Below, in pieces: positions 1-64,000 of a stretch of DNA of 64,000 bases. The DNA is taken from the NCBI RefSeq assembly GCF_014202425.1, contig NZ_JACHGT010000006.1, positions 124,001 to 188,000 of the forward strand. Reading direction: 5' to 3'. Positions within the stretch are counted from its first letter, which is position 1, and each line of letters starts with the position of its first letter. Both the position numbers and the translations under genes were made by a program. Origin of the DNA: Phytomonospora endophytica. GTDB taxonomy: Bacteria; Actinomycetota; Actinomycetes; Mycobacteriales; Micromonosporaceae. The notes under the pieces are model-generated. The model saw nothing but the letters and a program-made list of their open reading frames with translations. It was not told the origin of the DNA and searched no databases.

Positions 1-13
1 GGAGAGCGGCCGG

Positions 14-54
14 GCCTTGGTGTCAGAGCCTTGGTGTCAGGGCCTTGGTGTCAG
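14..54. repeat. Three tandem copies of a 14-base unit
   Basis: The unit GCCTTGGTGTCAG plus one base occurs three times in a row (starting 14, 28 and 42), immediately downstream of the DUF397 stop codon, which lies on the minus strand. No hairpin is evident. It may be simple slippage-type repeat sequence; function unknown. Confidence 0.7.
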
Positions 55-63
55 GGCGATGGG

Positions 64-342
64 TCAGGCGTCGAAGGCGCCCGACCTGACGGCCGCGACG
101 AAGGACGTCCACTCTGGACGGTCCGTCGCCAGGGTCGCGCCCTCGCGGTGTTTGGTGTCGCGGATGGCGACGCCGTGCGCGGAATCGGTGCAGGCGGCGA
201 CTTCGATGCAGTTACCAGTACCGCCGCTGCCACTGCGGCTGCTCTTGCGCCAGGCGCCGACCTCGACACAGTTGTTGCCGCTTCCGCCGCTTCCGCTTCG
301 GGTGCTCTTGCGCCACGCCGACACCTCGATATGGGTGCTCAC
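64..342 (-). CDS. DUF397 domain protein with duplicated N-terminal motif
   Basis: A 92-residue DUF397 protein. The family is small, actinobacterial, and usually sits beside an XRE/DUF5753 regulator, with which it is thought to form a regulatory or toxin-antitoxin-like pair. Visible hallmarks are a WRKSSRSG segment, CIEVA, a VAIRDTK strand and a terminal W-xx-F helix. The WRKS-(T/S)RSGSGG-GN-C-(V/I)EV block occurs twice (about residues 9-28 and 30-48), whereas family members usually have one copy. The GTG start overlaps the stop of the upstream regulator by four bases (GTGA), so translation is probably coupled. Confident as to family, not as to function. Confidence 0.9.
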   Translation of the reverse strand: MSTHIEVSAWRKSTRSGSGGSGNNCVEVGAWRKSSRSGSGGTGNCIEVAACTDSAHGVAIRDTKHREGATLATDRPEWTSFVAAVRSGAFDA

Positions 343-1184
343 AGCTTGTCCCTCTCGGCGGTGATGAGTTTCTTCGACGCCTTCGGGTCCAGGGAGGCGT
401 CCAGAAGCCGATCATACGCCTGGGCTAGCTGTTCAACCGGTTCCGCTTCGACGCAGATGTCACCGGCCGAACTCGCCAGGTAGGCGACTTCTGGATAGGG
501 ATCGACAAGCGTGAAGACCTCAAATGAGCCTTCTTGGCCCGTGCATGTGCCGACGGGGAGAATCCGCACGTCGGTCCCAGGTCTGCGCATGGCGCCCAAG
601 AGGTGGTTGAGTTGGGCTTTCATGGTCTCGTCATTCCCGGCCCGCTCGCGCAGCAGGTGTTCGGCAATGATGCAGGTGAATTTGAGCGGCCGGTGCGTGC
701 TCAGAACGTGTTGGCGAGTCATGCGAAGCTCGATCCACCGCGTGATCTCCTCTTCGGACGCGCCGGGCTGACGTGCACGCATGAGTGCTTCGGCGTAATC
801 GGGCACTTGAAGGAGGCCGGGAAGGCAGGCCATCTCGAAGACTTTGATGGCCGTTGCCCGCGATTCCATCCACGCCCTATCGATGAGCGTCGAAACAACG
901 TCACCGGTGTATCCGTCCCACCAGCCGGCCTGTGCCGCATCCTTGCGGATGGTCATGAGATCTGTGCGGCGGTGCGGCTCGGTGACGCCGCACATTTCGA
1001 GGTAGGCGTGAAGCATGTCCTCGCTGACAGGGACTTCACCCGCTTCCATACGGGTGATCGTGGAGCCGTCGCGGCCGAGGTGAATTCCCGCTTCTTTCGC
1101 CGTGAGACCGGCGACGTCGCGGATTTCGCGCATCGCCTCGCCGAGCCACAGCGTTCGAATCGTCGGTTTGCGGTACCGGCCCAT
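339..1184 (-). CDS. XRE-family regulator with DUF5753 (Scr1-type) domain
   Basis: A 281-residue DNA-binding protein. Residues about 15-65 form an XRE helix-turn-helix (GLTAKEAGIHLGRDGSTITR), followed by a DUF5753 ligand/partner domain (about 85-265), recognisable from the MESRA, LPGLLQVPDYA and TDVRILP stretches. ATG at 1184 is chosen over longer in-frame starts because GAAGGA lies about 8 bases upstream and homologues start near MGRYRKP. It is co-translated with the DUF397 gene, the usual actinobacterial arrangement. In Streptomyces such pairs act in developmental regulation; here that role is inferred only from family membership. The palindrome at 1234-1251 could be its own operator. Confidence 0.9.
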   Translation of the reverse strand: MGRYRKPTIRTLWLGEAMREIRDVAGLTAKEAGIHLGRDGSTITRMEAGEVPVSEDMLHAYLEMCGVTEPHRRTDLMTIRKDAAQAGWWDGYTGDVVSTLIDRAWMESRATAIKVFEMACLPGLLQVPDYAEALMRARQPGASEEEITRWIELRMTRQHVLSTHRPLKFTCIIAEHLLRERAGNDETMKAQLNHLLGAMRRPGTDVRILPVGTCTGQEGSFEVFTLVDPYPEVAYLASSAGDICVEAEPVEQLAQAYDRLLDASLDPKASKKLITAERDKL

Positions 1185-1233
1185 GGGTCCAATCCTTCGT
1201 GGGGGTCGGGAGAAAAAATCCGAAGAAATCCGG

Positions 1234-1251
1234 TGGCGCATGTATGCGCCA
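1234..1251. promoter_or_regulatory. 18-base palindrome upstream of the XRE regulator
   Basis: TGGCGCAT-GT-ATGCGCCA has two perfect 8-base arms and starts 50 bases upstream of the regulator's ATG. Size, symmetry and position fit an operator for a dimeric regulator, most simply autoregulation by the adjacent XRE protein. Binding is inferred. Confidence 0.45.
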
Positions 1252-1366
1252 TAGGCCCGATCATGGTACAACTAAGACGTGAGTGAGCCAATACGATACG
1301 TCATGATCGCTGGCAGGCTCATGTAGACACTCGTGGGGTCAACGGACCATCTCCACGGGAAGGTAC

Positions 1367-1412
1367 GACCAGGGCGGGTTGCTTCGATTGGACCCGAGGA
1401 CCCGCCCTGGTC
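1367..1412. repeat. 13-bp inverted repeat with 20-base spacer
   Basis: GACCAGGGCGGGT (1367-1379) is exactly complementary to ACCCGCCCTGGTC (1400-1412). The 20-base loop and lack of a following T-run make a standard terminator unlikely. It could be an operator or a transcribed hairpin in the leader of the small genes that follow. Confidence 0.6.
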
Positions 1413-1683
1413 CCCAAACAACCGGAGGTCCCGCGTTGCGGAAACCCGATCAACGTCCTGTCTATCACGCCCGCACGCCTTAACCCACCGCGAAACTCCC
1501 CCGGCGCGAGCTCACACCCGGCCGGGGTTGAGGGCGACCCGTCCAGGGGGTCGCGGGGGCGGGCACCACCGCGAGGTCCACCACGCCGACCGTCGGCATT
1601 CACACATCGCTTCCCCGGCGATGCCGACGACGAGTGGACCGGTGCCCGCCCCACCTCACCCACAGCGAAGGAGCAGCACCGTC

Positions 1684-1860
1684 ATGCCCCAGGTCAACGT
1701 CGAATGGGCCGCCTACTGGCGCGGCCTCCTCCAATGGCACGAGAACAACCCCGCCGACGACATGTGCGCGTGCGGCGACCGTTCCAGCGACTGCCGTATC
1801 CGCCAGGTCGCCGTCAAACGCGGTGTCCTCCGGCTCATCACCGACAACGTCCGTCCGTAG
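1684..1860 (+). CDS. Small unrecognised protein (58 aa)
   Basis: No family recognised. The ATG at 1684 is preceded by AAGGAG at a normal distance, which supports this start over a longer in-frame reading from 1333. The protein is soluble-looking, begins MPQVNVEWAAYWRGLLQW, has an MCACGD...C cysteine cluster near its centre and a basic C-terminus. The next small gene follows after 10 bases with its own ribosome site, so the two are probably co-transcribed. Confidence 0.6.
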   Translation: MPQVNVEWAAYWRGLLQWHENNPADDMCACGDRSSDCRIRQVAVKRGVLRLITDNVRP

Positions 1861-1870
1861 GAGCCCACAC

Positions 1871-2167
1871 ATGAACGTCGACCCCATGCTCGCGACCCAG
1901 ACCCCCGAGGTGGGCGTGGTCACCGTCGCGGGCTTCGGCCTCTACGGCTCCCTCCTCTGGCTCGTCCGCTCGATCGCCCGCCGCGCCAGCGTCCCCACCC
2001 GGGAAGCCGCCGGGAACCTCCTCCACCTCGCGCTCACGAAGGTCGGGAACAACGGCGAGGGCCGCCACCGCTGGGAAACCCTCCGCGCCTGGCAGCCCTA
2101 CATCCGCGCCGACTGCCGTCACCTGCGGCGACCCAGCCGCCGCTACCTTCCCGGCCGGCGGAGGTGA
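1871..2167 (+). CDS. Small single-pass membrane protein, unknown (98 aa)
   Basis: No family recognised. ATG at 1871 has a TAGGAG ribosome site. Residues about 13-33 form one hydrophobic segment (VGVVTVAGFGLYGSLLWLV), followed by a basic, Arg-rich tail. It follows the 58-residue protein in an apparent two-gene unit and ends 22 bases before the stop of the convergent channel gene. Function cannot be assigned. Confidence 0.55.
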   Translation: MNVDPMLATQTPEVGVVTVAGFGLYGSLLWLVRSIARRASVPTREAAGNLLHLALTKVGNNGEGRHRWETLRAWQPYIRADCRHLRRPSRRYLPGRRR

Positions 2168-2188
2168 CCTGGGCGTCCGGGACCTGAG

Positions 2189-4084
2189 CTAGTCCTCGGC
2201 GAGCACGATCACCCGGTCGTTCGGGCCGAGCACGACCGTCTCGGCCTTGTCGGGGTTGAGGTGCACGCCGTAGGTCGGCGCGACCTGCGCCTGTGCGGCC
2301 AGCCGGTACCCGATCGCCGTCTCGCCACGGCGTTTGGCGCTCTCGGCGACGGTGTAGAAGGTCAGCGGCATCTGCATCCGCACGTAGTACTCGGCGGGCT
2401 TGAGGTAGATCTCGGAGCCCTCGGGGTCGAAGAGGTCGGCGAAGACCGTTGCCAGGTGCGGGTTCTCGGCGATCTGGGTGAGCATCAGGCTGATCAGCTT
2501 CTCGCTGACGATGAAGTCGTCGGCCTGCGTCACCTGCGCCAGTCCGCGGTTGCGGTCGTCGGACATCTCGCTGACGACGGGGTACTTCGCGCCCGTCTTC
2601 TCGGCCATGTCGCGCAGGTGCAGCAGCGTCACCAGGGTCCGGGAGTCGGCGAGCTGCGCGGGCACGTTGTCGCAGCAGAGCACGATGATGTGGTCGTAGA
2701 CGCCGACGTTGAGGCTTTCGAGGGTGCGCCGGTCGGTGGTGTCGTCGGTCTTGTAGTTGAGGCCGAGCACCTTCATCTGGTGGCCCAGTTCGGTGAGGTT
2801 CGCCGCGGCGCCGGGGTGGTCGGTGACGACGTCGGCGCTCGAACCGGGCGACACGTAGGCGTCCAGCTGCCGCAGAACGCTTCCCGCGCGGGCGTTCCAG
2901 CCCATGATCAGGGTCCGCTCGGGACGTGCGGAGTGCTTCCCGCGCGCGACGATGCCCTGCTCCACAATGGATGGCTGGCTGCCGTCGAGGTGGATGGCGC
3001 TGTCGTCCTCGGCGATGAGGATGAGCCGGTCGCCGGGGTTGATGACGGTGCGCGCGGGCGGGTTCAGGTGGCACTTCGCGTCGGGCGTCTGGATCCCGAT
3101 GACCGAGGACTTCCGGTAGGCCAGCTGCGCCTGCCCGAAGGAGTACCCGGCCAGTCGCGGCTCCTCGGCGAGGTAGATCTCGTCGCCGCCGAAGTCGAGC
3201 AGGTCGGTGTACACAACGGACAGTCCCGACTGCCGGCAGGTCTGCACCATCAGGCGCGCGGTCACGTCGTCGGCGTCGATGATCTGCGCCTCCCGGCCGC
3301 CCGCGAGCCGCGCGGCGGGCAGGTTCCGGCTCTCGGCGACCGAGGCGACGACGTGATAGGGCTCGGTACGGTCGGGGTTCCCGTGCGTGACCGCGAGCAG
3401 GGACTTGACCAGCTGTGCGTCCGGGTCGGGTTCGCCGGAGGTGAGCAGGATGATCGACTTGGCCGCGTCGGGGTTGACGATGCGGATGTCGTCGGGGTCG
3501 ACCGGGTTCCCGGTGCGGCACACGATCTTCGTGGTCTTCGTCGAGCCGAGTTTGGCCTTGATCTCGTCCTCCATCTCGACCTTGTCCCGGTCGGCGAGGA
3601 TCGCGATGCACGCCCGGCGCTCGGATTCGTTGGCCTCCACCAGTTCTGAGATGACGGTGAAGATCTGGTCGGACCAGCCGAGCACGACGGTGTGGCCCGA
3701 CTCGACCACCAGCGAGCGGCCTTTGCGCAGGTCGGTGAGCTTGTCGTCGAGGCCCGTGGTCAGGATGCCGACGAGGCTGGAGACGATGACGATGCCGCCG
3801 ATCGTCACGGCCATCATGATGACGACGAAGACGCCCGTCGGTTCGTCGGCGGTGACGGTCCCGGGGTCGAGGACGTGCAGGAGGCTCGTCCAGAGGCTGT
3901 CGAAGAAGCCGAGCCGGTTGCCCTCCTCGTCGGTCTGGGGCGAGATGAGCACGACGAGTGTCCCGGCGATCGCGACGAGCGCGAAGGTCACGAGTACGAG
4001 CCAGGTCACGAGCGCCGGCGCGCCCTTGGACATGGTGTTGTCGAATCTGTACCGGAGACGCTGACGCGGCTTGGGTTTGCGCAC
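2189..4084 (-). CDS. CASTOR/POLLUX-like ion channel protein
   Basis: A 631-residue membrane protein of the CASTOR/POLLUX (DUF1012) ion-channel group. It begins with a basic tail, then TM1 (about 25-48), a pore-like FDSLWTSLLHVLDPGT stretch, and TM2 (about 84-108). Two regulatory RCK-like nucleotide-binding regions follow: GHTVVLGWSDQIFTVISELV near 131, and a second around 385-400 (TLIMGWNARAGSVLRQL). Plant relatives conduct cations; bacterial members are largely uncharacterised, so conductance is inferred. The GTG start at 4084 is backed by AAGGA upstream. Length is typical for the bacterial family. It stands alone, convergent with the small genes and divergent from the hydrolase at 4236. Confidence 0.88.
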   Translation of the reverse strand: MRKPKPRQRLRYRFDNTMSKGAPALVTWLVLVTFALVAIAGTLVVLISPQTDEEGNRLGFFDSLWTSLLHVLDPGTVTADEPTGVFVVIMMAVTIGGIVIVSSLVGILTTGLDDKLTDLRKGRSLVVESGHTVVLGWSDQIFTVISELVEANESERRACIAILADRDKVEMEDEIKAKLGSTKTTKIVCRTGNPVDPDDIRIVNPDAAKSIILLTSGEPDPDAQLVKSLLAVTHGNPDRTEPYHVVASVAESRNLPAARLAGGREAQIIDADDVTARLMVQTCRQSGLSVVYTDLLDFGGDEIYLAEEPRLAGYSFGQAQLAYRKSSVIGIQTPDAKCHLNPPARTVINPGDRLILIAEDDSAIHLDGSQPSIVEQGIVARGKHSARPERTLIMGWNARAGSVLRQLDAYVSPGSSADVVTDHPGAAANLTELGHQMKVLGLNYKTDDTTDRRTLESLNVGVYDHIIVLCCDNVPAQLADSRTLVTLLHLRDMAEKTGAKYPVVSEMSDDRNRGLAQVTQADDFIVSEKLISLMLTQIAENPHLATVFADLFDPEGSEIYLKPAEYYVRMQMPLTFYTVAESAKRRGETAIGYRLAAQAQVAPTYGVHLNPDKAETVVLGPNDRVIVLAED

Positions 4085-4235
4085 GGGGATGGTCCTTTGG
4101 CGGGGTGGTGTGTGCCGCGGTCCCTTCGGGGAGGGCCGAATCAGTGAGTGGGCTGACGGATCGCGACCGCTTTAGGCCAACTTACGCAGGTCACGCACGG
4201 TGGCGGCACGCCGCACGGTGCGGCAGACTGTGCGC

Positions 4236-4991
4236 GTGCATTCCATTGAACGATTGTCCGGCCGGGTGTGGCTCTACCCGGGCGACGCCGACGCCGCCAA
4301 CATTCAGGGCAGCGTCGCGGTGATCACCGGCGACGACGGCAGCGTCGTGGTCGACGCCGGGCACAGCCCGGCGGTGGGATCCCTGGTGCGGCGGGCGATG
4401 CGCGAGGCGGGCCTGCCCGACGCGCGCTGGCTCGTCTACACGCATCACCACTGGGACCACACCTGGGGCGCCCGCGCCTGGGACGGTGTCGAGATCATCG
4501 GGCACGCCTCGGGCGCCGAGATCCTCGGCGAGGAGGCGAAACGGCCCTGGAGCGAGGAGTACCTGCGTGCGGGCATGGTCGCCGATCCCCTGCTGGAACC
4601 CAGTTACAGCGCGCGGATCCGCGCGATGGCCGGTTCCTGGGAGGGCTTCGCGATCCTGCCGCCGACGCGCGTGTTCACCGACTCGCTGACCCTGCCCTAC
4701 GACGTCGAGGTCCGCCACGTCGGTGGGGGGCACGCGCCCGACTCGACGGTCGTCGTCGTGCCCGACGCCTCGGTCATGCTGCTCGGCGACTCCTTCTACG
4801 CACCGCCGTTCCACGTGCGGAAAGCCGACGACACCACGGATCTGGCGATGGTCCGCCGTTTCCTGTCCGAAGGGTACGAGTGGTACGTCGACAGCCACAG
4901 CCCGCCGCGCAGGCGCGGGGGATGGTCGGCCGCCGCGGGTCTGATGACCGCCACCGGGCGCTTCCGCCGCCGCCCACGGGGTGAGTCGTGA
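4236..4991 (+). CDS. Metallo-beta-lactamase-fold hydrolase
   Basis: An MBL-fold metallohydrolase of about 251 residues. The zinc-binding signature THHHWDHTWG lies near residues 69-78, with further ligands likely in GGGHAPDS and in LLGDS; the C-terminus carries VDSHSPPRR. Substrate is unknown, since the fold includes lactonases, glyoxalase II-like enzymes and others. GTG at 4236 is preferred because a CAGACT -10-like box ends 6 bases before it (leaderless) and it gives the usual N-terminus; an upstream in-frame GTG at 4200 would add 12 residues. The stop overlaps the next gene by four bases, so the pair is an operon. Confidence 0.82.
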   Translation: MHSIERLSGRVWLYPGDADAANIQGSVAVITGDDGSVVVDAGHSPAVGSLVRRAMREAGLPDARWLVYTHHHWDHTWGARAWDGVEIIGHASGAEILGEEAKRPWSEEYLRAGMVADPLLEPSYSARIRAMAGSWEGFAILPPTRVFTDSLTLPYDVEVRHVGGGHAPDSTVVVVPDASVMLLGDSFYAPPFHVRKADDTTDLAMVRRFLSEGYEWYVDSHSPPRRRGGWSAAAGLMTATGRFRRRPRGES

Positions 4992-5518
4992 CGGTTCTGT
5001 TCGTCGGTGCCAACCCGATCGTCCGGCTCTTCGACGCCGGTGCCGTCAGCGCCTTCGCGTCGGTGTGGATCGCCGACTGGACGGTGAAGGGGCCGGGCAC
5101 CGCACTCGTGCTGTGGCACAGGGGATCGGTGCGCGTCCTCGGTGAGGACGCGGAACTCGCGCGGTGGCTGGAGCGGGACTTCACGCGGCACTTCCCGGAG
5201 GTCGCGGGCCTGGACTGGCCCGAGTCCACCGTGGAGATCGTGCCGGTGCGGGTCCGCGCCGGCCTGGACTCCCTGGAGGTCGAGGCCGGAGACGTCGAGG
5301 TGTCGGCGGGCGACGTGCTCGACCGGCGGACCTTCGCCACCGACGCCTTCGAACTGGACGGGGTCGCCCACGGGCTGTCGCTGGTGCTGGCGCCGGTCGC
5401 GACCGGAAGGATCGCGGTCGGCGGGACCGGCCTGCCGGGCGAGGTCGTGGTCGAGGGGACGCCGGAGCGGCCGTCGTCGTCGGCTTTCCTCACGGCGGGC
5501 GAGGTCTGGACACGCTAG
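4988..5518 (+). CDS. Hypothetical protein translationally coupled to MBL hydrolase
   Basis: A 176-residue soluble protein that I do not recognise. It starts MTVLFVGANPIVRLFDAGAV, is rich in acidic beta-strand-like stretches (VEIVPVRV, LEVEAGDVEV), and has no signal peptide or membrane segment. GTG at 4988 overlaps the hydrolase stop (GTGA), pointing to coupled translation and a possible shared role. A strong hairpin begins at its stop codon. Confidence 0.7.
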   Translation: MTVLFVGANPIVRLFDAGAVSAFASVWIADWTVKGPGTALVLWHRGSVRVLGEDAELARWLERDFTRHFPEVAGLDWPESTVEIVPVRVRAGLDSLEVEAGDVEVSAGDVLDRRTFATDAFELDGVAHGLSLVLAPVATGRIAVGGTGLPGEVVVEGTPERPSSSAFLTAGEVWTR

Positions 5519-5551
5519 AAGGGGCCGCGCCCTGCCGGGCGCGGCCCCTTC
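5518..5551. terminator. Bidirectional hairpin terminator
   Basis: GAAGGGGCCGCGCC (5518-5531) pairs perfectly with GGCGCGGCCCCTTC (5538-5551) around a 6-base loop. It sits between two convergent genes, starting at the plus-strand stop and ending 9 bases before the minus-strand stop. Confidence 0.85.
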
Positions 5552-5560
5552 TCACCGGAC

Positions 5561-6736
5561 CTACGAGCAGAAGACCGCGGTGAGCAGCTTCTGGATCGCC
5601 ACCCCACCCTCCGCGGCGAAGTCGATCGGCGCGTCCCCGACGGTGATCGATGCCGACAGGGTCGTGCCGGTTTCGAGCGAGCGGTAGTTCACGGCCGCGT
5701 AGCCGTTGATGAAACCGTTGGTGTTGACCACCTTGCCGCCACAGGCCGGGCCGAGATCGGTCGTCGACAGGCCGAGACCGTAACCGATTCCCGAGCGCGG
5801 CTCCGGCTTGAGCAGTTCGGTGACGAGGGGCTCCCCGACGATGTCGCCGTCCAGCAGGGCGGACAGGAAGTCCGACAGGTCTCGCGTGGACGAGATCATG
5901 TCGCCGCCGGTGGACAGCCAGGTCGGGTTCTGGCGGGTCGCGTCGACGGTCGCCCACACGCCCGGCGAGGTCTCGTAACGGTAGTAGCCGTGGGCGTGCG
6001 GGCCGGGGATGTTCGTGCGGCTCTCGGGAAGAACGGTGTCGCGCAGACCGAGGGGACGCAGCACGCGCTGCCGCATGGCCTCGACGAAAGACCGGCCGGT
6101 GACGTTCTCGACGAGCAGGCGCAGGACGATGTAGTTGGTGTTGGAGTAGCTCCAGCCGCCGCCGGGCTCGAAGCGCGGCTCCTTCGACAGCGAGAACGCG
6201 ACCAGTTCCTCGGGGGTGTAGTCGTGGAAGCGGTTGTCGACCCATTCCTCCCCGGTGGAGGGAATACCGGGCACGATGGTGCCGTCGGGGAAGTACTCGC
6301 CGCTGATGTTGAACAGGCCGCTGGTGTGCTGTAGCAACATGCGGATCGTGATGCGGGGATCGAGGTCCCATTCGGGCAGGTGGGCGGCGGCGGAGTCGTC
6401 GAGGCCGATCACGCCGTCCTCGACGAGGGTCAAGACCAGCGCCGAGGTGAACGCCTTGGTGGCGCTGCCGACGCGGAACAGGCCGTCGGCGGACGGTTTC
6501 GCGGGTTCGCCGAGTTCGCGGACACCGGCGCTGCCGGTCCACTCGCCCTGGTCGTCGCCGACGCGCACCACGACGCCGGCGAAGCCCTGGTCGACGACGG
6601 ACTGAATGGCGGCCTGAAGGTCGGGACGGGACGGCGTGCGATCGTGGGCTTCGGCGGGGGCGGTGACGGTCGCGGCGAGGGTCGCGACGGCGGTGGCGGT
6701 GACGGCGATGCGGCGGAAGATCGCGGTGGCGGACAT
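5561..6736 (-). CDS. Secreted serine hydrolase (class C beta-lactamase/DD-peptidase fold)
   Basis: A 391-residue exported enzyme of the beta-lactamase-related family, which includes D-alanyl-D-alanine carboxypeptidases and esterases. A signal peptide covers about residues 1-30, ending near AEA. The catalytic SATK tetrad is at S91-K94, and the YSN motif (GGWSYSNTNY) supplies the second catalytic element; LLQHTSGLF is also typical. ATG at 6736 with upstream GAGGAA is chosen over a longer reading from 6829 that would bury the signal peptide. Substrate unknown; a cell-wall or esterase role is an inference. A second, membrane-anchored relative is at 9366-10784. Confidence 0.87.
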   Translation of the reverse strand: MSATAIFRRIAVTATAVATLAATVTAPAEAHDRTPSRPDLQAAIQSVVDQGFAGVVVRVGDDQGEWTGSAGVRELGEPAKPSADGLFRVGSATKAFTSALVLTLVEDGVIGLDDSAAAHLPEWDLDPRITIRMLLQHTSGLFNISGEYFPDGTIVPGIPSTGEEWVDNRFHDYTPEELVAFSLSKEPRFEPGGGWSYSNTNYIVLRLLVENVTGRSFVEAMRQRVLRPLGLRDTVLPESRTNIPGPHAHGYYRYETSPGVWATVDATRQNPTWLSTGGDMISSTRDLSDFLSALLDGDIVGEPLVTELLKPEPRSGIGYGLGLSTTDLGPACGGKVVNTNGFINGYAAVNYRSLETGTTLSASITVGDAPIDFAAEGGVAIQKLLTAVFCS

Positions 6737-6883
6737 GGTTCCTCGTTTCGTCGCGGGGTCGCTTATGCCGCAACGATGAGGGGGCCGGCCGCCGCCGGGC
6801 TGACACGAGGCTGACGCGTGGCCTGACACGGACTCAAGTTCGACTCAAGAACTTCCCGCCGCCCGCCGCCTACCGTCGGCCGT

Positions 6884-7453
6884 GTGCAGGAATCCACCGC
6901 AACGCACGACATCGCCGTGATCGCCGCCGTCCTCGGCATCGAGCCGCGTGAGCGCCCGCCCGTCGACTGGGCGGCGGCCGCCGCGGAACTCGGCGCCGAG
7001 ATCCCCGCCGACTTCCGTGCGCTCATCGACGCCATCGGCCCGGGCCGCATCGGGCACGACACGCTGCTGCTCGCGCCCTACGCCACTCCGAACTACGACC
7101 AGCTCGGCACACAGCGGGAGCGGACCGCCGCGCTGGCGACCATCTGGGCCGACGAGGCGGACTACGACGACCCCGAGTTCATCAGCAAACCGGCGATCTT
7201 CGACGAGCCCGGCGTGCGCCCGATCGTTTGGGGCGCCTCGGGTCTGGGCTTCTACCTGTGGTGGATCGCCCGGGACGGCACCGATCCCTCGACCTGGGGT
7301 ACCGCCCTCGAACAGTCGCGCGGCGGCGCATGGGAGTTCCACACCGGCACCGCGACGAGCATCCTGCGCGGTGCGCTGACCGGCGAGCTGGACACCTTCT
7401 ACATGGACAGCCTCCGCGACGCCGAGCAGCACCACTTCACCCCGGCGACTTGA
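6884..7453 (+). CDS. SMI1/KNR4-family protein
   Basis: A 189-residue SMI1/KNR4-like (SUKH) protein. Members are often immunity proteins for polymorphic toxins, but many are free-standing with unknown roles. Supporting features are LGAEIPADFRALIDAIGPG in the first third and VWGASGLGFYLWWIARDGTDPSTW in the middle. No toxin gene is adjacent. GTG at 6884 is preceded by a TACCGT -10-like box ending 7 bases upstream, suggesting a leaderless transcript. Confidence 0.75.
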   Translation: MQESTATHDIAVIAAVLGIEPRERPPVDWAAAAAELGAEIPADFRALIDAIGPGRIGHDTLLLAPYATPNYDQLGTQRERTAALATIWADEADYDDPEFISKPAIFDEPGVRPIVWGASGLGFYLWWIARDGTDPSTWGTALEQSRGGAWEFHTGTATSILRGALTGELDTFYMDSLRDAEQHHFTPAT

Positions 7454-7542
7454 CCGCCGGCCGTTGTGGCGCGCCTGTGGCGCGGCCATGGCGGTCCGGT
7501 CCACAGTCGTGCCACGAACCCACAACAGTCAGGAGTCCGCAC

Positions 7543-7725
7543 ATGCAGCTGAAGAGGATTCTCGCGGCCGCCGCGATCGCCCTCGGCGTCGCCGCCGTCG
7601 TCGTCGGCGGGACCGTCGCGACGACACAATGGGAGGGCGACGCCGTCTCCTACTACCAGGGCAAGACGCCCTACTCCGTCCCGGAGAACGTCGCCGCCGA
7701 AGACTTCGACCGCGACTACGCCTGA
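7543..7725 (+). CDS. Small membrane or secreted protein (60 aa)
   Basis: ATG at 7543 with AGGAG upstream. Residues 1-28 form a basic start and a hydrophobic helix (KRILAAAAIALGVAAVVVGG), then a polar tail with SYYQGKTPYSVPEN and an acidic end. It is either a signal-anchored peptide or an exported small protein. No family recognised. It ends 6 bases before the stop of the convergent response regulator. Confidence 0.6.
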   Translation: MQLKRILAAAAIALGVAAVVVGGTVATTQWEGDAVSYYQGKTPYSVPENVAAEDFDRDYA

Positions 7726-7731
7726 CCGGCG

Positions 7732-8391
7732 CTAGTCGTCCTCCCCGGCCATCCCCGCCTCGTAGGCGATGATCGCCGCCCGCACCCGGTTCGGCGCGTT
7801 CACCTTCCCCAGGATCGCGCTGACGTGGGCCTTGACGGTCCCTTCGACGAGGAACAGCCTCCGGGCGATCTCGGCGTTGGGCAGGCCCCGACCGATCAGG
7901 GCGAGGACGTCGCGTTCGCGGTCGGTCAGGGCCGCGACGAGTTCGAGGGCGCGTTCGGTCCGTTCCAGGCGTTCGGGCCCGACGCGGCTGATCACACGCT
8001 TGGCGATCTGCGGGGAGAGGAAGGCACCGCCCTCGGCGACGGCGTGCGTGCCCGCGAGGAGTTCACGCGGGTCGCCCGACTTGAGCAGGAAGCCGGCGGC
8101 GCCTTCGGCGAGGGCGCGCGCGATGTAGGCGTCCTCGCCGAAGGTCGTGAGCATGACGACCTTCGTGTCCGGGACGGCCTTGCGCATTTCGGCCGCGGCG
8201 GCGAGGCCGTCGAGTCGCGGCATCCGCACGTCGAGGAGCGCGATGTCGGGGCGGTGGGCGCGGGCCAGTTCGACGGCCTCGCGCCCGTCGCCCGCCTCGG
8301 CGACGACCTCGATGCCCGGGTCGGTCGCGAGGATCGCCTTGACCCCGGCACGGATCATCAGTTCGTCGTCGGCGAGCAGGATGCGGATCAT
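7732..8391 (-). CDS. NarL/LuxR-type response regulator
   Basis: A 219-residue two-component regulator. The receiver domain spans about 1-118, with acidic pocket residues in ADDE (D8, D9) and the phospho-acceptor D54 in LLDVRMP. The LuxR-type helix-turn-helix is at about 150-212 (LTDRERDVLALIGRGLPNAEIARRL). Its ATG overlaps the stop of the sensor kinase by four bases, so the two are a cognate pair made in fixed ratio. It is the last gene of the hydrolase-kinase-regulator operon. Target genes are not visible from sequence. Confidence 0.95.
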   Translation of the reverse strand: MIRILLADDELMIRAGVKAILATDPGIEVVAEAGDGREAVELARAHRPDIALLDVRMPRLDGLAAAAEMRKAVPDTKVVMLTTFGEDAYIARALAEGAAGFLLKSGDPRELLAGTHAVAEGGAFLSPQIAKRVISRVGPERLERTERALELVAALTDRERDVLALIGRGLPNAEIARRLFLVEGTVKAHVSAILGKVNAPNRVRAAIIAYEAGMAGEDD

Positions 8392-9356
8392 GGTGTCTCC
8401 CGGTGCGGAATCGTCGCGGTCACGGTGAATCCGCCGTCGGCGGGACCGGCGTGGAACGTGCCGCCGGTGAGGCGGACGCGTTCGGCGAGGCCGTGCAGTC
8501 CGCGCCCGCCGGAAACCGCGGAGACCACAGTGGACAGTGCGTTGTGGACGGTCACGACGGTGGCGTCGGGACCGTGTTCGACGCGCACGGTCACGGGGGT
8601 GCCCGGCGCGTGCTTCGCCGCGTTGGTCAGCGACTCCTGGACGACGCGGTGCAGCGCGCGGTCGGCGGCACGGCTCGGCGTGGCGCTCCCCGTCGTCGTC
8701 AGGCCGACGTCCAGTCCCGCCGACGCGGCCCGCGCGACGAGGTCGCCGACGCTCTCGTCGGCCGGTGTCAGCGTGGGTTCGGCGTCGTCGGTGAGCAGGC
8801 CGATCGTCTGCCGCAGCTGCTCGGTGGCGCTCCCGGCCGCCGCCCGCAGTTCGCCGGCGGCCGCGCGCTGCTCCGGCCCGAGCCCGGGAGTCAGTTCGAG
8901 GAGTCCGGCCCGCAGCGCGATCAGCGCCAGTTCGTGGCCGAGGGAGTCGTGCATGTCGGCGGCGATCCGCTCGCGCTCCCGGCGGCGGGCCTCGGCGGCG
9001 ATCAGCGCCTGCTCGCGTTCGAGGGCCCGCACGCGCTCGCCCCCGGCGGCGATGAGGTCGAGCTGCTGCCGCCGGAAACGGCCCGCGAACCAGGGGAGGA
9101 CGAAGCCGACGCCGTAGAAGGCGAGCCCGGCGCCCCAGTCCCAGGCGTTGAGGAACGCGAAAGGCGTGCTCGCGACGGCCGCGGCGAGCAGGACCCACGT
9201 GTCGCGGGAACCGGCCGAGCGCCGTCCCAGGAAGAAGGCCGCGACGCCGAGCACGATCGCCAGCAGGACCTGCCAGACGGCGCCGCTCGCGGCGAGCCCG
9301 ACCCCGTTCCACAGGGCCAGACCCGCCGCGAGCAGCAGAGCGATGGTGATCTTCAC
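8388..9356 (-). CDS. Two-component sensor histidine kinase (HisKA_3 type)
   Basis: A 322-residue membrane sensor kinase. Residues about 1-95 contain roughly four hydrophobic segments with almost no extracellular domain, so it probably senses something in or near the membrane. A coiled region leads to the HisKA_3 dimerisation domain with phospho-acceptor H136 in MHDSLGHELALIALR. The ATPase domain follows (VVQESLTNAAKHA, then GGRGLHGLAERV). It starts 9 bases after the serine-hydrolase gene and overlaps the response regulator, so all three are probably one transcript. Confidence 0.94.
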   Translation of the reverse strand: MKITIALLLAAGLALWNGVGLAASGAVWQVLLAIVLGVAAFFLGRRSAGSRDTWVLLAAAVASTPFAFLNAWDWGAGLAFYGVGFVLPWFAGRFRRQQLDLIAAGGERVRALEREQALIAAEARRRERERIAADMHDSLGHELALIALRAGLLELTPGLGPEQRAAAGELRAAAGSATEQLRQTIGLLTDDAEPTLTPADESVGDLVARAASAGLDVGLTTTGSATPSRAADRALHRVVQESLTNAAKHAPGTPVTVRVEHGPDATVVTVHNALSTVVSAVSGGRGLHGLAERVRLTGGTFHAGPADGGFTVTATIPHRETP

Positions 9357-9365
9357 GGTCGAAGG

Positions 9366-10784
9366 CTACTTCGCGAGCCGGACGACGCGGGCCGCGATGA
9401 CCGCGAGGGCCGCGGCGGCGCCCGCCGCGAGCAGGATGAGCAGGGAGGGCGCGCGGTACCAGCACTGCGCCCAGTCGATGTCGCGGCGGAACAGGACCCC
9501 GAGCAGCGAGGGGTAGGCGGCGAAGAGCAGGACCGGGATCGCCATCGGGCTGAGCCGCAGCGCGATCCGCCACACCGGGCGGCCTTCGCGGCGGGCCGCC
9601 CAGCGGCGGGAACGGGCGAGGCCGAGGGCGCCGAGGCCGAGCGCGGCGAGGGCGGTCAGGCCGATGACGAGCTCATAGATCCACAGGGTGCCGGATCCGG
9701 CGGGCTCGCGGCCCTGGCTGAGGTCGGCCAGGCCGGTGAGGATGTCGTAGGACTCGTCGTAGATCGCCGAGGTGGGGGACATGACGGCGAAGCCGTAGCC
9801 GGTCTCGGGGATGATCATCTGGTTGGCGGTGTAGGTGAAGAGGTTGCCGGCGTGCACGATCTGGTCGGGGCCGCCGTCGTCGGGTTTCTCGACGCCCCAG
9901 CCCATCCCGTACTCGCTGACGGATGAGGGGCTGTGCATGGCGGTCAGCGAGTCGGCGCCGACGAGCTGGGTTCCCCCGCCGTTTTGGCCGATGAGCCATC
10001 TGCCCATGTCGTCGGCGTTGGTGACGACGTCGCCGGAACCGCCGATGAGGGCGTCGTCCCACAGCTCGTCGGCCGACGACCACAGGCCGAAGGCCTCGAT
10101 GCCGCCCTGGGGGGCCTCGCCGCCGAGGGAGCTGCCGGTCATACCGAGCGGGGCGAAGACCTCGCGGTCGAGGTAGGCGGTGAAGGACTCGCCGGAGGCG
10201 ACCTCGACGAGGCGGGCGAGGAGGTCGTAGTTGGCGTTGCAGTACTCGTAACCGGCGCCGGGGTCGCGTTGCAGTTCGCCGTCGGCGAGGAGGGCGGTGA
10301 AGGCGGCGAGATCGGGCGCGTCGCGCAGGGCCATGGCGTCGAGGCCCCGGTCGGAGAGGCCGGAGGTCTGGTTGAGCAGGTGCCGGACGGTGATGTCGGC
10401 GAAGCGCGGGTCGGCCATGGCGAAGCCGGGGACCTGGGCGGCGACGGTGTCGTCGAGGGAGATCTTCCCGGCCTCGACGAGCTTCATGACGGCCATCGCG
10501 GTGAAGGACTTGCTGACCGACGCGACCCGCATCGAGGTCTGGGCGGTGACCGCCTGGCCGTCGAAGCCCTCGCCGAAGCCCTGCGAGTAGACGACTTCGG
10601 AGCCGTGGGTGACCACAAGGGACAGTGCGGGCAGTCCGCTGTCGGCGAAGGCCTCGGCGGCGTAGGCGGCGAACGCGTCGGCGGTGGGGGCGGGGGTGTC
10701 GGCGTGGGCGGCGGTGGCCGGGATGAGGGCGAAGGCGGCGGTCGCGGTGGCGGCGGTGGCGAGGAGGAGGCGCTTGATCTGCAT
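9366..10784 (-). CDS. Membrane-anchored serine hydrolase (beta-lactamase-related)
   Basis: A 472-residue exported protein. A signal peptide occupies about 1-28 (ending AHA). The beta-lactamase-fold domain has the SVSK tetrad (S89-K92), a YCN motif (GYEYCNANYD) and HAG near its end. After about residue 355 three or four hydrophobic helices follow (LWIYELVIGLTALAALGLGA and later ones), so the catalytic domain is tethered outside the membrane. ATG at 10784 is the first start giving a signal peptide. Being first in an operon with a two-component system suggests it processes or reports an envelope signal; that is inference. Confidence 0.87.
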   Translation of the reverse strand: MQIKRLLLATAATATAAFALIPATAAHADTPAPTADAFAAYAAEAFADSGLPALSLVVTHGSEVVYSQGFGEGFDGQAVTAQTSMRVASVSKSFTAMAVMKLVEAGKISLDDTVAAQVPGFAMADPRFADITVRHLLNQTSGLSDRGLDAMALRDAPDLAAFTALLADGELQRDPGAGYEYCNANYDLLARLVEVASGESFTAYLDREVFAPLGMTGSSLGGEAPQGGIEAFGLWSSADELWDDALIGGSGDVVTNADDMGRWLIGQNGGGTQLVGADSLTAMHSPSSVSEYGMGWGVEKPDDGGPDQIVHAGNLFTYTANQMIIPETGYGFAVMSPTSAIYDESYDILTGLADLSQGREPAGSGTLWIYELVIGLTALAALGLGALGLARSRRWAARREGRPVWRIALRLSPMAIPVLLFAAYPSLLGVLFRRDIDWAQCWYRAPSLLILLAAGAAAALAVIAARVVRLAK

Positions 10785-10936
10785 GACCGGAAATCTATGG
10801 AGATCCGGGCGCCGATCCATGGGGCCGAAGGAAGCGGTGACCCCTGACGAAAGTCGGGGGTCACCGCGGTTCAGCCGAGTTGACCGAGGGCGGCCGACGC
10901 GGGCGGAGGACGTCGGACCCCCTCCCACCCTCGCCG

Positions 10937-11824
10937 TCAACCCACGCCCGTGCCCCTCCGTCCCGCCCGGGCCGCGCCGATCGCCGCGATCGTGACGAGC
11001 CCGATCCCCGTGAACTGCCAGACCGCCGGGACCTGGTGCAGCGCGACCCACCCGATGACCAGCGCGATCGCCGGTTCGAGGCTCAGCAGCGTCCCGAAGG
11101 CGCCGACGGCGATCCTCCGCAGCGCCAGCATCTCCATCGCGTAGGGCAGGACCGGGATCAGCAGCGCCAGCGCGGCCCCGAGGTACAGGTCGCGGAAGTC
11201 CATGCGCGGCAGTGCCTGCGAGGCCCCGACCGCCGTCGCGACCAGCGCCGAGACCGTCATCGACATCGCCAGCCCCGACAGCCCCGGCACCTTGTCGGCG
11301 ACCTTCTGCGTCAGCAGCACGTACCCGGCCCAGCAGAACGCGTTGGCGACGGCGAAGGCCAGCCCCGGCACGTTGACCGGCCCGTGCCACGGCTCGGTCA
11401 GCAGCACGACGCCGCCGAACGCGACCGGCGGCCACAGCAGTCCCCACTTCCCCGCCCGCCGCATCACGCCGACGCCCAACGGCCCGAGGAAACCGATCGC
11501 GACGGCGGCCGCGATCGGCAGCCGCGAGGCCGCCTCGGCGAACAGCAGCGTCATCCCCGCGCTGACCGCCCCCAGCGCGGCGACGCCGGCCAGGTCGCGC
11601 GGGGAATGCCGCCACGGCTTCGGCCGGACCACGATCAGCAGGATCACCGCCGCCCACGACAGTCGCAGCCACGTCGTGCCCGCGGGCGTCAGCCGGTCGA
11701 AAAAGCTCGTCGAGGCGGCGAGGCCGACCTGCACGAGCGACATCGAGCCGAGGGTGAGGGCGACGGCGGGCGCCGGGCTCGCCGTGCGCGGCGGCGCGGG
11801 GGTCAAGACGGTCATGGAGTCCAT
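10937..11824 (-). CDS. EamA-family transporter (RhtA-like exporter)
   Basis: A 295-residue integral membrane protein with about ten hydrophobic helices in two EamA repeats (about 20-145 and 150-285), typical of drug/metabolite exporters, with resemblance to the threonine/homoserine exporter RhtA. Diagnostic stretches are FLGPLGVGV in the first repeat and LLSLEPAIALVIGW in the second. It is divergent from the LysR regulator at 11900, which probably controls it; substrate unknown. Confidence 0.87.
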   Translation of the reverse strand: MDSMTVLTPAPPRTASPAPAVALTLGSMSLVQVGLAASTSFFDRLTPAGTTWLRLSWAAVILLIVVRPKPWRHSPRDLAGVAALGAVSAGMTLLFAEAASRLPIAAAVAIGFLGPLGVGVMRRAGKWGLLWPPVAFGGVVLLTEPWHGPVNVPGLAFAVANAFCWAGYVLLTQKVADKVPGLSGLAMSMTVSALVATAVGASQALPRMDFRDLYLGAALALLIPVLPYAMEMLALRRIAVGAFGTLLSLEPAIALVIGWVALHQVPAVWQFTGIGLVTIAAIGAARAGRRGTGVG

Positions 11825-11899
11825 CCGAACCGAGAACGACCGTCCACGTCCAGCGAGAAGTCATGGACTGACTGTTCCGTTGCGCTGGACAATGGCCCC

Positions 11900-12787
11900 A
11901 TGGACCTCCACTTGCTGCGCGTACTCGTCGAACTCCACCGCCACGGCACCATGCGGGCTGTGGCGAAGGCCACGGGCTACGGGACCTCGACCGTCTCCGT
12001 GCAGCTCGCGACCCTGGAGAAGCAGGTCGGCACGCCGCTGCTCGAACGCGTCGGCCGGACCGTGCGCTTCACACCCGCCGGGCGGCGGCTCGTCGAGCAC
12101 GCCGAGGGCATCCTGTCCGCCGTCGAGGCCGCCCGCGCGGACATCGGCCCTTGCGGCGAGCCGTCCGGCCTGCTGCGGATCGCGGGTTCGGCGAGCATCA
12201 TGTCGACCGACCTGATCCCCGTCGCGACCGCCCTGCGCGCGTCCCACCCCGCGCTGCGGCTGGAGATGCAGGAGCGCGAGCCCGGCGAGGTCGCCGAGCT
12301 GCTCGACGCCGACGAGGTCGACCTCGGTTTCGTCTACGACTACAGCCTGGTCCCGCGCTTCACCCCCAACGGCACGACGATGCGGCTGATCTGCACGGTG
12401 CCGATCCTGCTGGCGGTGCCCAAGGGCAAGTTCGGGCCGGTCGAGACGCTCGACGACGTGCGCGAGCTGCTCGCCGGCGAGCCGTGGATCGGTAACTCGC
12501 GCGGCGCCGATGACACCGAACTCGTCGAGTTCCTGTGCGGGATGGCCGGTTTCGCGCCGACCGTCGCGCACGGCGCCGACAGCCTCAACCTCGCCCTCGA
12601 CTTCGTCGCCGCCGACCTTGGCGTGGCGCTCGTGCCGGCCTTCGTCGGGCCCTGCGACGGCGTTGAGCTGCGGGAACTCCCGACGGGACTGTTCGAGCGG
12701 CGGATGTTCGCGGTGACCCGGCCGGGGCGGCACGCCTGGCCGGCGGTGCGTCTGGTGACCGCGGCGGTGGAGGCGCGCGTGCAATGA
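11900..12787 (+). CDS. LysR-family transcriptional regulator
   Basis: A 295-residue LysR protein. The winged helix-turn-helix covers about 1-60 (LHRHGTMRAVAKATGYGTSTVSVQLATLEKQ in part), then a hinge and a periplasmic-binding-like effector domain to about 290. ATG at 11900 gives the standard MDLHLLRVL start. It is divergent from the EamA exporter across a 75-base gap containing repeated CATGGACT/GGAGTCCAT elements, the classic LysR-target arrangement. Effector unknown. Confidence 0.92.
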   Translation: MDLHLLRVLVELHRHGTMRAVAKATGYGTSTVSVQLATLEKQVGTPLLERVGRTVRFTPAGRRLVEHAEGILSAVEAARADIGPCGEPSGLLRIAGSASIMSTDLIPVATALRASHPALRLEMQEREPGEVAELLDADEVDLGFVYDYSLVPRFTPNGTTMRLICTVPILLAVPKGKFGPVETLDDVRELLAGEPWIGNSRGADDTELVEFLCGMAGFAPTVAHGADSLNLALDFVAADLGVALVPAFVGPCDGVELRELPTGLFERRMFAVTRPGRHAWPAVRLVTAAVEARVQ

Positions 12788-12810
12788 GATGCGCCGCACT
12801 GGCATGTGAC

Positions 12811-12838
12811 TTGACGTTAGTGTGCGGCGCACAGTATC
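12811..12838 (+). promoter_or_regulatory. Promoter with palindromic operator before padR
   Basis: TTGACG (12811-12816) and CAGTAT (12832-12837) make a plausible promoter with a short, 15-base spacer. The spacer contains the palindrome TGTGC-GGC-GCACA (12821-12833), well placed for a repressor; autoregulation by the adjacent PadR protein is the simplest reading. A related half, GCGCCGCACT, lies just upstream at 12791. Confidence 0.55.
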
Positions 12839-12847
12839 GTGTTGTTC

Positions 12848-13186
12848 GTGGGCACCGAAGAAACGATCCTCAACCTCGCGCAGGAGCTGCGCCGCGGCAC
12901 CGTCGTGCTCGCCTGTCTGGCGCTGCTCGACGAGCCGCAGTACGGCTACGCGCTCCTCGAAACCCTCAACGACGCCGGGATCACCGTCGACGGCAACACC
13001 CTCTATCCCCTCCTCCGCCGCCTTGAGAAGCAGGGACTGCTGATCAGCGAGTGGAACACCGAGGAGTCCCGGCCGCGCAAGTTCTACCGGGCCTCCGACG
13101 AGGGTTCCCGCGTCCGCGACGGCCTCACCCGCGAATGGCACGACCTCGCCGCCTCGATCGCACGACTGACCACGGAGACGACATGA
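12848..13186 (+). CDS. PadR-family transcriptional regulator
   Basis: A 112-residue PadR repressor: winged helix with LLDEPQYGYALLETLNDAGI, the NTLYPLLRRLEKQGLL recognition region and the RKFYRASDEG wing. GTG at 12848 is chosen because the upstream -10 box ends at 12837, putting transcription initiation at or just before this codon; GTG at 12839 would lie within 1 base of the -10. Its stop overlaps the ATG of the HAAS membrane protein (ATGA). PadR-HAAS pairs are common and usually autoregulated. Confidence 0.9.
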   Translation: MGTEETILNLAQELRRGTVVLACLALLDEPQYGYALLETLNDAGITVDGNTLYPLLRRLEKQGLLISEWNTEESRPRKFYRASDEGSRVRDGLTREWHDLAASIARLTTETT

Positions 13187-14136
13187 CCGCCCCGAACACC
13201 CTCACCGAGCGCTACGTCCAGGAAGTCGTCCGGCGCATCCCGGCCGACCAGCGCACCGACGTCGCCGACGAACTGCGCGCCACGATCGCCGACACCGCCG
13301 AGGCCCGCGAGGACGAGACCCCCGAGGCCGCCGAACGCGCGGTCATCACCGAGATGGGCGACCCGATCCGGCTCGCCGCGAAGTACGCCGACCGGCCGCT
13401 GGCCCTGATCGGGCCCGACCTCTACCCGGCCTACATCCGCCTGCTCGTCGTGCTCATGTCGACCGTGCTGCCCATCGCGGTACTGGCCGTCGTGGTCATC
13501 GACGCCCTGGACGGCGACAACAGCGTCGGTTCGCTGATCGGCGCGGCGATCGGCGGCGTGCTCACCATCGGCGGGCAGATGTTCGCCTGGCTGACGGTGA
13601 TCTTCGCGCTCATCGACCGGATGCGGCGCACCGACGCGGCGGCGAAGTCGCTGGTGTGGACGCCCGACATGCTCCCCGCGCTGCGCAGGGCTCCCGACAA
13701 GGGCGGGCTCGCCGCCTACGCCTCCGTGGTCTGGTACGCCTCGCTGATCGCGGCGATCGTCTGGCAGCACGCCGCCGCGCCCTACCGGCTCGACGACGGT
13801 TCCCAGGTCGAGGTGCTGAACCCGGCGCTGTGGTCGAACTGGATCTGGCCGATCATCGGCGGACTCGCGGTCATGGCCGCGCTGGAGATCGTGCGGATCG
13901 TCCGCCGCGGATGGACCCTGGCCCTGGTCATCGCCTACACGGTGGCCGACCTGGTTTTCGCGCTGCCGCTGGCGTGGATCTTCTATGACAGGCAGATCCT
14001 GAACCCGGAGTTCCTCGCCGACTTCAACGGCGAGTGGACGACACCGGCCGCCTTCTACTCGGGTGCGGCGATCGTGGTGATCGCGGTCAGCGTGACCGAG
14101 GCGTACAAGCGGTTCCGCATGCTGTCGAAGGTCTGA
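13183..14136 (+). CDS. HAAS-domain membrane protein (DUF1700-like)
   Basis: A 317-residue protein. The N-terminal helical domain (about 1-75: YVQEVVRRIPADQRTDVADELRA in part, ending in AVITEMGDP) is the HAAS/permease-prefix type seen next to PadR regulators. Then come about six hydrophobic helices between residues 85 and 312. Such proteins are thought to sense or transmit envelope state, but their biochemical role is not established. It is translationally coupled to padR by a four-base overlap and ends 13 bases before a strong terminator. Confidence 0.85.
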   Translation: MTAPNTLTERYVQEVVRRIPADQRTDVADELRATIADTAEAREDETPEAAERAVITEMGDPIRLAAKYADRPLALIGPDLYPAYIRLLVVLMSTVLPIAVLAVVVIDALDGDNSVGSLIGAAIGGVLTIGGQMFAWLTVIFALIDRMRRTDAAAKSLVWTPDMLPALRRAPDKGGLAAYASVVWYASLIAAIVWQHAAAPYRLDDGSQVEVLNPALWSNWIWPIIGGLAVMAALEIVRIVRRGWTLALVIAYTVADLVFALPLAWIFYDRQILNPEFLADFNGEWTTPAAFYSGAAIVVIAVSVTEAYKRFRMLSKV

Positions 14137-14148
14137 CGGACCGAAACC

Positions 14149-14180
14149 GAAAGGCCCGGGGCACACTTCCCGGGCCTTTC
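14149..14180 (+). terminator. Rho-independent-type terminator hairpin
   Basis: GAAAGGCCCGGG (14149-14160) pairs perfectly with CCCGGGCCTTTC (14169-14180) around an 8-base loop, 12 bases after the HAAS gene stop. Actinobacterial terminators often lack a long T-tract. Confidence 0.85.
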
Positions 14181-14277
14181 ACCTGCCCTGTGACGTGATC
14201 GATAACCCGTTGCCGTCCCGGGCCGCGTCGATAAGATCGTCCACGAACCCCGATTCGTGAAACAAGGAAGCGATTAC

Positions 14278-15210
14278 TTGACAGACATTCGCACCGCCCG
14301 CGCCGAAGAGATCCCGAACCTGACCACATTGGACGGTTCGGAGGAACGAAACGCCGCGACCGCCGCCTATCTCACCGACCTTCTCGCCAAAGGCTGCACC
14401 CGTCCCGAATGGTGCTTCGTGGCCGAGAACGGTGCGGGGAAGATCGTCGGGAACGTGGTCCTGTGGACCGCACCCGGACACGACGTCCCGACCGACTTCG
14501 TCCTCTTCGAGGCCCCCTGGGACGACCCGGAGCTGGGCCTGCGCATCCTCCGCCACGGCTTCGCCGCCGCGAGGGAACTCGGCGCCACCGAGCTCAGCCA
14601 CATGCTCGACATGCCGGCTCAGGCACCGCAGTTCCAGACCGAACCCGACGCCCGCCAGGCCGTCCTCACCGAGGCCGGGCTCTCCGTCGCCCGCGACGGC
14701 CGCCGCTTCCAGTGGCTCGCCGGTTCGGCGCTCCCGGCGCAGGACCCGCGCCTGACCTGGCGCTCGATCGCCGAGATCGGCTCCGAGCCCTTCATCGAGC
14801 TCTTCGAGAAGATCCTCGCCGACACCGCCGACTCCCTCCTCCAGGCCGACGTTCGCAAGCTCGGCCTGCGCGGCGCGGCCGAACTGCTCCTGGAGGACAT
14901 GTCCGACATGGAGCACGAGCCGGAGTGGTTCGAGCTCGGTTACGACGAGACCGGTTCCGTCGCGGCGGTGAGCCTTCCGGCGCGCAACCCGAGTTTCCCG
15001 GTCATCGGATTCGTCGGCGTCTCCCCCGATCACCGCGGCAAGGGTTACTCCGCCTCGATCGTGGCGCGTGGCACGCAGATCCTCGTGGCCAACGGCGCCA
15101 CCGAGATCCGCGGCGACTGCGACGCCGGGAATGTGGCGATGTACAAGGGTTTCGAGCGTTCCGGCTATGTCAACTTCGCGGATCGGCGCGCGTACTCCGG
15201 GACCATTTGA
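14278..15210 (+). CDS. GNAT-family N-acetyltransferase
   Basis: A 310-residue protein with a C-terminal GNAT domain (about 215-305). The acetyl-CoA-binding signature is VGVSPDHRGKGYSASIV, followed by GDCDAGNVAMYKGFERSGY. The N-terminal 200 residues form a degenerate, second GNAT-like half, as in tandem-GNAT proteins. TTG at 14278 is chosen because AAGGAAG lies at proper spacing; a GTG at 14257 would add seven residues and overlap that ribosome site. Substrate unknown. Confidence 0.85.
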   Translation: MTDIRTARAEEIPNLTTLDGSEERNAATAAYLTDLLAKGCTRPEWCFVAENGAGKIVGNVVLWTAPGHDVPTDFVLFEAPWDDPELGLRILRHGFAAARELGATELSHMLDMPAQAPQFQTEPDARQAVLTEAGLSVARDGRRFQWLAGSALPAQDPRLTWRSIAEIGSEPFIELFEKILADTADSLLQADVRKLGLRGAAELLLEDMSDMEHEPEWFELGYDETGSVAAVSLPARNPSFPVIGFVGVSPDHRGKGYSASIVARGTQILVANGATEIRGDCDAGNVAMYKGFERSGYVNFADRRAYSGTI

Positions 15211-15297
15211 CACGCGGAGCTTAACTTGGAATCACCGGTGGGCCGATCGGAAGCCCTTGCCGTGGACCCGCCCACCGGGATGACAAGGAGAGTTGCC

Positions 15298-16062
15298 GTG
15301 GTCTTCAAGAAGATGATGCGAGCACTCGGTGTCGGCGGTCCCAGCGTCGACACCGTTCTCGATCGCGCCGACACCGTCCCGGGCGCGGTCCTCACCGGTC
15401 AGGTCCACATCGCCGGCGGTGACCACGCGGTCGACATCGAGCATGTCGCCCTCGGCCTGGTCACCCGCGTCGAGGTGGAATCCGGCGACAGCGAGTACGA
15501 CACCACGGTCGAGTTCCAGCGCGCGATCGCCGGTGGCCGCTTCCAGGTCGCACCCGGTCAGAACTACAGCCTGCCCTTCCAGCTCCAGGTTCCCTGGGAG
15601 ACGCCGGTGACGGCCGTCTTCGGGCAGCAGCTGCACGGCATGACCCTCGGTGTCCGCACCGAGCTGTCGGTCGCCAAGGCCGTCGACAAGGGCGACCTCG
15701 ACGGCATCGCGGTCCTCCCACTGCCGTCCCAGGAACGCGTCCTGCAGGGCTTCGGGAGCCTCGGCTTCCACTTCAAGCGCGCCGACCTGGAACGCGGCCA
15801 GATCCGCGGTGTCCACCAGACGCTGCCGTTCTACCAGGAGATCGAGTTCCACCCGCCGCAGCACATGTACGGCCGGGTCAACGAGGTCGAGCTGACCTTC
15901 GTGGCGAGCCCGCAGGGCATGTCGGTGATCATCGAGGCCGACAAGCGCGGCGGGATCTTCCACTCCGGGCACGACGCCATCGGCCGCTTCGACGTCACCC
16001 ACGAGCAGGCCGAGAAGATGGACTGGGCCGCCCAGATCAGCAACTGGATCGGGCGCTTCTAA
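15298..16062 (+). CDS. Spo0M-family sporulation-control protein
   Basis: A 254-residue Spo0M-like protein (arrestin-like fold). It starts VVFKKMMRALGVGGPSVDTVL, contains PGQNYSLPFQLQVPWETPVT and ends with EFHPPQHMYGRVNEVELTF and IGRF, typical of the family. In Bacillus Spo0M modulates sporulation; in actinomycetes the role is less defined. GTG at 15298 is preceded by AAGGAG at 7 bases. Stand-alone gene with a strong shared terminator downstream. Confidence 0.88.
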   Translation: MVFKKMMRALGVGGPSVDTVLDRADTVPGAVLTGQVHIAGGDHAVDIEHVALGLVTRVEVESGDSEYDTTVEFQRAIAGGRFQVAPGQNYSLPFQLQVPWETPVTAVFGQQLHGMTLGVRTELSVAKAVDKGDLDGIAVLPLPSQERVLQGFGSLGFHFKRADLERGQIRGVHQTLPFYQEIEFHPPQHMYGRVNEVELTFVASPQGMSVIIEADKRGGIFHSGHDAIGRFDVTHEQAEKMDWAAQISNWIGRF

Positions 16063-16069
16063 GCGAAAG

Positions 16070-16106
16070 CCGCGCCGGGCCGTCCCTTGTGGACGGCCCG
16101 GCGCGG
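16070..16106. terminator. Bidirectional terminator, 16-bp perfect stem
   Basis: CCGCGCCGGGCCGTCC (16070-16085) pairs perfectly with 16091-16106 around CTTGT. It lies between the convergent Spo0M and DUF1062 genes and can serve both. Confidence 0.87.
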
Positions 16107-16110
16107 GTGC

Positions 16111-16659
16111 TCAGTACTTGAGCGTGAAGGTGAAGTCGCCCGACAGCCTGCTGGACAGCCGGGCGAGCGAGACGATCCGCCCCTCGGCCGCCAGCCGCTC
16201 GGTCTCGGCCCGCGAGAGCCCGCAACCCTCGGCGATCAGGCGCATCGGCCGCAGCGGAACGCGCGCGGCGAAACGCACCGAGACGTCGAGCACCTCACGA
16301 TCGGCGGGGTCGACGCACGCGATGTCGAGCCGCCAGGCGCCGTCCCAGTCGAGGGAGACGCGGTTGCGCCGATGCAGGCCCGGATCGGCGATCAGTTCGG
16401 CGACGAGGGCGGGATCGTCGTGATGCAGCCGATCCAGCAGCTCCGGCCGGATCGAGCGCACGTTCACCCGCTCCATCACCGTGAGTTTCGCCGTCTCGTC
16501 GCAGTTCGCGCACAGCGCGAGGAGCCAGACGTCGAGCAGTTTGTGGTTGGCGTTGACGCGGAATTTACCGCTGGCCTTGAAACGTTCGTGACCGCACGCG
16601 TGACAGCGGCGGCGGACGAGCGGAAGGCGCGTGGGCACGACGGCCCAGTTTTCGAGCAC
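16111..16659 (-). CDS. DUF1062 domain protein
   Basis: A 182-residue DUF1062 protein. Two CxxC pairs (CHACG near 19 and CANC near 51) probably bind one metal ion, and the segment between them (SGKFRVNANHKLLDVWLLALC, in part) is the family signature. The C-terminal half contains a degenerate helix-turn-helix-like stretch (ETERLAAEGRIVSLARL). Function is not established for the family. GTG start at 16659. Confidence 0.82.
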   Translation of the reverse strand: MLENWAVVPTRLPLVRRRCHACGHERFKASGKFRVNANHKLLDVWLLALCANCDETAKLTVMERVNVRSIRPELLDRLHHDDPALVAELIADPGLHRRNRVSLDWDGAWRLDIACVDPADREVLDVSVRFAARVPLRPMRLIAEGCGLSRAETERLAAEGRIVSLARLSSRLSGDFTFTLKY

Positions 16660-16837
16660 AGTGATACACCGGTTCCAGGTGAGAAGTCCGCAGCAGAAAG
16701 AAGCGCGGCGCTAAGGCGCGGCGCGCTATGAAACAGCGCTCGGGATGTCTCACACGGTGTACAACGGCTGGTCCTGGGCTCGGGGACAGGTTGCTGGCAC
16801 GATAGCGGCGCACGGCGGCGCCGATCCACCGGTTTTT

Positions 16838-18073
16838 CTAGACCAGGTCGGTAAAAGGCACGTCGGGGTCGGCGAGGAACTTCACGTCCATGTCGCTGCG
16901 CGCGCGGATCAGGCGCTGGACCGGCGCGATGCCCTCGTCCCACATGTTCACGTGCATCCCCGCCACCACACGCCTTCCGTCGAGCCAGAAGGCGTAGAAC
17001 GCGCGGCCCGCGACGTCCCCGCGCACCACGACCTCGTCGTAGCCGTCCTTGGGGAACCAGCCGGCGTACTCCATGCCCAGGTCGTACTGGTCGCTGAAGA
17101 AGAACGGCAGTGGATCCATCTCGCCCTCGTGGCCGAGCATCGCGCGGGCCGCGGCGGGGCCGGTCTCCAGGGCGTTGGCCCAGTGCTCGACGCGCACATG
17201 CGTCTCGTAGAACGGCCGGTAGACGCTCGCGACATCGCCGGCGGCGAAGATGTCGGGATCGTCGGTGCGGAAGTCCTTGTCGGTGCGGATCCCGTTGTCC
17301 ACGGTCAGCCCGGCGTCGGCGGCCAGCGAGGTGTTCGGGATCGCGCCGATCCCGACGACGACGTTCACCGCCGGAAGGACCGTCCCGTCGGTGGTCTCGA
17401 CCCCGCTCAGCCGCCCGTCCTCACTGAGGAAACGCACGGTCCCCTGGCCGAGCAGGACCTTCGTGCCGTTGTCGCGATGCACCTGTGCGAAGAACTCGCC
17501 CATCTCCGCGCCCAGCACCGCGTACAGCGGGGTCGGCTGCGGCTCCACGATCGTCACCTCGGCGCCGTAGCCCCGGGCCGCCGAGGCGACCTCAAGGCCG
17601 ATCCAGCCGCCGCCGACGACGACCAGCGGACCGCCGCCGCCTTCGCGCAGGGCCGTGCGCAGCACGTCGGACTCGAAGAAGTCCCGCAGGTAGAACACCC
17701 CGGCCAGGCCCCCGCCGGGCACGTCGAGCCGCCGCGCCGACGAACCCGTCGCCAGCAGCAACTTGCGGTAACCGACGTGCTCGCCGTCGGCCAGCTCCAC
17801 CCGGTGCGCCTCCCGGTCGATGCCCGTCACCGGACGGCCGAGCAGCAGCTCGACGTCGTTGGCGGTGTACCAGTCCTCGGGGTGGACGTAGAACTCCTCC
17901 TCCGGCGTCTCGCCCTTGAGGAAGCCCTTCGACAGCGGCGGACGTTCGTACGGGCGCCGGTTTTCGGCCCCGATCAGCACGATCCGTCCGGTATGGCCTT
18001 CTGTGCGCAGGGTCTCGGCGGCCTTGGCTCCGGCGAGTCCCGCGCCGGCGATGACGACGTCGGCGTTGTCCAT
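16838..18073 (-). CDS. FAD/NAD(P)-dependent oxidoreductase (ferredoxin-reductase type)
   Basis: A 411-residue class-I ferredoxin/rubredoxin-reductase-like flavoprotein. The FAD Rossmann motif is VVIAGAGLAGAKAAE (about 6-20), the NAD(P) motif VVVGGGWIGLEVA is near 151, and the second FAD-contacting motif DIFAAGDVA is near 275. YERPPLSKGFL is typical of oxygenase-coupled reductases. No ferredoxin or oxygenase is adjacent; the P450 at 42536 is a conceivable but unsupported partner. Length is normal for the family. Confidence 0.93.
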   Translation of the reverse strand: MDNADVVIAGAGLAGAKAAETLRTEGHTGRIVLIGAENRRPYERPPLSKGFLKGETPEEEFYVHPEDWYTANDVELLLGRPVTGIDREAHRVELADGEHVGYRKLLLATGSSARRLDVPGGGLAGVFYLRDFFESDVLRTALREGGGGPLVVVGGGWIGLEVASAARGYGAEVTIVEPQPTPLYAVLGAEMGEFFAQVHRDNGTKVLLGQGTVRFLSEDGRLSGVETTDGTVLPAVNVVVGIGAIPNTSLAADAGLTVDNGIRTDKDFRTDDPDIFAAGDVASVYRPFYETHVRVEHWANALETGPAAARAMLGHEGEMDPLPFFFSDQYDLGMEYAGWFPKDGYDEVVVRGDVAGRAFYAFWLDGRRVVAGMHVNMWDEGIAPVQRLIRARSDMDVKFLADPDVPFTDLV

Positions 18074-18197
18074 GCGATCTCCTCGACGAGGGGCGGATCG
18101 GCGGATTCGCCATCGAGCCTATCGACTTTCCCCGCCCCCGGTGGGAATGTCGGCCCGCCCGTCTACCGTGCGCGCAGACGACACGACGGGAGTACCC

Positions 18198-20720
18198 ATG
18201 AGCGCCGACCTCGAAGCCCTCCGCACCCGCCTGCGCGAGCGACGGGACGAACGGGAGGCCGCCGCCGAGCGGCGCGAGGCCGAGGTCGTCGCCCGAGAGG
18301 TCGTCGGGGCCGCCGCGGCCTCCGGAGACGCCGAAGCGCTCGCCGACGCGTTCCTCGCGACGGCCGATCACCCGAGCGTCTGGGCCTTCTGGAGCGAGCG
18401 GCTTCGCCCGCTGTCGCGGGAGGACCGCGCCCACCTCGTACGGATACTCGGTGAACGGGTCGAGTCGATCGACGACGCCGACGTCGCCGGCCTGGTCACG
18501 CGTTTCGTCCTCCACACCGCCAAGGACATGGCGCCCACGCTCAACACCGCACGTGCCGCACTCGGGCAGATAGCCCGCCAGTGGAAGGGCTACCCCTTCC
18601 AGCAGCTGCCCGAACTCGCCGCGCTGCTGACCGCGGCGGGAGAGATCACCGGGCCGATGATCGCGGGTCTTCGCCGTTCGGCCCTCTGGTACGGCACGTC
18701 CATGCTGCGGGAACTGCCCGCCGCGTTCGACGAGATGCCGCTGAACCCGGGTGAGGCGTGGAGCGACGAGGTTCTGGGCGCTCTTCCCTCGCTCGGCACG
18801 GAATGGCGCGGCTTCCTGCTGCACATGAACACCGCGCATTCGGCGAAGCCGAGCGCGAAGTGGGCCAAGCGGACACGCGAGTTCCTGGCGACGCTCGGGG
18901 AGGGGGTCGTCGTCGCGTCACTGGTGGAGTGGCTGGCTCTGCTCGGGCGTCCCCGAACCCTGCCACTGGACGACGGTTCCTGGGGCGACGACATCAACGG
19001 TGCCCTGGATCCCTTCAACGCCACCGCCGTGCGCGGCATGCTGTGGACGCTCGGGATGGTCGAGCCGACGGCCGAGTCGGCGCGCTGCGCCGCCCGCGTC
19101 GTCGAGTACGCGCTCAAGAAGGTCCCCGGGATAGGGCCGCACACCCCGAAGGTCGCCAACGCGGGCGTGCACGCGCTGTCGGCGATGGACTCGGCCGACG
19201 CGCTCGGGCAGTTGGCGCGGCTGGCGACCCGCGTGACGTACAAGGGAACCCTGAAGCTCCTGGAGGCCACGCTCGACGCCAAGGCCGTCGCGCTCGGCCT
19301 GTCGCGCGAGGAGATCGAGGAAATGGCCGTCCCCGCCTACGGTCTCGGCGAGGTCGGGCGGCACACCGAACTCCTCGGCGACGTCACGGTCGAGCTCATC
19401 GCCGACGACGGTGTCCGTCTCCAGTGGACGAACGCCGCCGGTAGGACGGTGAAGTCCGTGCCCGCGTCGGTCAAACGCGACCACGCCGAGCGGCTGGCCG
19501 AGTTGAAGGCGGCCGTCAAGGACGTCGCGAAGATGCTGACCGCGCAGGTCGAGCGCGTCGACAAGCTGTTCCTCGCCCGGCGCGAATGGCGCTACGACCA
19601 GTGGCGCGAACGCTATCTCGACCACCCGCTCGTCGGCGTCGTCGCTCGTCGTCTGCTGTGGACGGTCGGCGAGACGGCCGTCGGCTACGCCGACGGTGAG
19701 CTGCGGGCGCACGACGACGCGCCGGTCGCGGTCGCCGACGACGCCGTCGTGCGACTGTGGCACCCGCTCGGCCACGAGGTCGCCGAGGTCCTGGCGTGGC
19801 GGGAATGGCTGGAGCGGCACGGGATCACGCAACCGTTCAAGCAGGCGCACCGTGAGGTCTACCCGCTCACCGCCGCCGAGGAGAACACGCGCGTCTACTC
19901 CAACCGCTTCGCCGCGCACGTCATCCGGCAACACCAGTTCTCCGCCCTGGCCGCGATCCGGGGCTGGGACAACAGGCTGCGGCTGATGGTCGACGACTCG
20001 TACCCGCCGGCGACCCGTCGGCTGCCGCAGTGGAACCTGCGCGCGGAGTTCTGGGTCGAGGGCATCGGCGACGACTACGGCGCCGACACCACCGACGCCG
20101 GCACCTACCTGCGGCTCGCCACCGACCAGGTCCGCTTCTACCCCCTCGACGCGCCCACGCACTTCGCGCACGCCGGAGGCGGGCCGTACGAGCAGTGGCT
20201 GCACGGCGAGGAGCCGGTGGAACCTCTGCCGCTCAGCGAAATCCCGCCGCTCGTGCTGAGCGAGGTACTGCGGGACGTGGACCTGTTCGTCGGCGTCTCC
20301 AGCGTCGGCAACGACCCGACCTGGCAGGACGGCGGACCGGAGGGCCGCTTCCGCGACTACTGGCAGAGCTACAGCTTCGGCGAACTGTCGGGGACGGCGA
20401 ACACCCGGCGCGAGATTCTCGCGCGGCTCGTCCCGAGGCTCGCGATCGCCGACGTGGCGACGGTCGAGGACCGCTTCCTCGTCGTGCGCGGGAAAGGGAA
20501 GTGGACGTACAAGATCCACCTCGGCTCGGGCAACATCCTGATGAGCCCCGGCGACCGTTACCTGTGCATCGTGCCGGGGCAGAGCGCGGGACGCGGCCCG
20601 GAGAAGCTGTACCTGCCCTTCGAAGGGGACCGGACGCTCGCGATCATCCTCAGCAAGGCGATGCTGCTGGCCAAGGACGACGAGATCACCGATCCCACGA
20701 TCACCCGGCAACTGCGGTAG
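18198..20720 (+). CDS. DUF4132 domain protein (840 aa)
   Basis: A large cytoplasmic protein with a C-terminal DUF4132 domain, seen from REWRYDQWRERYLDHPLVG (about 466-484) and VVRLWHPLGHEV further on, ending near LVPRLAIADVATVEDRFLVVRG in part. The N-terminal 450 residues are helical and repeat-like with a charged coiled start (RRDEREAAAERREAEV). The family's biochemical role is not known; members can occur beside MoxR ATPase/VWA genes, which are absent here. ATG at 18198 has GGGAGT upstream. Confidence 0.82.
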   Translation: MSADLEALRTRLRERRDEREAAAERREAEVVAREVVGAAAASGDAEALADAFLATADHPSVWAFWSERLRPLSREDRAHLVRILGERVESIDDADVAGLVTRFVLHTAKDMAPTLNTARAALGQIARQWKGYPFQQLPELAALLTAAGEITGPMIAGLRRSALWYGTSMLRELPAAFDEMPLNPGEAWSDEVLGALPSLGTEWRGFLLHMNTAHSAKPSAKWAKRTREFLATLGEGVVVASLVEWLALLGRPRTLPLDDGSWGDDINGALDPFNATAVRGMLWTLGMVEPTAESARCAARVVEYALKKVPGIGPHTPKVANAGVHALSAMDSADALGQLARLATRVTYKGTLKLLEATLDAKAVALGLSREEIEEMAVPAYGLGEVGRHTELLGDVTVELIADDGVRLQWTNAAGRTVKSVPASVKRDHAERLAELKAAVKDVAKMLTAQVERVDKLFLARREWRYDQWRERYLDHPLVGVVARRLLWTVGETAVGYADGELRAHDDAPVAVADDAVVRLWHPLGHEVAEVLAWREWLERHGITQPFKQAHREVYPLTAAEENTRVYSNRFAAHVIRQHQFSALAAIRGWDNRLRLMVDDSYPPATRRLPQWNLRAEFWVEGIGDDYGADTTDAGTYLRLATDQVRFYPLDAPTHFAHAGGGPYEQWLHGEEPVEPLPLSEIPPLVLSEVLRDVDLFVGVSSVGNDPTWQDGGPEGRFRDYWQSYSFGELSGTANTRREILARLVPRLAIADVATVEDRFLVVRGKGKWTYKIHLGSGNILMSPGDRYLCIVPGQSAGRGPEKLYLPFEGDRTLAIILSKAMLLAKDDEITDPTITRQLR

Positions 20721-20741
20721 GGCGGGCTCGCGCCCGCCCTC
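20720..20741. terminator. Bidirectional terminator hairpin
   Basis: AGGGCGGGC (20720-20728) pairs with GCCCGCCCT (20733-20741) around TCGC, directly between the convergent DUF4132 and dehydrogenase genes. Confidence 0.8.
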
Positions 20742-20745
20742 TCGC

Positions 20746-21756
20746 TCAGATCTCCACGACGACCTTGCCGAAGGCCGTGCCGCTCACGTAGTGCGCGTAG
20801 GCCTCGGTGATCTCGCCGAAACCGAACACGCGGTCCACAAGCGGGCGGATCGCGGCCGACTCGACGAGCTTGCCCAGGTCCTCCAGATCGCTTCTGCTGC
20901 CGACGAAGACCCGCCGGATCTCGGCCATCGTCTGCGCCCAGGCCGCGCCGGGGACGGTGACGTCGGCACGCGTCTCCGACTGCGTCGCCAGCAGCACGAC
21001 CTGCCCGTAGAGGGACGACGCGCGGATCGACTCGGCGACGGTGTCGGGTCCGGCGGTGTCGACGATCAGGTCGGCGCCCAGACCGCCGGTGAGCTCACGA
21101 ACCCCGGCGCTCCACTGTGGAGTGTCGCGGTAGTTGACGACGCCGTCGGCACCCAGTTCCCGGACCCGCTCGGCCTTCTCGGGGCTCGACGTCGTCGCGA
21201 TGACGCGGTACCCGAGGGCCTTGGCGATCTGGACGGCGTACAGCGAGACACCGCCGGTGCCGAGGGTGACGACCGTGGCGCCGTCGGGAAGCGCGGCCCC
21301 GCCGGTGATCGAGGTCCAGGCGGTGACGCCGGCGCAGGGCAGGGTCGCGGCCTCGGCCCACGTCAGGTGCGCCGGGACGGCGGCCAGCGCGCCCTCGTCG
21401 AGCAGCGCGTACTCGGTCAGCATCCCGTCGTGCGTGCAGCCCAGCTGGTCGATCATGGACGCGTCGAGTCTGCCGCCGTGCCAGCGGTTCCAGTAGCTGC
21501 CGACGACGCGGTCGCCGACGCCGAACCGCGTCACGCCCTCGCCCGTCGCGGCGACCTCACCGGCGCCGTCGGACAGTGCGACGACGCCCGCCCGCGGGGG
21601 CAGCGGATAGCGGCCCTCGACGATCAGCCGGTCGCGCTTGTTGAACGAGGCCGCCCGCACCCGCACCAGGACCTGGCCGGGGCCGGGTTCGGGGACGTCG
21701 TGCTCGCGGAGGACGAAACCGGTGCCGTCGAAGGAGTCCAGGTGATAGGAGCGCAT
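20746..21756 (-). CDS. Quinone-oxidoreductase-like alcohol dehydrogenase (MDR family)
   Basis: A 336-residue medium-chain dehydrogenase/reductase. The GroES-like catalytic domain includes GPGQVLVRVRAASFNKRD; the nucleotide-binding motif TLGTGGVSLYAVQIAKALG is near 165-183. Zinc-ligand cysteines of classical alcohol dehydrogenases are not evident, so a quinone-reductase-like, zinc-less enzyme is likely. Its ATG shares one base with the stop of the NTF2-like gene (TGATG), so the two are co-translated. Both are divergent from the MmyB-type regulator, the probable controller. Confidence 0.88.
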   Translation of the reverse strand: MRSYHLDSFDGTGFVLREHDVPEPGPGQVLVRVRAASFNKRDRLIVEGRYPLPPRAGVVALSDGAGEVAATGEGVTRFGVGDRVVGSYWNRWHGGRLDASMIDQLGCTHDGMLTEYALLDEGALAAVPAHLTWAEAATLPCAGVTAWTSITGGAALPDGATVVTLGTGGVSLYAVQIAKALGYRVIATTSSPEKAERVRELGADGVVNYRDTPQWSAGVRELTGGLGADLIVDTAGPDTVAESIRASSLYGQVVLLATQSETRADVTVPGAAWAQTMAEIRRVFVGSRSDLEDLGKLVESAAIRPLVDRVFGFGEITEAYAHYVSGTAFGKVVVEI

Positions 21757-22088
21757 CAGTTCGCCTTCGTGTAGCCGACGGCGTGCCGGACACGGCCGTC
21801 GCGGACACGCAGCAGGTTCGCGCCCCGGAGGAGACCGTCGTCGCGGCGGAGGGTCCAGGTGAGGACGGCGTCATCGCCGTGGACGAGTTCCCGCTCGATC
21901 TCGAACTCCCCGCTGGTGTCGGTGGCGATCGCGGTCCACAGTTCGAGCGCGGCGGCGTGGCCGTCGGCGGTCCCGCCCTGCGCGAGTTCGACGACGACGT
22001 CCTCGGCGAGGATGTCGCCGAGGCGCGAGGGGTCGTGGGTGAGGAAGGCGTCGGTGTAGATCTTCAGCACGGTGTGAATGTCGGTCAT
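21756..22088 (-). CDS. NTF2-like (SnoaL-type) protein
   Basis: A 110-residue NTF2-fold protein: N-terminal helix with YTDAFLTHDPSRLGDILAEDVVVEL, then the curved beta-sheet strands (FEIERELVHGDDAVLTW in part). The fold serves small-molecule isomerases and hydrolases or simple binding proteins; catalytic residues are not clear. ATG at 22088 gives the usual start. First gene of the two-gene operon with the dehydrogenase. Confidence 0.8.
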   Translation of the reverse strand: MTDIHTVLKIYTDAFLTHDPSRLGDILAEDVVVELAQGGTADGHAAALELWTAIATDTSGEFEIERELVHGDDAVLTWTLRRDDGLLRGANLLRVRDGRVRHAVGYTKAN

Positions 22089-22123
22089 GCCGCCCAGCCT
22101 GCGCCCGCGTTCGCGGCCCGGCA

Positions 22124-22139
22124 ATTCCCCGGAGGGAAT
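22124..22139. promoter_or_regulatory. Palindromic operator candidate in divergent promoter
   Basis: ATTCCC-CGGA-GGGAAT, perfect 6-base arms, sits midway in the 86-base gap between the NTF2/dehydrogenase operon and the MmyB-type regulator. Position suggests that this regulator binds here and controls both directions. Confidence 0.5.
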
Positions 22140-22174
22140 GGCGGTGGGGTGATCGTCCGCGCTACAACTGGGCC

Positions 22175-22951
22175 ATGACCACGACCTTCGGGCCCGAGCT
22201 GCAACGCTGGCGGGGCAGTCGCCGGCTCAGCCAGCTCGAACTGGCCGCGCGCGCCGGGACCACCCAGCGGCACCTGAGCTTCGTCGAGAGTGGACGGTCG
22301 CGCCCCGGCCGCGCGATGGTGCTGCGGCTGGCCGAGTCGATGCAGCTGACGCTGCGGGAACGCAACGAACTGCTGCTGTCTGCCGGATACGCGCCCGTGT
22401 ACCCGGAGAGCGCGCTGGACGAACCGGCCCTGCGGCCGGTTCGCGACGCCCTGCACCGGATCATCGAGGGCCACATGCCCTACCCGGCCGTCGTCGTACG
22501 CGCGTACGGCGACGTTGTGGCCGCGAACGAGGCGATGTCGGTGCTCACCGACGGCGCCGCGCCCTGGCTGCTGAAACCGCCGGTCAACGTCCTGCGCCTC
22601 GCGCTCCACCCCGAGGGCATGGCCCCGCGCGTGCGCAACCTCGACGCCTGGGGGCGGCACGTCATCGACTCGCTGGTGCGCCTGCGCGCCCTGCGCGGTC
22701 ACACCCCGGAACTCGACGAGTTCATCGCCGAACTGGGGTCGTACGTCCCGCCGGCGGCGCCCGGCCCGGACCACCTCGGCTTCGCCGTGCCGTTGCGGCT
22801 GACGTACGGCGACGGCGAGCTGCGGCTGCTGACGACCCTGACGTCGTTCGCCACGGCCGTGGACGTGACCCTCGCCGAGCTGCACCTGGAGGCGTTCCTC
22901 CCCGCCGACGACGCGACGGTCGAGGCACTGCGGAAGCGGGCGGGGGGTTAG
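22175..22951 (+). CDS. XRE regulator with MmyB-like ligand-binding domain
   Basis: A 258-residue regulator. The XRE helix-turn-helix is at about 8-62 (LSQLELAARAGTTQRHLSFVE, in part). The MmyB-like domain follows (YPAVVVRAYGDVVAANEAM; later PGPDHLGFAVPLRLTYGDGELRLL in part); in the family this domain binds a fatty-acid-like ligand. Such regulators commonly flank and control short dehydrogenase operons, as here. A TACAAC box ends 6 bases before the ATG, so the mRNA is probably leaderless. Its stop overlaps that of the convergent 805-residue gene. Confidence 0.9.
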   Translation: MTTTFGPELQRWRGSRRLSQLELAARAGTTQRHLSFVESGRSRPGRAMVLRLAESMQLTLRERNELLLSAGYAPVYPESALDEPALRPVRDALHRIIEGHMPYPAVVVRAYGDVVAANEAMSVLTDGAAPWLLKPPVNVLRLALHPEGMAPRVRNLDAWGRHVIDSLVRLRALRGHTPELDEFIAELGSYVPPAAPGPDHLGFAVPLRLTYGDGELRLLTTLTSFATAVDVTLAELHLEAFLPADDATVEALRKRAGG

Positions 22952-25365
22952 GCCGTCACGGCCACCGCCGTCGCCAGCAGCTCCGGGACCGTCCCGGCGA
23001 AGTCGCGCAGCAGCCGCAGCGCGACCAGTTGCGCCTCGGCGCTCAGGTCGAGGCCGGGTACGACGTCGCGCAGATCGGGCAGCCAGCGGTCGGGGGCGTC
23101 GTCGACGGTGGCGGCGAGAACATGCGACGCCGGGGTGACCACGGCGAACGCCTCCGCCCAGGTGACCAGGCCCGCCGAGACGGCGGCCACGAGCCAGCGG
23201 CGGGTGTCGTCGGGATCGGTCGACGGATACATGGCCAGGGTCTCGGCGAGGGTGGCGCCCGCTTCGAGGGCCCGGCGCGGCGTCGGGTCGCCCGCGGCGA
23301 CGTGCCCTTCACCGCTGCCGCTGAGGAGCCCGAGCCGGTTCCGCGCCGGGGACGCGGCGATCTCGGCGAGGAACCAGCCGTGGCTCTCGCGGTGGAAGTT
23401 GTCGCTCCCGCCGAGCCGCTTGATCTGCCACGCGGGCGTCTCGCGTTCGGCGAGGTAGGCGCGCAGCGCCTCCTTCTCCGCCTCCTCGTCGTCGGCCTCG
23501 GCCATCTTGCGGACGCGTTTGACGACACCGCCCTGGAACTCCGCGCGGGTGTACTTCAGCGGATCCAGGTCGGCCTCGACCAGCGCCAGCATCGCCGCCT
23601 TTCCCGCGCGCTCCCACAGATCCAGCAGCAGACGCAGTTGCGGCACGATCCCGCGCACGCGCACGTGCCGCAGGATGTGGCGCTGCACCTCCGGATCGGC
23701 GCAGGTGACCGCGTGCCGGCCGGTCCAGCCGCCGGTCGTGGCGAGAAAGCGTTCGCGCAACTCCGCCGGATAGACCTGCCCGCCGGGGACGTGCGCGGCG
23801 AAGGCGCGGCCCGACATGACGTGCGCGACCTGCGCCGACGACATCGGGCGGCGCAGCGCGAGCGCGCCGGCCAGGTCGGGCTCGTCCAGGTCGAACAGTC
23901 GCTGGAGTTCCCCGACGTCGAGCTTGCCGCGTGCTCGCACGAAGGCCTGACGCAGCGCCGGAGTCCCGTGACCGACGACGAACTCGAACCACTCGCGACG
24001 GCGCACGCCGTGGGTGAACAGGTCGGCGGCGGTGCGCTCGTCGAGGTGCGGCAGCAGCGCCAGCTGCGTCTCCACCCCGGCGGCGTCGAGGAGGACGACG
24101 AAGGCCTTGCGGGCACCGGTCAGCGACGGTTTCGCGTCGGCGGGCGGCAGCGCCTCGGCCTCGGGCCACGCGGATCCGGGGTCGGGCTCGGCGGCCGCCT
24201 TCGCGCAGAGCTCGGCGACGGTCCCCTTGTACCCCTTGAGGAGTCGCCGCAGGGCACGCCAGGCCCCGGCGTCCTGCCCGACCGTCGCGGCGAGGACGCG
24301 GCCGACGACGGCGTGCACCGGCTGGAGCCTCCACACCGACGGCTCCAGCGGGTCGGCCCGCCGGGACGCCTCCAGCACCCCGGCCGCGGGCCGCGCGTGC
24401 GCGATCAGCTCGGCGACCCGCTCGGCCTTGAGGAACCGCGCGGTCAGCGTCCGCAGCGCCTTCGTCCGCGCCGCTCCCTTGAGCGGCAGGGAGAACAGCG
24501 CGGCGGGCGGGTCGGGGTACTTCTCGGCGACCACACCCGGATGCGCGGTGAACAACGCCACCCGCAGCTCCTCGGGACAGTCGTCGCGGGCGCACAGCGC
24601 GGCCGACACCGCCGCCGCGAAAGGCTCCTCGGCGTGCGCCCGCGCGATCAGCGTCCAGTCCAGGTCGGCGCGTTCACGGGCGACGCCCCCGGCGTCCTTC
24701 TCCCCGGCCGCGCGCAGCTGCTCGATCGCCGCCCCGGTGCCCTCGAACTCCGCCGCGAGCGCCTCGATCCCCCTACCCGCCAGGGCTTCCATGGCGCGGT
24801 CGCGGATCGGCAGGTCGTAACGCGCGGTGACCGCCGCGACCTCGCCGACCCCGGAGTCACGCTGTACGGATACCAGGACACGGGCCTGCTCCCGCAAGGT
24901 CAGGCGAGCCGCCGCCCGCCGCAGCGCCCACTCGTAGTGTTCCCGGAACGGTGACAGCGCGAGCACGGGCGCGTAACCGAAGTAGAGGCCGCCGGAGATC
25001 TCCTGGGCCTTCAGCTCCTGCCACTCCGGACGGCGCGGGTCGCAGTCCGCGAGCAGGCGTTCCCAGTCGCGGTAGCCGCGTGCCCCGAACGTCGACATCT
25101 CCGCCCAGCGCTCGGCGGGCGGGACGTCCGGCGCGCCCTCGGCGACGCGGGGGTGGTCGCGGGTGACGTCGGGGCTGGAACGCAGGTGCCACAACAGTTC
25201 CCGCTCACCGTCGGCGAGGACGTGCGCGACCAGTTCGCCGGGTACGTGCCGTTTCGCCAGTCGCGCTTCGACCGCCCATCGCGCGCTCGCCGCGAGTCTC
25301 GCCCAGTCGGGCGCGTCGAGGGCGGTGAGCAGCGCGAGGGCGGCGTTGTCGTGCTCGTTGGTCAC
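22948..25365 (-). CDS. Large hypothetical protein (805 aa)
   Basis: I do not recognise a family. The protein is soluble, Ala/Leu/Arg-rich and mostly helical, with repeated short helical pairs (LLTALDAPDWARLA, LADGERELLWHLR, RLFDLDEPDLAGALALRRPM and similar), suggesting a HEAT/ARM-like solenoid. There is no signal peptide or nucleotide-binding motif. GTG at 25365 has GGAGG at proper spacing. It stands alone; the DUF4132 protein nearby (18198) has a similar helical make-up but no clear sequence match. Confidence 0.75.
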   Translation of the reverse strand: MTNEHDNAALALLTALDAPDWARLAASARWAVEARLAKRHVPGELVAHVLADGERELLWHLRSSPDVTRDHPRVAEGAPDVPPAERWAEMSTFGARGYRDWERLLADCDPRRPEWQELKAQEISGGLYFGYAPVLALSPFREHYEWALRRAAARLTLREQARVLVSVQRDSGVGEVAAVTARYDLPIRDRAMEALAGRGIEALAAEFEGTGAAIEQLRAAGEKDAGGVARERADLDWTLIARAHAEEPFAAAVSAALCARDDCPEELRVALFTAHPGVVAEKYPDPPAALFSLPLKGAARTKALRTLTARFLKAERVAELIAHARPAAGVLEASRRADPLEPSVWRLQPVHAVVGRVLAATVGQDAGAWRALRRLLKGYKGTVAELCAKAAAEPDPGSAWPEAEALPPADAKPSLTGARKAFVVLLDAAGVETQLALLPHLDERTAADLFTHGVRRREWFEFVVGHGTPALRQAFVRARGKLDVGELQRLFDLDEPDLAGALALRRPMSSAQVAHVMSGRAFAAHVPGGQVYPAELRERFLATTGGWTGRHAVTCADPEVQRHILRHVRVRGIVPQLRLLLDLWERAGKAAMLALVEADLDPLKYTRAEFQGGVVKRVRKMAEADDEEAEKEALRAYLAERETPAWQIKRLGGSDNFHRESHGWFLAEIAASPARNRLGLLSGSGEGHVAAGDPTPRRALEAGATLAETLAMYPSTDPDDTRRWLVAAVSAGLVTWAEAFAVVTPASHVLAATVDDAPDRWLPDLRDVVPGLDLSAEAQLVALRLLRDFAGTVPELLATAVAVTA

Positions 25366-25413
25366 GGGTGCCTCCGGGGTGAGTGGATCACCATAGAGGG
25401 CGCGTGCGACGGC

Positions 25414-25842
25414 TCAGCACTGCGGGAAGAACCGCCCGTTCGGCGTGGAGTTCCACGCCAGTACCGATGCCGTCTCCGGTCCGTAGACGCCGTCGTCGTC
25501 GATGTGGTGGAAGCGTTGCGCGTTGGCCAGCGCGCCGGCGGTGGCGGGGCCGAAATCGTTGTCGACGGCGATGTTCTGGCCGTAGCAGTCGCGCAGTGTC
25601 CGCTGGAGCACGGCGACGTGGGTGCCGTAGGAGTTGTAGGCGTCGCCCATGAGGCATTTCGGGGTGGCGCCGAGGGAGTCGCGGTAGACCGGCACGGACC
25701 ACTTGTAGGTCGCGTCGAAGTGGTTGTGGAAGTCGTTGCAGCGCGGGACAGGCGCCGCCGACGCGGGCGTGGCCAGTACCGGGATCGCGACGGAGAAAGC
25801 GAGGATCGAGAGGGCTAACGCGGCGATCTTGCGGAGTTTCAT
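25414..25842 (-). CDS. Secreted peptidoglycan-binding-like protein
   Basis: A 142-residue exported protein. A signal peptide covers about 1-29 (KLRKIAALALSILAFSVAIP, cleavage near ASA). The mature part holds one PG_binding_1-like repeat: HVAVLQRTLRDCYGQ, DFGPATAGALANAQRFH, DDDGVYGPETASVLAW. Four cysteines probably form two disulfides. ATG at 25842 is favoured by a GGAGG site over a start at 25884. Binding to cell wall is inferred from the domain. Confidence 0.83.
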   Translation of the reverse strand: MKLRKIAALALSILAFSVAIPVLATPASAAPVPRCNDFHNHFDATYKWSVPVYRDSLGATPKCLMGDAYNSYGTHVAVLQRTLRDCYGQNIAVDNDFGPATAGALANAQRFHHIDDDGVYGPETASVLAWNSTPNGRFFPQC

Positions 25843-25994
25843 GGGTCCTCCACGGATTGCTTCTGCTTGTGGGCATCGTGGCACAGAACGTGCCCGCCGG
25901 ACAGGCGCCGGTGACGCCTCGTCGGCCCGGCGTGCCGATTCCTCCCAGGGTGAAAACGCTGGTGGAACGTCCGCGGGCGGCTTAGCTTCGCATC

Positions 25995-26837
25995 ATGCGC
26001 GAAGTGATCACCGACGACGGCCGTACGCTCGCCGTCGAAGAATGGGGCGTTCCCGGTGGCACGCCGGTCGTCTATGTCGCGGGCAGCCCGATGGGCCGCC
26101 TCGCCCGCTATCCCGACCCGGCGTTGTTCACCGAGCTGGGCGTCCGGCTCATCACCTACGACCGGCCCGGTTTCGGCTCGTCGACACCGCTGCCCGGCCG
26201 CCGGGTCGCCGACGCCGCCGGCGACATCCTCGCCATCGCCGTCGAGCTCGACCTCGGGCGTTTCCCGATCTTCGGCGTCTCCGGCGGCGGCCCGCACGCG
26301 CTGGCCTTCGCCGCCGCGCATCCGACGCGCGTCAGCCGTGTGGCGACGCTCGCCGCGATCGCCCCGCGCGACGCCGACGGGCTCGACTGGACCGCCGGGA
26401 TGATGGAGGGCAACGTCGGCAGCGCGGCCGCCGCCGCCCTGGGCCGGGAGGCCATGGAGGAGCGCCTGATCGCGGCCGGGACGAGTGCGCCGCCGCCGCT
26501 GCCGGCGATCGAGCAGGCGGTCCTGTCGAGGCCCGCGGTGAGTGCGATGCTCGGCGCGGCCTTCGCCGACGCGGTCCGGCCGGGCGTGGGCGGCTGGGTC
26601 GACGACGCGATGGCCCTGTACGGGACGCCCTGGGGTTTCGACCCGGGAATGGTGATGGTGCCGGTGCGCATGTGGCACGGCGGCGCCGACACGACCGTCC
26701 CGGTCTCGCACGCGCACTGGCTGGCGAAACGCATGCCGGGCGCGGACGTGCACATCGAGCCGGGGGCGGGGCACGCCGGGCACTTCGACGCGACACCCGA
26801 GACGTTGCGGTGGCTGGTGAGGCGCGAAAAGGACTAG
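25995..26837 (+). CDS. Alpha/beta-fold hydrolase
   Basis: A 280-residue hydrolase. The nucleophile elbow is GVSGGG (Ser near 94); the acid is probably in GGADTTVP and the catalytic His in GHAGHF. The early strand-turn (YVAGSPMGRL) supplies an oxyanion-type loop. Substrate unknown; lipase/esterase-like or haloperoxidase-like activities are possible. A TAGCTT box ends 6 bases before the ATG, suggesting a leaderless mRNA. It is divergent from the secreted peptidoglycan-binding gene. Confidence 0.87.
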   Translation: MREVITDDGRTLAVEEWGVPGGTPVVYVAGSPMGRLARYPDPALFTELGVRLITYDRPGFGSSTPLPGRRVADAAGDILAIAVELDLGRFPIFGVSGGGPHALAFAAAHPTRVSRVATLAAIAPRDADGLDWTAGMMEGNVGSAAAAALGREAMEERLIAAGTSAPPPLPAIEQAVLSRPAVSAMLGAAFADAVRPGVGGWVDDAMALYGTPWGFDPGMVMVPVRMWHGGADTTVPVSHAHWLAKRMPGADVHIEPGAGHAGHFDATPETLRWLVRREKD

Positions 26838-26906
26838 AAGTTCTGTTCGCCGAGGCTTCCGGACAGGGAGAGTGCCGCTGAGTGCCGTCCTAACTGATCC
26901 CGGCGA

Positions 26907-26935
26907 ACCGCCGGGTCCTGTCGGGACCCGGCGGT
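26907..26935. promoter_or_regulatory. 12-bp inverted repeat touching the araC-type gene's -10 box
   Basis: ACCGCCGGGTCC (26907-26918) pairs perfectly with GGACCCGGCGGT (26924-26935), loop of 5. The right arm runs into the TACGTT -10 box (26935-26940). It could terminate the upstream hydrolase transcript (stop at 26837) or act as an operator for the next gene. Confidence 0.6.
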
Positions 26936-26946
26936 ACGTTCCCGGC

Positions 26947-27381
26947 ATGGTCTCCGTACCACCCGCCCGGCACCTCGTGCGTGCCCGCGACCTCGCCGAC
27001 ACGCGCTACGCCGAAGGCCTCACCGTCGCCGACCTGGCCCGCGCCGCCGGGCTGTCGCGCGCGCACTTCAGCCAGGAGTTCCGCCGCGCCTTCGGCGAGT
27101 CCCCGCACGCCTACCTGCTGACCCGGCGCCTCGAACGCGCCGCCTCCCTGCTGCGCTTCACCGACCACGGCGTCGCCCGGATCTGCTGCGACGTCGGACT
27201 GTCGAGCGTCGGCTCGTTCACGACGAGCTTCACGCGCATGTTCGGCATGTCGCCGACGGCCTACCGCGCCGCCCTCCCGCCGCCCGAGACCTACGCGATG
27301 GTCCCCGCCTGTGTCCTGCGCGTGTACGGGCGGCCGCGACTCCGGACGTTTCGAGAAGACGGCGGCCCCGGCGGCGAATAG
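26947..27381 (+). CDS. AraC-family regulator, HTH domain only
   Basis: A 144-residue protein made almost entirely of the AraC double helix-turn-helix: LTVADLARAAGLSRAHFSQEF (in part) and GVARICCDVGLSSVGSFTTSF, with FGMSPTAYRA. No effector domain, so it may respond through a partner. Leaderless start likely (TACGTT box, 6-base gap). The VOC-family gene follows after 39 bases; short AraC plus glyoxalase-like pairs are common in actinobacteria. Confidence 0.88.
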   Translation: MVSVPPARHLVRARDLADTRYAEGLTVADLARAAGLSRAHFSQEFRRAFGESPHAYLLTRRLERAASLLRFTDHGVARICCDVGLSSVGSFTTSFTRMFGMSPTAYRAALPPPETYAMVPACVLRVYGRPRLRTFREDGGPGGE

Positions 27382-27420
27382 CGTGGTCAGGGCAGGTACA
27401 CCACGACGCCGGAGGGCGAA

Positions 27421-27834
27421 ATGATCAAGGTCGGCAGTATGCAGCTGTGGGTCCACGACCAGGACGAGGCGCTGCGGTTCTACACCGAGAAGGTCGGCTT
27501 CGAGGTCCGCCACGACGTGACCCTCGGCGACATGGGCGACTTCCGCTGGCTCACCGTCGGGACGCCCGGGGAGAACTTCGAGCTCGTGCTCATGGCCATT
27601 CCGGGCGAGCCGGTGATGGACCCGCAGACCGCCGACGAGGTCCGGAAGCTGATGGCGAAGGGCTTCGCGGGGACCCTGTTCCTCAGCACCGACGACTGCC
27701 GCGCGTCCTTCAAGGAGCTGTCGGGACGCGGGGTCGAGTTCAACGAGGAGCCGCACGACACGCCGTACGGGGTGGACGCGGGATTCCGGGACCCGTCGGG
27801 GAACAGCGTGCGGCTGACACAGCCGAACTTCTAG
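27421..27834 (+). CDS. VOC-family (glyoxalase/bleomycin-resistance-like) protein
   Basis: A 137-residue vicinal-oxygen-chelate protein with one beta-alpha-beta-beta-beta repeat pair: MQLWVHDQDEALRFYTEKVGF at the start and DPSGNSVRLTQP at the end. Possible metal ligands are H13 or so and E/Q residues in the repeats. Substrate unknown; dioxygenase, lyase or drug-binding roles are all known in the fold. ATG at 27421 has GGAG upstream. Probably in one transcript with the AraC-type regulator. Confidence 0.87.
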   Translation: MIKVGSMQLWVHDQDEALRFYTEKVGFEVRHDVTLGDMGDFRWLTVGTPGENFELVLMAIPGEPVMDPQTADEVRKLMAKGFAGTLFLSTDDCRASFKELSGRGVEFNEEPHDTPYGVDAGFRDPSGNSVRLTQPNF

Positions 27835-27953
27835 CGGACCGCCGTGCCGAGCGGGAAGGACCGCCGTAGCGTGCCGGGGTGGCTCGCCGGACCTTCCCGC
27901 CGGTCTCGGCCTACGGTTCACGGGTGCCGTGGGCCTCGGGCGGGACTATGCGT

Positions 27954-28130
27954 TTACCAGCACCAGCCGGGGACGAGGTCGCACACGTGCTCACCCGTCT
28001 CGCAGCTGACGACGCACTTCAACTTCGGGCCGCCGTCGCAGATGTAGTACGTGCCGCACGACGCGTCGGCGGCGGCCTTCGGGGCAAGACGCGCTAAAAG
28101 TTTGTCCGCGAGAGCGTTGATCTTGGTCAT
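27954..28130 (-). CDS. Cysteine-rich small peptide, possible precursor peptide
   Basis: A 58-residue peptide not matched to a named family. Residues 1-23 are a leader-like amphipathic part: LAD at 7-9, L15, P17, K18 and alternating Ala at 19, 21, 23. Residues 24-58 hold six cysteines (25, 31, 39, 43, 50, 57) and aromatic residues, ending GWCW. The peptide at 42185-42355 has the same leader positions. ATG at 28130 has GGAGG six bases upstream; an ATG at 28142 is less likely. There is no Sec-type hydrophobic core and no modifying enzyme adjacent. Ribosomal natural-product precursor or metal-binding peptide are both possible. Confidence 0.72.
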   Translation of the reverse strand: MTKINALADKLLARLAPKAAADASCGTYYICDGGPKLKCVVSCETGEHVCDLVPGWCW

Positions 28131-28166
28131 TGTCGCCTCCATGGGTGGTTCGGGTGTTGAGGCAGG

Positions 28167-28194
28167 AGCCTAGCGGCCGGGTACTGAAAGTCAA
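28167..28194 (-). promoter_or_regulatory. Promoter of the cysteine-rich peptide gene
   Basis: Reading the minus strand, TTGACT (28189-28194) and TAGGCT (28167-28172) are 16 bases apart, close to the housekeeping-sigma consensus. The predicted mRNA start near 28160 gives a leader of about 30 bases. Confidence 0.6.
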
Positions 28195-28221
28195 GAGGTG
28201 AACTAGATTGCGTGGCCTCGC

Positions 28222-28434
28222 TACTTTGGGTCGCATCCCGACAGCGAAAGGTAGTGATGCATCACCGGGAACGGTGTGAACCCCGCCTTCTTGTAAGCGC
28301 GGCGGGCCCGGGTCGACGGCGAGCATCTCGATCGCCGCGGCCGGCGACGCGAACACCGGCTCCCACGCCCGCGGCGCGAGCGCGCCGACCGGCTTGACGT
28401 CGTCGGCCCGGAGCGGACGCACGACGCGCGGCAC
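28222..28434 (-). pseudogene. Truncated, frameshifted GNAT acetyltransferase
   Basis: Two fragments of a GNAT gene are visible. From a GTG at 28434, one frame gives VRPLRADDVKPV...LAPRAWEPVF, a typical GNAT N-terminus. In another frame, ending at a TAG at 28222, the sequence gives RAYKKAGFTPFPV, the usual GNAT C-terminal motif. Only about 70 codons remain of the usual 140 or more, so the centre, including the acetyl-CoA loop, has been lost. The GTG overlaps the stop of the upstream DNA-repair-like gene, showing it was once coupled to it. Confidence 0.75.
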
Positions 28435-29105
28435 TACTTCCCGCCCCGCCGGACCATCTCGTCGATCCAGCTCGGCGCGAACGGTGACGTGCAGCCCGGC
28501 GACGTCGGATAGTCCTTCAAGACCTCAAGGCGTTCGCCGATGTCGAGGGCGCGGGCGCGGAGGCCGGGGTTCTCGATGCCGATGTTGGCCAAACAGGCGT
28601 TCATGGCCCACTGGAGGCGCTCGGGAGCGTTCTTCATCTCCGCCTCGATCGTGTCGAGGAGGGCGGGGAGGTCGAGGCCGTCGGGTTTCTTCACGACGCG
28701 CTCGGTGGTCAGCGCCCAGCCCGCGCTCGCGACGACCGGGTCGGCGTCGGCCAGCCACGTCGTGCGCAGGTCCTCGGCGTGCGCGGACTTCTTGACGACG
28801 TAGTTCACCAGCCAGTCGTGGACCTTCGGGCGACGCGCCGCACGCAGCATGGCGTCGAGCTCATCACGCCCGAAGGCCTTCGGGCGGCAGATCAGGAGGG
28901 CGAGGAGACGCGCGGCCGTGTCACCCGTCGCCCACAACCCGACGGCGAGCTCCTGCTGCGTCTTCAGCCGCTTCGCGACGGCACGCAGTTTGCCGAGGTT
29001 GACGCCGTGGTCGTCGCCGTGCTTCTCGTTGACCTCGCGGGCGCGTGGGTCCTCCAGCGCGGCGAGCTCGGTGAGCAGCTCGGCGACGGTCGTGTCGGTG
29101 GGCAT
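28434..29105 (-). CDS. DNA alkylation repair-like HEAT-repeat protein (AlkD type)
   Basis: A 223-residue protein of the AlkD/DNA_alkylation_repair family, HEAT-like helical repeats that in AlkC/AlkD bind DNA and excise alkylated bases. Visible elements: GVNLGKLRAVAKRL, the pair DELDAMLRAARRPKVHDWLVNYVV (in part) and LQWAMNACLANIGIENPGLRARA (in part). ATG at 29105 has GGAGG upstream. Its stop (TAG) overlaps the start of the broken GNAT gene. Glycosylase activity is not certain; some members are catalytically inactive. Confidence 0.8.
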   Translation of the reverse strand: MPTDTTVAELLTELAALEDPRAREVNEKHGDDHGVNLGKLRAVAKRLKTQQELAVGLWATGDTAARLLALLICRPKAFGRDELDAMLRAARRPKVHDWLVNYVVKKSAHAEDLRTTWLADADPVVASAGWALTTERVVKKPDGLDLPALLDTIEAEMKNAPERLQWAMNACLANIGIENPGLRARALDIGERLEVLKDYPTSPGCTSPFAPSWIDEMVRRGGK

Positions 29106-29171
29106 GCCGCCTCCTTCGTGGGTGGATCCAGGGTACGGCGGGGGTGGGACGGCGATGGCTGGAGTGCTGCC

Positions 29172-29711
29172 GTGGACGCCCAGTTGTTAAGCGCGATCGC
29201 CGCCGCCTGCGCGGCGGTCATCAGTCTGGTCAACGTCGGCATCTCCTCGCGGCTCGTGCGCAGGCAGGACGACACGCGCTGGATCAGGGAACGGCTGCCC
29301 CAGCTCGTCACGGCCTACGCCGAGGCGGTCTTCCAGTTCGAACGGAAGGTGTTCGAAACGGACTGGACGGTCCTCTCGGCCGAGGAACGCGAGAAACTGG
29401 GACTCGACGAGGGTGTGAAGGCGCTCGGGATCCTCGCTGAGTTCGAGGTGTTCGCCTCGCCCGAGACCGTGGACACGGCCCATGCGGTGTTCCACGCCGC
29501 CGACCTGATCCGGATGACGCGCCGGGAGGAACCGGCGGCGAAGCGATGGGACCTCTACTGGGCCTGGGCCGAGGCCAAACAGGACTTCCTCACGGCCGCC
29601 CGCCGGGAGATGGGGCTGAAAGCCCCGTCGGTGCCGTCCGGTCTCAAGGCCCACCGCGAGCGGTCGAAGCGGGGAGGATCTGACGGCGGGGCCGGCGGGG
29701 AGCAGCCATGA
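29172..29711 (+). CDS. Hypothetical membrane-anchored protein (179 aa)
   Basis: An N-terminal hydrophobic helix (LLSAIAAACAAVISLVNVGIS, in part, residues about 4-24) anchors a mostly helical cytoplasmic domain (RWIRERLPQLVTAYAEAVFQF, in part) with a basic C-terminus. No family recognised, though small actinobacterial proteins with this plan are common. GTG at 29172 is inferred as start from where the hydrophobic segment begins; the ribosome site is weak. Divergent from the alkylation-repair gene. Confidence 0.6.
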   Translation: MDAQLLSAIAAACAAVISLVNVGISSRLVRRQDDTRWIRERLPQLVTAYAEAVFQFERKVFETDWTVLSAEEREKLGLDEGVKALGILAEFEVFASPETVDTAHAVFHAADLIRMTRREEPAAKRWDLYWAWAEAKQDFLTAARREMGLKAPSVPSGLKAHRERSKRGGSDGGAGGEQP

Positions 29712-29774
29712 CCGGCGGGCGCGACGGCGACCGCCACCGGCCCGCACGGAGACACGAACCGGCACGGAGACACG

Positions 29775-29801
29775 AAAAAGCCCCGGGCAAAGCCCGGGGC
29801 T
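29775..29801 (-). terminator. Intrinsic terminator for tRNA-Arg
   Basis: On the minus strand AGCCCCGGGC-TTT-GCCCGGGGCT is followed by five T's (29775-29779), a classic intrinsic terminator 7 bases beyond the encoded CCA of the tRNA. Confidence 0.92.
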
Positions 29802-29811
29802 CCTCGACTGG

Positions 29812-29884
29812 CGCGCCCGAAGGGATTCGAACCCCTAACCTTCTGATCCGTAGTCAGATGCTCTATCCGTTGAGCTACGGGCGC
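29812..29884 (-). tRNA. tRNA-Arg (anticodon ACG)
   Basis: Minus-strand cloverleaf: acceptor GCGCCCG pairs with CGGGCGC, D-arm GCTCAACGGATAGAGC, anticodon arm TCTGA-CTACGGA-TCAGA giving anticodon ACG (read as ICG after deamination), and T-arm with TTCGAAT. A CCA end is encoded at 29809-29811. The A34 of this tRNA is the substrate of TadA, encoded at 41610-42059. Confidence 0.97.
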
Positions 29885-29974
29885 ACATTCACCGCCTAGC
29901 GGCGGCGACCGGCTAATACTAGCGGGTGCCGCCGGAGGCTCGCGAGCGGGTTATGCACAGTGCCTCAGGCCACG

Positions 29975-30640
29975 TCAGTCGGCCAGGATCTTGTCCACGA
30001 AGCCCGCGTACAGCTCGGCCTGCCCGGCCGCGCCCGACGTGTTCCAGATGCCGTGCTCCAGGTCGGCGACGTCCTCGCTGAGCCCGAAGTGCCGGACCCA
30101 CTCGTAGCGGCGCGTCCGTCCCGGCCAGAAGCGCTGGTGGGACGCGAACCAGGCGACGTACGCGCGGTGCAGCGCCTCGTCGAGCAGGTGGGCGCGCGCC
30201 CAGCCGTCGGCGCATTCGGCGAGCTCGGCCGCGACCGATCCCGCTTCGGCGGACAGCGCCGCCTCGCTGCGGTCGGTGAGCAGGTACGGGAACACCGACA
30301 CGCGCCCGCGCGTCTTCGTCCCCACCCCGCTGCGGTCGGAGAGCATCACGCCGTAGGCGAAGCCCGCGACGAGCTTGACGGGCGCGTCCAGCTCCCGCCA
30401 GCCCTCGCCGTCCTCCAGGGCGTCGACGGCCGCCGCGAAGTCGCTCTCGCGCAGGTGACCGACCGGGACGTCCCCGCCGGTGCGCGACGGCAACTCCTCG
30501 CGGTCCCACACGGCCACGAGTTCGGCCTCGCCGCCCGCCAGTGACAGGCCCGGTGAGTACACGAACGACAGGCCCTTCTCACCCCGGTGGGCGGAGATGA
30601 GTGCGGCCGAGGCTCGGATGATGTGGGGTGGCAGTGACAT
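29975..30640 (-). CDS. Hypothetical protein (221 aa)
   Basis: Soluble protein without a recognised family. Readable stretches: SLPPHIIRASAALISAHRG, FVYSPGLSLAGGEAELVAVW (in part), and a C-terminal helical half with AHLLDEALHRAYVAWFASHQ and VADLEHGIWNTSGAAGQAEL. No signal, membrane segment or catalytic motif stands out. ATG at 30640. It begins about 90 bases downstream of the tRNA-Arg 5' side on the same strand order and is divergent from the acetyltransferase at 30721. Confidence 0.68.
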   Translation of the reverse strand: MSLPPHIIRASAALISAHRGEKGLSFVYSPGLSLAGGEAELVAVWDREELPSRTGGDVPVGHLRESDFAAAVDALEDGEGWRELDAPVKLVAGFAYGVMLSDRSGVGTKTRGRVSVFPYLLTDRSEAALSAEAGSVAAELAECADGWARAHLLDEALHRAYVAWFASHQRFWPGRTRRYEWVRHFGLSEDVADLEHGIWNTSGAAGQAELYAGFVDKILAD

Positions 30641-30720
30641 GGCCCAAGTGTTGCCAGGTCCGGCCGCTCTTGTCCACCGGTGAGACGAAGCCCGCTTGAC
30701 GGGCTTGGGACACTACGCGG

Positions 30721-31299
30721 GTGAGTTCCTCTCAGTACGCGGCCATCGGAGTGCACGATTCCATCTGGACGGGGCGCCGGGTCCGGCTTCGCGGCCTCGA
30801 ACCGAAGGAGTGGCCGCGCTTCCGCGACAACGACCTGAACACGACCAACCAGCGCCACGGTGACCGTGTTCACCCGCCCCGCTCGGACGCCTCCTACGAG
30901 CGCTGGGCCGCCGAGCAGGCCGTGCGGACCGAGTCCGACGAGCTGTGGCTGGTCATCGCCGACGTCAACGACGACCGGCCGGTCGGTTCGATCCGCACCC
31001 TCCGCGCCGACCCCACCGCCGGGCTCTTCTGGTACGGCGTCGCGATCTTCAAGGAGGAACAGCGCCGGGGCTACGCCAGTGAGGCGATCCGCATCGTCCA
31101 GCGCTACATGTTCGGCGAGCGCCGCTACACCAAATGCCAGGCGGAGGTCTTCGGCGACAACGCCGCCTCCCTGGGCCTCCACCAGAGCCTCGGCTTCGTC
31201 CTGGAGGGCCGTCTGCGCAAGGCGTCGTTTCGGGAGGGCTCACGCCAGGACATCGTGATCTTCGGCATGACCATCGAGGAGTTCCGCAACCTCCGCTGA
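30721..31299 (+). CDS. GNAT-family acetyltransferase (RimJ/RimL type)
   Basis: A 192-residue acetyltransferase of the Acetyltransf_3 group. Signature elements are RRVRLRGLEPKEWPRF at the start, a GVAIFKEEQRRGYASEAIRI acetyl-CoA loop and GLHQSLGFVLEGRLRKASF near the end. Relatives acetylate protein N-termini or small amines; the substrate here is unknown. GTG at 30721 agrees with typical family start. Followed by a convergent terminator. Confidence 0.88.
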   Translation: MSSSQYAAIGVHDSIWTGRRVRLRGLEPKEWPRFRDNDLNTTNQRHGDRVHPPRSDASYERWAAEQAVRTESDELWLVIADVNDDRPVGSIRTLRADPTAGLFWYGVAIFKEEQRRGYASEAIRIVQRYMFGERRYTKCQAEVFGDNAASLGLHQSLGFVLEGRLRKASFREGSRQDIVIFGMTIEEFRNLR

Positions 31300-31310
31300 A
31301 CTCACACGCG

Positions 31311-31341
31311 GAGGCCGCCGCGGGAAACCCACGGCGGCCTC
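31311..31341. terminator. Bidirectional terminator hairpin
   Basis: GAGGCCGCCG (31311-31320) pairs with CGGCGGCCTC (31332-31341); the loop itself can pair GGG/CCC. Located between the convergent acetyltransferase and DUF885 genes. Confidence 0.78.
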
Positions 31342-31361
31342 GTCATGTCAGGTGGGAAACC

Positions 31362-33044
31362 CTAGATCCGCTCCATCGCCTTGCGGAACGGGTCGAGGCC
31401 CAGCGCGCCCAGGTTCAGCGCGTCGGTGTGGAACTGTTTGAGGTCGAAGGCCGCGCCCTTGCGGGCCTTGGCGTCCTCGCGGGCCTGGAGCCAGATGCGC
31501 TCGCCGACCTTGTACGACGGGGCCTGTCCGGGCCAGCCGAGGTAGCGGGACAGCTCGAAGCGCAGCATCGCGTCGTCGATGCGGCAGTGGGCGCGCATGA
31601 AGTCCCAGCCGAGGCCGGCGGTCCAGCGCGCGCCCGGGTTGAAGCCGAAGGGGTTGTCCTTCGGGATCTCCAGCTCCAGGTGCATGCCGATGTCGACGAT
31701 GACGCGCGCGGCCCGGAAGGCCTGCCCGTCGAGCATGCCGAGCTTGGCGCCCGGGTCGTCGAAGTACCCGAGCTCGTCCATGAGCCGCTCGGAGTACAGC
31801 GCCCAGCCCTCACCGTGGCCCGAGCACCACAGCATGAGGCGCTGGTAGCGGTTGAGCAGCTCGGCGCGGTAGGCGGTCTGCCCGACCTGGAGGTGGTGTC
31901 CGGGGACGCCCTCGTGGTAGACGGTGGTGACCTCGCGCCAGGTGGAGAAGCCCTCGTCCTCGTTGGGCACCGACCACCACATGCGGCCCGGGCGGGTGAA
32001 GTCCTCCGAGGGGCCGGTGTAGTAGATCGCGCCGTCGGCGGTCGGGGCGATGCAGCACTCGATGCGGCGGATCGGCTCGGGGATGTCGAAGTGGGTGCCG
32101 GCGAGGTCGGCGATGGTGCGGTCGGCGAGCTCCTGCATCCAGTCGCGGAACTCGGCCTTGGTGGCGATGTGGCGGGCCGGGTCGGCGTCGAGGGCCGCGA
32201 CGGCGTCGTCAACGCTCCCACCGGGCACGATCTCGCCGGAGACGCGGCGCATCTCCGACTCGATGCGGTGCAGTTCCTGCCAGCCCCACGCGTAGGTTTC
32301 CTGAAGGTCGACGGCCGCGCCGAGGAAGTAGCGCGAGGCGCGCGCGTAGCGCTCGGCCCCGGCGGCGTCGTTCTCGGGCGCGAGGGGCGCCAGCTCGTCA
32401 CGCAGGAAACCGCCGAACTCGGCGACGCCCCGGCGGGCGGCCTCCGCACCGGCCGCGAGGTCGGTGGCGAGGGCGCCGGTGGGGGCGGATCCGTCGACGG
32501 TGACCCGGCCGACGAGTCCGGCCCAGAAGTCGTCGCCGCTCGCGCCGTTCCAGTTGTCGCACTGGTCGGCGCATTCCCTGACCTGGCGGATCGCGGCGAC
32601 GCGACCGTCGGCGGCGGCCGCGCGCAGGGTCTCCCGGTAGCCGTCGAGGGCCTTGGGGATCTTGGCGAGGCGGGCGGCGATGTTGGCGGCCTGCTCCTCG
32701 GTCCCGATGGTCATCAGGTCGAAGATCTGGCGGACGCTCTGCAGCGGGCTGGCGATGACGTTGAGGTCGGCGGCGGTGTCACCGGCGTCGAAGCGCTCAA
32801 GGGACAGGGCGAGACGCTCGACCATGCCCTCCTTGGCGACCTGCTCGCGTTCGTCGACGGGGGTGGCGGCCTCAAGGTCGGCGAGGGCCTTGCGGGTCAG
32901 GTCGGCCTCGGTGGCCAGCCCGGAGGGGGAGAAGTCGTCGAGTTCGTGGTCGTGTCCGGCCACGCCCTGGTACGTCGCGCTGATCGGGCTGAGCGCGATC
33001 GAGTCCTCAACGTACTTGTCGGCGATCTCGTCAATACGTCTCAT
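31362..33044 (-). CDS. DUF885 family metallopeptidase-like protein
   Basis: A 560-residue DUF885 protein. The gluzincin-like motif HEGVPGHH lies in the C-terminal half, with a downstream GEGWALYSE segment that supplies the further glutamate, so a zinc peptidase activity is expected. No signal peptide, so cytoplasmic. It starts 10 bases after the prephenate dehydrogenase stop and is likely co-transcribed with it. Peptide substrate unknown. Confidence 0.87.
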   Translation of the reverse strand: MRRIDEIADKYVEDSIALSPISATYQGVAGHDHELDDFSPSGLATEADLTRKALADLEAATPVDEREQVAKEGMVERLALSLERFDAGDTAADLNVIASPLQSVRQIFDLMTIGTEEQAANIAARLAKIPKALDGYRETLRAAAADGRVAAIRQVRECADQCDNWNGASGDDFWAGLVGRVTVDGSAPTGALATDLAAGAEAARRGVAEFGGFLRDELAPLAPENDAAGAERYARASRYFLGAAVDLQETYAWGWQELHRIESEMRRVSGEIVPGGSVDDAVAALDADPARHIATKAEFRDWMQELADRTIADLAGTHFDIPEPIRRIECCIAPTADGAIYYTGPSEDFTRPGRMWWSVPNEDEGFSTWREVTTVYHEGVPGHHLQVGQTAYRAELLNRYQRLMLWCSGHGEGWALYSERLMDELGYFDDPGAKLGMLDGQAFRAARVIVDIGMHLELEIPKDNPFGFNPGARWTAGLGWDFMRAHCRIDDAMLRFELSRYLGWPGQAPSYKVGERIWLQAREDAKARKGAAFDLKQFHTDALNLGALGLDPFRKAMERI

Positions 33045-33054
33045 GGCGGCGACA

Positions 33055-33990
33055 CTACGGCACGGTGGCGGCGGGGCGCATCACCGTAATGTGGCGGTCG
33101 TCATCGAAGGAGTGCACCCATCCGCCGGCCCTGCCGAGCTCCAGGAGGCGCTCCCGGTCGACGAGGGTCGTCTGGGCCGGTCCGGGCGTGGACGGCCAGT
33201 CGCGGCGACCGCGCCAGGCGGGCGTGAACCAGGCCTCGACGGCGGCCGCGGGATCGTCGGCGTCGAGGGCGGCGCGTGCCTCCTTGAGGGAGGCGAGGGT
33301 GCGGTCGAGGGCCGCGCGGACGGCGGCGGCGTTGCCTCCCGCCATGGCCGCGACGAGCTCGGGGCGGGTGAGGGCGACGCGGGTCCCGTCGCGGAAGGAA
33401 CTGGCGGCCAGCGCACGCGGCAGGGGATCACCGGCGGCCTCGACGAGCGCGGCGGCGAGCAGGTGCGGGACGTGACTGACGGCGGCGACGGCGGCGTCGT
33501 GCTCGGCGGCGGTCGTGGGAACGACGCGGGCGCCCATCGCGGTGTAGAGGCGCGCGAGTTCGAGCCAGTCGTCGAGGGAGGTCTCCTCGTCGAGGCACAG
33601 CGCCCACACGCGGTGGGTGAACAGGTCGGCGTCGGAGTGCTCGAAACCGCTGGTCTCCTTGCCCGCCATGGGGTGCCCGCCGACGAAGCGCCGCCCGGCG
33701 AGGAGGTCCCGCAGCGGCGTCTTGACCGACACGACGTCGGTGATGAGCCCGTCGTAGCCGTCGAGCGCGGGCATCACCGCGCCGAGCGCGGGGAGGGGCA
33801 CGGCGAGGACGGTGACGTCGACGCGCCAGGTGTCGAGGGAGTCGACCGTGCGCAGTCCGCTGGCGACCGCGGCCAGCCGGGTGGTGCGGTCGGTGTCGTA
33901 GCCGGTCGCCTCATGCCCCGCCGCGTGCAGGGCGCGCAGGAGTGAACCGCCGATGAGCCCGAGTCCGATGACGCCGATCCGCATCGACAC
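33055..33990 (-). CDS. tyrA: Prephenate dehydrogenase
   Basis: A 311-residue enzyme of tyrosine biosynthesis, NAD(P)+-dependent oxidation of prephenate (or arogenate). The Rossmann motif GVIGLGLIGGSLLRAL starts at residue 5; the TyrA signatures VSVKTPL, GGHPMAGKETSGFEHSDADLF (in part) and AVSHVPHLLAAAL follow. No ACT regulatory domain is present. GTG 33990 or ATG 33984 are both possible starts. Organised upstream of the DUF885 gene; divergent from the beta-propeller protein. An arogenate-specific enzyme cannot be excluded from sequence. Confidence 0.92.
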   Translation of the reverse strand: MSMRIGVIGLGLIGGSLLRALHAAGHEATGYDTDRTTRLAAVASGLRTVDSLDTWRVDVTVLAVPLPALGAVMPALDGYDGLITDVVSVKTPLRDLLAGRRFVGGHPMAGKETSGFEHSDADLFTHRVWALCLDEETSLDDWLELARLYTAMGARVVPTTAAEHDAAVAAVSHVPHLLAAALVEAAGDPLPRALAASSFRDGTRVALTRPELVAAMAGGNAAAVRAALDRTLASLKEARAALDADDPAAAVEAWFTPAWRGRRDWPSTPGPAQTTLVDRERLLELGRAGGWVHSFDDDRHITVMRPAATVP

Positions 33991-34004
33991 AGGCTCTCAC
34001 ATCC

Positions 34005-34014
34005 CCACATGTGG
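34005..34014. promoter_or_regulatory. 10-base palindrome in the tyrA/beta-propeller divergent promoter
   Basis: CCACATGTGG is a perfect palindrome lying 15 bases upstream of the tyrA start and 48 bases upstream of the divergent gene. It could be an operator for either gene; the regulator is unknown. Confidence 0.35.
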
Positions 34015-34062
34015 ACACTCGGTGTGACACACTCGTCGCTCGGGGTACGGTGAGGAGCTGAC

Positions 34063-35190
34063 GTGAAGCGCGGAACGTGGCCGGTCTTCCTGGTGGTCGT
34101 GGCACTTCTCCTGGGAGGGCTCACGGCCCCCGCGCACGCGGCCATCCCCTCGCTGCCGAAGTCGAGCGCCTCCTTCAACGGGCCCGTCCGGGCCGTGGCC
34201 TACCTGGGCGACACCATCTACGTCGGCGGGGACTTCACCGCCGCCTTCGTCAACGGCAAACGCAGCTACCGCGACCGCATCGCCGCGGTCGACGCCCGTA
34301 CCGGCGCCCTGCGGGACTTCGCGCCCAAGCTCGACGGGAACGTCTACGCACTCGCCGTCAGCGGTTCGCAGCTGTACGTCGGCGGGTACTTCACGACCGT
34401 CGACGGTCTCAAGCGCCGCCACATCGCGCGCTTCACCGGCGGGGACCTCGACGCCTGGCGGCACAGCGTCTCCGGGGCCGTCCGCGCCCTCGCCGTCAGC
34501 GACGGCGTGCTCTACGCCGGTGGCAGCTTCTCCACCGTCGACGGCCAGGCCCGCGGCAACGTCGCCTCCTGGAACCTGTCGGCGGACACACTGACCTCGT
34601 TCGCGCCCGCCGTCGACGCCACCGTCCGCTCGGTCACCGCCGGCGCCAACAGGCTCTACGTGTCGGGCACCTTCAACACCGTCAACGGCGCCGACGCCCG
34701 CAAACTCGCCGCCGTCGACAAGACCAGCGGCGCCCTCGACACCGGCTTCGCGCCGAAACTGACCTCGATCGTCTACGACGTGCTCCTCGCCCACGACCGC
34801 GTCTACGCCGCCGTCGGCGGACAGGGCGGGCGCCTCATCGCCATGGACTACGACGGCCGGACACGCTGGCAGACCACGACCGACGGCGACGTCCAGGCCA
34901 TCACCGCCATCGGCGACACGATCTACGCGGGCGGACACTTCGAGTCCGTGTGCGCCTCACCCCGCACCGGCGACCAAGGGCTGTGCCTCGACGGGGAGAA
35001 GGCCGGGCGCTTCAAGTTCCTGGCCGTCACGACCTCGGGAACCCTGACGTCCTGGGACCCGTGGAGCGACTCGATCGTCGGCGTGTGGTGCATGGCCGCC
35101 TCCGGTGACCGCCTCGCGGCCGGCGGCGAGTTCCTGACCTTCGGGAACGGGACCGTCAAACAGCGCGCCTTCGCACAGTTCCAGGGCTGA
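34063..35190 (+). CDS. Secreted beta-propeller protein (DUF5122/delta-60 type)
   Basis: A 375-residue exported protein. Signal peptide about 1-26 (FLVVVALLLGGLTAPAHA). The mature part is built of about seven 40-residue blades, each with a (D/L)YVGG-F-TV-G pattern: DTIYVGGDFT, SQLYVGGYFTTVDG, GVLYAGGSFSTVDG, NRLYVSGTFNTVNG, DTIYAGGHF. A pair of cysteines near 303 and 311 and another near 346 may be oxidised. No catalytic site is apparent; ligand binding at the cell surface is a guess. GTG at 34063 has GAGGAG upstream. Confidence 0.88.
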   Translation: MKRGTWPVFLVVVALLLGGLTAPAHAAIPSLPKSSASFNGPVRAVAYLGDTIYVGGDFTAAFVNGKRSYRDRIAAVDARTGALRDFAPKLDGNVYALAVSGSQLYVGGYFTTVDGLKRRHIARFTGGDLDAWRHSVSGAVRALAVSDGVLYAGGSFSTVDGQARGNVASWNLSADTLTSFAPAVDATVRSVTAGANRLYVSGTFNTVNGADARKLAAVDKTSGALDTGFAPKLTSIVYDVLLAHDRVYAAVGGQGGRLIAMDYDGRTRWQTTTDGDVQAITAIGDTIYAGGHFESVCASPRTGDQGLCLDGEKAGRFKFLAVTTSGTLTSWDPWSDSIVGVWCMAASGDRLAAGGEFLTFGNGTVKQRAFAQFQG

Positions 35191-35230
35191 CCACGCGCCC
35201 GCCGCGCGGGCTCCCGTTACGATTCCCTAC

Positions 35231-35770
35231 ATGGCCGCCCACGACGTCCCGACACCCGCCGGTGACGGCTGGACGCCGCCCGGCGCGAACACCGCGCCGG
35301 CCGCCAACGGCCGCCGCGCGCACGCCCCGGCCGTCGACACACGACCCGTGTCATGGGCCGACACCCCAGGCCACGCCGTCAAAGGCGAAGGGCGCATCAG
35401 CGCCACCACCTGGCCCGGCGGCTTCGAACCCAAACGGCCACCCCTCGCCCCGAACTACATGTACGCGCCCGAACCCGCACGGCCCCAATACCGGGAGACC
35501 CTGCGAATCGGGCCCGCCGGAATCTGGGCCGGAGCGGGCGTCGCCAGCCTCTGGTTCCTGATCTCCGGACTGCTCGCGACGACACTCACCGCGTACGTCT
35601 GGGTGACAGCCGTCGCAGCACTCGTCGCCTGGCTGGCGGCTTCTCTTCTGGCTCGGTACGGTGACCGTGGCGCCGCAGCCGGGGTGGCCGCTGTCAGCGG
35701 CATGGCCCTCGGGGTCGCGGGGCTCGTCGTGGAGTGGAATGCGCTCCACGGCGACTGGATCCTCTGGTGA
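35231..35770 (+). CDS. Hypothetical membrane protein (179 aa)
   Basis: The first 85 residues are Pro/Ala-rich and disordered-looking; the C-terminal half contains three hydrophobic helices (WAGAGVASLWFLISGLLATT, then YVWVTAVAALVAWLAASLLA and AAAGVAAVSGMALGVAGLVV, each in part). No family recognised. A TACGAT box ends 7 bases before the ATG, with no Shine-Dalgarno sequence, consistent with a leaderless mRNA. Confidence 0.7.
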   Translation: MAAHDVPTPAGDGWTPPGANTAPAANGRRAHAPAVDTRPVSWADTPGHAVKGEGRISATTWPGGFEPKRPPLAPNYMYAPEPARPQYRETLRIGPAGIWAGAGVASLWFLISGLLATTLTAYVWVTAVAALVAWLAASLLARYGDRGAAAGVAAVSGMALGVAGLVVEWNALHGDWILW

Positions 35771-35839
35771 ACTCGTGACGGCGCGCCTTTCAGGGTGCCC
35801 ACCGGTGCGAGTGATAAGCATCCCGTCGGGGGTGGGTGA

Positions 35840-36301
35840 ATGACGTACTTTGCAGTCGCGGCGGTCCGCATCGGAACACAGTGGACGGCGCACGAACTTG
35901 ATTTCGACGGTGTCGACGACCTCGACGAGGTGGCCGACAGGCTCCGCGACGTGGTCGAGGACGCCTCGGTGACCCTCGCCTTCGTAGAGGCCGACGACGA
36001 GTACCTCACGGTGCTGCGTCTCGACGACGGAGAAGACCTCCGGCTGTTCTCCTCGGACGCGGAATTCGCCGACTCGTCCAAACTCGGCGGGATCCTCCTC
36101 GCCGACGTGACAGACGGCGAACCAGTCGAGATGGACGCCGACCCGGTCGGTGAAGCCGACCTCCTGTCCGACCTCGGTGTCTCGGCCCAGGCGCTCCTCG
36201 CGCTCTGCGCCAAAGACGGCATCCTGCCGTCCGACATCACCGCCGAAGTCGCCGGACGCCTCGGCATCGGCGACGACATCGAAGAACTCCGCGAACCATA
36301 A
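35840..36301 (+). CDS. tRNA adenosine deaminase-associated protein
   Basis: A 153-residue acidic protein matching the actinobacterial tRNA adenosine deaminase-associated family (MTYFAVAAVRIGTQW start; LAFVEADDEYLTVLRLDD; DLGVSAQALLALC near the end). In most actinobacteria it lies directly upstream of tadA. Here tadA is 5.3 kb away at 41610, with a repeat array and five genes between. Role of the protein is not known; the name comes from synteny. Ends before a 20-base-pair hairpin. Confidence 0.88.
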   Translation: MTYFAVAAVRIGTQWTAHELDFDGVDDLDEVADRLRDVVEDASVTLAFVEADDEYLTVLRLDDGEDLRLFSSDAEFADSSKLGGILLADVTDGEPVEMDADPVGEADLLSDLGVSAQALLALCAKDGILPSDITAEVAGRLGIGDDIEELREP

Positions 36302-36336
36302 GCCCGCGGACGGGACAAGACAGTACGACCAGTTCT

Positions 36337-36382
36337 GCACGGCACGGCACCGCCCCGGTGTGGGGGCGGTGCCGTGCCGTGC
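36337..36382 (+). terminator. Terminator with 20-bp perfect stem
   Basis: The arms 36337-36356 and 36363-36382 are perfectly complementary (GCACGGCACGGCACCGCCCC and its reverse complement) around a 6-base loop, followed by TTGTTT. It starts 36 bases after the tadA-associated gene. The repeat array begins at its 3' edge. Confidence 0.9.
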
Positions 36383-37380
36383 TTGTTTGGGCGGCGCGAA
36401 CGAAACCGCCTGAAAGGTATGGGATCGGGCTCGGCCCGCCGCCGGTGCCGGGTTCCCGGCGTGGGTGCGGAAACGCGGCCGGGTTCCCGGCGTGGGTAGG
36501 CGAGCGCGCGCGAGACTCGCCCGAGGCGGGACGCTGCGGCGGGGTTCCCGGCGTGGGTGAGCCGCGAAGCGAGGCTCGCGCTCGCGGGGCCGGCGTCTTG
36601 GGTTCCCGGTGTTGGTGGGTGAGGTTTTAAGGGCCTGTGTTTGTTTGGGCGGCGCGAACGAAGCCGCCTGAGGGGTATGGGATCGGGCTCGGCCCGCCGC
36701 CGGTGCCGGGTCCCCGGCGTGGGCGGGCGAACGCAGCGAGACACGCCGTGGGCGGGACGGTTGCGGCCGGGTCCCCGGCGTGGGCGGGCGAAGCGAGGCT
36801 CGCGCTGAGTGGGAGCGCTGCGGCGAGGTTCCCGTCCTGTGGGGCGCTCACCCGAGCGGGGTTGCTGCGACCGGGTTCCCGGACTTGGCGGTTCGTGAGG
36901 CGCGACTTGCGGTGTCGAAGCCCGGTGTGTGGAGCGGACGGCCAGCGAAGCGAGACCCACCCACGCCGGGCCCCTACGGCGAAGTTCCCGGCCCCGCGTG
37001 GGTCCTGACTGAGACTCGTTCCGAGCGGGAACGTTCGGCCGGCCCCCGGCATGGGCGCAACCGTGCTCCGTACTGCTCACGCCGACTCGCGTCGGCGTGG
37101 ACTCCGTGCCTCGCGGCTGCTCCGAGCGCGACTCGCGGGCAGCGTTCGGCGGCGGACGGCCCGCGCGAAAGACGCACTCCTCCGCCCGCCCCAAAGGGGC
37201 CCCAAAAAACACGATACGGGCGAGGTGCGACAAAACCGCGACTCCGAGAACGGCTCGCGGTGCTCTCGCGAGACCCGGCTCGATGCCGGGTTCCCGGCAC
37301 CGACGAGCCGACAAGCGAGACCCGCCCGACAGTGCCCCGTCCCCGGCGCAACTGAGCGAGGGTCGGGAGCGGCATCCCCC
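36381..37380 (+). repeat. Repeat array 1 filling a convergent intergenic gap
   Basis: About 1 kb of degenerate GC-rich repeats, from the terminator of the tadA-associated gene to the stop codon of doxX. It holds two copies (36381-36457 and 36640-36715) of a 70-75-base core that reads CTTGTTTGGGCGGCGCGAAC, then CCGCCTGA, GGTATGGGATCGGGCTCGG and CCGCCGCCGGTGCCGGG. Between them are many short repeats of GGTTCCCGGCGTGGG and GCGAGCGAAGCGAGACTCGC types. Open frames exist in all phases but lack starts, ribosome sites and sensible protein features, so I treat it as non-coding. The reverse-complement core occurs three times in array 2 (44528-45705). Confidence 0.8.
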
Positions 37381-37821
37381 TCACAACGCCGCCAGCACCG
37401 CCGCCGCCAGATACAGCACCTGCTCCGCCGTCCGCCGCGGCAGCGGTGTCGCCGGGCGCCCGCCGAACTCCAGCTTCCGCAGCGCCGCCGACACGTTCGC
37501 CGGGAACATCACCACCAGCAGCACCCCCAAGCAGATCGCCGCGGCCCGAGCCGTCGCCGGGACGAGCAACCCCACCGCCCCCGCGATCTCCAGCACGCCC
37601 GTCACCGTCACCAGCAACGCCGGACGCGGCAGCCGCTCCGGCACCATCGCGATCATGTCCGCGCGCAACTTCCCGAAGAAATGCGCCAGCCCGGTCATCA
37701 GGAACATCAACGCCAGCCCTCCGCGCACGGCGGGCTGCCACCCGTCGAGGACGTCGACTCCGGCGAAGCCGAGGGCGCGCAGCACGACGAACCCGCCGAC
37801 GAGGGCGATGAGCGGGGCCAT
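37381..37821 (-). CDS. DoxX-family membrane protein
   Basis: A 146-residue DoxX-like protein with four hydrophobic helices (MAPLIALVGGFVVLRALGF, AVRGGLALMFLMTGLAHFFG, LLVTVTGVLEIAGAVGLLVP, AAAICLGVLLVVMFPANV, each in part). RAGLxxMFLMTG-AHFF is the usual signature region. In mycobacteria a DoxX protein is part of an oxidoreductase complex; here the role is unknown. A strong promoter and TetR-type operator lie upstream, and the divergent TetR gene is the probable repressor. Confidence 0.87.
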   Translation of the reverse strand: MAPLIALVGGFVVLRALGFAGVDVLDGWQPAVRGGLALMFLMTGLAHFFGKLRADMIAMVPERLPRPALLVTVTGVLEIAGAVGLLVPATARAAAICLGVLLVVMFPANVSAALRKLEFGGRPATPLPRRTAEQVLYLAAAVLAAL

Positions 37822-37846
37822 GGGAACTCCCGAGGTAATCTAGTCA

Positions 37847-38467
37847 TTGACAAGTTATGGACCGACGGTAGCGCGGTATCTTGTCGGTGTCAAGATATGG
37901 AGGCTGATCACCATCAACGCACGCGGATACCACCACGGAGACCTCCGGCGCACGATCCTCACCGCCGCCGTCGAGGCCATCGCCGAGTCCGGCCCGGCCG
38001 GCTGGAGCCTGCGCGAACTCGCCCGCCGCGCCGGCGTCTCCCACGCCGCCCCGGCCCACCACTTCGGCGACAAGGCCGGCCTCCTCACCGCCGTCGCCAC
38101 CGAGGGCTTCGGCCTCCTCGCCGACGAACTCACCGCCGCCGGCGACGACTTCCTGGAGGCGGGCGTCGCCTACGTGCGTTTCGCGACCTCCCACCCCGCG
38201 CACTTCGAGGTCATGTTCCAAACGGCGATCCTGCACGCCGACGACCCCGACCTCAACGCCGCCGAGGCCCGCGCCTCCACAGCCCTCGAAGACGGCCTTC
38301 GCCACGCCGTCCCCGCCGCCGAGGCGACCGGCGACATGCGCCTGGCCGCGTGGTCGATCGCGCACGGCTTCGCCGCGCTGTGGATCAGCGGCGCCCTGCC
38401 CGAGCGCGCCGGGTCCGACGCGGTCGCGGCGGCCAGACCGGTCCTGGAGAAGCTGCTGCGGAAGTGA
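37847..38467 (+). CDS. TetR-family regulator, start codon uncertain
   Basis: A TetR protein: helix-turn-helix in YHHGDLRRTILTAAVEAI and WSLRELARRAGVSHAAPAHHFGDKAGLL (each in part), followed by a ligand-binding domain with FATSHPAHFEVMF of the TetR_C_33-like group. The only standard in-frame start is TTG at 37847, but it lies upstream of the operator. A GGAGG at about 37899-37903 points to initiation near 37904-37913, where only CTG or ATC codons are available. The gene is divergent from doxX, which it probably represses together with itself. Confidence 0.85.
   Translation: MTSYGPTVARYLVGVKIWRLITINARGYHHGDLRRTILTAAVEAIAESGPAGWSLRELARRAGVSHAAPAHHFGDKAGLLTAVATEGFGLLADELTAAGDDFLEAGVAYVRFATSHPAHFEVMFQTAILHADDPDLNAAEARASTALEDGLRHAVPAAEATGDMRLAAWSIAHGFAALWISGALPERAGSDAVAAARPVLEKLLRK
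37865..37897 (-). promoter_or_regulatory. doxX promoter with overlapping TetR operator
   Basis: On the minus strand TTGACA (37888-37893) and TACCGT (37865-37870) are 17 bases apart, a near-consensus promoter for doxX. The inverted repeat TATCTTG-N7-CAAGATA (37877-37897) covers the -35 region, the expected position for a TetR repressor site. A half-site TTGACAAG lies at 37847. Confidence 0.75.
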
Positions 38468-38472
38468 TCACG

Positions 38473-38501
38473 CTGCCCGACCGGCCGTAACGATCGGGCA
38501 G
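38473..38501 (+). terminator. Hairpin after the TetR gene
   Basis: CTGCCCGA (38473-38480) pairs with TCGGGCAG (38494-38501) around a 13-base loop, 5 bases after the tetR stop. Stem is short, so confidence is moderate. Confidence 0.5.
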
Positions 38502-38582
38502 ACCTCACCCCACGCCTTGCCCGGCGCGACCGCACCGGGTTTTGATTGCCCTGCCCCGCCCGCGCAGAGAGAGGCCGCGACC

Positions 38583-40037
38583 ATGCCCGCGTCCCGCCGG
38601 ACCGCCTTACTCACCGCCGCCCTCCTCGCCGCCGCGACGGCCCCCCTCGTCACCGCCACCCCCGCCCACGCCGCCTCCTGCGTCTCCGCCGTCGACAACG
38701 ACTTCGACGGCGACGGCGTCCGCGACCTCGCCGTCGGCGACCCCTTCACGGCCGGCGGCGGCCGCGTCGTCGTCACCCACAGCCGCACCGGCCTCGCCAC
38801 CGTCATCGACCAGGCGACCGCCGGCGTCCCCGGCAACGGCGTCAACGGCGACTTCTTCGGCTTCGCGCTCGCCTCCTACGACCGTGACCTCGACGGCTGC
38901 GACGACCTCGTCGTCGGCGGCCCCGGCGAGACCGTCGGGACCAAGGCGAAGACCGGCGCCGTCTGGGTCGTCCCCGGCTCGCCGACCGGCCTCAACCCGG
39001 CGGCCTCGGTCATGTTGACGCAGGACACGGCGGGTTTCCCGGGCGCCAACGAGAACAACGACCTCTTCGGCTACGCCCTCGCGGCGGGAAACTTCGGCTC
39101 GCAGCGTTTCCTCGCCATCGGCGTGCCCGGTGAGACCGTGGGCGCGAGCGCCTCCAACGCCGGCCAGGTCGTCTACCAGCGCGGCTCCACGACCGCCGCC
39201 CTCACCCAGGACACCGCGGGCGTCCCGGGCATCGCCGAACTCGGCGACCGCTTCGGCGAGACCCTCGCCGCGACACCGCAGCACATCGTCGTCGGCGTCC
39301 CCGGCGAGAACGCGGGCGAAGGCCTCGTCCACGTCTTCGCCCACCGCCTCACCGACGGCCGCCCCACCCCGGTCAAGTCCACCGGCCAGGACACCGCCGG
39401 CGTGCCCGGCGTCGGCGAGCCCGGCGACCGCTTCGGCGGGCAGCTGTCGGCCGTCGCGTTCCGTCCCGGTGGGGGCGGCACCGGCACGCTCGTCGCGGTG
39501 TCGGTCACCGGCGAGGACGTCCGCGAGAACACCGTCACCGACGCCGGCATCGTCCACGCCCTCTACTTCGGCACCGACGGTTCCTTCCGGCAGCTCGCCG
39601 AGTACTCCCAGGACGCCGCCGGAGTCGAGGGCGACGCCGGTTCCGACGACCAGTTCGGCCGCACCGTCGCGCTCACCAACACCGGCACCGCCGCCGAGGG
39701 CACCCCCGCGACGACCGTCCTCACCGTCGGCGCCCGCGGTGCCGAGAACCCCGACCCGCGCCTCGGCGCGCTCCAGGTCTTCCGCCTGTCGGGCGCCCCC
39801 GGCGACGGCGACCTGTGGATCGCGCCCGGCACGCACGGCCTGCCCGCCAACGCCATCGGCGGCAACACCCGCATCGGCTCCTCCCGCGACCACCTCTACG
39901 TCGAAGGCCACCTCCCCGACGGCGTCGGCGCCGCCGTGCACGGCCTGCGCTGGCGGGACCTCCTCGCCGGGCAGTCGCCGCCCGCGCGGACCTGGCCGGT
40001 GCCCGGCACGGGAGTGCTGATCTGGGCGATTTCCTGA
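38583..40037 (+). CDS. Secreted FG-GAP/integrin-alpha-like repeat protein 1
   Basis: A 484-residue exported protein. Signal peptide about 1-30 (LLTAALLAAATAPLVTATPA, in part). The mature part has about seven FG-GAP beta-propeller blades, each about 60 residues with (F/R)FG motifs: DFDGDGVRDLAVGDP, GDFFGFALASYDRDLDGCDDL (in part), NDLFGYALAAG, GDRFGETLAATP, GDRFGGQLSA, DDQFGRTVALT. DxDxDG calcium loops are clear in the first blades. No sortase motif or C-terminal anchor. ATG at 38583 follows GAGAGAGG. A paralogue follows in tandem at 40162. Ligand unknown. Confidence 0.87.
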   Translation: MPASRRTALLTAALLAAATAPLVTATPAHAASCVSAVDNDFDGDGVRDLAVGDPFTAGGGRVVVTHSRTGLATVIDQATAGVPGNGVNGDFFGFALASYDRDLDGCDDLVVGGPGETVGTKAKTGAVWVVPGSPTGLNPAASVMLTQDTAGFPGANENNDLFGYALAAGNFGSQRFLAIGVPGETVGASASNAGQVVYQRGSTTAALTQDTAGVPGIAELGDRFGETLAATPQHIVVGVPGENAGEGLVHVFAHRLTDGRPTPVKSTGQDTAGVPGVGEPGDRFGGQLSAVAFRPGGGGTGTLVAVSVTGEDVRENTVTDAGIVHALYFGTDGSFRQLAEYSQDAAGVEGDAGSDDQFGRTVALTNTGTAAEGTPATTVLTVGARGAENPDPRLGALQVFRLSGAPGDGDLWIAPGTHGLPANAIGGNTRIGSSRDHLYVEGHLPDGVGAAVHGLRWRDLLAGQSPPARTWPVPGTGVLIWAIS

Positions 40038-40161
40038 CGAACGGGGTTCAGTCGGCGGTCACCCGCCCATCACCGAATGGGTTCGCGGCGTCCACACGAT
40101 TCTCTGACCGCGTGCATGAGGCGTTGGCGGGAGAGACGCGTACACCTCCGACACTTCGGAC

Positions 40162-41595
40162 ATGAACCGCGTACCGGCCCTCATCATCACCGCGGCTTTA
40201 ACCTTCACGATCGGCGGCGCCGTCTCCCCGGCGACCGCATACGCCGCCACGTGCGTCACCGGCGCCGACGGCGACTTCGACGGCGACGGTCTCCGCGACC
40301 GCGCCGTCGCCGCCCCCAACGGCGCCGACGGCGGCCACGTGGTCGTCACCTACACCTCGACGGGCACGACCACCGTCATCGACCAGCAGACCGCGGGCGT
40401 GCCCGGGGCGGGCGCCGACGGCGACCTCTTCGGCTTCGCGCTGGCGACCTACGACAACAACGGCGACGGCTGCGACGAGCTCGTCATCGGCGGACCCGGC
40501 GAGGACGTGGGCGGGAAACCCGACGCGGGAAGCGTCTGGATCGTCCCGGGCGCGCGCGGCGGCCTCAACACCGCCGCCACCACCGCCTACACCCAGGACT
40601 CGGCGGGTTTCCCGGGCGCCGTCGAGCCCTCCGACCTCTTCGGTTACGCGCTGGCCGCCGGGTTGACCGGCGCGCAGCCCTACCTCCTCATCGGTTCGCC
40701 GGGCGAGAAACTCGACGACGGCTACGCCGAAGGGCAGGTCTACTACCTGCGCGCGGCCGCGATCGTGACCCTCCATCAGGACAAGCCCGGCGTCGCCGAC
40801 GACTCCGAGCCCGGCGACTGGTTCGGCGAGACCGTCGCCGCCACCCCCACGCACGTGGCCGTCGGCGTCTCCGGCGAGAACGCCGGGGCGGGCGCCGTCG
40901 CCCTGTTCACGCACGCCCTCACCGCCGACAGCCTCACGCCGCTGTCGACGGTCGGCCAGGACTCGGCGACCGTCTCGGGCGCCGGCGAGGCGGGCGACGC
41001 CTTCGGCGGCGGCCTGTCCGCCCTCCCGTACCGGCCCACGGGCGTCACCGCGACCGGCACGCTCCTGGCGGTGTCGGCGACCGGCGAAGACCTCGGCGCC
41101 GCCGTCGACGCCGGGCTCGTCCACACCCTGTTCGTCGACTCCAGGGGCGTCGTCACGCAACTGGCCGAGTACAAGCAGAGCGCGCCCGACGTCGAGGGCA
41201 CGCCCGAGACCGACGACCTCTTCGGTGGCGTCGTACGGCTCGCCGACACCTCCGGCGGTGCCTACGCCACCCCGGCGTCGGCGCTGCTCACCGTGGGTTC
41301 GGCGGGTAGTGAAGGCAGCCACCCGGGCACGGGCGCCGTGCAGGTCTTCCGCCTGGCGGGAGCCCCCGGCGACGGCGACGTGTGGATCGCGCCCGGACAC
41401 GCCGGGCTGCCCGCCGAAGGCTGGAACGACCACACCGTCGCCGGGTCGACGCCCGAGTGGCTGTACCTGCCGGGATGGTCCGACGCGGGCGCGGTCGTCT
41501 TCGGGCTGAAGTGGAGCGAGCTGCTCGCGGGCGGTTCCGTGCGGGCCCACGTGTGGCCCGCCGGTGACGACTTCAACGTCACCGGGGTGCTCTAG
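40162..41595 (+). CDS. Secreted FG-GAP/integrin-alpha-like repeat protein 2
   Basis: A 477-residue exported paralogue of the preceding gene, with the same blade order: DFDGDGLRDRAVAAP, GDLFGFALATYDNNGDGCDEL (in part), SDLFGYALAAG, GDWFGETVAATP, DDLFGGVVRLA, and the same closing GDGDVWIAPGHAGLPA. Signal peptide about 1-28. Identity to the first copy is high in the propeller and low in the signal peptide, as expected for an older tandem duplication. It ends 14 bases before tadA, whose leaderless promoter starts within this gap. Confidence 0.87.
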   Translation: MNRVPALIITAALTFTIGGAVSPATAYAATCVTGADGDFDGDGLRDRAVAAPNGADGGHVVVTYTSTGTTTVIDQQTAGVPGAGADGDLFGFALATYDNNGDGCDELVIGGPGEDVGGKPDAGSVWIVPGARGGLNTAATTAYTQDSAGFPGAVEPSDLFGYALAAGLTGAQPYLLIGSPGEKLDDGYAEGQVYYLRAAAIVTLHQDKPGVADDSEPGDWFGETVAATPTHVAVGVSGENAGAGAVALFTHALTADSLTPLSTVGQDSATVSGAGEAGDAFGGGLSALPYRPTGVTATGTLLAVSATGEDLGAAVDAGLVHTLFVDSRGVVTQLAEYKQSAPDVEGTPETDDLFGGVVRLADTSGGAYATPASALLTVGSAGSEGSHPGTGAVQVFRLAGAPGDGDVWIAPGHAGLPAEGWNDHTVAGSTPEWLYLPGWSDAGAVVFGLKWSELLAGGSVRAHVWPAGDDFNVTGVL

Positions 41596-41609
41596 CTACC
41601 CTCATACCC

Positions 41610-42059
41610 GTGACCACCCGTTTCGACGACTGGATGGGCCGCGCCCTTGAGGTCGCGGCGGGCGCCGACCCGGCCGACGTGCCGGTCGGCGCCGTCGTCT
41701 ACGGCCCCGACGGCACCGAACTGGCCGCCGCCGCCAACGACCGCGAGGCCACCGGCGACCCCACCGGGCACGCCGAGATCCTCGCGCTGCGCGCCGCCGC
41801 GCGCGTCCACGGCGACGGCTGGCGCCTGTCGGGCTGCACCCTCGTCGTGACGCTGGAGCCGTGCACGATGTGCGCGGGCGCGCTGGTCCTCGCCCGGGTC
41901 GAGACGGTCGTGTTCGGCGCGTGGGAGCCGAAGACGGGCGCGGTCGGGTCGCTGTGGGACGTCGTGCGCGACCGGCGGCTCAACCACCGGCCCGAGGTGC
42001 ACGCGGGGGTGCGCGAGGAGGAGTGCGCGGCCTTGTTGCGGGCGTTCTTCCGGGCCTGA
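41610..42059 (+). CDS. tadA: tRNA-specific adenosine deaminase
   Basis: A 149-residue deaminase that converts A34 to inosine in tRNA-Arg(ACG), which is encoded in this window at 29812-29884. The zinc/catalytic motif HAE is at 54-56 and PCTMC at 84-88; the family's GAWEPKTGAVGSLWDVV segment follows. Essential in most bacteria. A TACCCT box ends 7 bases before the GTG start, so the mRNA is probably leaderless and independent of the upstream FG-GAP genes. Its usual partner gene lies 5.3 kb upstream. Confidence 0.95.
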   Translation: MTTRFDDWMGRALEVAAGADPADVPVGAVVYGPDGTELAAAANDREATGDPTGHAEILALRAAARVHGDGWRLSGCTLVVTLEPCTMCAGALVLARVETVVFGAWEPKTGAVGSLWDVVRDRRLNHRPEVHAGVREEECAALLRAFFRA

Positions 42060-42184
42060 CGGGCGAGCGCATAGGACAGCGCATATAGACGGTCATCTCT
42101 GCGTGCTCGATGGTGCCGAGCGCTCCACGGGGCTTCTATCCTACGCTTGTCCGATGTGGACAGCACCCGAGAAGGAGATCCGAC

Positions 42185-42355
42185 ATGCGCGTGTTCCGGC
42201 GTTTAGCCGACTCGATCACCGGCGTCCTCGTACCCCGCGCCTCGGCCGGGGCCTGTAAAGCCTGCTACGTGCACGGCTCGTGCGGCCAGGGCGGCCAGCG
42301 CATCTGCTGCTGGATAGGCAGCACCTGCCGCTACACCTGCGGCTGCGCGGCCTAG
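42185..42355 (+). CDS. Cysteine-rich small peptide, possible precursor peptide
   Basis: A 56-residue peptide with the same leader pattern as that at 27954-28130: LAD at 7-9, L15, P17, a basic residue at 18 and Ala at 19, 21 and 23. The 33-residue remainder holds eight cysteines (24, 27, 33, 41, 42, 48, 52, 54) with Trp, Tyr and Gly, ending GCAA. AAGGAG lies six bases before the ATG. It has no Sec-type signal core. A P450 gene follows 180 bases downstream on the same strand. Candidate secreted or modified peptide; family unnamed to me. Confidence 0.72.
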   Translation: MRVFRRLADSITGVLVPRASAGACKACYVHGSCGQGGQRICCWIGSTCRYTCGCAA

Positions 42356-42535
42356 CTCGTCTTCGGCGGGGCGGCGTCCCTCCCGTTTCTCCGCCACCGG
42401 CGAGCGGGCCCCCTCCTCCTCGCCCGAGCCGATCTTCCGGGCGAATGCGACAAGATCGTCCACTCTGGACAGTCGGGTGGCCGGGCGCGCACACTGAGTC
42501 GGTCCGACATCGCTCACGCGCACGGAGGATCACCC

Positions 42536-43855
42536 ATGAGCAACCTTCCGCCCCTGGCGTCGGGATCCCGCCCACTGTTAGGACACGCCGTCGCGATGTA
42601 CCGCGACGCCTTTCCCCTCATCGAACGCGGTCACCGCGAGCACGGCCGCGTCTTCTCCCTCGACCTGGCCGGGAAACCCGCCGTCGTCCTGCTCGGCAAC
42701 GAGCACGACCGCTGGCTGTTCAAGGAGACCGACAAGCTCTTCTCGATCAGCGAGGGCATGCCCTTCTTCGCCAGGATGTTCGACCCCGACATGTACTTCC
42801 TCGCTCCGCCGGCCGAGTACCAGCGGCAGCGCGAGATCCTGCTGCCGCGCTTCCAGGCGCGGCACCTGGCGAAGTACGTCGACATCATGACCGCCGAGAC
42901 CGAGGCCTGGATCGACGGGCTCGGCGAGTCCGGCGAGTTCGAGATCGTCGACGAGTTCGGGCCGCTGATCATGCGGATCGCCGCGAAGTCCTTCCTCGGT
43001 GAGGATTTCGGCGAGCGCCTCGACACCGACTTCTTCGCCGAGTTCCGCCGCTTCTCGGCCGGGCTCGACGTGATCTTCCCGAGCTGGCTGCCGCTGCCGC
43101 ACTTCATCAAGAGCCGCCGCGCCCGCGCCCGCCTGCACACCGCGCTGGGCAGGCTCGTCGACGAGCGCCGCGAGAACCCGACCGATCCGCCCGACTTCCT
43201 GCAGGCCCTGTCGGCCGCGACGTACAGCGACGGGGAGCCGCTGCCGGAGCGTCTGGTCATCAACATCGTGCTGGGTCTGACCTGGGTCGGGCAGGAGACG
43301 ACGACCGGGCACGCGAGCTGGGCGCTGATCCACCTGCTCCAGCATCCGGGTGAGCTGGCGAAGGTCCGGGCCGAGCAGCGCGATCGGCTGCCCGCCGGGC
43401 CGTTGAGTATCAGCGAGTTCCGGGAACTGCGCTATCTCGACGCGGCACTGCACGAGACCGAGCGTCTGCGGCCGGTCGCGCAGCTGATCGCGCGTGGGGC
43501 GCTGGAGGACATCAAGGTCGACGAGTACGTGATCCCGAAGGGCGCGCGGGTCTTCCTGTCGCCGGCGATCACGCACCGCCTGCCGGAGTTGTTCGACGAG
43601 CCGGAGACGTACGCGCCGCAGCGGTTCATCGACGATCCGAAGTCGGTGCAACTGCTGATCGGGTTCGGCGGGGGAGTGCACCGGTGTCTCGGGGCGCGGT
43701 TCGCGTACCTGGAGATGCAGATCATCGTGACGCTGCTGTTGCGCGCGATGGATCTGGAGTTGGTGGACCCCGACCCGCGCCCGATCGCGGGGCCGGGCAC
43801 GAAGTGGCCGCAGTCGCCGTGCCGCGTGCGGTACACGAGGAGGGGACGAGGCTAG
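42536..43855 (+). CDS. Cytochrome P450
   Basis: A 439-residue P450. The heme-binding signature FGGGVHRCLGARFAYLE gives the axial Cys; the K-helix ExxR is in HETERLR; the I-helix carries WVGQETTTG in place of the usual A/GGxDTT. Sequence resembles the CYP51/CYP120-like bacterial group rather than the macrolide-type. ACGGAGG precedes the ATG. No ferredoxin is adjacent. Natural substrate unknown; the cysteine-rich peptide upstream is one hypothesis, sterol or terpene substrates are another. Confidence 0.93.
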   Translation: MSNLPPLASGSRPLLGHAVAMYRDAFPLIERGHREHGRVFSLDLAGKPAVVLLGNEHDRWLFKETDKLFSISEGMPFFARMFDPDMYFLAPPAEYQRQREILLPRFQARHLAKYVDIMTAETEAWIDGLGESGEFEIVDEFGPLIMRIAAKSFLGEDFGERLDTDFFAEFRRFSAGLDVIFPSWLPLPHFIKSRRARARLHTALGRLVDERRENPTDPPDFLQALSAATYSDGEPLPERLVINIVLGLTWVGQETTTGHASWALIHLLQHPGELAKVRAEQRDRLPAGPLSISEFRELRYLDAALHETERLRPVAQLIARGALEDIKVDEYVIPKGARVFLSPAITHRLPELFDEPETYAPQRFIDDPKSVQLLIGFGGGVHRCLGARFAYLEMQIIVTLLLRAMDLELVDPDPRPIAGPGTKWPQSPCRVRYTRRGRG

Positions 43856-44086
43856 CGCGGAGCACCGGCGAGTCTTCTTGCCTTGACAGAACACCACCCG
43901 AGCCCGCGCGACCGCCGTACCGGCCGCGCGGGCCGGGCCGGGCTCGCCCGGCGAAAGGACCTGCCACCAGGGCGGATCGACTGCCCTGCCGGACACCTCC
44001 GCGGGCGCCGGTTCGGCATATCGTCGTTGTCCCCGATCGGAGAATGACGCTTCTCGATGGTCATTCGCCGGAGAACGAGGCGACCG

Positions 44087-44527
44087 ATGACGTCCGAACA
44101 GTTGGCCCAGATGATCGTCGCCGCACTGGGGCTGGCCGGAACCGTCGTCACGGTCGTCCGTGGTCAGCGCGGTGAGGACAGGTTCAGGCGGAGGGTGCGT
44201 TACGACGTCGAGTTGTACAAGGATCTGCCGGAGGGCAGCGGGGAGAGTGCCGCGAAGTTGCTGCACAGCATCAACGTGCGCTTGGAGCGGATCGCGGAAC
44301 AGGCCGAAAGGCGCCGCCAGCCTCCGGGGATGGCGCTGGTGGTGTTCCTTCTGGTCGCGTTGACGATCGGTGCGGTGGTGATGATCGGGAGCGGTGCCTT
44401 CTTCGTGGCGGTGCTCGTGTTCCCCGTGTTCGTTTTCGTGGCGGGGATGGCCTGGTTCGGTCTCGATGGGATGAGACGAACCAGGGAGGAGCGCGGCCGG
44501 GCCCGGGCACGGCGCGGCGGGGGTTGA
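44087..44527 (+). CDS. Hypothetical membrane protein (146 aa)
   Basis: N-terminal half: hydrophobic segment (MIVAALGLAGTVVTVVRG, in part) then a polar helical linker with LLHSINVRLERIAEQAERRR. C-terminal half: two hydrophobic helices (GMALVVFLLVALTIGAVVMI and FFVAVLVFPVFVFVAGMAWF) and a basic tail. No family recognised. ATG at 44087 with GAGGCG upstream is preferred to ATG at 44057. The stop is the left border of repeat array 2. Confidence 0.68.
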   Translation: MTSEQLAQMIVAALGLAGTVVTVVRGQRGEDRFRRRVRYDVELYKDLPEGSGESAAKLLHSINVRLERIAEQAERRRQPPGMALVVFLLVALTIGAVVMIGSGAFFVAVLVFPVFVFVAGMAWFGLDGMRRTREERGRARARRGGG

Positions 44528-45705
44528 GCGGGTGGGGCGACGGTGCCGGGGCTGGCCATGCGAGCGAGCTCGCTTCCCTCGCAAGGCCAGCCCCCAGACC
44601 GGGAACCCGCCCGCAACTGTCCCGCCGGGGGCGAGTCTCGCCCGCCTACGCCGGGGCCGCCCGCAGCTGTCCGGCCAGGGACGGGTCTCGCTCCGCTCGT
44701 CCGCCCAGGCTGGGACGCGGCCATAGCCGATCCGCCCGCACGAGTCTCGCTTCGCTCGCCCACGCGGGCCGGGAACCCGGCCGCGTTTCCGCGCCCAGGC
44801 CGGGGACCCGGCACCGGCGGCGGGCCGCAGCCCGATCCCATACCCGCAAGGCGGTTTCGTTCGCGCCGCCCAAACAAGCACAGGCTCTTCAAGCTCACCC
44901 ACCAAGACCGGGAACCCAAGACACCGGCCCGTCAAGCGTGGGTCTCGCTTCGCTCACCCACACAGGCCGGCATTCCCAGGCGCGGCCCCGTGAGCGTGAG
45001 TCTCGCTTCGCTCGCCCACGCGGGCCGGGAACCCGGCGGCGTTTCTGCGCCCAGGCCGGGGACCCGGCACCGGCGGCGGGCCGAGCCCGATCTCATGCCC
45101 TTCAGGCGGTTTCGTTCGCGCCGCCCAAACAAGCACAGGCCCTTCAAGTTCACCCACCAAGGCGGGGAACCGGGTTTGTTCACCCACCCACGCCGGGAAC
45201 CCGGCCGCAGCGGCCCACCAACGCCGGGAACCCAAGGCGCCGGTCTCGCGAGGGTGAGTCTCGCTTCGCTCGCCCACGCAGGCTGGGAACCCGGCCGCAG
45301 CGGCCCACCAACGCCGGGAACCCAAGACGCCGGTCTCGCGAGGGTGAGTCTCGCTTCGCTCGCCCATGCACGCCGGGTACCCGGCCGCAGCGGCCCACCA
45401 ACGCCGGGAATCTAAGACGCCGGTCTCGCGAGCGTGAGTCTCGCTTCGCTCGCCCACGCAGGCTGGGAACCCGGCCGCAGCGGTCCTGCCAAGCGCCAGT
45501 CTCGCTTCGCTCGCCCACGCAGGCCCGGGGGCCGGGCTTGTTCGCCCACCGAGCCCTGGAACCCAAGACCCGGCCCCAAGCGTGAGCACCCGCCCACCCC
45601 GGCTCCCGGCCGCGTTACGCACCCACCCCGGCACCCGCGGCGCCCCGAGCCCGATCCCCACCCCTCAGGCGGTTTCGTTCGCGCCGCCCCAACCGGCACG
45701 GTCCG
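44528..45705 (-). repeat. Repeat array 2 filling a convergent intergenic gap
   Basis: Almost 1.2 kb of repeats occupies the whole gap from the stop of the plus-strand membrane gene to the stop of deoD. It contains three reverse-strand copies (about 44808-44883, 45061-45138, 45632-45700) of the 70-75-base core seen in array 1, recognised by GGCGGTTTCGTTCGCGCCGC and CCCAAACAAGCACAGG, plus many TCTCGCTTCGCTCGCCCACG and CCGGGAACCC elements. Core copies point away from the deoD 3' end, as the array 1 copies point away from the tadA-associated gene. Open frames are present in all phases but look non-coding. Confidence 0.8.
45201..45480. repeat. 90-base tandem repeats inside array 2
   Basis: CCGGCCGCAG recurs at 45201, 45291, 45381 and 45471, defining three near-identical 90-base units. 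Each contains CCCACCAACGCCGGGAA and GCCGGTCTCGCGAG, with only a few substitutions, so the expansion is recent. Because 90 is a multiple of 3, all frames stay open, which makes spurious ORFs. Confidence 0.9.
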
Positions 45706-46416
45706 TTAAACCAGCACCGCTCCGAGCGCGATTTCCACCATGTCGGCGAAGGTCCGTTCCCGTTCTTCGGCGGGTAGGGCTTCTTCGCGGAAGATGTGGT
45801 CGGAGATGGTGCAGATCGTCAGTGCCCTCGCCTTGAACTTCGCGGCGAGTGTGTACAGCGCGGCCGCTTCCATTTCGACGGCGAGGACGCCGTATTCGGC
45901 GGCGCGTTTGTACGTGTCGAGGGAGTCGCCGTAGAACACGTCGCTGGAGAGGATCTGGCCGACGTGGACGGGGGCTCCGTCGCGGTTCGCGGCGAGGTCG
46001 GCGGCGGCGCGGAGGAGGCCGTAGTCGGCGACGGGCGCGTAGTGGAGTTGTCCGGCGAAGCGGTTGGCGTTCATGGAGGAGTCGGTGGCGGCGCCGATGC
46101 CGATGACGACGTCGCGGACGTTGACGTTCTCCTGGATCGATCCGGCGCTGCCGACGCGGACGATGGTCTTGGCACCGTATTCGGCGAGAAGTTCGTGGGT
46201 GTAGATCGACGCCGAGGGCATGCCCATGCCCGAGCCTTGGATCGAGATCCGGTGTCCTTGGTAGGTGCCGGTGTACCCGAACATGTTCCGCACGGTGGAG
46301 TAGCAGACCGCGTCGTCGAGGAAGGTCTCGGCGATCCACTTGGCGCGCAGTGGGTCGCCGGGCATGAGGACGGTCTCTGCGATCTCTCCGGGCTTGGCGC
46401 CGATGTGGTTGCTCAT
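45706..46416 (-). CDS. deoD: Purine-nucleoside phosphorylase
   Basis: A 236-residue hexameric-type (DeoD) phosphorylase that cleaves purine (deoxy)nucleosides to base and (deoxy)ribose-1-phosphate. It closely follows E. coli Deo[38 protein letters not shown] (in part), [22 protein letters not shown] and the TICTISDHI strand with the catalytic Asp. ATG at 46416 matches family N-termini; ATG at 46434 (2 bases after the upstream stop) would add six residues. It is the last gene behind the pseudokinase block and likely shares its transcript. Confidence 0.94.
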
Positions 46417-46436
46417 GTCCGCAGATCTTGCCATCC

Positions 46437-48149
46437 TCAGCCGACGGCCGAAGCCGGAACCCAGCCACAGGAGACCGAGCCGTCGCCGTGGGTGAGGCGG
46501 GCCACGGCCCAGCCGAGATCGGGGTCGACGGTGGTGGCGGTGATGTCGGTGATGTCGCCGTCGATGGTGGGTGCGTCTTCGACGGGCCATACGGTGGCGG
46601 TGGTTCCGGCGGTGACGGGTCGTGGGTTGTCGCCGGGGGCGATGGAGCAGCGGTGGACGGCGCCGAAGGTGGGCGCGGTGGTGACGGGGTAGCCGTCGCG
46701 GACTTCGATGCGCAGTGTCACGGGTTCGAAGTCGCTGTCGACGCCGGCGCAGCCGCCTTCCATGCCGATGCGGGCGAGGCTTTTCACTTCGATCTTCCCG
46801 TCGACGACGACGGGGTCTTCGAAGTAGTCGCCGCAGTGGACGCGGCTGATCACGGAGCCGGGGATCTGGACGGGCCGGCCGTCTTCCCACAGCCAGATCT
46901 GCATCCAGGTCGGTTCGGCGTTCCCACCGTGGGCGACGATCATGGTGACGGCGTCGAGGTCGTTGTCGTCGTCGAGGTCGGCGTAGACGGGGTCGGCGGC
47001 GAGTTCGGTGTAGGAGAGTTCGTCGAAGCGGTCGGCTTCGCCGTCGACGAGGGTGGTCCCGGTGGTGCCGTCGAAGCCGACGTATGTGGCGTTGCCCCAG
47101 TCGAAGGCCTTGATGTCCTCGTTGGGTGGTGCGGGTGGCCGGATTTCGGGTACGGCTTGTCCTCCGCCGCCTTCGAAGGCGTTGACGCCGACGGTGACTC
47201 CGCCCGCGATGACGGCGATTCCGGCGGCGACGGCACCGATCTTCAGGGCGGTGGCGCCGATGAGTCCTTTCGCGGTGGCGGCTTTCGCGCCGGCTCCGGT
47301 GCTCAGCGCCGACAGTGCTCCCGTGGCGCTCTGACCGGCGAGGATCCCGGCGGTGGCGGCGATTCCGGCCGCGGCGGCACCGGCTACGGCGAGGTTGATG
47401 GAGACCACGGCGTCGTTGAGCGGGCGCACGTCGGCGCCCACGTGGACCGCCGGGACGGGCAGCGGCGCGGGGCCTTCGGCCGGGGGCGGCAGTGCGGCGA
47501 GCGCGTCGCGGAGCTGTTCCGCCGTCGGTCGTGCGGTGGGATCGGCGACGGTCGCCGCGCGAAGCAGTGCGGTCAGCGCAGGCGGCACGTCGTAGAGGTC
47601 GGTGAGTTCACCGGGACGTCCGGCCAGTGCTCTGTACACAGTGGACGCGAGCGCCGCGACGTCGGCGGGCTGTCTGGTATCGCTCGGCGCGAAAGGGGTC
47701 GGGGTGCCGGGTGTGCTGGCGAGGCCGGGCGCGCAGGCGTCGAATCCGGCGATCGCGGGGTTTCCGCCGTAGACCACTGTGGACGGACAGATCGCGCCGT
47801 GCGTCAGGCCGCGCGCGTGCGCGGCGGCCAGGCCGCCGGCGAGCGCCGTGGCGACGCGGATCGCTTCGGCGGCACCGAGTGTGCCGACGGTGACCAGGTG
47901 CTCGGCGAGGGTCGGCGCGGCGGCGTCGACGACGAGCAGTGCCCGCCCGTCGGGCGTGCGGCCCGCGTGCCGGATCGTCGCGATCCCGGGATCGCCTGCG
48001 GCGCCGAGTAAAGCGGCGGCCCAGGGATCGAAGGCGGCGGGCGCGGGACGGAGCCCGACGACGCGCAGGACCGGGCCGGGCCCGGTGTAGATCTCGGCGG
48101 TGTCGTCGCGGTAGACGGGAACGGGCTGCACACCGTCTATTGTGCTCAC
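46437..48149 (-). CDS. Membrane pseudokinase receptor-like protein A (570 aa)
   Basis: Residues 1-230 resemble a Ser/Thr-kinase fold without catalytic residues: HRDxKPxN is replaced by HGAICPST (118-125) and DFG by GFD (135-137). An Ala/Gly-rich stretch (248-272, [20 protein letters not shown]) and a hydrophobic helix (303-323) form the membrane part. The C-terminal domain (about 345-570) has the acidic loop DLDDDNDLD (391-399) and ends with [16 protein letters not shown] at 48149 overlaps the stop of protein B by four bases (GTGA). No ATP-binding loop is obvious. Probably a sensor or scaffold; function unknown. Confidence 0.8.
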
Positions 48150-49861
48150 TCGTCGAGCCCGTTGTTGGGCACCCATCCGCAGGAGACCGAGTCGTCGTTG
48201 CGGATCATGCGCACCCGCAACCATGCGACGGGCCGCGTCTCGTCCCAGGTGGTGTAGATGAGTTCGAGTTTCTTGAAGTTGTCGGCGGTGTCGACCGGCG
48301 GCGCCTTCTCGTCGGGCGCGATCCGCGGCTCGTAGTTGACGATCTCCATAAGGGACTCGAACTCCGCCGGGATGCACGAGGCGGCCGCGCCGTGCGGCGA
48401 GACGGTCACCGGATACCCGTCCTCCACGGCGATCTCGACCTTCTCGTCCTGGTATTCCGGTTGAGCGCAGGTCGGCACCGCGATGGCGATGTTGCGGGTG
48501 AGCGTGAAGTGCCCGCCGTTGACGCCGGGGGGCTCGAAGTCGTTGCCGCAGCGTCCCGCGTCGGCCAGCGGATAGGGCAGCTGGACGGCCTTCCCGTCCT
48601 CCCACAGCCAGATGTAGGGCCACTCGAAGATGTTGTTGCCGCCCTCCTGGGCGAGCACGACGAGCGCGTCGAGGTCGTTGTCCCCGTCGGCGTCGGTGTA
48701 GACGATCGGGTCGTCGCCGAGGCGGTAGCCCTCGGTGTTGGTGTCGCCGTCGAAGGGCTTTCCCTTGCCACCGACCAGTTCCGCGGTCGTGCCCTGGACG
48801 GTGTCGGTGAAGGAGACGTTGCCGAAGTCGAACTCCTGGATCGCCGTGACCATCGGCCCCGGCCCGGCCTCGTCCTCGTTGAGGATCGTCACCCCGACCC
48901 CGACACCGGCCGCGATCACCGCCGCCCCGGCGGCGAAGGCACCGATCTTCAGTGCGCTGAGCCCGCCCATGAAACCCTTGGCGGAGGCCACTTTCGCGCC
49001 CCCACCCGAAGCCATCGCCGACAGCGCGCCCGAAGCGCCCTGCCCGACGACGACACCGGCCGCCGCGGCCGCCCCGGCCGCCGCCGCACCCGCGATGGCC
49101 AGGTTGATCGACACCACCGCCTGATTCACCGGCCGCACCGGCGAACCCACCAGCGCCGCCGCGACCGGCACCGCCGGGAGCGTGTTCTCCGTCGCACCGA
49201 TCACCGACAGCGACCCGTAGAGCTGCTGCGCCGTCGGGCGCTGCGCGGGATCGGGCGACATGCCCGCGCGCAACGCCGCCGTCAGCGGCGGCGGCACGTC
49301 GTAGAGTTCCCCGACCAGCCCGCCCGGCTGCCCTCCGAGCGCGGCGTACAGCGTCGCGGCCAGTCCGTACACGTCACCGGCCGGACCCGGAACGCCTTCC
49401 GGCGCGGCGAAACGGCTCGGCGCGGGCGGTTTCGCCATGCCCGGCGCGCACGCGTCGAAACCCGCCAGGCGCACACCGTCGGCGTACACGACCGTCGACG
49501 GGCACACCGCCCCATGCCACAGGCCCGTCGTGTGAACCTGCGCCAGCGCCGAGGCCAGCGCGAGACCCGTCGTGTGCACCTCCGCGACCGGCAGCGGACC
49601 CTGCCCGACCAGCCGCTCGGCGAGCGTCACCCCGGCCGCGTCGACGACCAGCATCGGCCGCCCGTCGGGCTCGCGCGCGGCCTGGAACACCGTCGCCACA
49701 CCGGGAAGCGGCGACACCGACAGCAGCGCCGCCGCCCACGGATCGAAGCGCGACGCGGCCACCGGCTCGGCGCCCACGATCATCACGGCGGGACCCCCGC
49801 CGGGCGCCGCCGCCGGGTACACCGATGCCGTCTCGTCGCGATACATGGGCACGTCGTTCAT
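48146..49861 (-). CDS. Membrane pseudokinase receptor-like protein B (571 aa)
   Basis: Paralogue of A with the same order. The kinase-like domain has HGAVCPST (116-123) and GFDACAPG (134-141) where HRD and DFG should be. [20 protein letters not shown] (242-261) opens the Ala-rich segment, then a hydrophobic helix (about 303-326). The ectodomain holds the acidic loop DADGDNDLD (390-398) and ends [17 protein letters not shown] at 49861 is preceded by a TAGGGT box with a 7-base gap, indicating a leaderless start. Translationally coupled to A. Confidence 0.8.
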   Translation of the reverse strand: MNDVPMYRDETASVYPAAAPGGGPAVMIVGAEPVAASRFDPWAAALLSVSPLPGVATVFQAAREPDGRPMLVVDAAGVTLAERLVGQGPLPVAEVHTTGLALASALAQVHTTGLWHGAVCPSTVVYADGVRLAGFDACAPGMAKPPAPSRFAAPEGVPGPAGDVYGLAATLYAALGGQPGGLVGELYDVPPPLTAALRAGMSPDPAQRPTAQQLYGSLSVIGATENTLPAVPVAAALVGSPVRPVNQAVVSINLAIAGAAAAGAAAAAGVVVGQGASGALSAMASGGGAKVASAKGFMGGLSALKIGAFAAGAAVIAAGVGVGVTILNEDEAGPGPMVTAIQEFDFGNVSFTDTVQGTTAELVGGKGKPFDGDTNTEGYRLGDDPIVYTDADGDNDLDALVVLAQEGGNNIFEWPYIWLWEDGKAVQLPYPLADAGRCGNDFEPPGVNGGHFTLTRNIAIAVPTCAQPEYQDEKVEIAVEDGYPVTVSPHGAAASCIPAEFESLMEIVNYEPRIAPDEKAPPVDTADNFKKLELIYTTWDETRPVAWLRVRMIRNDDSVSCGWVPNNGLDE

Positions 49862-49900
49862 GCCCGAGACCCTATCGACGTGCGGCAAACGCCCCGAAGG

Positions 49901-50902
49901 TCAGCCCGCGACCGCCGACCACGGCACCCAGCCGCAACCCGTGCCGCCGTCGGCCCAGGTGATCACGGCGATCGCGTAACCGTTGTCGATCGTGGTGTCC
50001 GGCGAAGGACGGTGACGCACCTCGACCTTGCTGTACGCGCCCGGCTCGGCCAGCTTCGGCGCGCCCTCGGCGTTGAGCACGACCGGCTCGGCCTTACCCG
50101 TCACGTCGGTCGTCTCCGTCGCGCCCGCCGGGGCGACGCGGCAGCGCGTCGTCGCCGAGTCGTGCTCACCCATCTTCTCCACCGGGAACGATGCCAGCAT
50201 GCCGATGTTCACCGACTCGGTCGCCGGGTCGCCACCGCACACGTTCGCCGTCGAGCGGGTCAGCGCCAGACCGTTCTCACCGGCCGCGATCGTCATGCGC
50301 GCCAAGGGATCGCACGTCCACTGCCAGCTCGCCTCGAAGGCGATCGGCTGCGCGGCCGTGCCGTCCCAGATCCACAGCAGGACCTGCGACCACGGCTTCT
50401 CGCCGTTGATGTCGACCAGGGCGGCCGCGTCGAGATCACCGTCACCGTCGAGGTCGGTGAAGACCGGGTCGCCCGACAGCGCGAAGTCCTCGTACTCACC
50501 GTTCTCGAAGGCGACGAGTTTGCCCTTGACGTAGACGGCGGTGTTCTTGAAGTCGACGGCCTCGATACCGCCCGCGGGCGCGTCGGACTCGCCGGGGCTC
50601 GCCGAGTCGCCGGGCTTGACGGCGCCCGGGTCGCCGTCCTCCTTGTTGAAGTATTCGAGACCGAAGTACACCGAGCCGCCCAGCAGGGCGACCGCGACGA
50701 CGATGATCGCGACGACCGGCCACACCTTGCGCTTCTTCGGCGGTGGCTGGTGGTGGTGCGCGGGAGGGATGGGCGGAAGCGGCGACCAGCCGGACTCGGC
50801 CGGCGGCGGCTGGGGCGGTCCGAAGACGGGCGTCGGCTGCGTCGGGGCGCCCTGGTTCGGGTCCCAGGGCATTCCGCCGGGCGGGGGAGGGGTCACGCTC
50901 AT
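49901..50902 (-). CDS. Kinase-less paralogue with shared ectodomain, protein C (333 aa)
   Basis: Residues 1-58 are a proline-rich cytoplasmic tail (PPPPGGMPWDP, PPIPPAHHHQPPP), followed by one membrane helix (about 60-82, VWPVVAIIVVAVALLGGSVY in part). The rest is the same C-terminal domain as in the pseudokinase proteins: acidic loop DLDGDGDLD near 153, conserved Trp and Cys residues, and the end GTGCGWVPWSAVAG. The kinase-like half is absent. A TAGCCT box ends 6 bases before the ATG (leaderless). It could be a co-receptor or decoy for its neighbours. Confidence 0.8.
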   Translation of the reverse strand: MSVTPPPPGGMPWDPNQGAPTQPTPVFGPPQPPPAESGWSPLPPIPPAHHHQPPPKKRKVWPVVAIIVVAVALLGGSVYFGLEYFNKEDGDPGAVKPGDSASPGESDAPAGGIEAVDFKNTAVYVKGKLVAFENGEYEDFALSGDPVFTDLDGDGDLDAAALVDINGEKPWSQVLLWIWDGTAAQPIAFEASWQWTCDPLARMTIAAGENGLALTRSTANVCGGDPATESVNIGMLASFPVEKMGEHDSATTRCRVAPAGATETTDVTGKAEPVVLNAEGAPKLAEPGAYSKVEVRHRPSPDTTIDNGYAIAVITWADGGTGCGWVPWSAVAG

Positions 50903-51031
50903 GGAGAGAGGCTAGCGCCGCCGGTCAACGGGGGTGCCGCCGGAGAGCCCGGCGTGTCCGCCCACGGTCGTGACGGCGACCACGGGATACCGCCGCGACA
51001 CCGGCCCGGCGGCTCAGGTACCCTCGTCGAC

Positions 51032-51118
51032 GGTGGCGTGTCCGAGTGGCCGAAGGAGCACGCCTCGAAAGCGTGTGACGGTGCAAGCCGTCCGTGGGTT
51101 CAAATCCCACCGCCACCG
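51032..51118 (+). tRNA. tRNA-Ser (anticodon CGA)
   Basis: Acceptor GGTGGCG (51032-51038) pairs with CGCCACC (51111-51117); anticodon arm CACGC-CTCGAAA-GCGTG gives CGA; a long variable arm (TGACGGTGCAAGCCGTC) identifies a class II, serine tRNA; T-loop has TTCAAAT. CCA is encoded at 51119-51121. Confidence 0.96.
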
Positions 51119-51123
51119 CCAAC

Positions 51124-51158
51124 AACGCCGCTCCACCGACAGGTGGGGCGGCGTTTTC
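51124..51158 (+). terminator. Terminator after tRNA-Ser
   Basis: AACGCCGCTCCACC (51124-51137) pairs with GGTGGGGCGGCGTT (51142-51155; one G-T pair) around GACA, then TTTTC. It starts 2 bases after the encoded CCA. Confidence 0.88.
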
Positions 51159-51177
51159 GCTTGGGAGGGCCGCGCTC

Positions 51178-51906
51178 ATGGACACCGGTGCGCTGACCTC
51201 GCTGTTCGCCGGGTCCGGACCGATCCTGCTCGACTTCGACGGGCCGGTCTGCGCGGTCTTCGCCCGCCGCCCGGCGCCCGGGGTCGCTGCACGCCTCGTG
51301 GCCGGGCTCGCCGCCGCCGGGAAGACGGTCCCGGCGCCGGTCGTGAGCACGGGCGACCCCCTCGCGGTCCTGCGATGGGCCGGCACGCTCGGGGAGCCCC
51401 GTGTGACGGAGACCGTCGACGACGCGCTGACCGCCGAGGAGCGCGCCGCCGTGGCGGTCGCCGAACCCACCCCGGGCGCCGCCGGGTTCATCGCGGCCGC
51501 GTGGGAGGCGGGAAGGCGCGTGGCCGTGGTGAGCAACAACGGCCGCCCGGCGATAGACGAGTACCTCGACGCTCACGGACTCGCCGGCGCGATCGCCGTC
51601 GTCGTCGGCCGTGCGCGCGGTCTGCCCGGCGAGATGAAACCGGACCCGCGCCCGCTGCGGCGCGCCCTGGCGGCCCTCGACGCCGAACCTGAACGTGCGT
51701 TCATGATCGGTGACTCGGTCGCCGACGTCGCCGCCGCGCGTGCGGCGGGCGTCCCGGTCGTCGGGTACGCCCGCCGTCCGGAGAAGGCCCGGCGCCTGTC
51801 CGGCGCCGGGGCCGACGCGGTGGTCGCCGACCTCGCGGTCCTCACCGGTCTCCTCAGACCACGACGTCCCAGGGCACCCACCCGCAACCGAGCGTCCCGT
51901 CGGTGA
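51178..51906 (+). CDS. HAD-family phosphatase
   Basis: A 242-residue haloacid-dehalogenase-type hydrolase. Motif I is LLDFDGPV (nucleophile Asp near 19), motif II is VVSNNG, motif III Lys is in EMKPDP, motif IV is MIGDSVADV. The cap domain is inserted after motif I. Similar to phosphoglycolate-phosphatase-like enzymes; substrate unknown. ATG at 51178 has GGGAGG upstream. The last 53 bases overlap the 3' end of protein D on the opposite strand, so this gene and the tRNA-Ser interrupt the pseudokinase block. Confidence 0.88.
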   Translation: MDTGALTSLFAGSGPILLDFDGPVCAVFARRPAPGVAARLVAGLAAAGKTVPAPVVSTGDPLAVLRWAGTLGEPRVTETVDDALTAEERAAVAVAEPTPGAAGFIAAAWEAGRRVAVVSNNGRPAIDEYLDAHGLAGAIAVVVGRARGLPGEMKPDPRPLRRALAALDAEPERAFMIGDSVADVAAARAAGVPVVGYARRPEKARRLSGAGADAVVADLAVLTGLLRPRRPRAPTRNRASRR

Positions 51907-53704
51907 ACGAGATCACCCCGTAGGCGTACCCGTTGTTGATGTCGGTGCTGGTGTCCTTCGCGTAGTACACGACCATCTTCGTGAACTCCGAGTCCTGCGC
52001 CACGACCTTCGACGAGGAGTCGGGGTGGAACAGCGGGTCGGACAGTCCGTACACGTCCTTGGTCTCCAGTCCCGTCGAGTTGACGTCGTCGCGGCAGTTG
52101 ACGACGGCGCTGTAGTGCCCGTCGTCGTACTGCACGACCTCGCCGTCCTTGACCTCGACGTGGATCTGCTCCGAGGAGTGGAAGCCGTCGTCGCACCAGT
52201 TCGCGTCGGCGCGGGTGACCTCGAAGTGGTTGGGCAGGGCGGCGTCGACGTCGAGCGACAGCGTCGGCAGCTCACTGCACGTCCACTGCCACGTCGCCTC
52301 GAAGTAGAGAGGCTCGGCGCGCTTCGACGACGGCTCGTACAGCCACACCTGCACGAACTCCCACGCGTCGAGGTCCTCGGCGGAGTCGCCGGCGTTCTCG
52401 ATCACCGCGGCCGCGTCGAGGTCGTTGTCACCGTCGACGTCGGCGTACACGGGCTCCCCGCTGAGGCTGTACAGCCCCGACTCGCCGTTCGAGAGCGTCC
52501 CGGGCTCCTGGAGCAGTGACACGTCGGCGTTGTCGAGGTCGACCTGCTTGATGCCCTCGTCGACGGCGATGACCGGATCCGGGGTGGGATCGTCCTTCTT
52601 CCCGGCGTTGACCGCGACGATGACGACGGTCACGACGACGGCCAGCGCCAGCGCGCTCACGCCGAGGACGATTCCCACGCTGGACTTCTTCTGCGGCACC
52701 GGTTGCGGCGCCCACGGCTGCTGGGGCGCGAACTGCGGGGCGTACTGCGGCGCCGGTGGCCCGGTCACCGGGAAGGCCGCGGGACCGCCCGAAGTCGGGT
52801 ACATCGGCGCGCCCGAGGTCGGATAGGGCGCGGGGGCTCCCGACGTCGGGAACGGTGCCGGGGCACCGGAGACCGGCCTGGGCGTTCCGCCCGCCCGGTT
52901 GATCTCGACGACACCGGTGGTGACCGGCCGGATCGCGATGCCGACGGCCTCGGCGGGCAGCGCGGGCGCGGCCGTCGGGACGTGCGGAAGCTCGATCGTC
53001 GCCAGTTCGGCGTGCAGCTGCGCGGCGCTCGGGCGGCCGTTCGGGTCGGGGTTCAGCGCAGCGCGCAGCAGCCCGGTGACCTGCTGTGGCACGCCCGGCA
53101 GGTCGAGGATCGACTGGTTGCGCAGGGCCGGGTTGTGCGGATCGACGGCGAAGGGCAGCTGTCCCCCGAGTGCGAGATAGCTGGTGGCGGCCAGGGCGTA
53201 CACGTCGGATGCGGGACCGGGCACGGGATCGAGCGGATTGAACCGCGAGACCGCCGACGGCGGCGCCATTCCGGGCGCCTGCCCGTCGAGGCCCGCCAGC
53301 TGCGGATGCCCGAAACCGTTGAAGAGCACAGTGGACGGTGAAACCGCGCCGTGCCGCAATCCGTTCTGGTGCAGGGTGTCGAGCGCGAGTGCCAGCAGAG
53401 AGGCGTTGGTGACGCCTTCCCCGACGGCGAGGGGACCGGTGTGGCACAGGCGTTCGGAGAGCGTGCTGCCACCGGCGTCGACCACCATGGACGGTCGCCC
53501 GTCGGATCCGGAGCCCGCCTGGAAGATCGTGGCGATGTTGGGGTGCGCCGACAGCTGCCGGACCAGGCCGGCCCAGGCGTCGAAGCCCGCCGGGTCGGTG
53601 AACCGGTGGCCGACGATCTGCATCGCGGGCGAGCCGTCCGGTCCGCTGACCGGGTAGCTGGCGGCGGCGTCGTCGGAATGGAGGGGGGACGCAGGCGTGG
53701 TCAT
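51854..53704 (-). CDS. Membrane pseudokinase receptor-like protein D (616 aa)
   Basis: Kinase-like domain with HGAVSPST in place of HRD and AGLDGQAPG in place of DFG, followed by NPDPNGRPSAAQLHAEL, as in kinase C-lobes. The Ala-rich segment of A and B is replaced by a Pro/Ser/Tyr-rich linker with SGAPAPYPTSGAPMYPTSG repeats. One membrane helix (GIVLGVSALALAVVVTVVIV) and the ectodomain follow, with acidic loop DVDGDNDLD and the end GTLGCGWVPWDVVV. ATG at 53704 is chosen over GTG 53740. It starts 28 bases after the stop of protein E. Confidence 0.8.
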   Translation of the reverse strand: MTTPASPLHSDDAAASYPVSGPDGSPAMQIVGHRFTDPAGFDAWAGLVRQLSAHPNIATIFQAGSGSDGRPSMVVDAGGSTLSERLCHTGPLAVGEGVTNASLLALALDTLHQNGLRHGAVSPSTVLFNGFGHPQLAGLDGQAPGMAPPSAVSRFNPLDPVPGPASDVYALAATSYLALGGQLPFAVDPHNPALRNQSILDLPGVPQQVTGLLRAALNPDPNGRPSAAQLHAELATIELPHVPTAAPALPAEAVGIAIRPVTTGVVEINRAGGTPRPVSGAPAPFPTSGAPAPYPTSGAPMYPTSGGPAAFPVTGPPAPQYAPQFAPQQPWAPQPVPQKKSSVGIVLGVSALALAVVVTVVIVAVNAGKKDDPTPDPVIAVDEGIKQVDLDNADVSLLQEPGTLSNGESGLYSLSGEPVYADVDGDNDLDAAAVIENAGDSAEDLDAWEFVQVWLYEPSSKRAEPLYFEATWQWTCSELPTLSLDVDAALPNHFEVTRADANWCDDGFHSSEQIHVEVKDGEVVQYDDGHYSAVVNCRDDVNSTGLETKDVYGLSDPLFHPDSSSKVVAQDSEFTKMVVYYAKDTSTDINNGYAYGVISFTDGTLGCGWVPWDVVV

Positions 53705-53732
53705 GACGGTGCCCTCGTTCTCTTTAGTGTTC

Positions 53733-55520
53733 TCACGCAATGGTTCCAGGCGGAATCCACCCGCAGGCGACGCTGCCGTCGGTCCGGGTCAGGCGGGCCA
53801 GGTGCCAGGGGCTGGTCCCGCCGCCGAGATCCCAGTAGGCGGACTCGATCGCGGTGAACTCCTCCGGCGCACCGACCACGGGCGATCCTTCGACGGGGAT
53901 CAGCAGCGGTGTGACGCGGCCGGTCAGGTCGGTGTGCACCTGGTTCGGCGCGGTGCTGTCGTAGCAGTTCCCGGCGGCGCCGAAGCCGGGCGCGAGCTGC
54001 ACGGGAAGGTGGTCGCGCAGGCCGAGGGTGATCGAGCCGGGACCGTCGTCACCGGCGGGATCGGCGTCACCGCAGCGGAAGGTGAAGTCCATGACGACCT
54101 CGACACCGCCGTCGGCGCCCGGTTCCAGACTCTCCACGGCGCCGCCGCAGTCCTGCTCGTGGACGGCCACATAGGGCGACTGGACGGCCTTCGCACCGTC
54201 CCATTCCCAGAAGTACAGGTACTTCGGGCCGCCGCCGGCCTGCACGGTGACCCACTGCGCGAGATCGAGGTCGTTGTCGCCGTCGAGGTCGGCGTAGACG
54301 GGATCGCCTTCCAGGACGTAGGTGTCGGAAGGCTGACTCGGATCACCGAGCGCCCCCGGGGCGCGGCCGCCGCTGAACTCCGTCGGCTCCTCGTCGACGT
54401 CGGGACTGAAGACGCGGCCCGGGGAAAAGGCGGCACCGGAGACGTCGAAGCCGCGGATCGCCTCGTCCATCGGACCGGGCCCGCTCGCCGTGCCGCCCGT
54501 CCCTTGTGGATCCTCGTCGAGCACGTTGACGCCGACCACGACGGCGGCGGCGACCAGGGCGGCGCCCGCGACGCCCGCGCCGACCTTCAAGACCGTCGAC
54601 GCCCCGAACGCCGATGCCGCCTTGCCCGCCGCGCCGCCCGCACCGGTGAGCAGGTCACCCGCGGCCCGCCCGGCCAGGATCCCCGCCGTGGCGGCGATCC
54701 CGGTGGCCGCGGCCCCGGCGACGGCGAGGTTGATGGACGCGACGGCGTCGTTGACCGGCCGCACCGGCGACCCGATGTCCGCGGCGGCCATGGGAATCCC
54801 GCCGACCCCGGTGGGGACGGCGGTGAACGCCCCGAAGCCTTCGGCGAGAGCGTCGGCGGCCGGGCGTCGCGCCGGGTCGGGATGCAGAGCCCCACGCAGG
54901 AGCGCGGTGAGCTCGACCGGGACGCCGGTGAGATCGCCCGAGATCTGGCGGCGCGCGGCCGGGTCGGCCGGTTCGGCGGCGAACGGCAGCCGACCGCCGA
55001 GAGCGGTGTAGGCCGTGGCCGCCAAGGCGTACACGTCGGAGGACCGGTGCGGCGTCTCCAGCGGCGCGAAGGGATGCGGTCGGATCGGCAGGAGCAGACC
55101 GGGGGCCCCGGCGTCCAGTCCGGCCAGGCGCGGACCGACCGTGATCACCGTGGACGGCGTGATGCCACCGTGCCGCAAACCCTTGGCGTGCAAGGCGGCC
55201 AGACCGCGCGCCAGCACCGCGAACATCCCGGCCGCCTCGGCGACCGGTACCGGACCGGTCGCGACCAGCCGTTCGGCGAGCGTCGCACCGCTCGCGTCGG
55301 CGGCGAACACCGCGTGCCCGCGCTCATCGAGACGTGCGCCGAGAACGCCGCCGAGGCCTGGAACACCGGCCAGGGATGCGATCGCGGCCGACCACGCGGC
55401 GAACTCGCCCGCCGGGGCGGGGCGCGTGCCGGTGACCACGGTGACCGGGCGGCCGTCGGGATCGCCCGTGAAGTGCACGGCGGCGGCCTCGTCGGCGTAC
55501 GCGAAATCGGGCGAGGTCAT
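53733..55520 (-). CDS. Membrane pseudokinase receptor-like protein E (595 aa)
   Basis: Kinase-like domain with HGGITPST for HRD and AGLDAGAPG for DFG; the C-lobe has SSDVYALAATAYTALGGRLP and HPDPARRPAADAL. The Ala-rich segment ([20 protein letters not shown]) and a second hydrophobic helix (VLKVGAGVAGAALVAAAVVV) follow. The ectodomain has the acidic loop DLDGDNDLD and the end SVACGWIPPGTIA. GAGGAGAG precedes the ATG at 55520. Like its neighbours, no glycine-rich loop or catalytic Lys/Asp is identifiable. Confidence 0.8.
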   Translation of the reverse strand: MTSPDFAYADEAAAVHFTGDPDGRPVTVVTGTRPAPAGEFAAWSAAIASLAGVPGLGGVLGARLDERGHAVFAADASGATLAERLVATGPVPVAEAAGMFAVLARGLAALHAKGLRHGGITPSTVITVGPRLAGLDAGAPGLLLPIRPHPFAPLETPHRSSDVYALAATAYTALGGRLPFAAEPADPAARRQISGDLTGVPVELTALLRGALHPDPARRPAADALAEGFGAFTAVPTGVGGIPMAAADIGSPVRPVNDAVASINLAVAGAAATGIAATAGILAGRAAGDLLTGAGGAAGKAASAFGASTVLKVGAGVAGAALVAAAVVVGVNVLDEDPQGTGGTASGPGPMDEAIRGFDVSGAAFSPGRVFSPDVDEEPTEFSGGRAPGALGDPSQPSDTYVLEGDPVYADLDGDNDLDLAQWVTVQAGGGPKYLYFWEWDGAKAVQSPYVAVHEQDCGGAVESLEPGADGGVEVVMDFTFRCGDADPAGDDGPGSITLGLRDHLPVQLAPGFGAAGNCYDSTAPNQVHTDLTGRVTPLLIPVEGSPVVGAPEEFTAIESAYWDLGGGTSPWHLARLTRTDGSVACGWIPPGTIA

Positions 55521-55571
55521 CGGCGGGGCTCTCCTCGGGCGGGGTCGGGGCGGGGTGGCGCTCGGCGGGTC

Positions 55572-57335
55572 TCACAGATCGGCGGCGGCCACCCATCCGC
55601 AGGTGGTGGTCCCGTCTGCGAGTGTGACGCGCGCGAGGTGCCACTGGATCTGCCCGGCGGTCTCCGGAAGGAAGACCGTTACGGAATCGATGTCCTCGGC
55701 CAGTTCCGGCGCCCCCGCGTCGGCGGCGACGCGGACCGGCAAATCCCCGTCCTGCGCACGGGTCTCGGCGCCCGGCGCGAGTTCGCAGCGCGAAGTCGCG
55801 CCCTCGTGGGGCGCGGTCTCCATGAGGAAACCGCCGCGCATCGCGACCGTGATGGTCTCCGCGCGGGTGTCGCCCTTGCCGAGCGCGGAACAGTCGGCGA
55901 AGGGGTTGGCGGAGACCAGGTCCAGCTCGATGCCGGGCCCCGCCGAGCGCATGTCCGTGACGTCGCAGACGCCGTTGACGACCTGCTGAGCCTGCTTGGG
56001 GCGGCCGTCCCAGGTGAACAGCAGGACGTAGGAACGTTTGCTGCCGCGGACCTCCAGTACGAGGTGGATCGCGGCGGTGTCCTGGTCGCCGTTGTGGTTG
56101 CCGTCGGCGAAGACCGGCCCGTCGGTGAGGGTCCAGCTTTCGGCCCGGCCGTCGTCGTTGGTCGAGGTGGCCGAGCCGCCGGTGAGGGTGACCTTGCGGT
56201 CGTTGTCGGCGGGAACGGTGAACTCGATGGCGTTGAAGTCGACACGCTCGATCGCCGAGGAGCCCTCGGTGGCCTCGGCGAACTGGTCGCGCCACAGCCA
56301 CACACCGCCGATACCGGCGGCGATAACGGCGAGAACGACGACGGCGACGCCGATCCGGCGGCCGGTGCGGCGCCCGGATGCCTTGGCGGGCTTGGACGTG
56401 ACGGGCTTGGCCCGTACGGGCTTCGGTGCGGGAGGCGCCACCGGCAAGGGCCGGGTCGGTGCGAGGCCCGGCGGCATCGGCGGGCTCTTCTCCCGGCCGA
56501 TCCTGGGCTGCTCACCGGTCACCGCCTCGATGATCGTGGTCATCCCGCTGCTGACCGCGCGGACATCGGAGCCGACCACGGCGACCGGCAGTGCACCGGT
56601 CGTCACCGTCTCCGGCACCTCCACAGTGGACAGGGCATCGCGCAGGAGCGCGGCGCTGGGCCGCGACACCGGGTCGGGGTTCAAGGCGGTCCGGAGCATC
56701 CCGGTGAGTTCGGGCGGAACCCCGGGCAGTTCGGTGATCCCGCGCAGGCGCAGCGCCGGATCGGTCGGGTCGCCGACGTAGGGGAGTGTGCCGCCGAGCG
56801 CGACGTAGGCCGTCGCGGCCAGCGCGTAGACGTCGGCGGGCGGCCCCGGATCGGCCTCCGGCGCGGTGTACAGGCCCGGCCGCGCGGTCTTGACCAGCGC
56901 CGGGGCGCACATGTCGAAACCGGTCAGCTGTGGTGTCCCGTCGGCGGCGTAGACCACTGTGGACGGACAGACCGTGCCGTGCCGCAACCCGGCCGCGTGC
57001 GCGGTGTCGAGCGCGTCGGCGATGGCGGTCGTCGTCCGCACGACCTCGTTGACGCCCGGCGGCGTGTGGACGAGCCGCTCGGCCAGCGTCGTCGATCCCG
57101 TGTCGCACAGGACGTACGGGCGCGCGTCGTCGGTGAGCCCGGCCGCGGCGACGGCGGCCAGGTGCGGATGCCGGACACCCCGCAGCCGCTCGGCCCACGC
57201 CGAGAACTCGGCGGCCGGCTCGGCCGGGCGGTGCCCGACGGTGTAGATGAGCCGACGTCCGCGCGGCCCGGCGGCCTCGTACACCGCGGCGGTGTCATCA
57301 CTGCTCAGCCACCGGATGATCTGGAAGCCCTCCAT
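55572..57335 (-). CDS. Membrane pseudokinase receptor-like protein F (587 aa)
   Basis: N-terminus MEGFQIIRWLSSDDTAAVYEA resembles a degenerate glycine-rich loop followed by a beta-strand. HRD is replaced by HGTVCPST and DFG by GFDMCAP. A Pro/Lys-rich linker replaces the Ala-rich segment; one membrane helix (RIGVAVVVLAVIAAGIGGVW) follows. The ectodomain loop is the most diverged (DGNHNGDQD) and the end is TTTCGWVAAADL. A TACCGT box ends 6 bases before the ATG, so transcription may start here independently. Confidence 0.8.
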   Translation of the reverse strand: MEGFQIIRWLSSDDTAAVYEAAGPRGRRLIYTVGHRPAEPAAEFSAWAERLRGVRHPHLAAVAAAGLTDDARPYVLCDTGSTTLAERLVHTPPGVNEVVRTTTAIADALDTAHAAGLRHGTVCPSTVVYAADGTPQLTGFDMCAPALVKTARPGLYTAPEADPGPPADVYALAATAYVALGGTLPYVGDPTDPALRLRGITELPGVPPELTGMLRTALNPDPVSRPSAALLRDALSTVEVPETVTTGALPVAVVGSDVRAVSSGMTTIIEAVTGEQPRIGREKSPPMPPGLAPTRPLPVAPPAPKPVRAKPVTSKPAKASGRRTGRRIGVAVVVLAVIAAGIGGVWLWRDQFAEATEGSSAIERVDFNAIEFTVPADNDRKVTLTGGSATSTNDDGRAESWTLTDGPVFADGNHNGDQDTAAIHLVLEVRGSKRSYVLLFTWDGRPKQAQQVVNGVCDVTDMRSAGPGIELDLVSANPFADCSALGKGDTRAETITVAMRGGFLMETAPHEGATSRCELAPGAETRAQDGDLPVRVAADAGAPELAEDIDSVTVFLPETAGQIQWHLARVTLADGTTTCGWVAAADL

Positions 57336-57350
57336 GGCGACACGGTATCC

Positions 57351-59111
57351 CTAGTGTTCCAGCTTTATCCATCCACAAGCGACCGACTCGTCCGGATAGG
57401 TCAGGCGCGCGTTCGTCCAGCCGTCGGAGTTGAGCCACTCGCCGTAGTCGTAGGCGATCGACGGGAACTCGCCCTCGACGGCGGGCGCGTCGTCCTTGGG
57501 CGCCAGGCGCGGGGTCACCGGTTCGAGCACGTCGACCAGCTGGGTCCCCTCGAAGGCGTTGCAGCGGTCGGGCGAGCCGAAGGCGGGCGCGATCTGTGCC
57601 AGGTACCCGTCGCGCATCCCGACGGTGAAGGTCTCCTCGACCGCGGACTCCTTCGCCGGCTCGTAGAAGCAGCCGGTCCGGTGCGGGTTGAGGCCCTTGC
57701 CGGTGACCTGCACCAGGCCGTCGACGACCTTGAGACCGTCCACGGCGCACATTCCCTCACCGGCATTAGGCGCCTGGACGGCCTTGCCGTCCTCCCAGAG
57801 CCATGCCATGACGTAGACACCGGCGTACTCGTAGGCCAGATGCTCCATGACGAGCACGGCGTCGAGGTCGGCGTCGCCGTCGAGGTCGGCGTAGGCCGGA
57901 TCCCCTTTGAGGGTCCAGGTGTAGTCGTCGTAGACGTTCTCGTGCTTCACCTCGGCGGTGCCGGCGGCGAGCTGGATGGTGTCGCCGCTCCTGTTGGGTT
58001 CCACGAAGGAGATCGAGGCGAAGTCGACGCCCCTCATGGGCGGCTGGCTGAGCGAGACCTCGGGCGGGGCGGCGATGCCCTCGTCGTTGGCTACCTGGAT
58101 CCCGACGACGGCGGCTCCGGCGACGACCGCCGCGGCCGTCACGCCGATGCCGATCTTCCAGACCAGCGCCAGACCGCCGCCCTTCGCGGTCGTCGCGGCG
58201 GCGGTGCTCTGCACCGCGGCCGCTCCGGCCGTGCCCTGCCCGGTGGCCTGCGCCAGCAGGACGGGCGCGGCCTTCCCGGCCAGGATCCCGGCGGTGGCGG
58301 CGATCCCGGTGGCCGCCGCGCCCGCGACGGCGAGGTTGATGGACACGACGGTGTCGTTGACCGGCCGGACGGGCGAACCGACCCGCGAGGGGTCCATCGA
58401 GGCGATCACACCGGCGGGCGTGTTGCTCCGTGACAGTGAATCGCGCAGGAGGCCCGCGCCGGGGCGGACACCGGGATCGGGATGCAGTGCCGCACGCAGC
58501 ATCCCGGTGATCTCCACCGGGACACCGGGCAGGTCCTCGATCGGCGCGGCCGCGTAGGGGATCGTCCCGCCGAGCGCGACATAGGCCGTGGCGGCGAGAG
58601 CGTACACATCGGACGGTGGCCCGGACTGCCCCTCGGGCGCGGTGAACGCGCCCGGCACGACCGGCGCGGCCATCTCCGGCGCGCGCGTGTCGAAACCGGC
58701 GAGGCGCACGGCGCCGTCCCCGTCGAGCAGGATCGTCGACGGGCACACCGCACCGTGCCGGAAACCCCTGGCGTGCACGGCTTCCAGCGCGTCGGCGACT
58801 TTCGCCACGACGTGCACCACGACGTCGGCCGACGGCGGTGAGGACGCCGTGAGCAGCTCCGACAGCGTGCGCTCGGCCGTTCCGGAGACGAGGAAGGGCC
58901 TCCCGTCGGCGCCGACACCGCCGAGGGTGACGTCGACGATGTTGGGGTGCGCGCTCAACTCGGCGACCGCGCGCGCCCAGGCCCGGTAACCCTCCGGGTC
59001 GGCGGCGGCGTTCTTGCCGACGGTGTAGATGAGCCGCCGCCCGGCGGCGTCCGCCGCCTCGTAGGTCGCCGCCGCGGAGTCCTCGCCGAGGGGGCGCACG
59101 ATCCTGTCCAT
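57351..59111 (-). CDS. Membrane pseudokinase receptor-like protein G (586 aa)
   Basis: The most conserved-looking member. N-lobe MDRIVRPLGEDSAAATYEAA, HGAVCPST for HRD, AGFDTRAPE for DFG, C-lobe SDVYALAATAYVALGGTIPY. The Ala-rich segment ([20 protein letters not shown]) and a hydrophobic helix (VWKIGIGVTAAAVVAGAAVV) precede the ectodomain, which has the loop DLDGDADLD and the end SVACGWIKLEH. A TACGGT box ends 6 bases before the ATG at 59111. Upstream is the TPR-like gene, 54 bases away. Confidence 0.8.
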   Translation of the reverse strand: MDRIVRPLGEDSAAATYEAADAAGRRLIYTVGKNAAADPEGYRAWARAVAELSAHPNIVDVTLGGVGADGRPFLVSGTAERTLSELLTASSPPSADVVVHVVAKVADALEAVHARGFRHGAVCPSTILLDGDGAVRLAGFDTRAPEMAAPVVPGAFTAPEGQSGPPSDVYALAATAYVALGGTIPYAAAPIEDLPGVPVEITGMLRAALHPDPGVRPGAGLLRDSLSRSNTPAGVIASMDPSRVGSPVRPVNDTVVSINLAVAGAAATGIAATAGILAGKAAPVLLAQATGQGTAGAAAVQSTAAATTAKGGGLALVWKIGIGVTAAAVVAGAAVVGIQVANDEGIAAPPEVSLSQPPMRGVDFASISFVEPNRSGDTIQLAAGTAEVKHENVYDDYTWTLKGDPAYADLDGDADLDAVLVMEHLAYEYAGVYVMAWLWEDGKAVQAPNAGEGMCAVDGLKVVDGLVQVTGKGLNPHRTGCFYEPAKESAVEETFTVGMRDGYLAQIAPAFGSPDRCNAFEGTQLVDVLEPVTPRLAPKDDAPAVEGEFPSIAYDYGEWLNSDGWTNARLTYPDESVACGWIKLEH

Positions 59112-59165
59112 GGGCTAACCGTATGGGGGTGAGGCAAGGGTTCACCGCGCGGCCGGTCGCGATTC

Positions 59166-60002
59166 CTACCGCCGCGACGTCCGCAGCCTCCGCACTCGCT
59201 CCAGGCCCGCCGCCAGCCGCGCCGAACGCACGGGCGCGTCTCCGGCGGCCGCGAGGTCGGCGTCGCAGCCCGCCAGATCGCCCGAGGCCAGCCGGGCGTG
59301 GGCCCGGCGGACCAGTCCGTTCGCCCGGCCCCGGGCGCGGCCCGGCGCGTAGGCCTCATCGGCGCGGGTCAGCCACGCCTCGGCGTCGCGGTAGCGCCCG
59401 GCGGTCAGCCATCCGCGGCCGATGGCGCCGGGCAGCTGACCGGGGTCGCCCAGGACGGCGGCGGCCCAGTCGGGCACGTCGGTGTGGTCGGCGGTCTCGT
59501 GGAGGCCTTCGGCGGCCTTGAGGTGCGCGACGGCCGCCCGTGTGTCACCGGCGCGTTCGGCGCAGCGGGCCGCGGCGGCGTGCAGGCCACCGCGTTGCAG
59601 GGGCGCGACCGGGCCGGTGAGCGCGCCCGTCAGCTCGCGCAGGGCGGCGGCGTGGTCTCCGGCGTCGTCGTGGGCGAGGGCCCGGTCGAGGCGGATGTGG
59701 GTGCGCAGCCACGGGTCCTCGGCGACGGTCTCGGCCCTGGCCAGCAGGTCGTGGGCAGCGGCCGCGCCCGTGTCGCGCAGTGCCCAGGCGGTCCGGTCGA
59801 GGATGACGGCGGCGTCGTCGCCGCGCGCGGACCTCGTCAGCACCCAGGTCGCCGCCGAGCGGGCCTCGGCGGCCACGGCGGCGCCCCCGTGGGCGAGGTC
59901 GCGGCGGGTGAGCTCGTCGGCGAGGGCGCGCAGGTCGACGCCCGGCGACAGGCCGGCCAGGGGCGCGAGGGTGAGACCGAGGAGCAACCGGCGGCGTCGC
60001 AT
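59166..60002 (-). CDS. TPR-like exported protein, first gene of the pseudokinase block
   Basis: A 278-residue helical protein. It begins MRRRRLLLGLTLAPLAGLSPG, a twin-arginine-like or lipoprotein-free export signal. The rest consists of helical hairpins of TPR type (WLRTHIRLDRALAHDDAGDH, AAARCAERAGDTRAAVAHLK, GWLTAGRYRDAEAWLTRADE). Such modules bind proteins. A TAGTTT box ends 6 bases before the ATG, giving a leaderless promoter, and no terminator lies before protein G, so it may head that transcript. Partner relation is inferred from position only. Confidence 0.72.
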   Translation of the reverse strand: MRRRRLLLGLTLAPLAGLSPGVDLRALADELTRRDLAHGGAAVAAEARSAATWVLTRSARGDDAAVILDRTAWALRDTGAAAAHDLLARAETVAEDPWLRTHIRLDRALAHDDAGDHAAALRELTGALTGPVAPLQRGGLHAAAARCAERAGDTRAAVAHLKAAEGLHETADHTDVPDWAAAVLGDPGQLPGAIGRGWLTAGRYRDAEAWLTRADEAYAPGRARGRANGLVRRAHARLASGDLAGCDADLAAAGDAPVRSARLAAGLERVRRLRTSRR

Positions 60003-60069
60003 CGCCCGAAACTAGCCCGAAAGTGAACCAACACTCCGTTTCGGCTGCGGCGTGTCCTCCGGCAATCAT

Positions 60070-60129
60070 GCAACCATAGGTTGCACATTGCTGGATCCGG
60101 TGTTAGCGTGAAGCGCAACCAAAGATTGC
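60070..60129. promoter_or_regulatory. Two matching operators before the SRPBCC-ArsR operon
   Basis: GCAACC-ATA-GGTTGC (60070-60084) is a perfect palindrome; GCAACC-AAA-GATTGC (60115-60129) is a one-mismatch copy 45 bases further. Both are followed by ACAT. The ArsR protein encoded in the operon is the likely binder. Confidence 0.75.
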
Positions 60130-60142
60130 ACATGGAGGAACC

Positions 60143-60592
60143 ATGAAGAGCATGGAGCTCGGCACCATCGAACGCGAGATCCACGTCGACGCCTCTCCCG
60201 AGGTCGTCTTCGACGTCGTCAGCCGCCCCGAGCACATCTCCGAGTGGTGGTCCGACGAGGCCACCCTCGACGACGGCATCGGCGAACTCGTCTGGGGCGA
60301 GCGCGTCGACGTCCAGCAGTTCAGCGTCGTCACGGCCGAGCCGCCGCGCCTGTTCGCCTTCCGCTGGGCCTACCCCGACGGGAAGTTCGACGCCGAGGCC
60401 GCCGCGCTCCTCGTCACCTTCGAGCTCACGCCCTCGGGCACCGGCACGAAGCTGCGCATGACCGAGTCGGGCTTCCGCGAGATGGGCTGGGAGGCCGCGA
60501 AGCTCGAAGAGATGTACAACGACCACGTCACCGGCTGGGACCACTTCGTTCCCCGCCTCGGCGAGTACGCCGGGCGCCTGGCGTCGTCGTGA
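60143..60592 (+). CDS. SRPBCC (AHSA1-like) protein 1
   Basis: A 149-residue SRPBCC-fold protein of the activator-of-Hsp90-like group: IEREIHVDASPEVVFDVVSRPEHISEWW (in part) at the start, FELTPSGTGTKLRMTESGF in the middle and a long C-terminal helix (HVTGWDHFVPRLGEYAGRLA). A hydrophobic cavity probably binds a small ligand. ATG at 60143 has GGAGG upstream. Four-base overlap with the ArsR gene (GTGA). Confidence 0.88.
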   Translation: MKSMELGTIEREIHVDASPEVVFDVVSRPEHISEWWSDEATLDDGIGELVWGERVDVQQFSVVTAEPPRLFAFRWAYPDGKFDAEAAALLVTFELTPSGTGTKLRMTESGFREMGWEAAKLEEMYNDHVTGWDHFVPRLGEYAGRLASS

Positions 60593-60936
60593 ACACCATC
60601 GACGACGAGCTCTGGTCGGCGATCGGCGACCCGACTCGGCGCCGCATGCTCGACCTCCTGCTCGCCGAGGGCGCGGGCACCGCGACGAGCCTCAGCGCGC
60701 GGCTGCCGGTGACGCGGCAGGCCATCGCCAAGCACCTCGGCGTGCTCGACCGTGTCGGCCTCGTCCACTCCGCGGCCGCCGGCCGCGAGCGGCGCTACCA
60801 GGTCGACGAGGCGCAACTGGCCCGCGCGGTGGCGCAGCTGGCCTCGGTCGGCTCCGCGTGGGACGCGCGACTCCAGCGCATCAAGCGGATCGCGGAGGCG
60901 ATCCAGCGGGCCAACGACGAACGTCAATCGAACTGA
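60589..60936 (+). CDS. ArsR-family transcriptional repressor
   Basis: A 115-residue winged-helix repressor: DDELWSAIGDPTRRRMLDLL, recognition helix in LPVTRQAIAKHLGVLDRVGLV (in part), wing with GRERRY. Metal-binding Cys residues of ArsR/SmtB are absent, as in the group paired with AHSA1 proteins (often called SdpR/ArsR-AHSA1). It probably binds the operators at 60070-60129. GTG start is coupled to the SRPBCC gene. Confidence 0.92.
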   Translation: MNTIDDELWSAIGDPTRRRMLDLLLAEGAGTATSLSARLPVTRQAIAKHLGVLDRVGLVHSAAAGRERRYQVDEAQLARAVAQLASVGSAWDARLQRIKRIAEAIQRANDERQSN

Positions 60937-60953
60937 ACGAAAGGAACAGGACA

Positions 60954-61397
60954 ATGGTGGACATTCTGCACCGTGTGGGCATCGTGAGCTCCGTCGACGA
61001 GGTCTACAAGGTCTTGACGACGAACAAGGGACTCGCCGCCTGGTGGACGACGGACACGACCGGCGAGGGCTCCACGGTCGGCGAGGTCGTGAAGTTCGTG
61101 TTCAGCGCCGGCTTCTTCGACATGAAGGTCGCCGAACTCGACCCCGGCAAGCGGGTCGTGTGGGACGTCGTCGATGGGCCCGAGGAGTGGATCGGCACGC
61201 GCGTCGTCTGGAACCTCGTCCAGGAGGACGACTACGCGATCATCCTCTTCAAGCACGAGGGCTGGCGCGAGCCGGTCGAGTTCATGCACCACTGCAGCAC
61301 CAAGTGGGGATCGTTCCTGCTGAGCATCAAGGAACTGGTCGAGACCGGCAAGGGCCGGGCCCACCCGGACGACGTGAAGATCGACAACTGGAACTAG
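60954..61397 (+). CDS. SRPBCC (AHSA1-like) protein 2
   Basis: A 147-residue second SRPBCC protein: VDILHRVGIVSSVDEVYKVL, GLAAWWTTDTTGEGSTVGEV, DPGKRVVWDVVDGPEEWIGT, ending EFMHHCSTKWGSFLLSIKEL. It starts 17 bases after the ArsR stop with AAGGAAC, in the same operon. Different enough from protein 1 to be an independent recruit rather than a recent duplicate. Ligand unknown. Confidence 0.88.
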   Translation: MVDILHRVGIVSSVDEVYKVLTTNKGLAAWWTTDTTGEGSTVGEVVKFVFSAGFFDMKVAELDPGKRVVWDVVDGPEEWIGTRVVWNLVQEDDYAIILFKHEGWREPVEFMHHCSTKWGSFLLSIKELVETGKGRAHPDDVKIDNWN

Positions 61398-61404
61398 CGC
61401 CCGC

Positions 61405-62361
61405 TCAGGTCGCCGCGGATTCCGGCCAGGGATCCGCGGCGACCCGCGCCATCTTCGCGATGGCCCCGCCGGTGCCGAGACCGGTCAGGACCGCGACGGC
61501 CGTGAGCAGCACGTCCTCGTCGGCGGCGTTGACGGGCGGACTGCCCGCCAGCGCGGTCAAAGGCTCGCCGAGCGGGAGGAAGAGCCCGAGCATGATCGTC
61601 GTCATCCCGATGAGGACCAGCAGGGTCAACGAGCCGACGACACTGCCGATCCACGCGCTCGCGCTCCGCGCGCCCATGGCCCGCATGGTCACGACCGCCA
61701 GCAGCAGCGTCGTGAGGAGGATCCCGAGGGGCAGGGAGAGCGGGCCGGGCGAGGACAGCCGCGACAGGACCGCCAGCGCGACGGCCGCCGCGCCGACGGT
61801 GAGCAGCGACCACCGGCTCGCCGGCGTGAGCACGTAGGCGCAGCCCAGGCTGACGGCGACCCCGAGCAGCCCGAGCATGAACCCGGACACGGTCAAGGCG
61901 GCCTCGGTGTCGGTCGGCGACTGGACACCGCAGCCGATCCCGGCGACCGTCGCGGCCACCGCGCTCGCCAGGACCAGCGGTGCCCGCGCGGGCCGCCGCG
62001 CACGCCGGGACGCGAGGAACCACGCGGTGGCGACCGCGCCGGCCGCGACCGCCGACGCCGCCACGGCCGCCGTCGTCCCGGCGAGTCCGGCGCGGTCGAG
62101 GGCGATGTCGGCGCCGAGCCACACGAACGCGCCGGCGAGGCCCAGCGGGCCCAGGAGCCGGTCGCCGCGCACCGCCCACACGAACGCGCACAGCGCCAGC
62201 GTGATGAGCATCAGGCGGGCGTCGCGCGCCCAGTAGTCGTTGTTCTCCGCGATCCGGGTGGGCTCGGTCGCCGGTTGCACCACGGCGATGCCCACGCCCC
62301 ACCCGACCGCCGCCACGGCGGCCATCGTCGACGACATCCACCACCGCAAGCGGGAAACCAT
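61405..62361 (-). CDS. Hypothetical polytopic membrane protein (318 aa)
   Basis: About nine hydrophobic helices run through the whole length (SSTMAAVAAVGWGVGIAVV, MLITLALCAFVWAV, LTLLVLIGMTTIMLGLFLPL and others). It has no recognised family or charged functional motif. ATG at 62361; alternative start upstream unlikely. It stops 7 bases after the convergent SRPBCC gene and is divergent from the terC leader. Confidence 0.7.
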   Translation of the reverse strand: MVSRLRWWMSSTMAAVAAVGWGVGIAVVQPATEPTRIAENNDYWARDARLMLITLALCAFVWAVRGDRLLGPLGLAGAFVWLGADIALDRAGLAGTTAAVAASAVAAGAVATAWFLASRRARRPARAPLVLASAVAATVAGIGCGVQSPTDTEAALTVSGFMLGLLGVAVSLGCAYVLTPASRWSLLTVGAAAVALAVLSRLSSPGPLSLPLGILLTTLLLAVVTMRAMGARSASAWIGSVVGSLTLLVLIGMTTIMLGLFLPLGEPLTALAGSPPVNAADEDVLLTAVAVLTGLGTGGAIAKMARVAADPWPESAAT

Positions 62362-62443
62362 GGTGTGACGGTAACCTACATAGGGGTGAACGGGAAGACT
62401 CGTGGCTTCCCATCTCGAAGATCACGCCTATACACTGAGGGCG

Positions 62444-62556
62444 CGAGGGGAGTATTTCCTCGGGTCTTGCCGGTCAGTACGGACATCCATATGTCCTCGG
62501 GAGACCGCCCGCGAAGGGTGAAAGAGACCTCGAACGACGACGTTCGTGGAGGTCTC
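62444..62556 (+). promoter_or_regulatory. Probable yybP-ykoY (Mn2+) riboswitch with RBS-sequestering hairpin
   Basis: The leader before terC holds the motif GGGGAGTA (62447-62454) and, near the 3' end, GAGACCTC (62524-62531). CGAGG (62444-62448) can pair with CCTCG (62528-62532) as the closing helix of the yybP-ykoY aptamer. Alternatively GAGACCTC pairs with GAGGTCTC (62549-62556), helped by GAACG/CGTTC, and buries the GGAGG ribosome site (62548-62552). The two foldings exclude each other, so metal binding would release translation. Family membership is a pattern match by eye; the ligand is known for the family. Confidence 0.68.
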
Positions 62557-62560
62557 GCCC

Positions 62561-63607
62561 ATGTCGGCATCCCTTTTGTCCGCCGAAGCGCTGCCATCGT
62601 CCATCGGGTCCCCTTTGCTGTGGACTGTCAGCATCGCCATTCTTGTCGCGTTGCTGGCCGTCGACTTCGTGGTCACCCGCAAGCCGCACGAGGTCTCGAT
62701 GCGGGAGGCGATCGGCTGGTCGGCGTTCTACCTCACCCTGCCGCTGCTGTTCGGGCTGTGGCTGTGGCCCGCCTACGGCGGCGGGCAGTCGATGGAGTTC
62801 CTGACGGGCTTCGTCGTCGAGAAGTCCCTGTCGGTCGACAACCTCTTCGTGTTCATGCTCATCCTGGGCGCATTCGCGGTGCCGGCCGCCGTCCAGCAGC
62901 GCGTCCTGCTGTTCGGCATCGTCGGCGCGCTGGCGCTGCGGGGCGTGTTCATCGCGCTCGGCGCCGCCATGCTCAAGGCGGGCACGTGGGCGTTCCTCGT
63001 GTTCGGCGCCATCCTGCTCGTCACCGCCGTCAAGATCCTCCGCGAGGCCGTCAGCGGTGACGAGGGCAAACGCGACGTCCGCGACATGCGCTCGGTGCGG
63101 CTGCTGCGCAAGATCATGCCCGTCACCGACGAGTACCGCGGCACGCGCATGTTCACCCGCGAGAACGGCCGGCGCGCGCTCACCCCGCTCGCCGTCGTCG
63201 TGTTCGCCGTGTTCGCCACCGACATCGTCTTCGCCGTCGACTCGGTGCCGGCCGTCTACGGCATCACCGCCGACCCGTACCTGGTGTTCATGACCAACGC
63301 GTTCGCGCTGCTCGGACTGCGCGCGCTGTACTTCGTGCTGGACTCGGCGCTGACGAAACTGCGGCACCTCAACCACGGGCTCGCCGTGATCCTCGCCTTC
63401 ATCGGCGTGAAACTCGTCCTGCACTGGGCCCACGGCGTCTGGCCCGCCGTACCGGGCATCCCGACGCCGATCTCCCTCGCGGTCATCGTCGTCGTCCTCG
63501 CGACCGTCACCGTGACGAGCCTGCGCGCGAACGCCCGCGCGCGAGACGCCTCCGGCTCCGCCGAGCCGAAGGCCGAGGCGGTGGCCGAAGGGAGGCCACC
63601 GTGCTGA
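62561..63607 (+). CDS. TerC/Alx-family membrane protein
   Basis: A 348-residue integral membrane protein with about nine helices. TerC signatures are VVEKSLSVDNLFVFMLI and VVVFAVFATDIVFAVDSVPA, whose acidic residues line a putative metal-ion path; relatives export Mn2+. ATG at 62561 is chosen over GTG 62546 because GGAGG is 8 bases upstream and lies in the riboswitch hairpin. The C-terminal tail is polar and variable. Overlaps a tiny downstream ORF. Confidence 0.92.
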   Translation: MSASLLSAEALPSSIGSPLLWTVSIAILVALLAVDFVVTRKPHEVSMREAIGWSAFYLTLPLLFGLWLWPAYGGGQSMEFLTGFVVEKSLSVDNLFVFMLILGAFAVPAAVQQRVLLFGIVGALALRGVFIALGAAMLKAGTWAFLVFGAILLVTAVKILREAVSGDEGKRDVRDMRSVRLLRKIMPVTDEYRGTRMFTRENGRRALTPLAVVVFAVFATDIVFAVDSVPAVYGITADPYLVFMTNAFALLGLRALYFVLDSALTKLRHLNHGLAVILAFIGVKLVLHWAHGVWPAVPGIPTPISLAVIVVVLATVTVTSLRANARARDASGSAEPKAEAVAEGRPPC

Positions 63608-63696
63608 GGGTGCTGCTGGAGTTCGCGGTGTGGGTGCTGGTCGTGGTCGCCCTGGCGGTGACCTGCGTGTCACTGCTGCCGCCTGGACGACGCTGA
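63601..63696 (+). CDS. Tiny membrane peptide overlapping terC (31 aa)
   Basis: A GTG at 63601 opens a 31-codon frame that overlaps the terC stop by seven bases and encodes one hydrophobic helix (EFAVWVLVVVALAVTCVSLL) with a basic end. Such small membrane subunits are often coupled to transporters. It may be chance; the position before a strong terminator and the coherent helix favour a gene. Confidence 0.5.
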   Translation: MLRVLLEFAVWVLVVVALAVTCVSLLPPGRR

Positions 63697-63700
63697 CCGC

Positions 63701-63734
63701 CACGTCGCGGCCCGGACACCCGGGCCGCGACGTG
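63701..63734 (+). terminator. Terminator of the terC transcript, 15-bp perfect stem
   Basis: CACGTCGCGGCCCGG (63701-63715) pairs perfectly with CCGGGCCGCGACGTG (63720-63734) around ACAC, 5 bases after the tiny ORF. Confidence 0.9.
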
Positions 63735-63912
63735 CGAGCACGTGTGATCGTCGACCCCGCCGACCCGCTCGGTACGCATCGCGCAGGACCGTCGGCCCTG
63801 CTCACACCCTTCGAACAGAACCCGCCGAAAAAAGTTCGGTGAAGCTGTCGGATCGGCGCCGCCCCGTTCGTAGTGGGGGTGAAACTCGGATCGACAAGGA
63901 GCACACACCGAG

Positions 63913-64000
63913 ATGACAGCCACGTACACCTTCGACGTCTTCACCTCTCTCGACGGCTTCGGCTCGCACCAGGGCGACTGGGGCGGTTACTGGGGCAAGC
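63913..64000 (+). CDS. Dihydrofolate-reductase-family protein, 5' part only
   Basis: From ATG 63913 to the window end, 29 codons are visible: MTATYTFDVFTSLDGFG, then GDWGGYWGK. This is the start of the RibD-C/dihydrofolate-reductase-like family common in actinobacteria (often called DHFR family, not FolA). AAGGAG precedes the ATG at a somewhat long distance. The rest of the gene is outside the window. Confidence 0.78.
   Translation, partial: MTATYTFDVFTSLDGFGSHQGDWGGYWGK

What the first reader, a model, noticed from the sequence alone, without database searches (positions are those of the whole stretch)
27954..28130. First of two small peptides with the same leader but different cysteine-rich cores
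LAD at positions 7-9, L15, P17, a basic residue at 18 and Ala at 19, 21 and 23 are identical in position in this peptide and in that at 42185-42355, while the cores differ (6 versus 8 cysteines). Conserved leader plus variable core is the hallmark of ribosomal peptide natural products or secreted disulfide peptides (established for such families). No modification gene is nearby.
Basis: partly seen in the sequence, partly recalled or inferred. Interest (0 to 1): 0.72.

Follow-up and report, generated by a model that had tools for sequence, protein, structure and literature searches.

The report
Scattered family of secreted disulfide peptides
The two small cysteine-rich peptides in this window belong to a family of at least 36 in the same actinobacterial genome (about 58 in a relative), which share a leader and, from co-occurrence evidence, appear to be exported, cut and disulfide-bonded by one shared set of enzymes encoded elsewhere; nothing here has been tested in the laboratory.

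Summary
In detail: the peptide at 28130-27954 (minus strand, 58 aa, 6 Cys) and that at 42185-42355 (plus, 56 aa, 8 Cys) share the stated leader positions. They are not a lone pair. The same genome holds 36 precursors with this leader and different Cys-rich cores, scattered over many contigs; Actinorhabdospora filicis holds about 58. Across 180 precursors the core has an even Cys number in 172. In relatives with few copies the precursor sits beside a conserved operon: half-size ABC exporter, S26 signal peptidase, membrane-anchored thioredoxin-like protein, MauE-type redox membrane protein, often a SARP regulator. Exporter, thioredoxin and MauE follow the precursors almost perfectly (20 of 20 positive versus 0-1 of 41 negative genomes). 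In the window's genome these parts lie on other contigs, so both window peptides are orphans, presumably served in trans. A direct-repeat operator precedes P0001, many other precursors, SARP genes and, in A. filicis, mauE. Best explanation: a leader-directed pathway for disulfide-rich secreted peptides. Related Streptomyces clusters (mauE plus Cys-rich precursor) were listed as uncharacterised candidates by decRiPPter in 2020; the shared leader, the dispersed multi-precursor arrangement and the operator were not found described in the papers searched. Product activity unknown.

The parts
27954..28130 (-). Precursor peptide P0002, 58 aa, MTKINALADKLLARLAPKAAADASCGTYYICDGGPKLKCVVSCETGEHVCDLVPGWCW
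   Evidence: core 61% identical to an A. filicis peptide (L195)
28062..28130 (-). Leader of P0002, residues 1-23, ending in the A-x-A predicted cleavage site
   Evidence: alignment of 35 paralogues; A-x-A is the classical signal peptidase I motif (established knowledge) and an S26 peptidase co-occurs
27957..28061 (-). Core of P0002, residues 24-58, 6 Cys, three strands in a single-sequence AlphaFold2 model
28136..28140 (-). Ribosome-binding site GGAGG, 5 nt before the ATG of P0002
   Evidence: read directly from the sequence
28167..28194 (-). Weak promoter-like TTGACT-16-TAGGCT upstream of P0002
   Evidence: read directly; below the threshold of the scan, so only suggestive
42185..42355 (+). 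Precursor peptide P0001, 56 aa, 8 Cys
   Evidence: core 61% identical to an A. filicis peptide (L217)
42185..42253 (+). Leader of P0001, residues 1-23, ending A-G-A
42172..42177 (+). Ribosome-binding site AAGGAG before P0001
   Evidence: read directly
42068..42085 (+). Operator-like direct repeat CGCATA-N6-CGCATA, about 100 bp before the ATG of P0001; the same repeat precedes other precursors, SARP genes and (in A. filicis) mauE

Best explanation
The two peptides are precursors in a large family of secreted, disulfide-stabilised peptides. A conserved 23-residue leader (consensus M..[LI]..LADRLL.RLVP...A.A), probably an amphipathic helix, marks each precursor for one dedicated half-size ABC exporter. 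A dedicated membrane-bound S26-type signal peptidase cuts after A-x-A at or after export, and a membrane-anchored thioredoxin-like protein with a MauE-type redox membrane protein oxidises the cysteines of the core into disulfides outside the membrane. In most genomes that have the system these genes lie together with one or a few precursors and often a SARP regulator. In the window's genome and in Actinorhabdospora the precursors have multiplied and dispersed while the machinery stayed nearly single-copy, and expression of many dispersed genes is probably coordinated by a regulator (most likely a SARP) that binds the CGCAYA-N6-CGCAYA repeat. Shown: the family, the shared leader, even Cys counts, gene linkage, co-occurrence, conserved catalytic residues, the shared repeat. 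Inferred: each biochemical step, the direction of redox flow, service in trans, and the SARP as the binding regulator. Product function is unknown; a defensive or competitive secreted peptide repertoire is the likeliest use, because the linked regulators are of the secondary-metabolism type, but this last point is weak.
For: 36 precursors in the genome. Even Cys in 172 of 180 cores. In 35 low-copy loci, exporter full-length in 31, S26 peptidase in 33, thioredoxin in 31, MauE in 24, SARP in 22; 29 loci hold at least 3 of the 4 machinery genes. Pfam: AhpC-TSA/Redoxin, ABC_tran, Peptidase_S26, MauE. Conserved CxxC, CxCFG, Ser-Lys dyad and ABC motifs. Co-occurrence in 61 relatives: exporter 20/20 versus 0/41 at 634 bits or more, thioredoxin and MauE 20/20 versus 1/41; among these G000, G002, G004, G007, G017 and G057 gave no sequence to the profiles. 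Class sample: exporter in 13 of 13 precursor-positive and 6 of 283 negative genomes. Repeat: 17 sites in G000 versus 3 for the reversed pattern, 20 versus 2 in G007; sites before mauE, SARP genes and in a thioredoxin/SARP gap were not used to find the motif.
Against: No biochemical or expression data. The exporter, peptidase and redox pair are inferred from homology. Six genomes have the exporter but no detected precursor, and three have a strong S26 match without the rest. P0002 itself lacks the repeat. The repeat was derived from the upstream regions it is then counted in, so its enrichment at precursors is partly circular. Some co-occurrence is by construction, since most profile sequences came from loci next to precursors.
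Confidence: 0.78

Rival explanations
1. A RiPP class in which the cysteines receive a further modification (for example thioether or heterocycle) by an enzyme encoded elsewhere, the thioredoxin and MauE being accessory.
For: Leader-core layout, SARP-type regulator and ABC exporter are typical of RiPP clusters; decRiPPter lists mauE clusters as candidate RiPPs.
Against: No other enzyme family recurs widely at the 40 loci examined; even Cys counts in 172 of 180 fit disulfides best.
Confidence: 0.1
2. Metal-binding small proteins (metallothionein or metallochaperone like) exported or anchored, with Cys as ligands.
For: High Cys content and CxC/CxxC/CC motifs in some cores.
Against: Co-occurring genes are redox and export genes, not metal transport; Cys spacings differ between members; metal binders need not have even Cys numbers.
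Confidence: 0.05
3. Ordinary Sec-exported small proteins whose N-terminus is simply a signal peptide; the ABC exporter transports something else.
For: Length about 23, Pro about 6 residues before A-x-A, and a signal peptidase gene all resemble Sec signal peptides.
Against: The helix carries a nearly invariant Asp9 and frequent Arg10 in what would be the hydrophobic core, and exporter presence tracks precursor presence 20/20 versus 0/41.
Confidence: 0.07

Closest known systems
decRiPPter candidate families with mauE (Streptomyces; Kloosterman et al. 2020, PMC7794033)
   Same: mauE (one also mauD) beside a predicted precursor with at least 8 Cys, in clusters selected to hold a transporter, a peptidase and a regulator; proposed to modify the peptide.
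   Different: Uncharacterised, Streptomyces only; in the main text no shared leader, dispersed multi-precursor genomes or operator are described. Sequence identity to those precursors could not be checked (supplement not available).
MauA/MauD/MauE maturation of methylamine dehydrogenase
   Same: MauE and a MauD-like thioredoxin serve maturation, probably disulfide formation, of a small Cys-rich polypeptide.
   Different: One enzyme subunit, not a diverse peptide family; no dedicated ABC exporter and S26 peptidase of this kind (own knowledge).
Class I lasso peptides of the siamycin/humidimycin type (HumE DoxX family, HumF thioredoxin; PMC7168211)
   Same: A DoxX-type membrane protein and a thioredoxin proposed to make disulfides in an exported peptide, with ABC transporter genes.
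   Different: Lasso macrolactam made by HumB/HumC, with HumB2 cutting the leader; the paper's text does not mention a signal peptidase.
Bacteriocins with double-glycine leaders exported by PCAT ABC transporters
   Same: Leader-directed export of small, often disulfide-bonded peptides.
   Different: Here the leader ends in A-x-A, the exporter is about 600 aa with no C39 peptidase domain found, and cleavage is assigned to a separate S26 enzyme.
Nickel superoxide dismutase maturation protease (TIGR02754)
   Same: A dedicated S26-family enzyme for one substrate; the peptidases here match TIGR02754 weakly and TIGR02227 (signal peptidase I) above its cut-off.
   Different: Different substrate and no exporter-redox gene set (own knowledge).

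Membership tests
RiPP in the broad sense | Genetically encoded precursor with leader and core | tested here: met
   180 precursors, shared leader, diverse cores
RiPP in the broad sense | Post-translational modification of the core by dedicated enzymes | not testable with these tools
   Disulfide formation is inferred from thioredoxin and MauE; no mass data
Known RiPP class (lanthipeptide, lasso, sactipeptide, YcaO and others) | Class-defining modification enzyme recurring at the loci | tested here: not met
   Only exporter, S26 peptidase, thioredoxin, MauE and SARP recur widely in 40 neighbourhoods; not every single neighbour was scanned by profile
PCAT-exported double-glycine bacteriocins | GG/GA leader end and C39 peptidase domain on the exporter | tested here: not met
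   A-x-A leader end in 174 of 180 (site chosen by script); exporters about 600 aa, no C39 match in Pfam for the one scanned
Sec-secreted small proteins | Uninterrupted hydrophobic h-region | tested here: inconclusive
   Judged by eye from the alignment: Asp9 nearly invariant and Arg10 frequent inside the segment; no signal peptide predictor was run
decRiPPter mauE candidate families | mauE beside a Cys-rich precursor with transporter, peptidase and regulator | tested here: met
   Gene content matches
decRiPPter mauE candidate families | Precursor sequence similarity to the published candidates | not tested
Curated protein families (Pfam, NCBIfam) | Precursor matches a model | tested here: not met
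   No Pfam hit; only one weak NCBIfam hit far below its cut-off

The most novel reading that the evidence does not exclude
A previously uncharacterised secretion and folding pathway for disulfide-rich peptides in actinobacteria, in which one exporter, one or two leader peptidases and one redox pair serve tens of unlinked precursor genes held together as a regulon: a bacterial counterpart of venom-type or defensin-type peptide repertoires.
Probability: 0.6. Interest if true: 0.88.

Novelty: new variant of a known kind. Interest (0 to 1): 0.78.

Why it matters
Tens of candidate disulfide-rich peptides per genome sit outside any cluster with modification genes, so tools that look for a precursor beside its enzymes would tend to miss them (inference). 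If the pathway works as inferred, the leader gives a search key for a large unexplored set of stable secreted peptides, and the gene set gives a possible toolkit to make disulfide peptides in bacteria.

Tried and rejected
Plus-strand reading of 27954-28130: has a stop. Pfam and NCBIfam for the precursors: nothing usable. Plasmid search with a thioredoxin from the operon: no match. Solved structures by sequence: nothing credible for P0002, nothing for P0001. AlphaFold2 on single sequences: P0002 mean pLDDT 72, P0001 63; Foldseek of the P0002 model against PDB: no match at E 0.001 or better, so no fold is claimed. dN/dS pooled over orthologue-like pairs: leader 0.50, core 0.71, too rough (saturated, pooled) to claim selection. 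Considered and rejected: freely hypervariable cores, because recognisable orthologue-like cores recur in another genus; linkage of the window peptides to their own neighbours, because no machinery gene lies in the window. Literature searches gave only decRiPPter and humidimycin as relevant; only open-licence papers were searchable.

Full report
What was checked. The first peptide is on the minus strand at 28130-27954 and the second on the plus strand at 42185-42355. The cores have 6 and 8 Cys. Each has a good ribosome-binding site.

The family. Searching the whole 8.35 Mb genome (G000; the window is contig C6, 124001-188000) with each peptide found other ORFs with the same leader. A profile of 15 of them raised the number to 35, and a thirty-sixth lies beside a diverged set of machinery genes on contig C2. 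They are spread over about 20 contigs with a few tandem pairs. The leader consensus is M..[LI]..LADRLL.RLVP...A.A. Among paralogues in this genome the leader averages 40% identity and the core 25%.

Relatives. In 61 related genomes, 20 hold the family, with strong expansions: 35 in G000, 58 in G007, 20 in G004, 1-7 in the others. G007 is Actinorhabdospora filicis NBRC 111898: two of its contigs have the lengths of NZ_BSTX01000001.1 and NZ_BSTX01000002.1, and a precursor from the first is identical; that species is in the Micromonosporaceae. In a class-wide sample, 13 of 296 genomes are positive at a stricter cut-off. I collected 180 distinct precursors. The core has an even number of Cys in 172. 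Of the eight odd ones, four form two adjacent pairs of genes, which would fit linked heterodimers; one of the other four has an uncertain reading frame. Fifteen to twenty cores in G000 have an orthologue-like partner in A. filicis; the partners of the two window peptides are 61% identical in the core. The cores therefore look like distinct maintained peptides rather than freely changing ones.

Machinery. In 40 neighbourhoods of precursors the gene families that recur widely are an ABC transporter of about 600 aa, proteins of about 157, 179 and 182 aa, and a large regulator. Pfam identifies the first four as ABC_tran, Peptidase_S26, AhpC-TSA/Redoxin and MauE; the regulator is a SARP/AfsR-type protein by its sequence, and a relative of it in G000 matches the NCBIfam AfsR model below its cut-off. 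Of 35 loci from low-copy genomes, 29 hold at least three of the four machinery genes. Catalytic residues are conserved: CxxC in the thioredoxin, CxCFG in MauE, the Ser-Lys pair in the peptidase, and the ABC motifs. A named example is Amycolatopsis kentuckyensis NZ_MUMI01000050.1 (L091), with exporter, thioredoxin, MauE, S26 peptidase, SARP and two precursors.

Co-occurrence. In the 61 relatives the exporter (634 bits or more) is in all 20 precursor-positive and none of 41 negative genomes; thioredoxin and MauE are in 20 of 20 and 1 of 41 (Fisher p 1.6e-16 and 3.4e-15). The peptidase is in all 20 positives, one of them by a partial match, and gives strong matches in three negatives. Part of this is by construction, because the profiles came from loci next to precursors; but G000, G002, G004, G007, G017 and G057 gave nothing to the profiles and are all positive. 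In the class sample 13 of 13 positives and 6 of 283 negatives have the exporter.

In trans. In G000 the main exporter and one peptidase are on C11, thioredoxins on C18 and C22, a second peptidase on C18, and MauE on C2; a diverged set with its own precursor is on C2. None is on C6, so both window peptides are orphans. A. filicis has one exporter for about 58 precursors.

Regulation. Upstream regions of precursors in G000 and A. filicis share a direct repeat CGCAYA-N6-CGCAYA. Exact matches number 17 in G000 and 20 in A. filicis, against 3 and 2 for the reversed pattern. In G000 nine lie within 300 bp upstream of precursors, one of them at 42068-42085 before P0001, and one lies about 80 bp before a SARP gene. 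In A. filicis sites lie before precursors, before mauE, before a SARP gene and, in a near-match, between the thioredoxin and a SARP gene. Because the motif was found in precursor upstream regions, its enrichment there is partly circular; the machinery and SARP sites are the independent part. P0002 has no such site.

Mechanism. I infer that the leader directs precursors to the exporter, that the S26 enzyme cuts after A-x-A, and that thioredoxin plus MauE form disulfides. No step has been shown biochemically. What the peptides do is unknown.

Novelty. decRiPPter (PMC7794033) reported three Streptomyces candidate families with mauE and a precursor of at least 8 Cys, without characterisation. Within the open-licence papers searched I found no description of the shared leader, the dispersed arrangement or the repeat. 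Papers outside that library were not searched.

Noticed in passing
L184:8830-9179 (G000 C18) and L249 (G040 C2:1157376-1157747): Precursors with an odd number of Cys occur as adjacent pairs (5+7 and 7+7), which would fit disulfide-linked heterodimers.
   Followed up: partly
L182:4930-10991 (G000 C2): A diverged second set of SARP, S26 peptidase, exporter and thioredoxin with its own precursor, MTKLGTKMLSFLLKTEKAGACVPEHG...
   Followed up: partly
G007 precursor upstream regions: A GATC-centred palindromic word (TGATCA, ATGATC) is enriched beside the direct repeat.
   Followed up: no
G011, G013, G036: Strong matches to the S26 peptidase without exporter, thioredoxin, MauE or precursors.
   Followed up: no
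G077, G170, G191, G274, G291, G298: Exporter present but no precursor found at E 1e-5; their precursors may be too diverged for the profile.
   Followed up: no
L280:2086-2103 (G000 C6:410585): A perfect CGCATA-N6-CGCATA site with no precursor found next to it, near a gene that looks like an XRE-type regulator.
   Followed up: partly
L273:1621-1851 (A. filicis C1): An extra precursor with the direct repeat before it, not among those listed by the profile search.
   Followed up: yes

Follow-up and report, generated by a model that had tools for sequence, protein, structure and literature searches.

The window, a stretch of 64,000 nucleotides from Phytomonospora endophytica, holds an array of six intact minus-strand open reading frames (G1 to G6), each of which combines a kinase-like N-terminus with a membrane anchor and a common C-terminal domain, as a sequence-only reading of this DNA had recognised. 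The six kinase-fold genes stand, with corrections to the range 46437-60002 to which this reading had assigned them. The gene at 49901-50902 (gene C) carries the C-terminal domain (the ectodomain) only, a tRNA gene and a plus-strand hydrolase gene intervene and split the array into four plus three genes, and 59166-60002 encodes an NsdA-type protein that is not a member. The features are as follows (TM, transmembrane segment; orthologues are those of Actinorhabdospora filicis).

45706..46416, minus strand: DeoD purine-nucleoside phosphorylase, bordering the array
46437..48149, minus strand: G1; pseudokinase, Ala/Gly helix and TM, ectodomain; orthologue AfF
48146..49861, minus strand: G2; pseudokinase, Ala/Gly helix and TM, ectodomain; start taken as ATG 49861 (TTG 49888 in the list of open reading frames); orthologue AfE
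49901..50902, minus strand: gene C; Pro-rich cytoplasmic tail, KKRK, TM, ectodomain, without a kinase domain; orthologue AfS
51032..51121, plus strand: tRNA-Ser(CGA), between both halves of the array
51178..51906, plus strand, start approximate: HAD-family hydrolase gene, convergent with G3, outside the family
51854..53704, minus strand: G3; pseudokinase, Pro-rich linker, single TM, ectodomain; start taken as ATG 53704 (TTG 53740 in the list of open reading frames); orthologue AfD
53733..55520, minus strand: G4; pseudokinase, Ala/Gly helix and TM, ectodomain; orthologue AfC
55572..57335, minus strand: G5; pseudokinase, Pro-rich linker, single TM, ectodomain (loop DGNHNGDQD); orthologue AfB
57351..59111, minus strand: G6; pseudokinase (residues ~1-232), Ala/Gly helix (253-289), TM (~320-338), ectodomain (~360-586); orthologue AfA (L020 10001-11746)
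59166..60002, minus strand: NsdA-type TPR-like protein, 54 bp upstream of G6, outside the family

The GTG start of G1 overlaps the stop codon of G2 (GTGA). All seven array genes have 1:1 orthologues in A. filicis, where the six kinase-fold orthologues are spread over two contigs and their order matches within each; the order of that array is interrupted at the contig break. AfS lies elsewhere in the A. filicis genome, the linkage of deoD to G1 is retained, and the same tRNA-Ser(CGA) is found upstream of AfE, near the contig end. Because the 1:1 orthologues stand in matching order, the array predates both genera, each represented here by one genome, and the recurrence of the same six genes in a second genus indicates that they have been maintained. 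The tRNA gene had raised the possibility of a mobile island, which we rejected because A. filicis has the same gene order and the same flanks. We also rejected the NsdA-type gene as a partner of the array, as no orthologue was found at the corresponding place in A. filicis. No active kinase gene dedicated to the array was seen adjoining it, and no T7SS gene was recognised among the neighbours examined. A deoD-like gene also adjoins ectodomain-only genes in another genus.

The homology of the N-terminal half to kinases is clear at the level of the family, whose profile matches PknA with an E value of 1.1e-15; single proteins score below the Pfam kinase cut-off (29.6 versus 31.7 bits for G6). 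In an AF2 model of G6, the kinase half is bilobal, has pLDDT values mostly above 90 and superimposes on Mycobacterium tuberculosis PknA with a Z score of 23.0 (226 residues at 2.8 A, 26% identity). The bilobal kinase fold is thus predicted to be intact despite the altered catalytic positions. The replacement of HRDxKPxN by HGxxxPST and of DFG by GFD or GLD, reported in the sequence-only reading for all six members, was confirmed, the first motif reading HG(A/T/G)(V/I)(C/T/S)PST in the array. Beyond these changes, the beta3 Lys and the alphaC Glu are lost too. Across the 12 copies from the two genera, not one retains any of the residues that mark an active Hanks kinase: the beta3 Lys is replaced by Thr, Ile or Val, the alphaC Glu by an invariant Trp, HRD by HG(A/T/G/L), the catalytic Asn by Thr and DFG, including its Asp, by G(F/L)D. 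Trp45, His119, Gly120, Thr126, Gly139 and Asp141 are identical in all 12 copies. Five of the eight changed catalytic positions are fixed to a single residue, compared with 33 of 233 positions across the domain (hypergeometric p 0.0018, 12 copies). Judged from these substitutions, catalysis is probably absent, and the earlier expectation to this effect now appears firmer than it was claimed to be.

The outer domain comprises about 230 residues C-terminal to the membrane anchor. Its homology between members, proposed from the start, is borne out by a profile that recovers seven copies in its own genome, all within the array and at E values of 1e-73 or better, with no others up to E 1. Four Cys residues of the ectodomain are invariant, as is the CGW(V/I) ending a few residues from the C-terminus, which had been noted before. 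The DxDxDxDxD loop, described earlier as conserved, is exact in five of the six kinase-fold members, whereas G5 carries Asn in place of the second and third Asp; across 13 ectodomain sequences, Asp occupies positions 409, 411, 413, 415 and 417 in 12, G5 being the exception. The loop had been likened to the Ca2+-binding loops of FG-GAP domains. A loop of the DxDxD type is indeed present, but only a single one, and the FG-GAP Pfam match stays below the cut-off (best E 0.042, in 2 of 13 members), so that an FG-GAP-like Ca2+ site is a weak lead. A sequence search of the PDB with the ectodomain, and likewise with its C-terminal part, gave no match up to E 10, and the best Foldseek hit had an E value of 0.12, so that no fold in the PDB was matched below E 0.1. 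A second structural comparison, made with VIA, gave Z scores of at most 5.7 to beta-propeller pieces (residues 6-151), a similarity that we read as a shared arrangement only. In the C-terminal 60 residues, 3 of 25 members matched SH3_3 of Pfam, the first with 19.1 versus 27 bits (E 0.0015), below the cut-off. The order of the C-terminal strands and the GW(V/I) ending look SH3b-like; the CGW end only weakly resembles a bacterial SH3 domain, and CGW may be the terminus of an SH3b-like strand and not a separate motif. Outside the family, four of 395 further genomes from the phylum gave ectodomain matches, all partial. The ectodomain has no confident counterpart in Pfam or the PDB.

Several free-standing relatives of the ectodomain look like lipoproteins, with lipobox-like N-termini (L149 6233-7027, L153 6589-7632 and L157 5582-8326), and for this reason, together with the four invariant Cys, the ectodomain is placed, by inference, outside the cell. 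KKRK, KK or Arg-rich stretches precede the TM in gene C, G3 and G5. In G1, G2, G4 and G6, a second, Ala/Gly-rich hydrophobic helix is present besides the TM; should this helix span the membrane, the two halves of the protein would lie on the same side.

Catalogues of bacterial pseudokinases exist, but a function is known for only a few, and a 2025 review describes them as largely unexplored by experiment (PMC12599244). The pseudokinase domain of M. tuberculosis MviN (ActPs3), a membrane-linked non-catalytic scaffold that recruits FhaA (PMC12599244), shares with the array an actinobacterial kinase fold, the loss of all three catalytic motifs, the link to the membrane and bulky aromatics in the ATP site (PMC12599244). 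However, its motifs are VALT, Lsidhpsr and Y-- compared with T/I/V, HGxxxPST and G(F/L)D in the array (PMC12599244 Table 1), and no array member carries the ActPs3 set (VALT, Lsidhpsr-type, Y-- or FPG). The MviN pseudokinase is moreover part of a peptidoglycan-synthesis protein and not of a six-gene array, whereas the array domains are N-terminal to an anchor and ectodomain. ActPs1, compared by its description, is likewise actinobacterial with all three motifs substituted. In phylogeny the family is placed next to Act1; about 60% of its members lack the G-helix and many, although not all, have a PQQ_2 domain (PMC12599244). In the G6 model, alphaF (165-179) is followed by no helix until the one at 199-208, and the stretch between them is longer in G3, G4 and G5; PQQ_2, which is not universal in ActPs1, has no Pfam match in the array. 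EssB/YukC, the cytoplasmic pseudokinase of type VIIb secretion (motifs LDMR, Ytfvlapd and TRG; PMC12599244), is also non-catalytic with one membrane pass, but belongs to Firmicutes, is linked to T7SSb and has other motifs. The PASTA-type kinases PknA and PknB of M. tuberculosis share the fold and the inside position of the kinase; unlike the array proteins, they are active enzymes and lack the array ectodomain. The GLW mark, in which GLW replaces HRD, was not found in the array, which has HG(A/T/G/L). We found no comparable bacterial array in the open-access literature, which leaves most subscription papers outside. Whereas bacterial pseudokinases as such are known, this architecture and the conserved array look new.

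Identity between the two genera is 48-77% in the kinase half and 35-58% in the ectodomain, with the kinase half higher in all six pairs; synonymous sites were judged saturated. A slowly changing kinase half joined to a faster outer half suggests one common output and six different inputs. At about even confidence, we propose that the six are receptor-like pseudokinases, in which ligand binding or clustering changes the docking of the cytoplasmic pseudokinase, so that different ligands feed one non-catalytic output. The ectodomain, held by two disulfides, would lie outside; its DxDxDxDxD loop would bind one metal ion, probably Ca2+, and the domain would recognise ligands from the envelope or the environment. 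The docking partner would most likely be a Hanks kinase that is active, or the substrates of one. Such proteins would act without catalysis as do MviN, through FhaA, and EssB (PMC12599244), and by analogy with these a sensor or scaffold role is plausible. The array would offer a natural set for studying bacterial signalling by kinase folds unable to phosphorylate.

Dead receptors could instead act as decoy or dominant-negative subunits that pair with active kinases of the PknA/PknB type and hold them inactive, giving negative regulation in place of ligand-driven scaffolding. The predicted fold is intact, the genome encodes several HRD-bearing kinases as possible partners and the MviN pseudokinase forms back-to-back dimers (PMC12599244); yet all seven ectodomain copies lie in the array and no kinase outside it bears one, and we consider this explanation unlikely. 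That the altered active site is strictly kept and not decayed in 12 of 12 copies would also suit a kinase fold with another nucleotide-dependent activity, such as AMPylation by SelO or glutamylation by SidJ. These enzymes, however, retain the Lys of the ATP motif (WHLK, VAVK) and the Asp of the metal motif (DYG, DLG; PMC12599244 Table 1), whereas the array has lost the beta3 Lys, alphaC Glu and DFG Asp, which makes a non-canonical enzyme quite improbable.

Functionless relics of duplicated and decayed kinase genes would explain the missing catalytic residues, but all 12 reading frames are open, the replacement residues are invariant and the dead half is conserved between genera above the outer half; this disfavoured reading is hardly credible. 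A part in a defence system is suggested by the best NCBIfam and PADLOC matches, which are to defence kinases (MAD6, PD-T4-6 and MkoA), with E values up to 1.1e-17 for NCBIfam MADS6 and up to 5e-17 for PADLOC PD-T4-6 and MkoA. Against this, G6 scores 54 bits for MAD6 versus a cut-off of 460, its best stretches falling in the general kinase region; for PD-T4-6 and MkoA, PADLOC-DB gives no cut-off and the best stretches again fall in the kinase region. Gene C and 59166-60002 have no PADLOC match, and the vertical 1:1 conservation is unlike that of a mobile defence gene. A defence role is therefore very improbable.

An expanded family with one ectodomain type had been described, and this holds for the kinase domains, which make up a single clade adjacent to a single-copy pseudokinase that is encoded near DivIVA/Scy-like genes (L136, L190-L195, same family), but not for the ectodomains, which are not one clade (AU p 1.8e-9) and mingle in the tree with genes from another genus that lack the kinase. 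The ectodomains thus comprise several lineages common to kinase-free genes elsewhere. The single-copy pseudokinase, the nearest kin of the array kinase domains in the tree, shares the Trp at the alphaC Glu and the HGxxxP motif; it differs in a short outer domain of another kind and in being present once in each of the genomes checked. As a tentative proposal, for which we see rather less than an even chance, a dead kinase domain akin to this pseudokinase was grafted or copied by recombination ahead of several pre-existing ectodomain genes, yielding six receptors with varied inputs that share a non-catalytic output; they would be a bacterial equivalent of the gene families of receptor-like pseudokinases. 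Alternatively, an ancient fusion, with the kinase domain later lost several times in the other genus, would give identical present-day proteins. Six pseudokinases changed at all catalytic positions and kept 1:1 across genera, together with their matched outer domain and a recognisable parental gene, make the array suited to asking about a modular exchange of outer and inner domains. In its own and several other genera, the parental pseudokinase lies near DivIVA-domain coiled-coil genes, which points to envelope growth. In some genera, a gene for an AI-2E-type permease stands between the single-copy pseudokinase and the DivIVA-domain genes.

The six minus-strand genes G6 to G1, numbered in transcription order, share one common plan, in which a kinase-like domain of 220–241 residues is followed by a linker with a membrane segment and by an ectodomain of ~230 residues. 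They form part of an 8.35-Mb genome from the same family as Actinorhabdospora filicis, which NCBI assigns to the Micromonosporaceae. The first group, G6-G5-G4-G3, has gaps of 15, 51 and 28 bp (the G3 start taken as ATG 53704); in the second, C-G2-G1, the G1 start lies inside the G2 stop (GTGA). A tRNA-Ser(CGA) gene and a HAD hydrolase gene, both on the plus strand, separate the two groups, and deoD borders the array. The seventh gene, C, has an ectodomain only:

49901–50902, minus strand: C, encoding the ectodomain behind a Pro-rich tail, KKRK and one TM

A gene for an NsdA-family TPR-like protein in which no HTH part was recognised (59166–60002, minus strand) lies immediately upstream of G6 and may be cotranscribed with it. 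A few kb from the array, a plus-strand tandem pair (38517–40037 and 40162–41595) encodes two secreted-type proteins that resemble each other in sequence. The first matches FG-GAP repeats (Pfam, 3.8e-9), and the ectodomain profile picked up neither.

Among the six kinase-like domains, G6 alone approached the Pfam kinase cut-off (29.6 versus 31.7 bits), and the family profile found Mycobacterium tuberculosis PknA at 1.1e-15. The kinase half of the G6 AF2 model lay mostly above pLDDT 90 and matched PknA over 226 residues (Z 23.0, 2.8 Å; Foldseek E 3.1e-11). The sequence-only reading had noted loss of HRD and DFG in the six proteins; this was borne out, as catalytic positions are altered in all six and in their six A. 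filicis orthologues (together, the twelve). In these, the β3 Lys is replaced by Thr, Ile or Val and the αC Glu by an invariant Trp (both assigned from sequence spacing and predicted strands rather than an inspected superposition), HRD reads HG(A/T/G/L), the catalytic Asn is Thr, and DFG reads G(F/L)D. The new residue is invariant at five of the eight changed positions, versus 33 of 233 across the whole domain (hypergeometric p 0.0018, a guide only, since the positions were selected on the alignment and the proteins are related). The C-lobe keeps its DP..RP motif, and many members also keep APE.

The array is conserved in A. filicis (G007) on two contigs, BSTX01000004 and 9, both of which terminate within the array region: AfA to AfD on the first correspond to G6, G5, G4 and G3, and AfE and AfF on the second, which also carries deoD, to G2 and G1. 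The tRNA-Ser(CGA) lies close to the end of the second contig; the orthologue of C, AfS, is located elsewhere. In all six orthologue pairs the kinase half is better conserved than the ectodomain (kinase/ectodomain identity 64.9/42.5, 76.8/35.0, 48.2/41.3, 72.5/55.1, 68.6/57.9 and 59.3/50.9%). The locus has also been rearranged locally: a TadA-like deaminase gene and a P450 gene (78% identical; window 41571–43855, plus strand; A. filicis L133, 1462–3328) lie past deoD in the window, whereas A. filicis has them between tRNA-Ser and AfE.

All 13 aligned ectodomains share four invariant Cys, the outer half of the twelve fused proteins has no other, and the Asp loop is exact in all but G5. Lipobox-like signals judged by eye (LAAC, GAAGC, TSAC) at the N-terminus of some kinase-free relatives would place the ectodomain outside the membrane. 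Its model (pLDDT 91.3, pTM 0.85) had no PDB match below E 0.1. The last 60 residues show a bacterial-SH3-type strand order and a GW(V/I) ending, with sub-threshold Pfam support for SH3 (best E 0.0015, 3/25), so CGW may mark where an SH3b-like, disulfide-closed barrel ends. In G1, G2, G4 and G6, a conserved Ala/Gly-rich helix (residues ~253–289), which may enter the membrane, precedes the TM; similar stretches occur in kinase-free relatives.

In evenly drawn, non-exhaustive samples, 16 of 301 family genomes, representing 7 of 44 genera, carried the ectodomain; among 395 genomes sampled from the rest of the phylum, 4 gave a match, in each case a partial one. Among the loci read, it is joined to a kinase domain only in this genome and A. 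filicis. In one other genus, ectodomain-only genes adjoin deoD-like or pur genes (named by eye from the sequences), which suggests an old common locus. At L149, L150, L151, L152 and L155, ectodomain-only genes of one genus stand singly or in pairs near deoD-like or purine-synthesis genes.

The two domains appear to have different histories. The kinase-domain tree unites the twelve in a single clade (99/98), next to a single-copy pseudokinase from the same family; the ectodomain tree does not unite them. There, G4/AfC groups with genes of another genus that lack a kinase domain (97/95); two other such genes join G5 and G6 (98/95), and three more join G3 and C (97/95). Constraining the ectodomains of the twelve together was rejected (p-AU 1.8e-9); adding C and AfS, a grouping picked after the tree was seen, gave p-AU 0.015. 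Scaled by orthologue distances, the kinase paralogue splits (1.6–4.0) are later than the split of the parental gene from the genus with kinase-free copies (4.55). By this crude clock, spread of the kinase domain over pre-existing ectodomain genes is favoured, though not proven, over an old fusion followed by repeated losses.

The parental pseudokinase lies elsewhere in the same genome:

G000:C1, ~97000–109000: L136, parental pseudokinase

L136 is near an AI-2E family permease gene and two DivIVA-domain coiled-coil genes, one matching Pfam at 2.6e-9 and the other below cut-off; Scy and Wag31 models also stayed below cut-off for these neighbours. DivIVA-like genes (RGYDxxQV motif, by eye) accompany its orthologues in A. 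filicis, G004, G013, G014 and G045, and a permease-like multi-TM gene does so in three of these five genomes. Together with the non-catalytic precedents MviN-FhaA and EssB (PMC12599244), the DivIVA-type neighbours make an envelope-linked, non-catalytic scaffold our best guess, by analogy, for the function. We give about even odds to the six proteins being receptor or scaffold pseudokinases; that they act as decoys of active kinases seems unlikely, and a new enzyme activity more improbable still. Bacterial pseudokinases, membrane-anchored ones included, are already known. The closest catalogued families are ActPs1, a possible affiliation, and ActPs3; the array's kinase-like domains carry neither the ActPs3 motifs nor the GLW motif. 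The apparently novel features are the architecture, the conservation of a six-gene array and the discordant histories of the domains.

L136 and its relatives L190–L195 are single-copy, with HGxxxP, mostly GFD, and Trp for the αC Glu, and are kept in several genera. In Frankia and Parafrankia (L024, L037, L089), one frame encodes a pair of kinase-like domains: HRD is replaced by HGNITP in the first and intact in the second.
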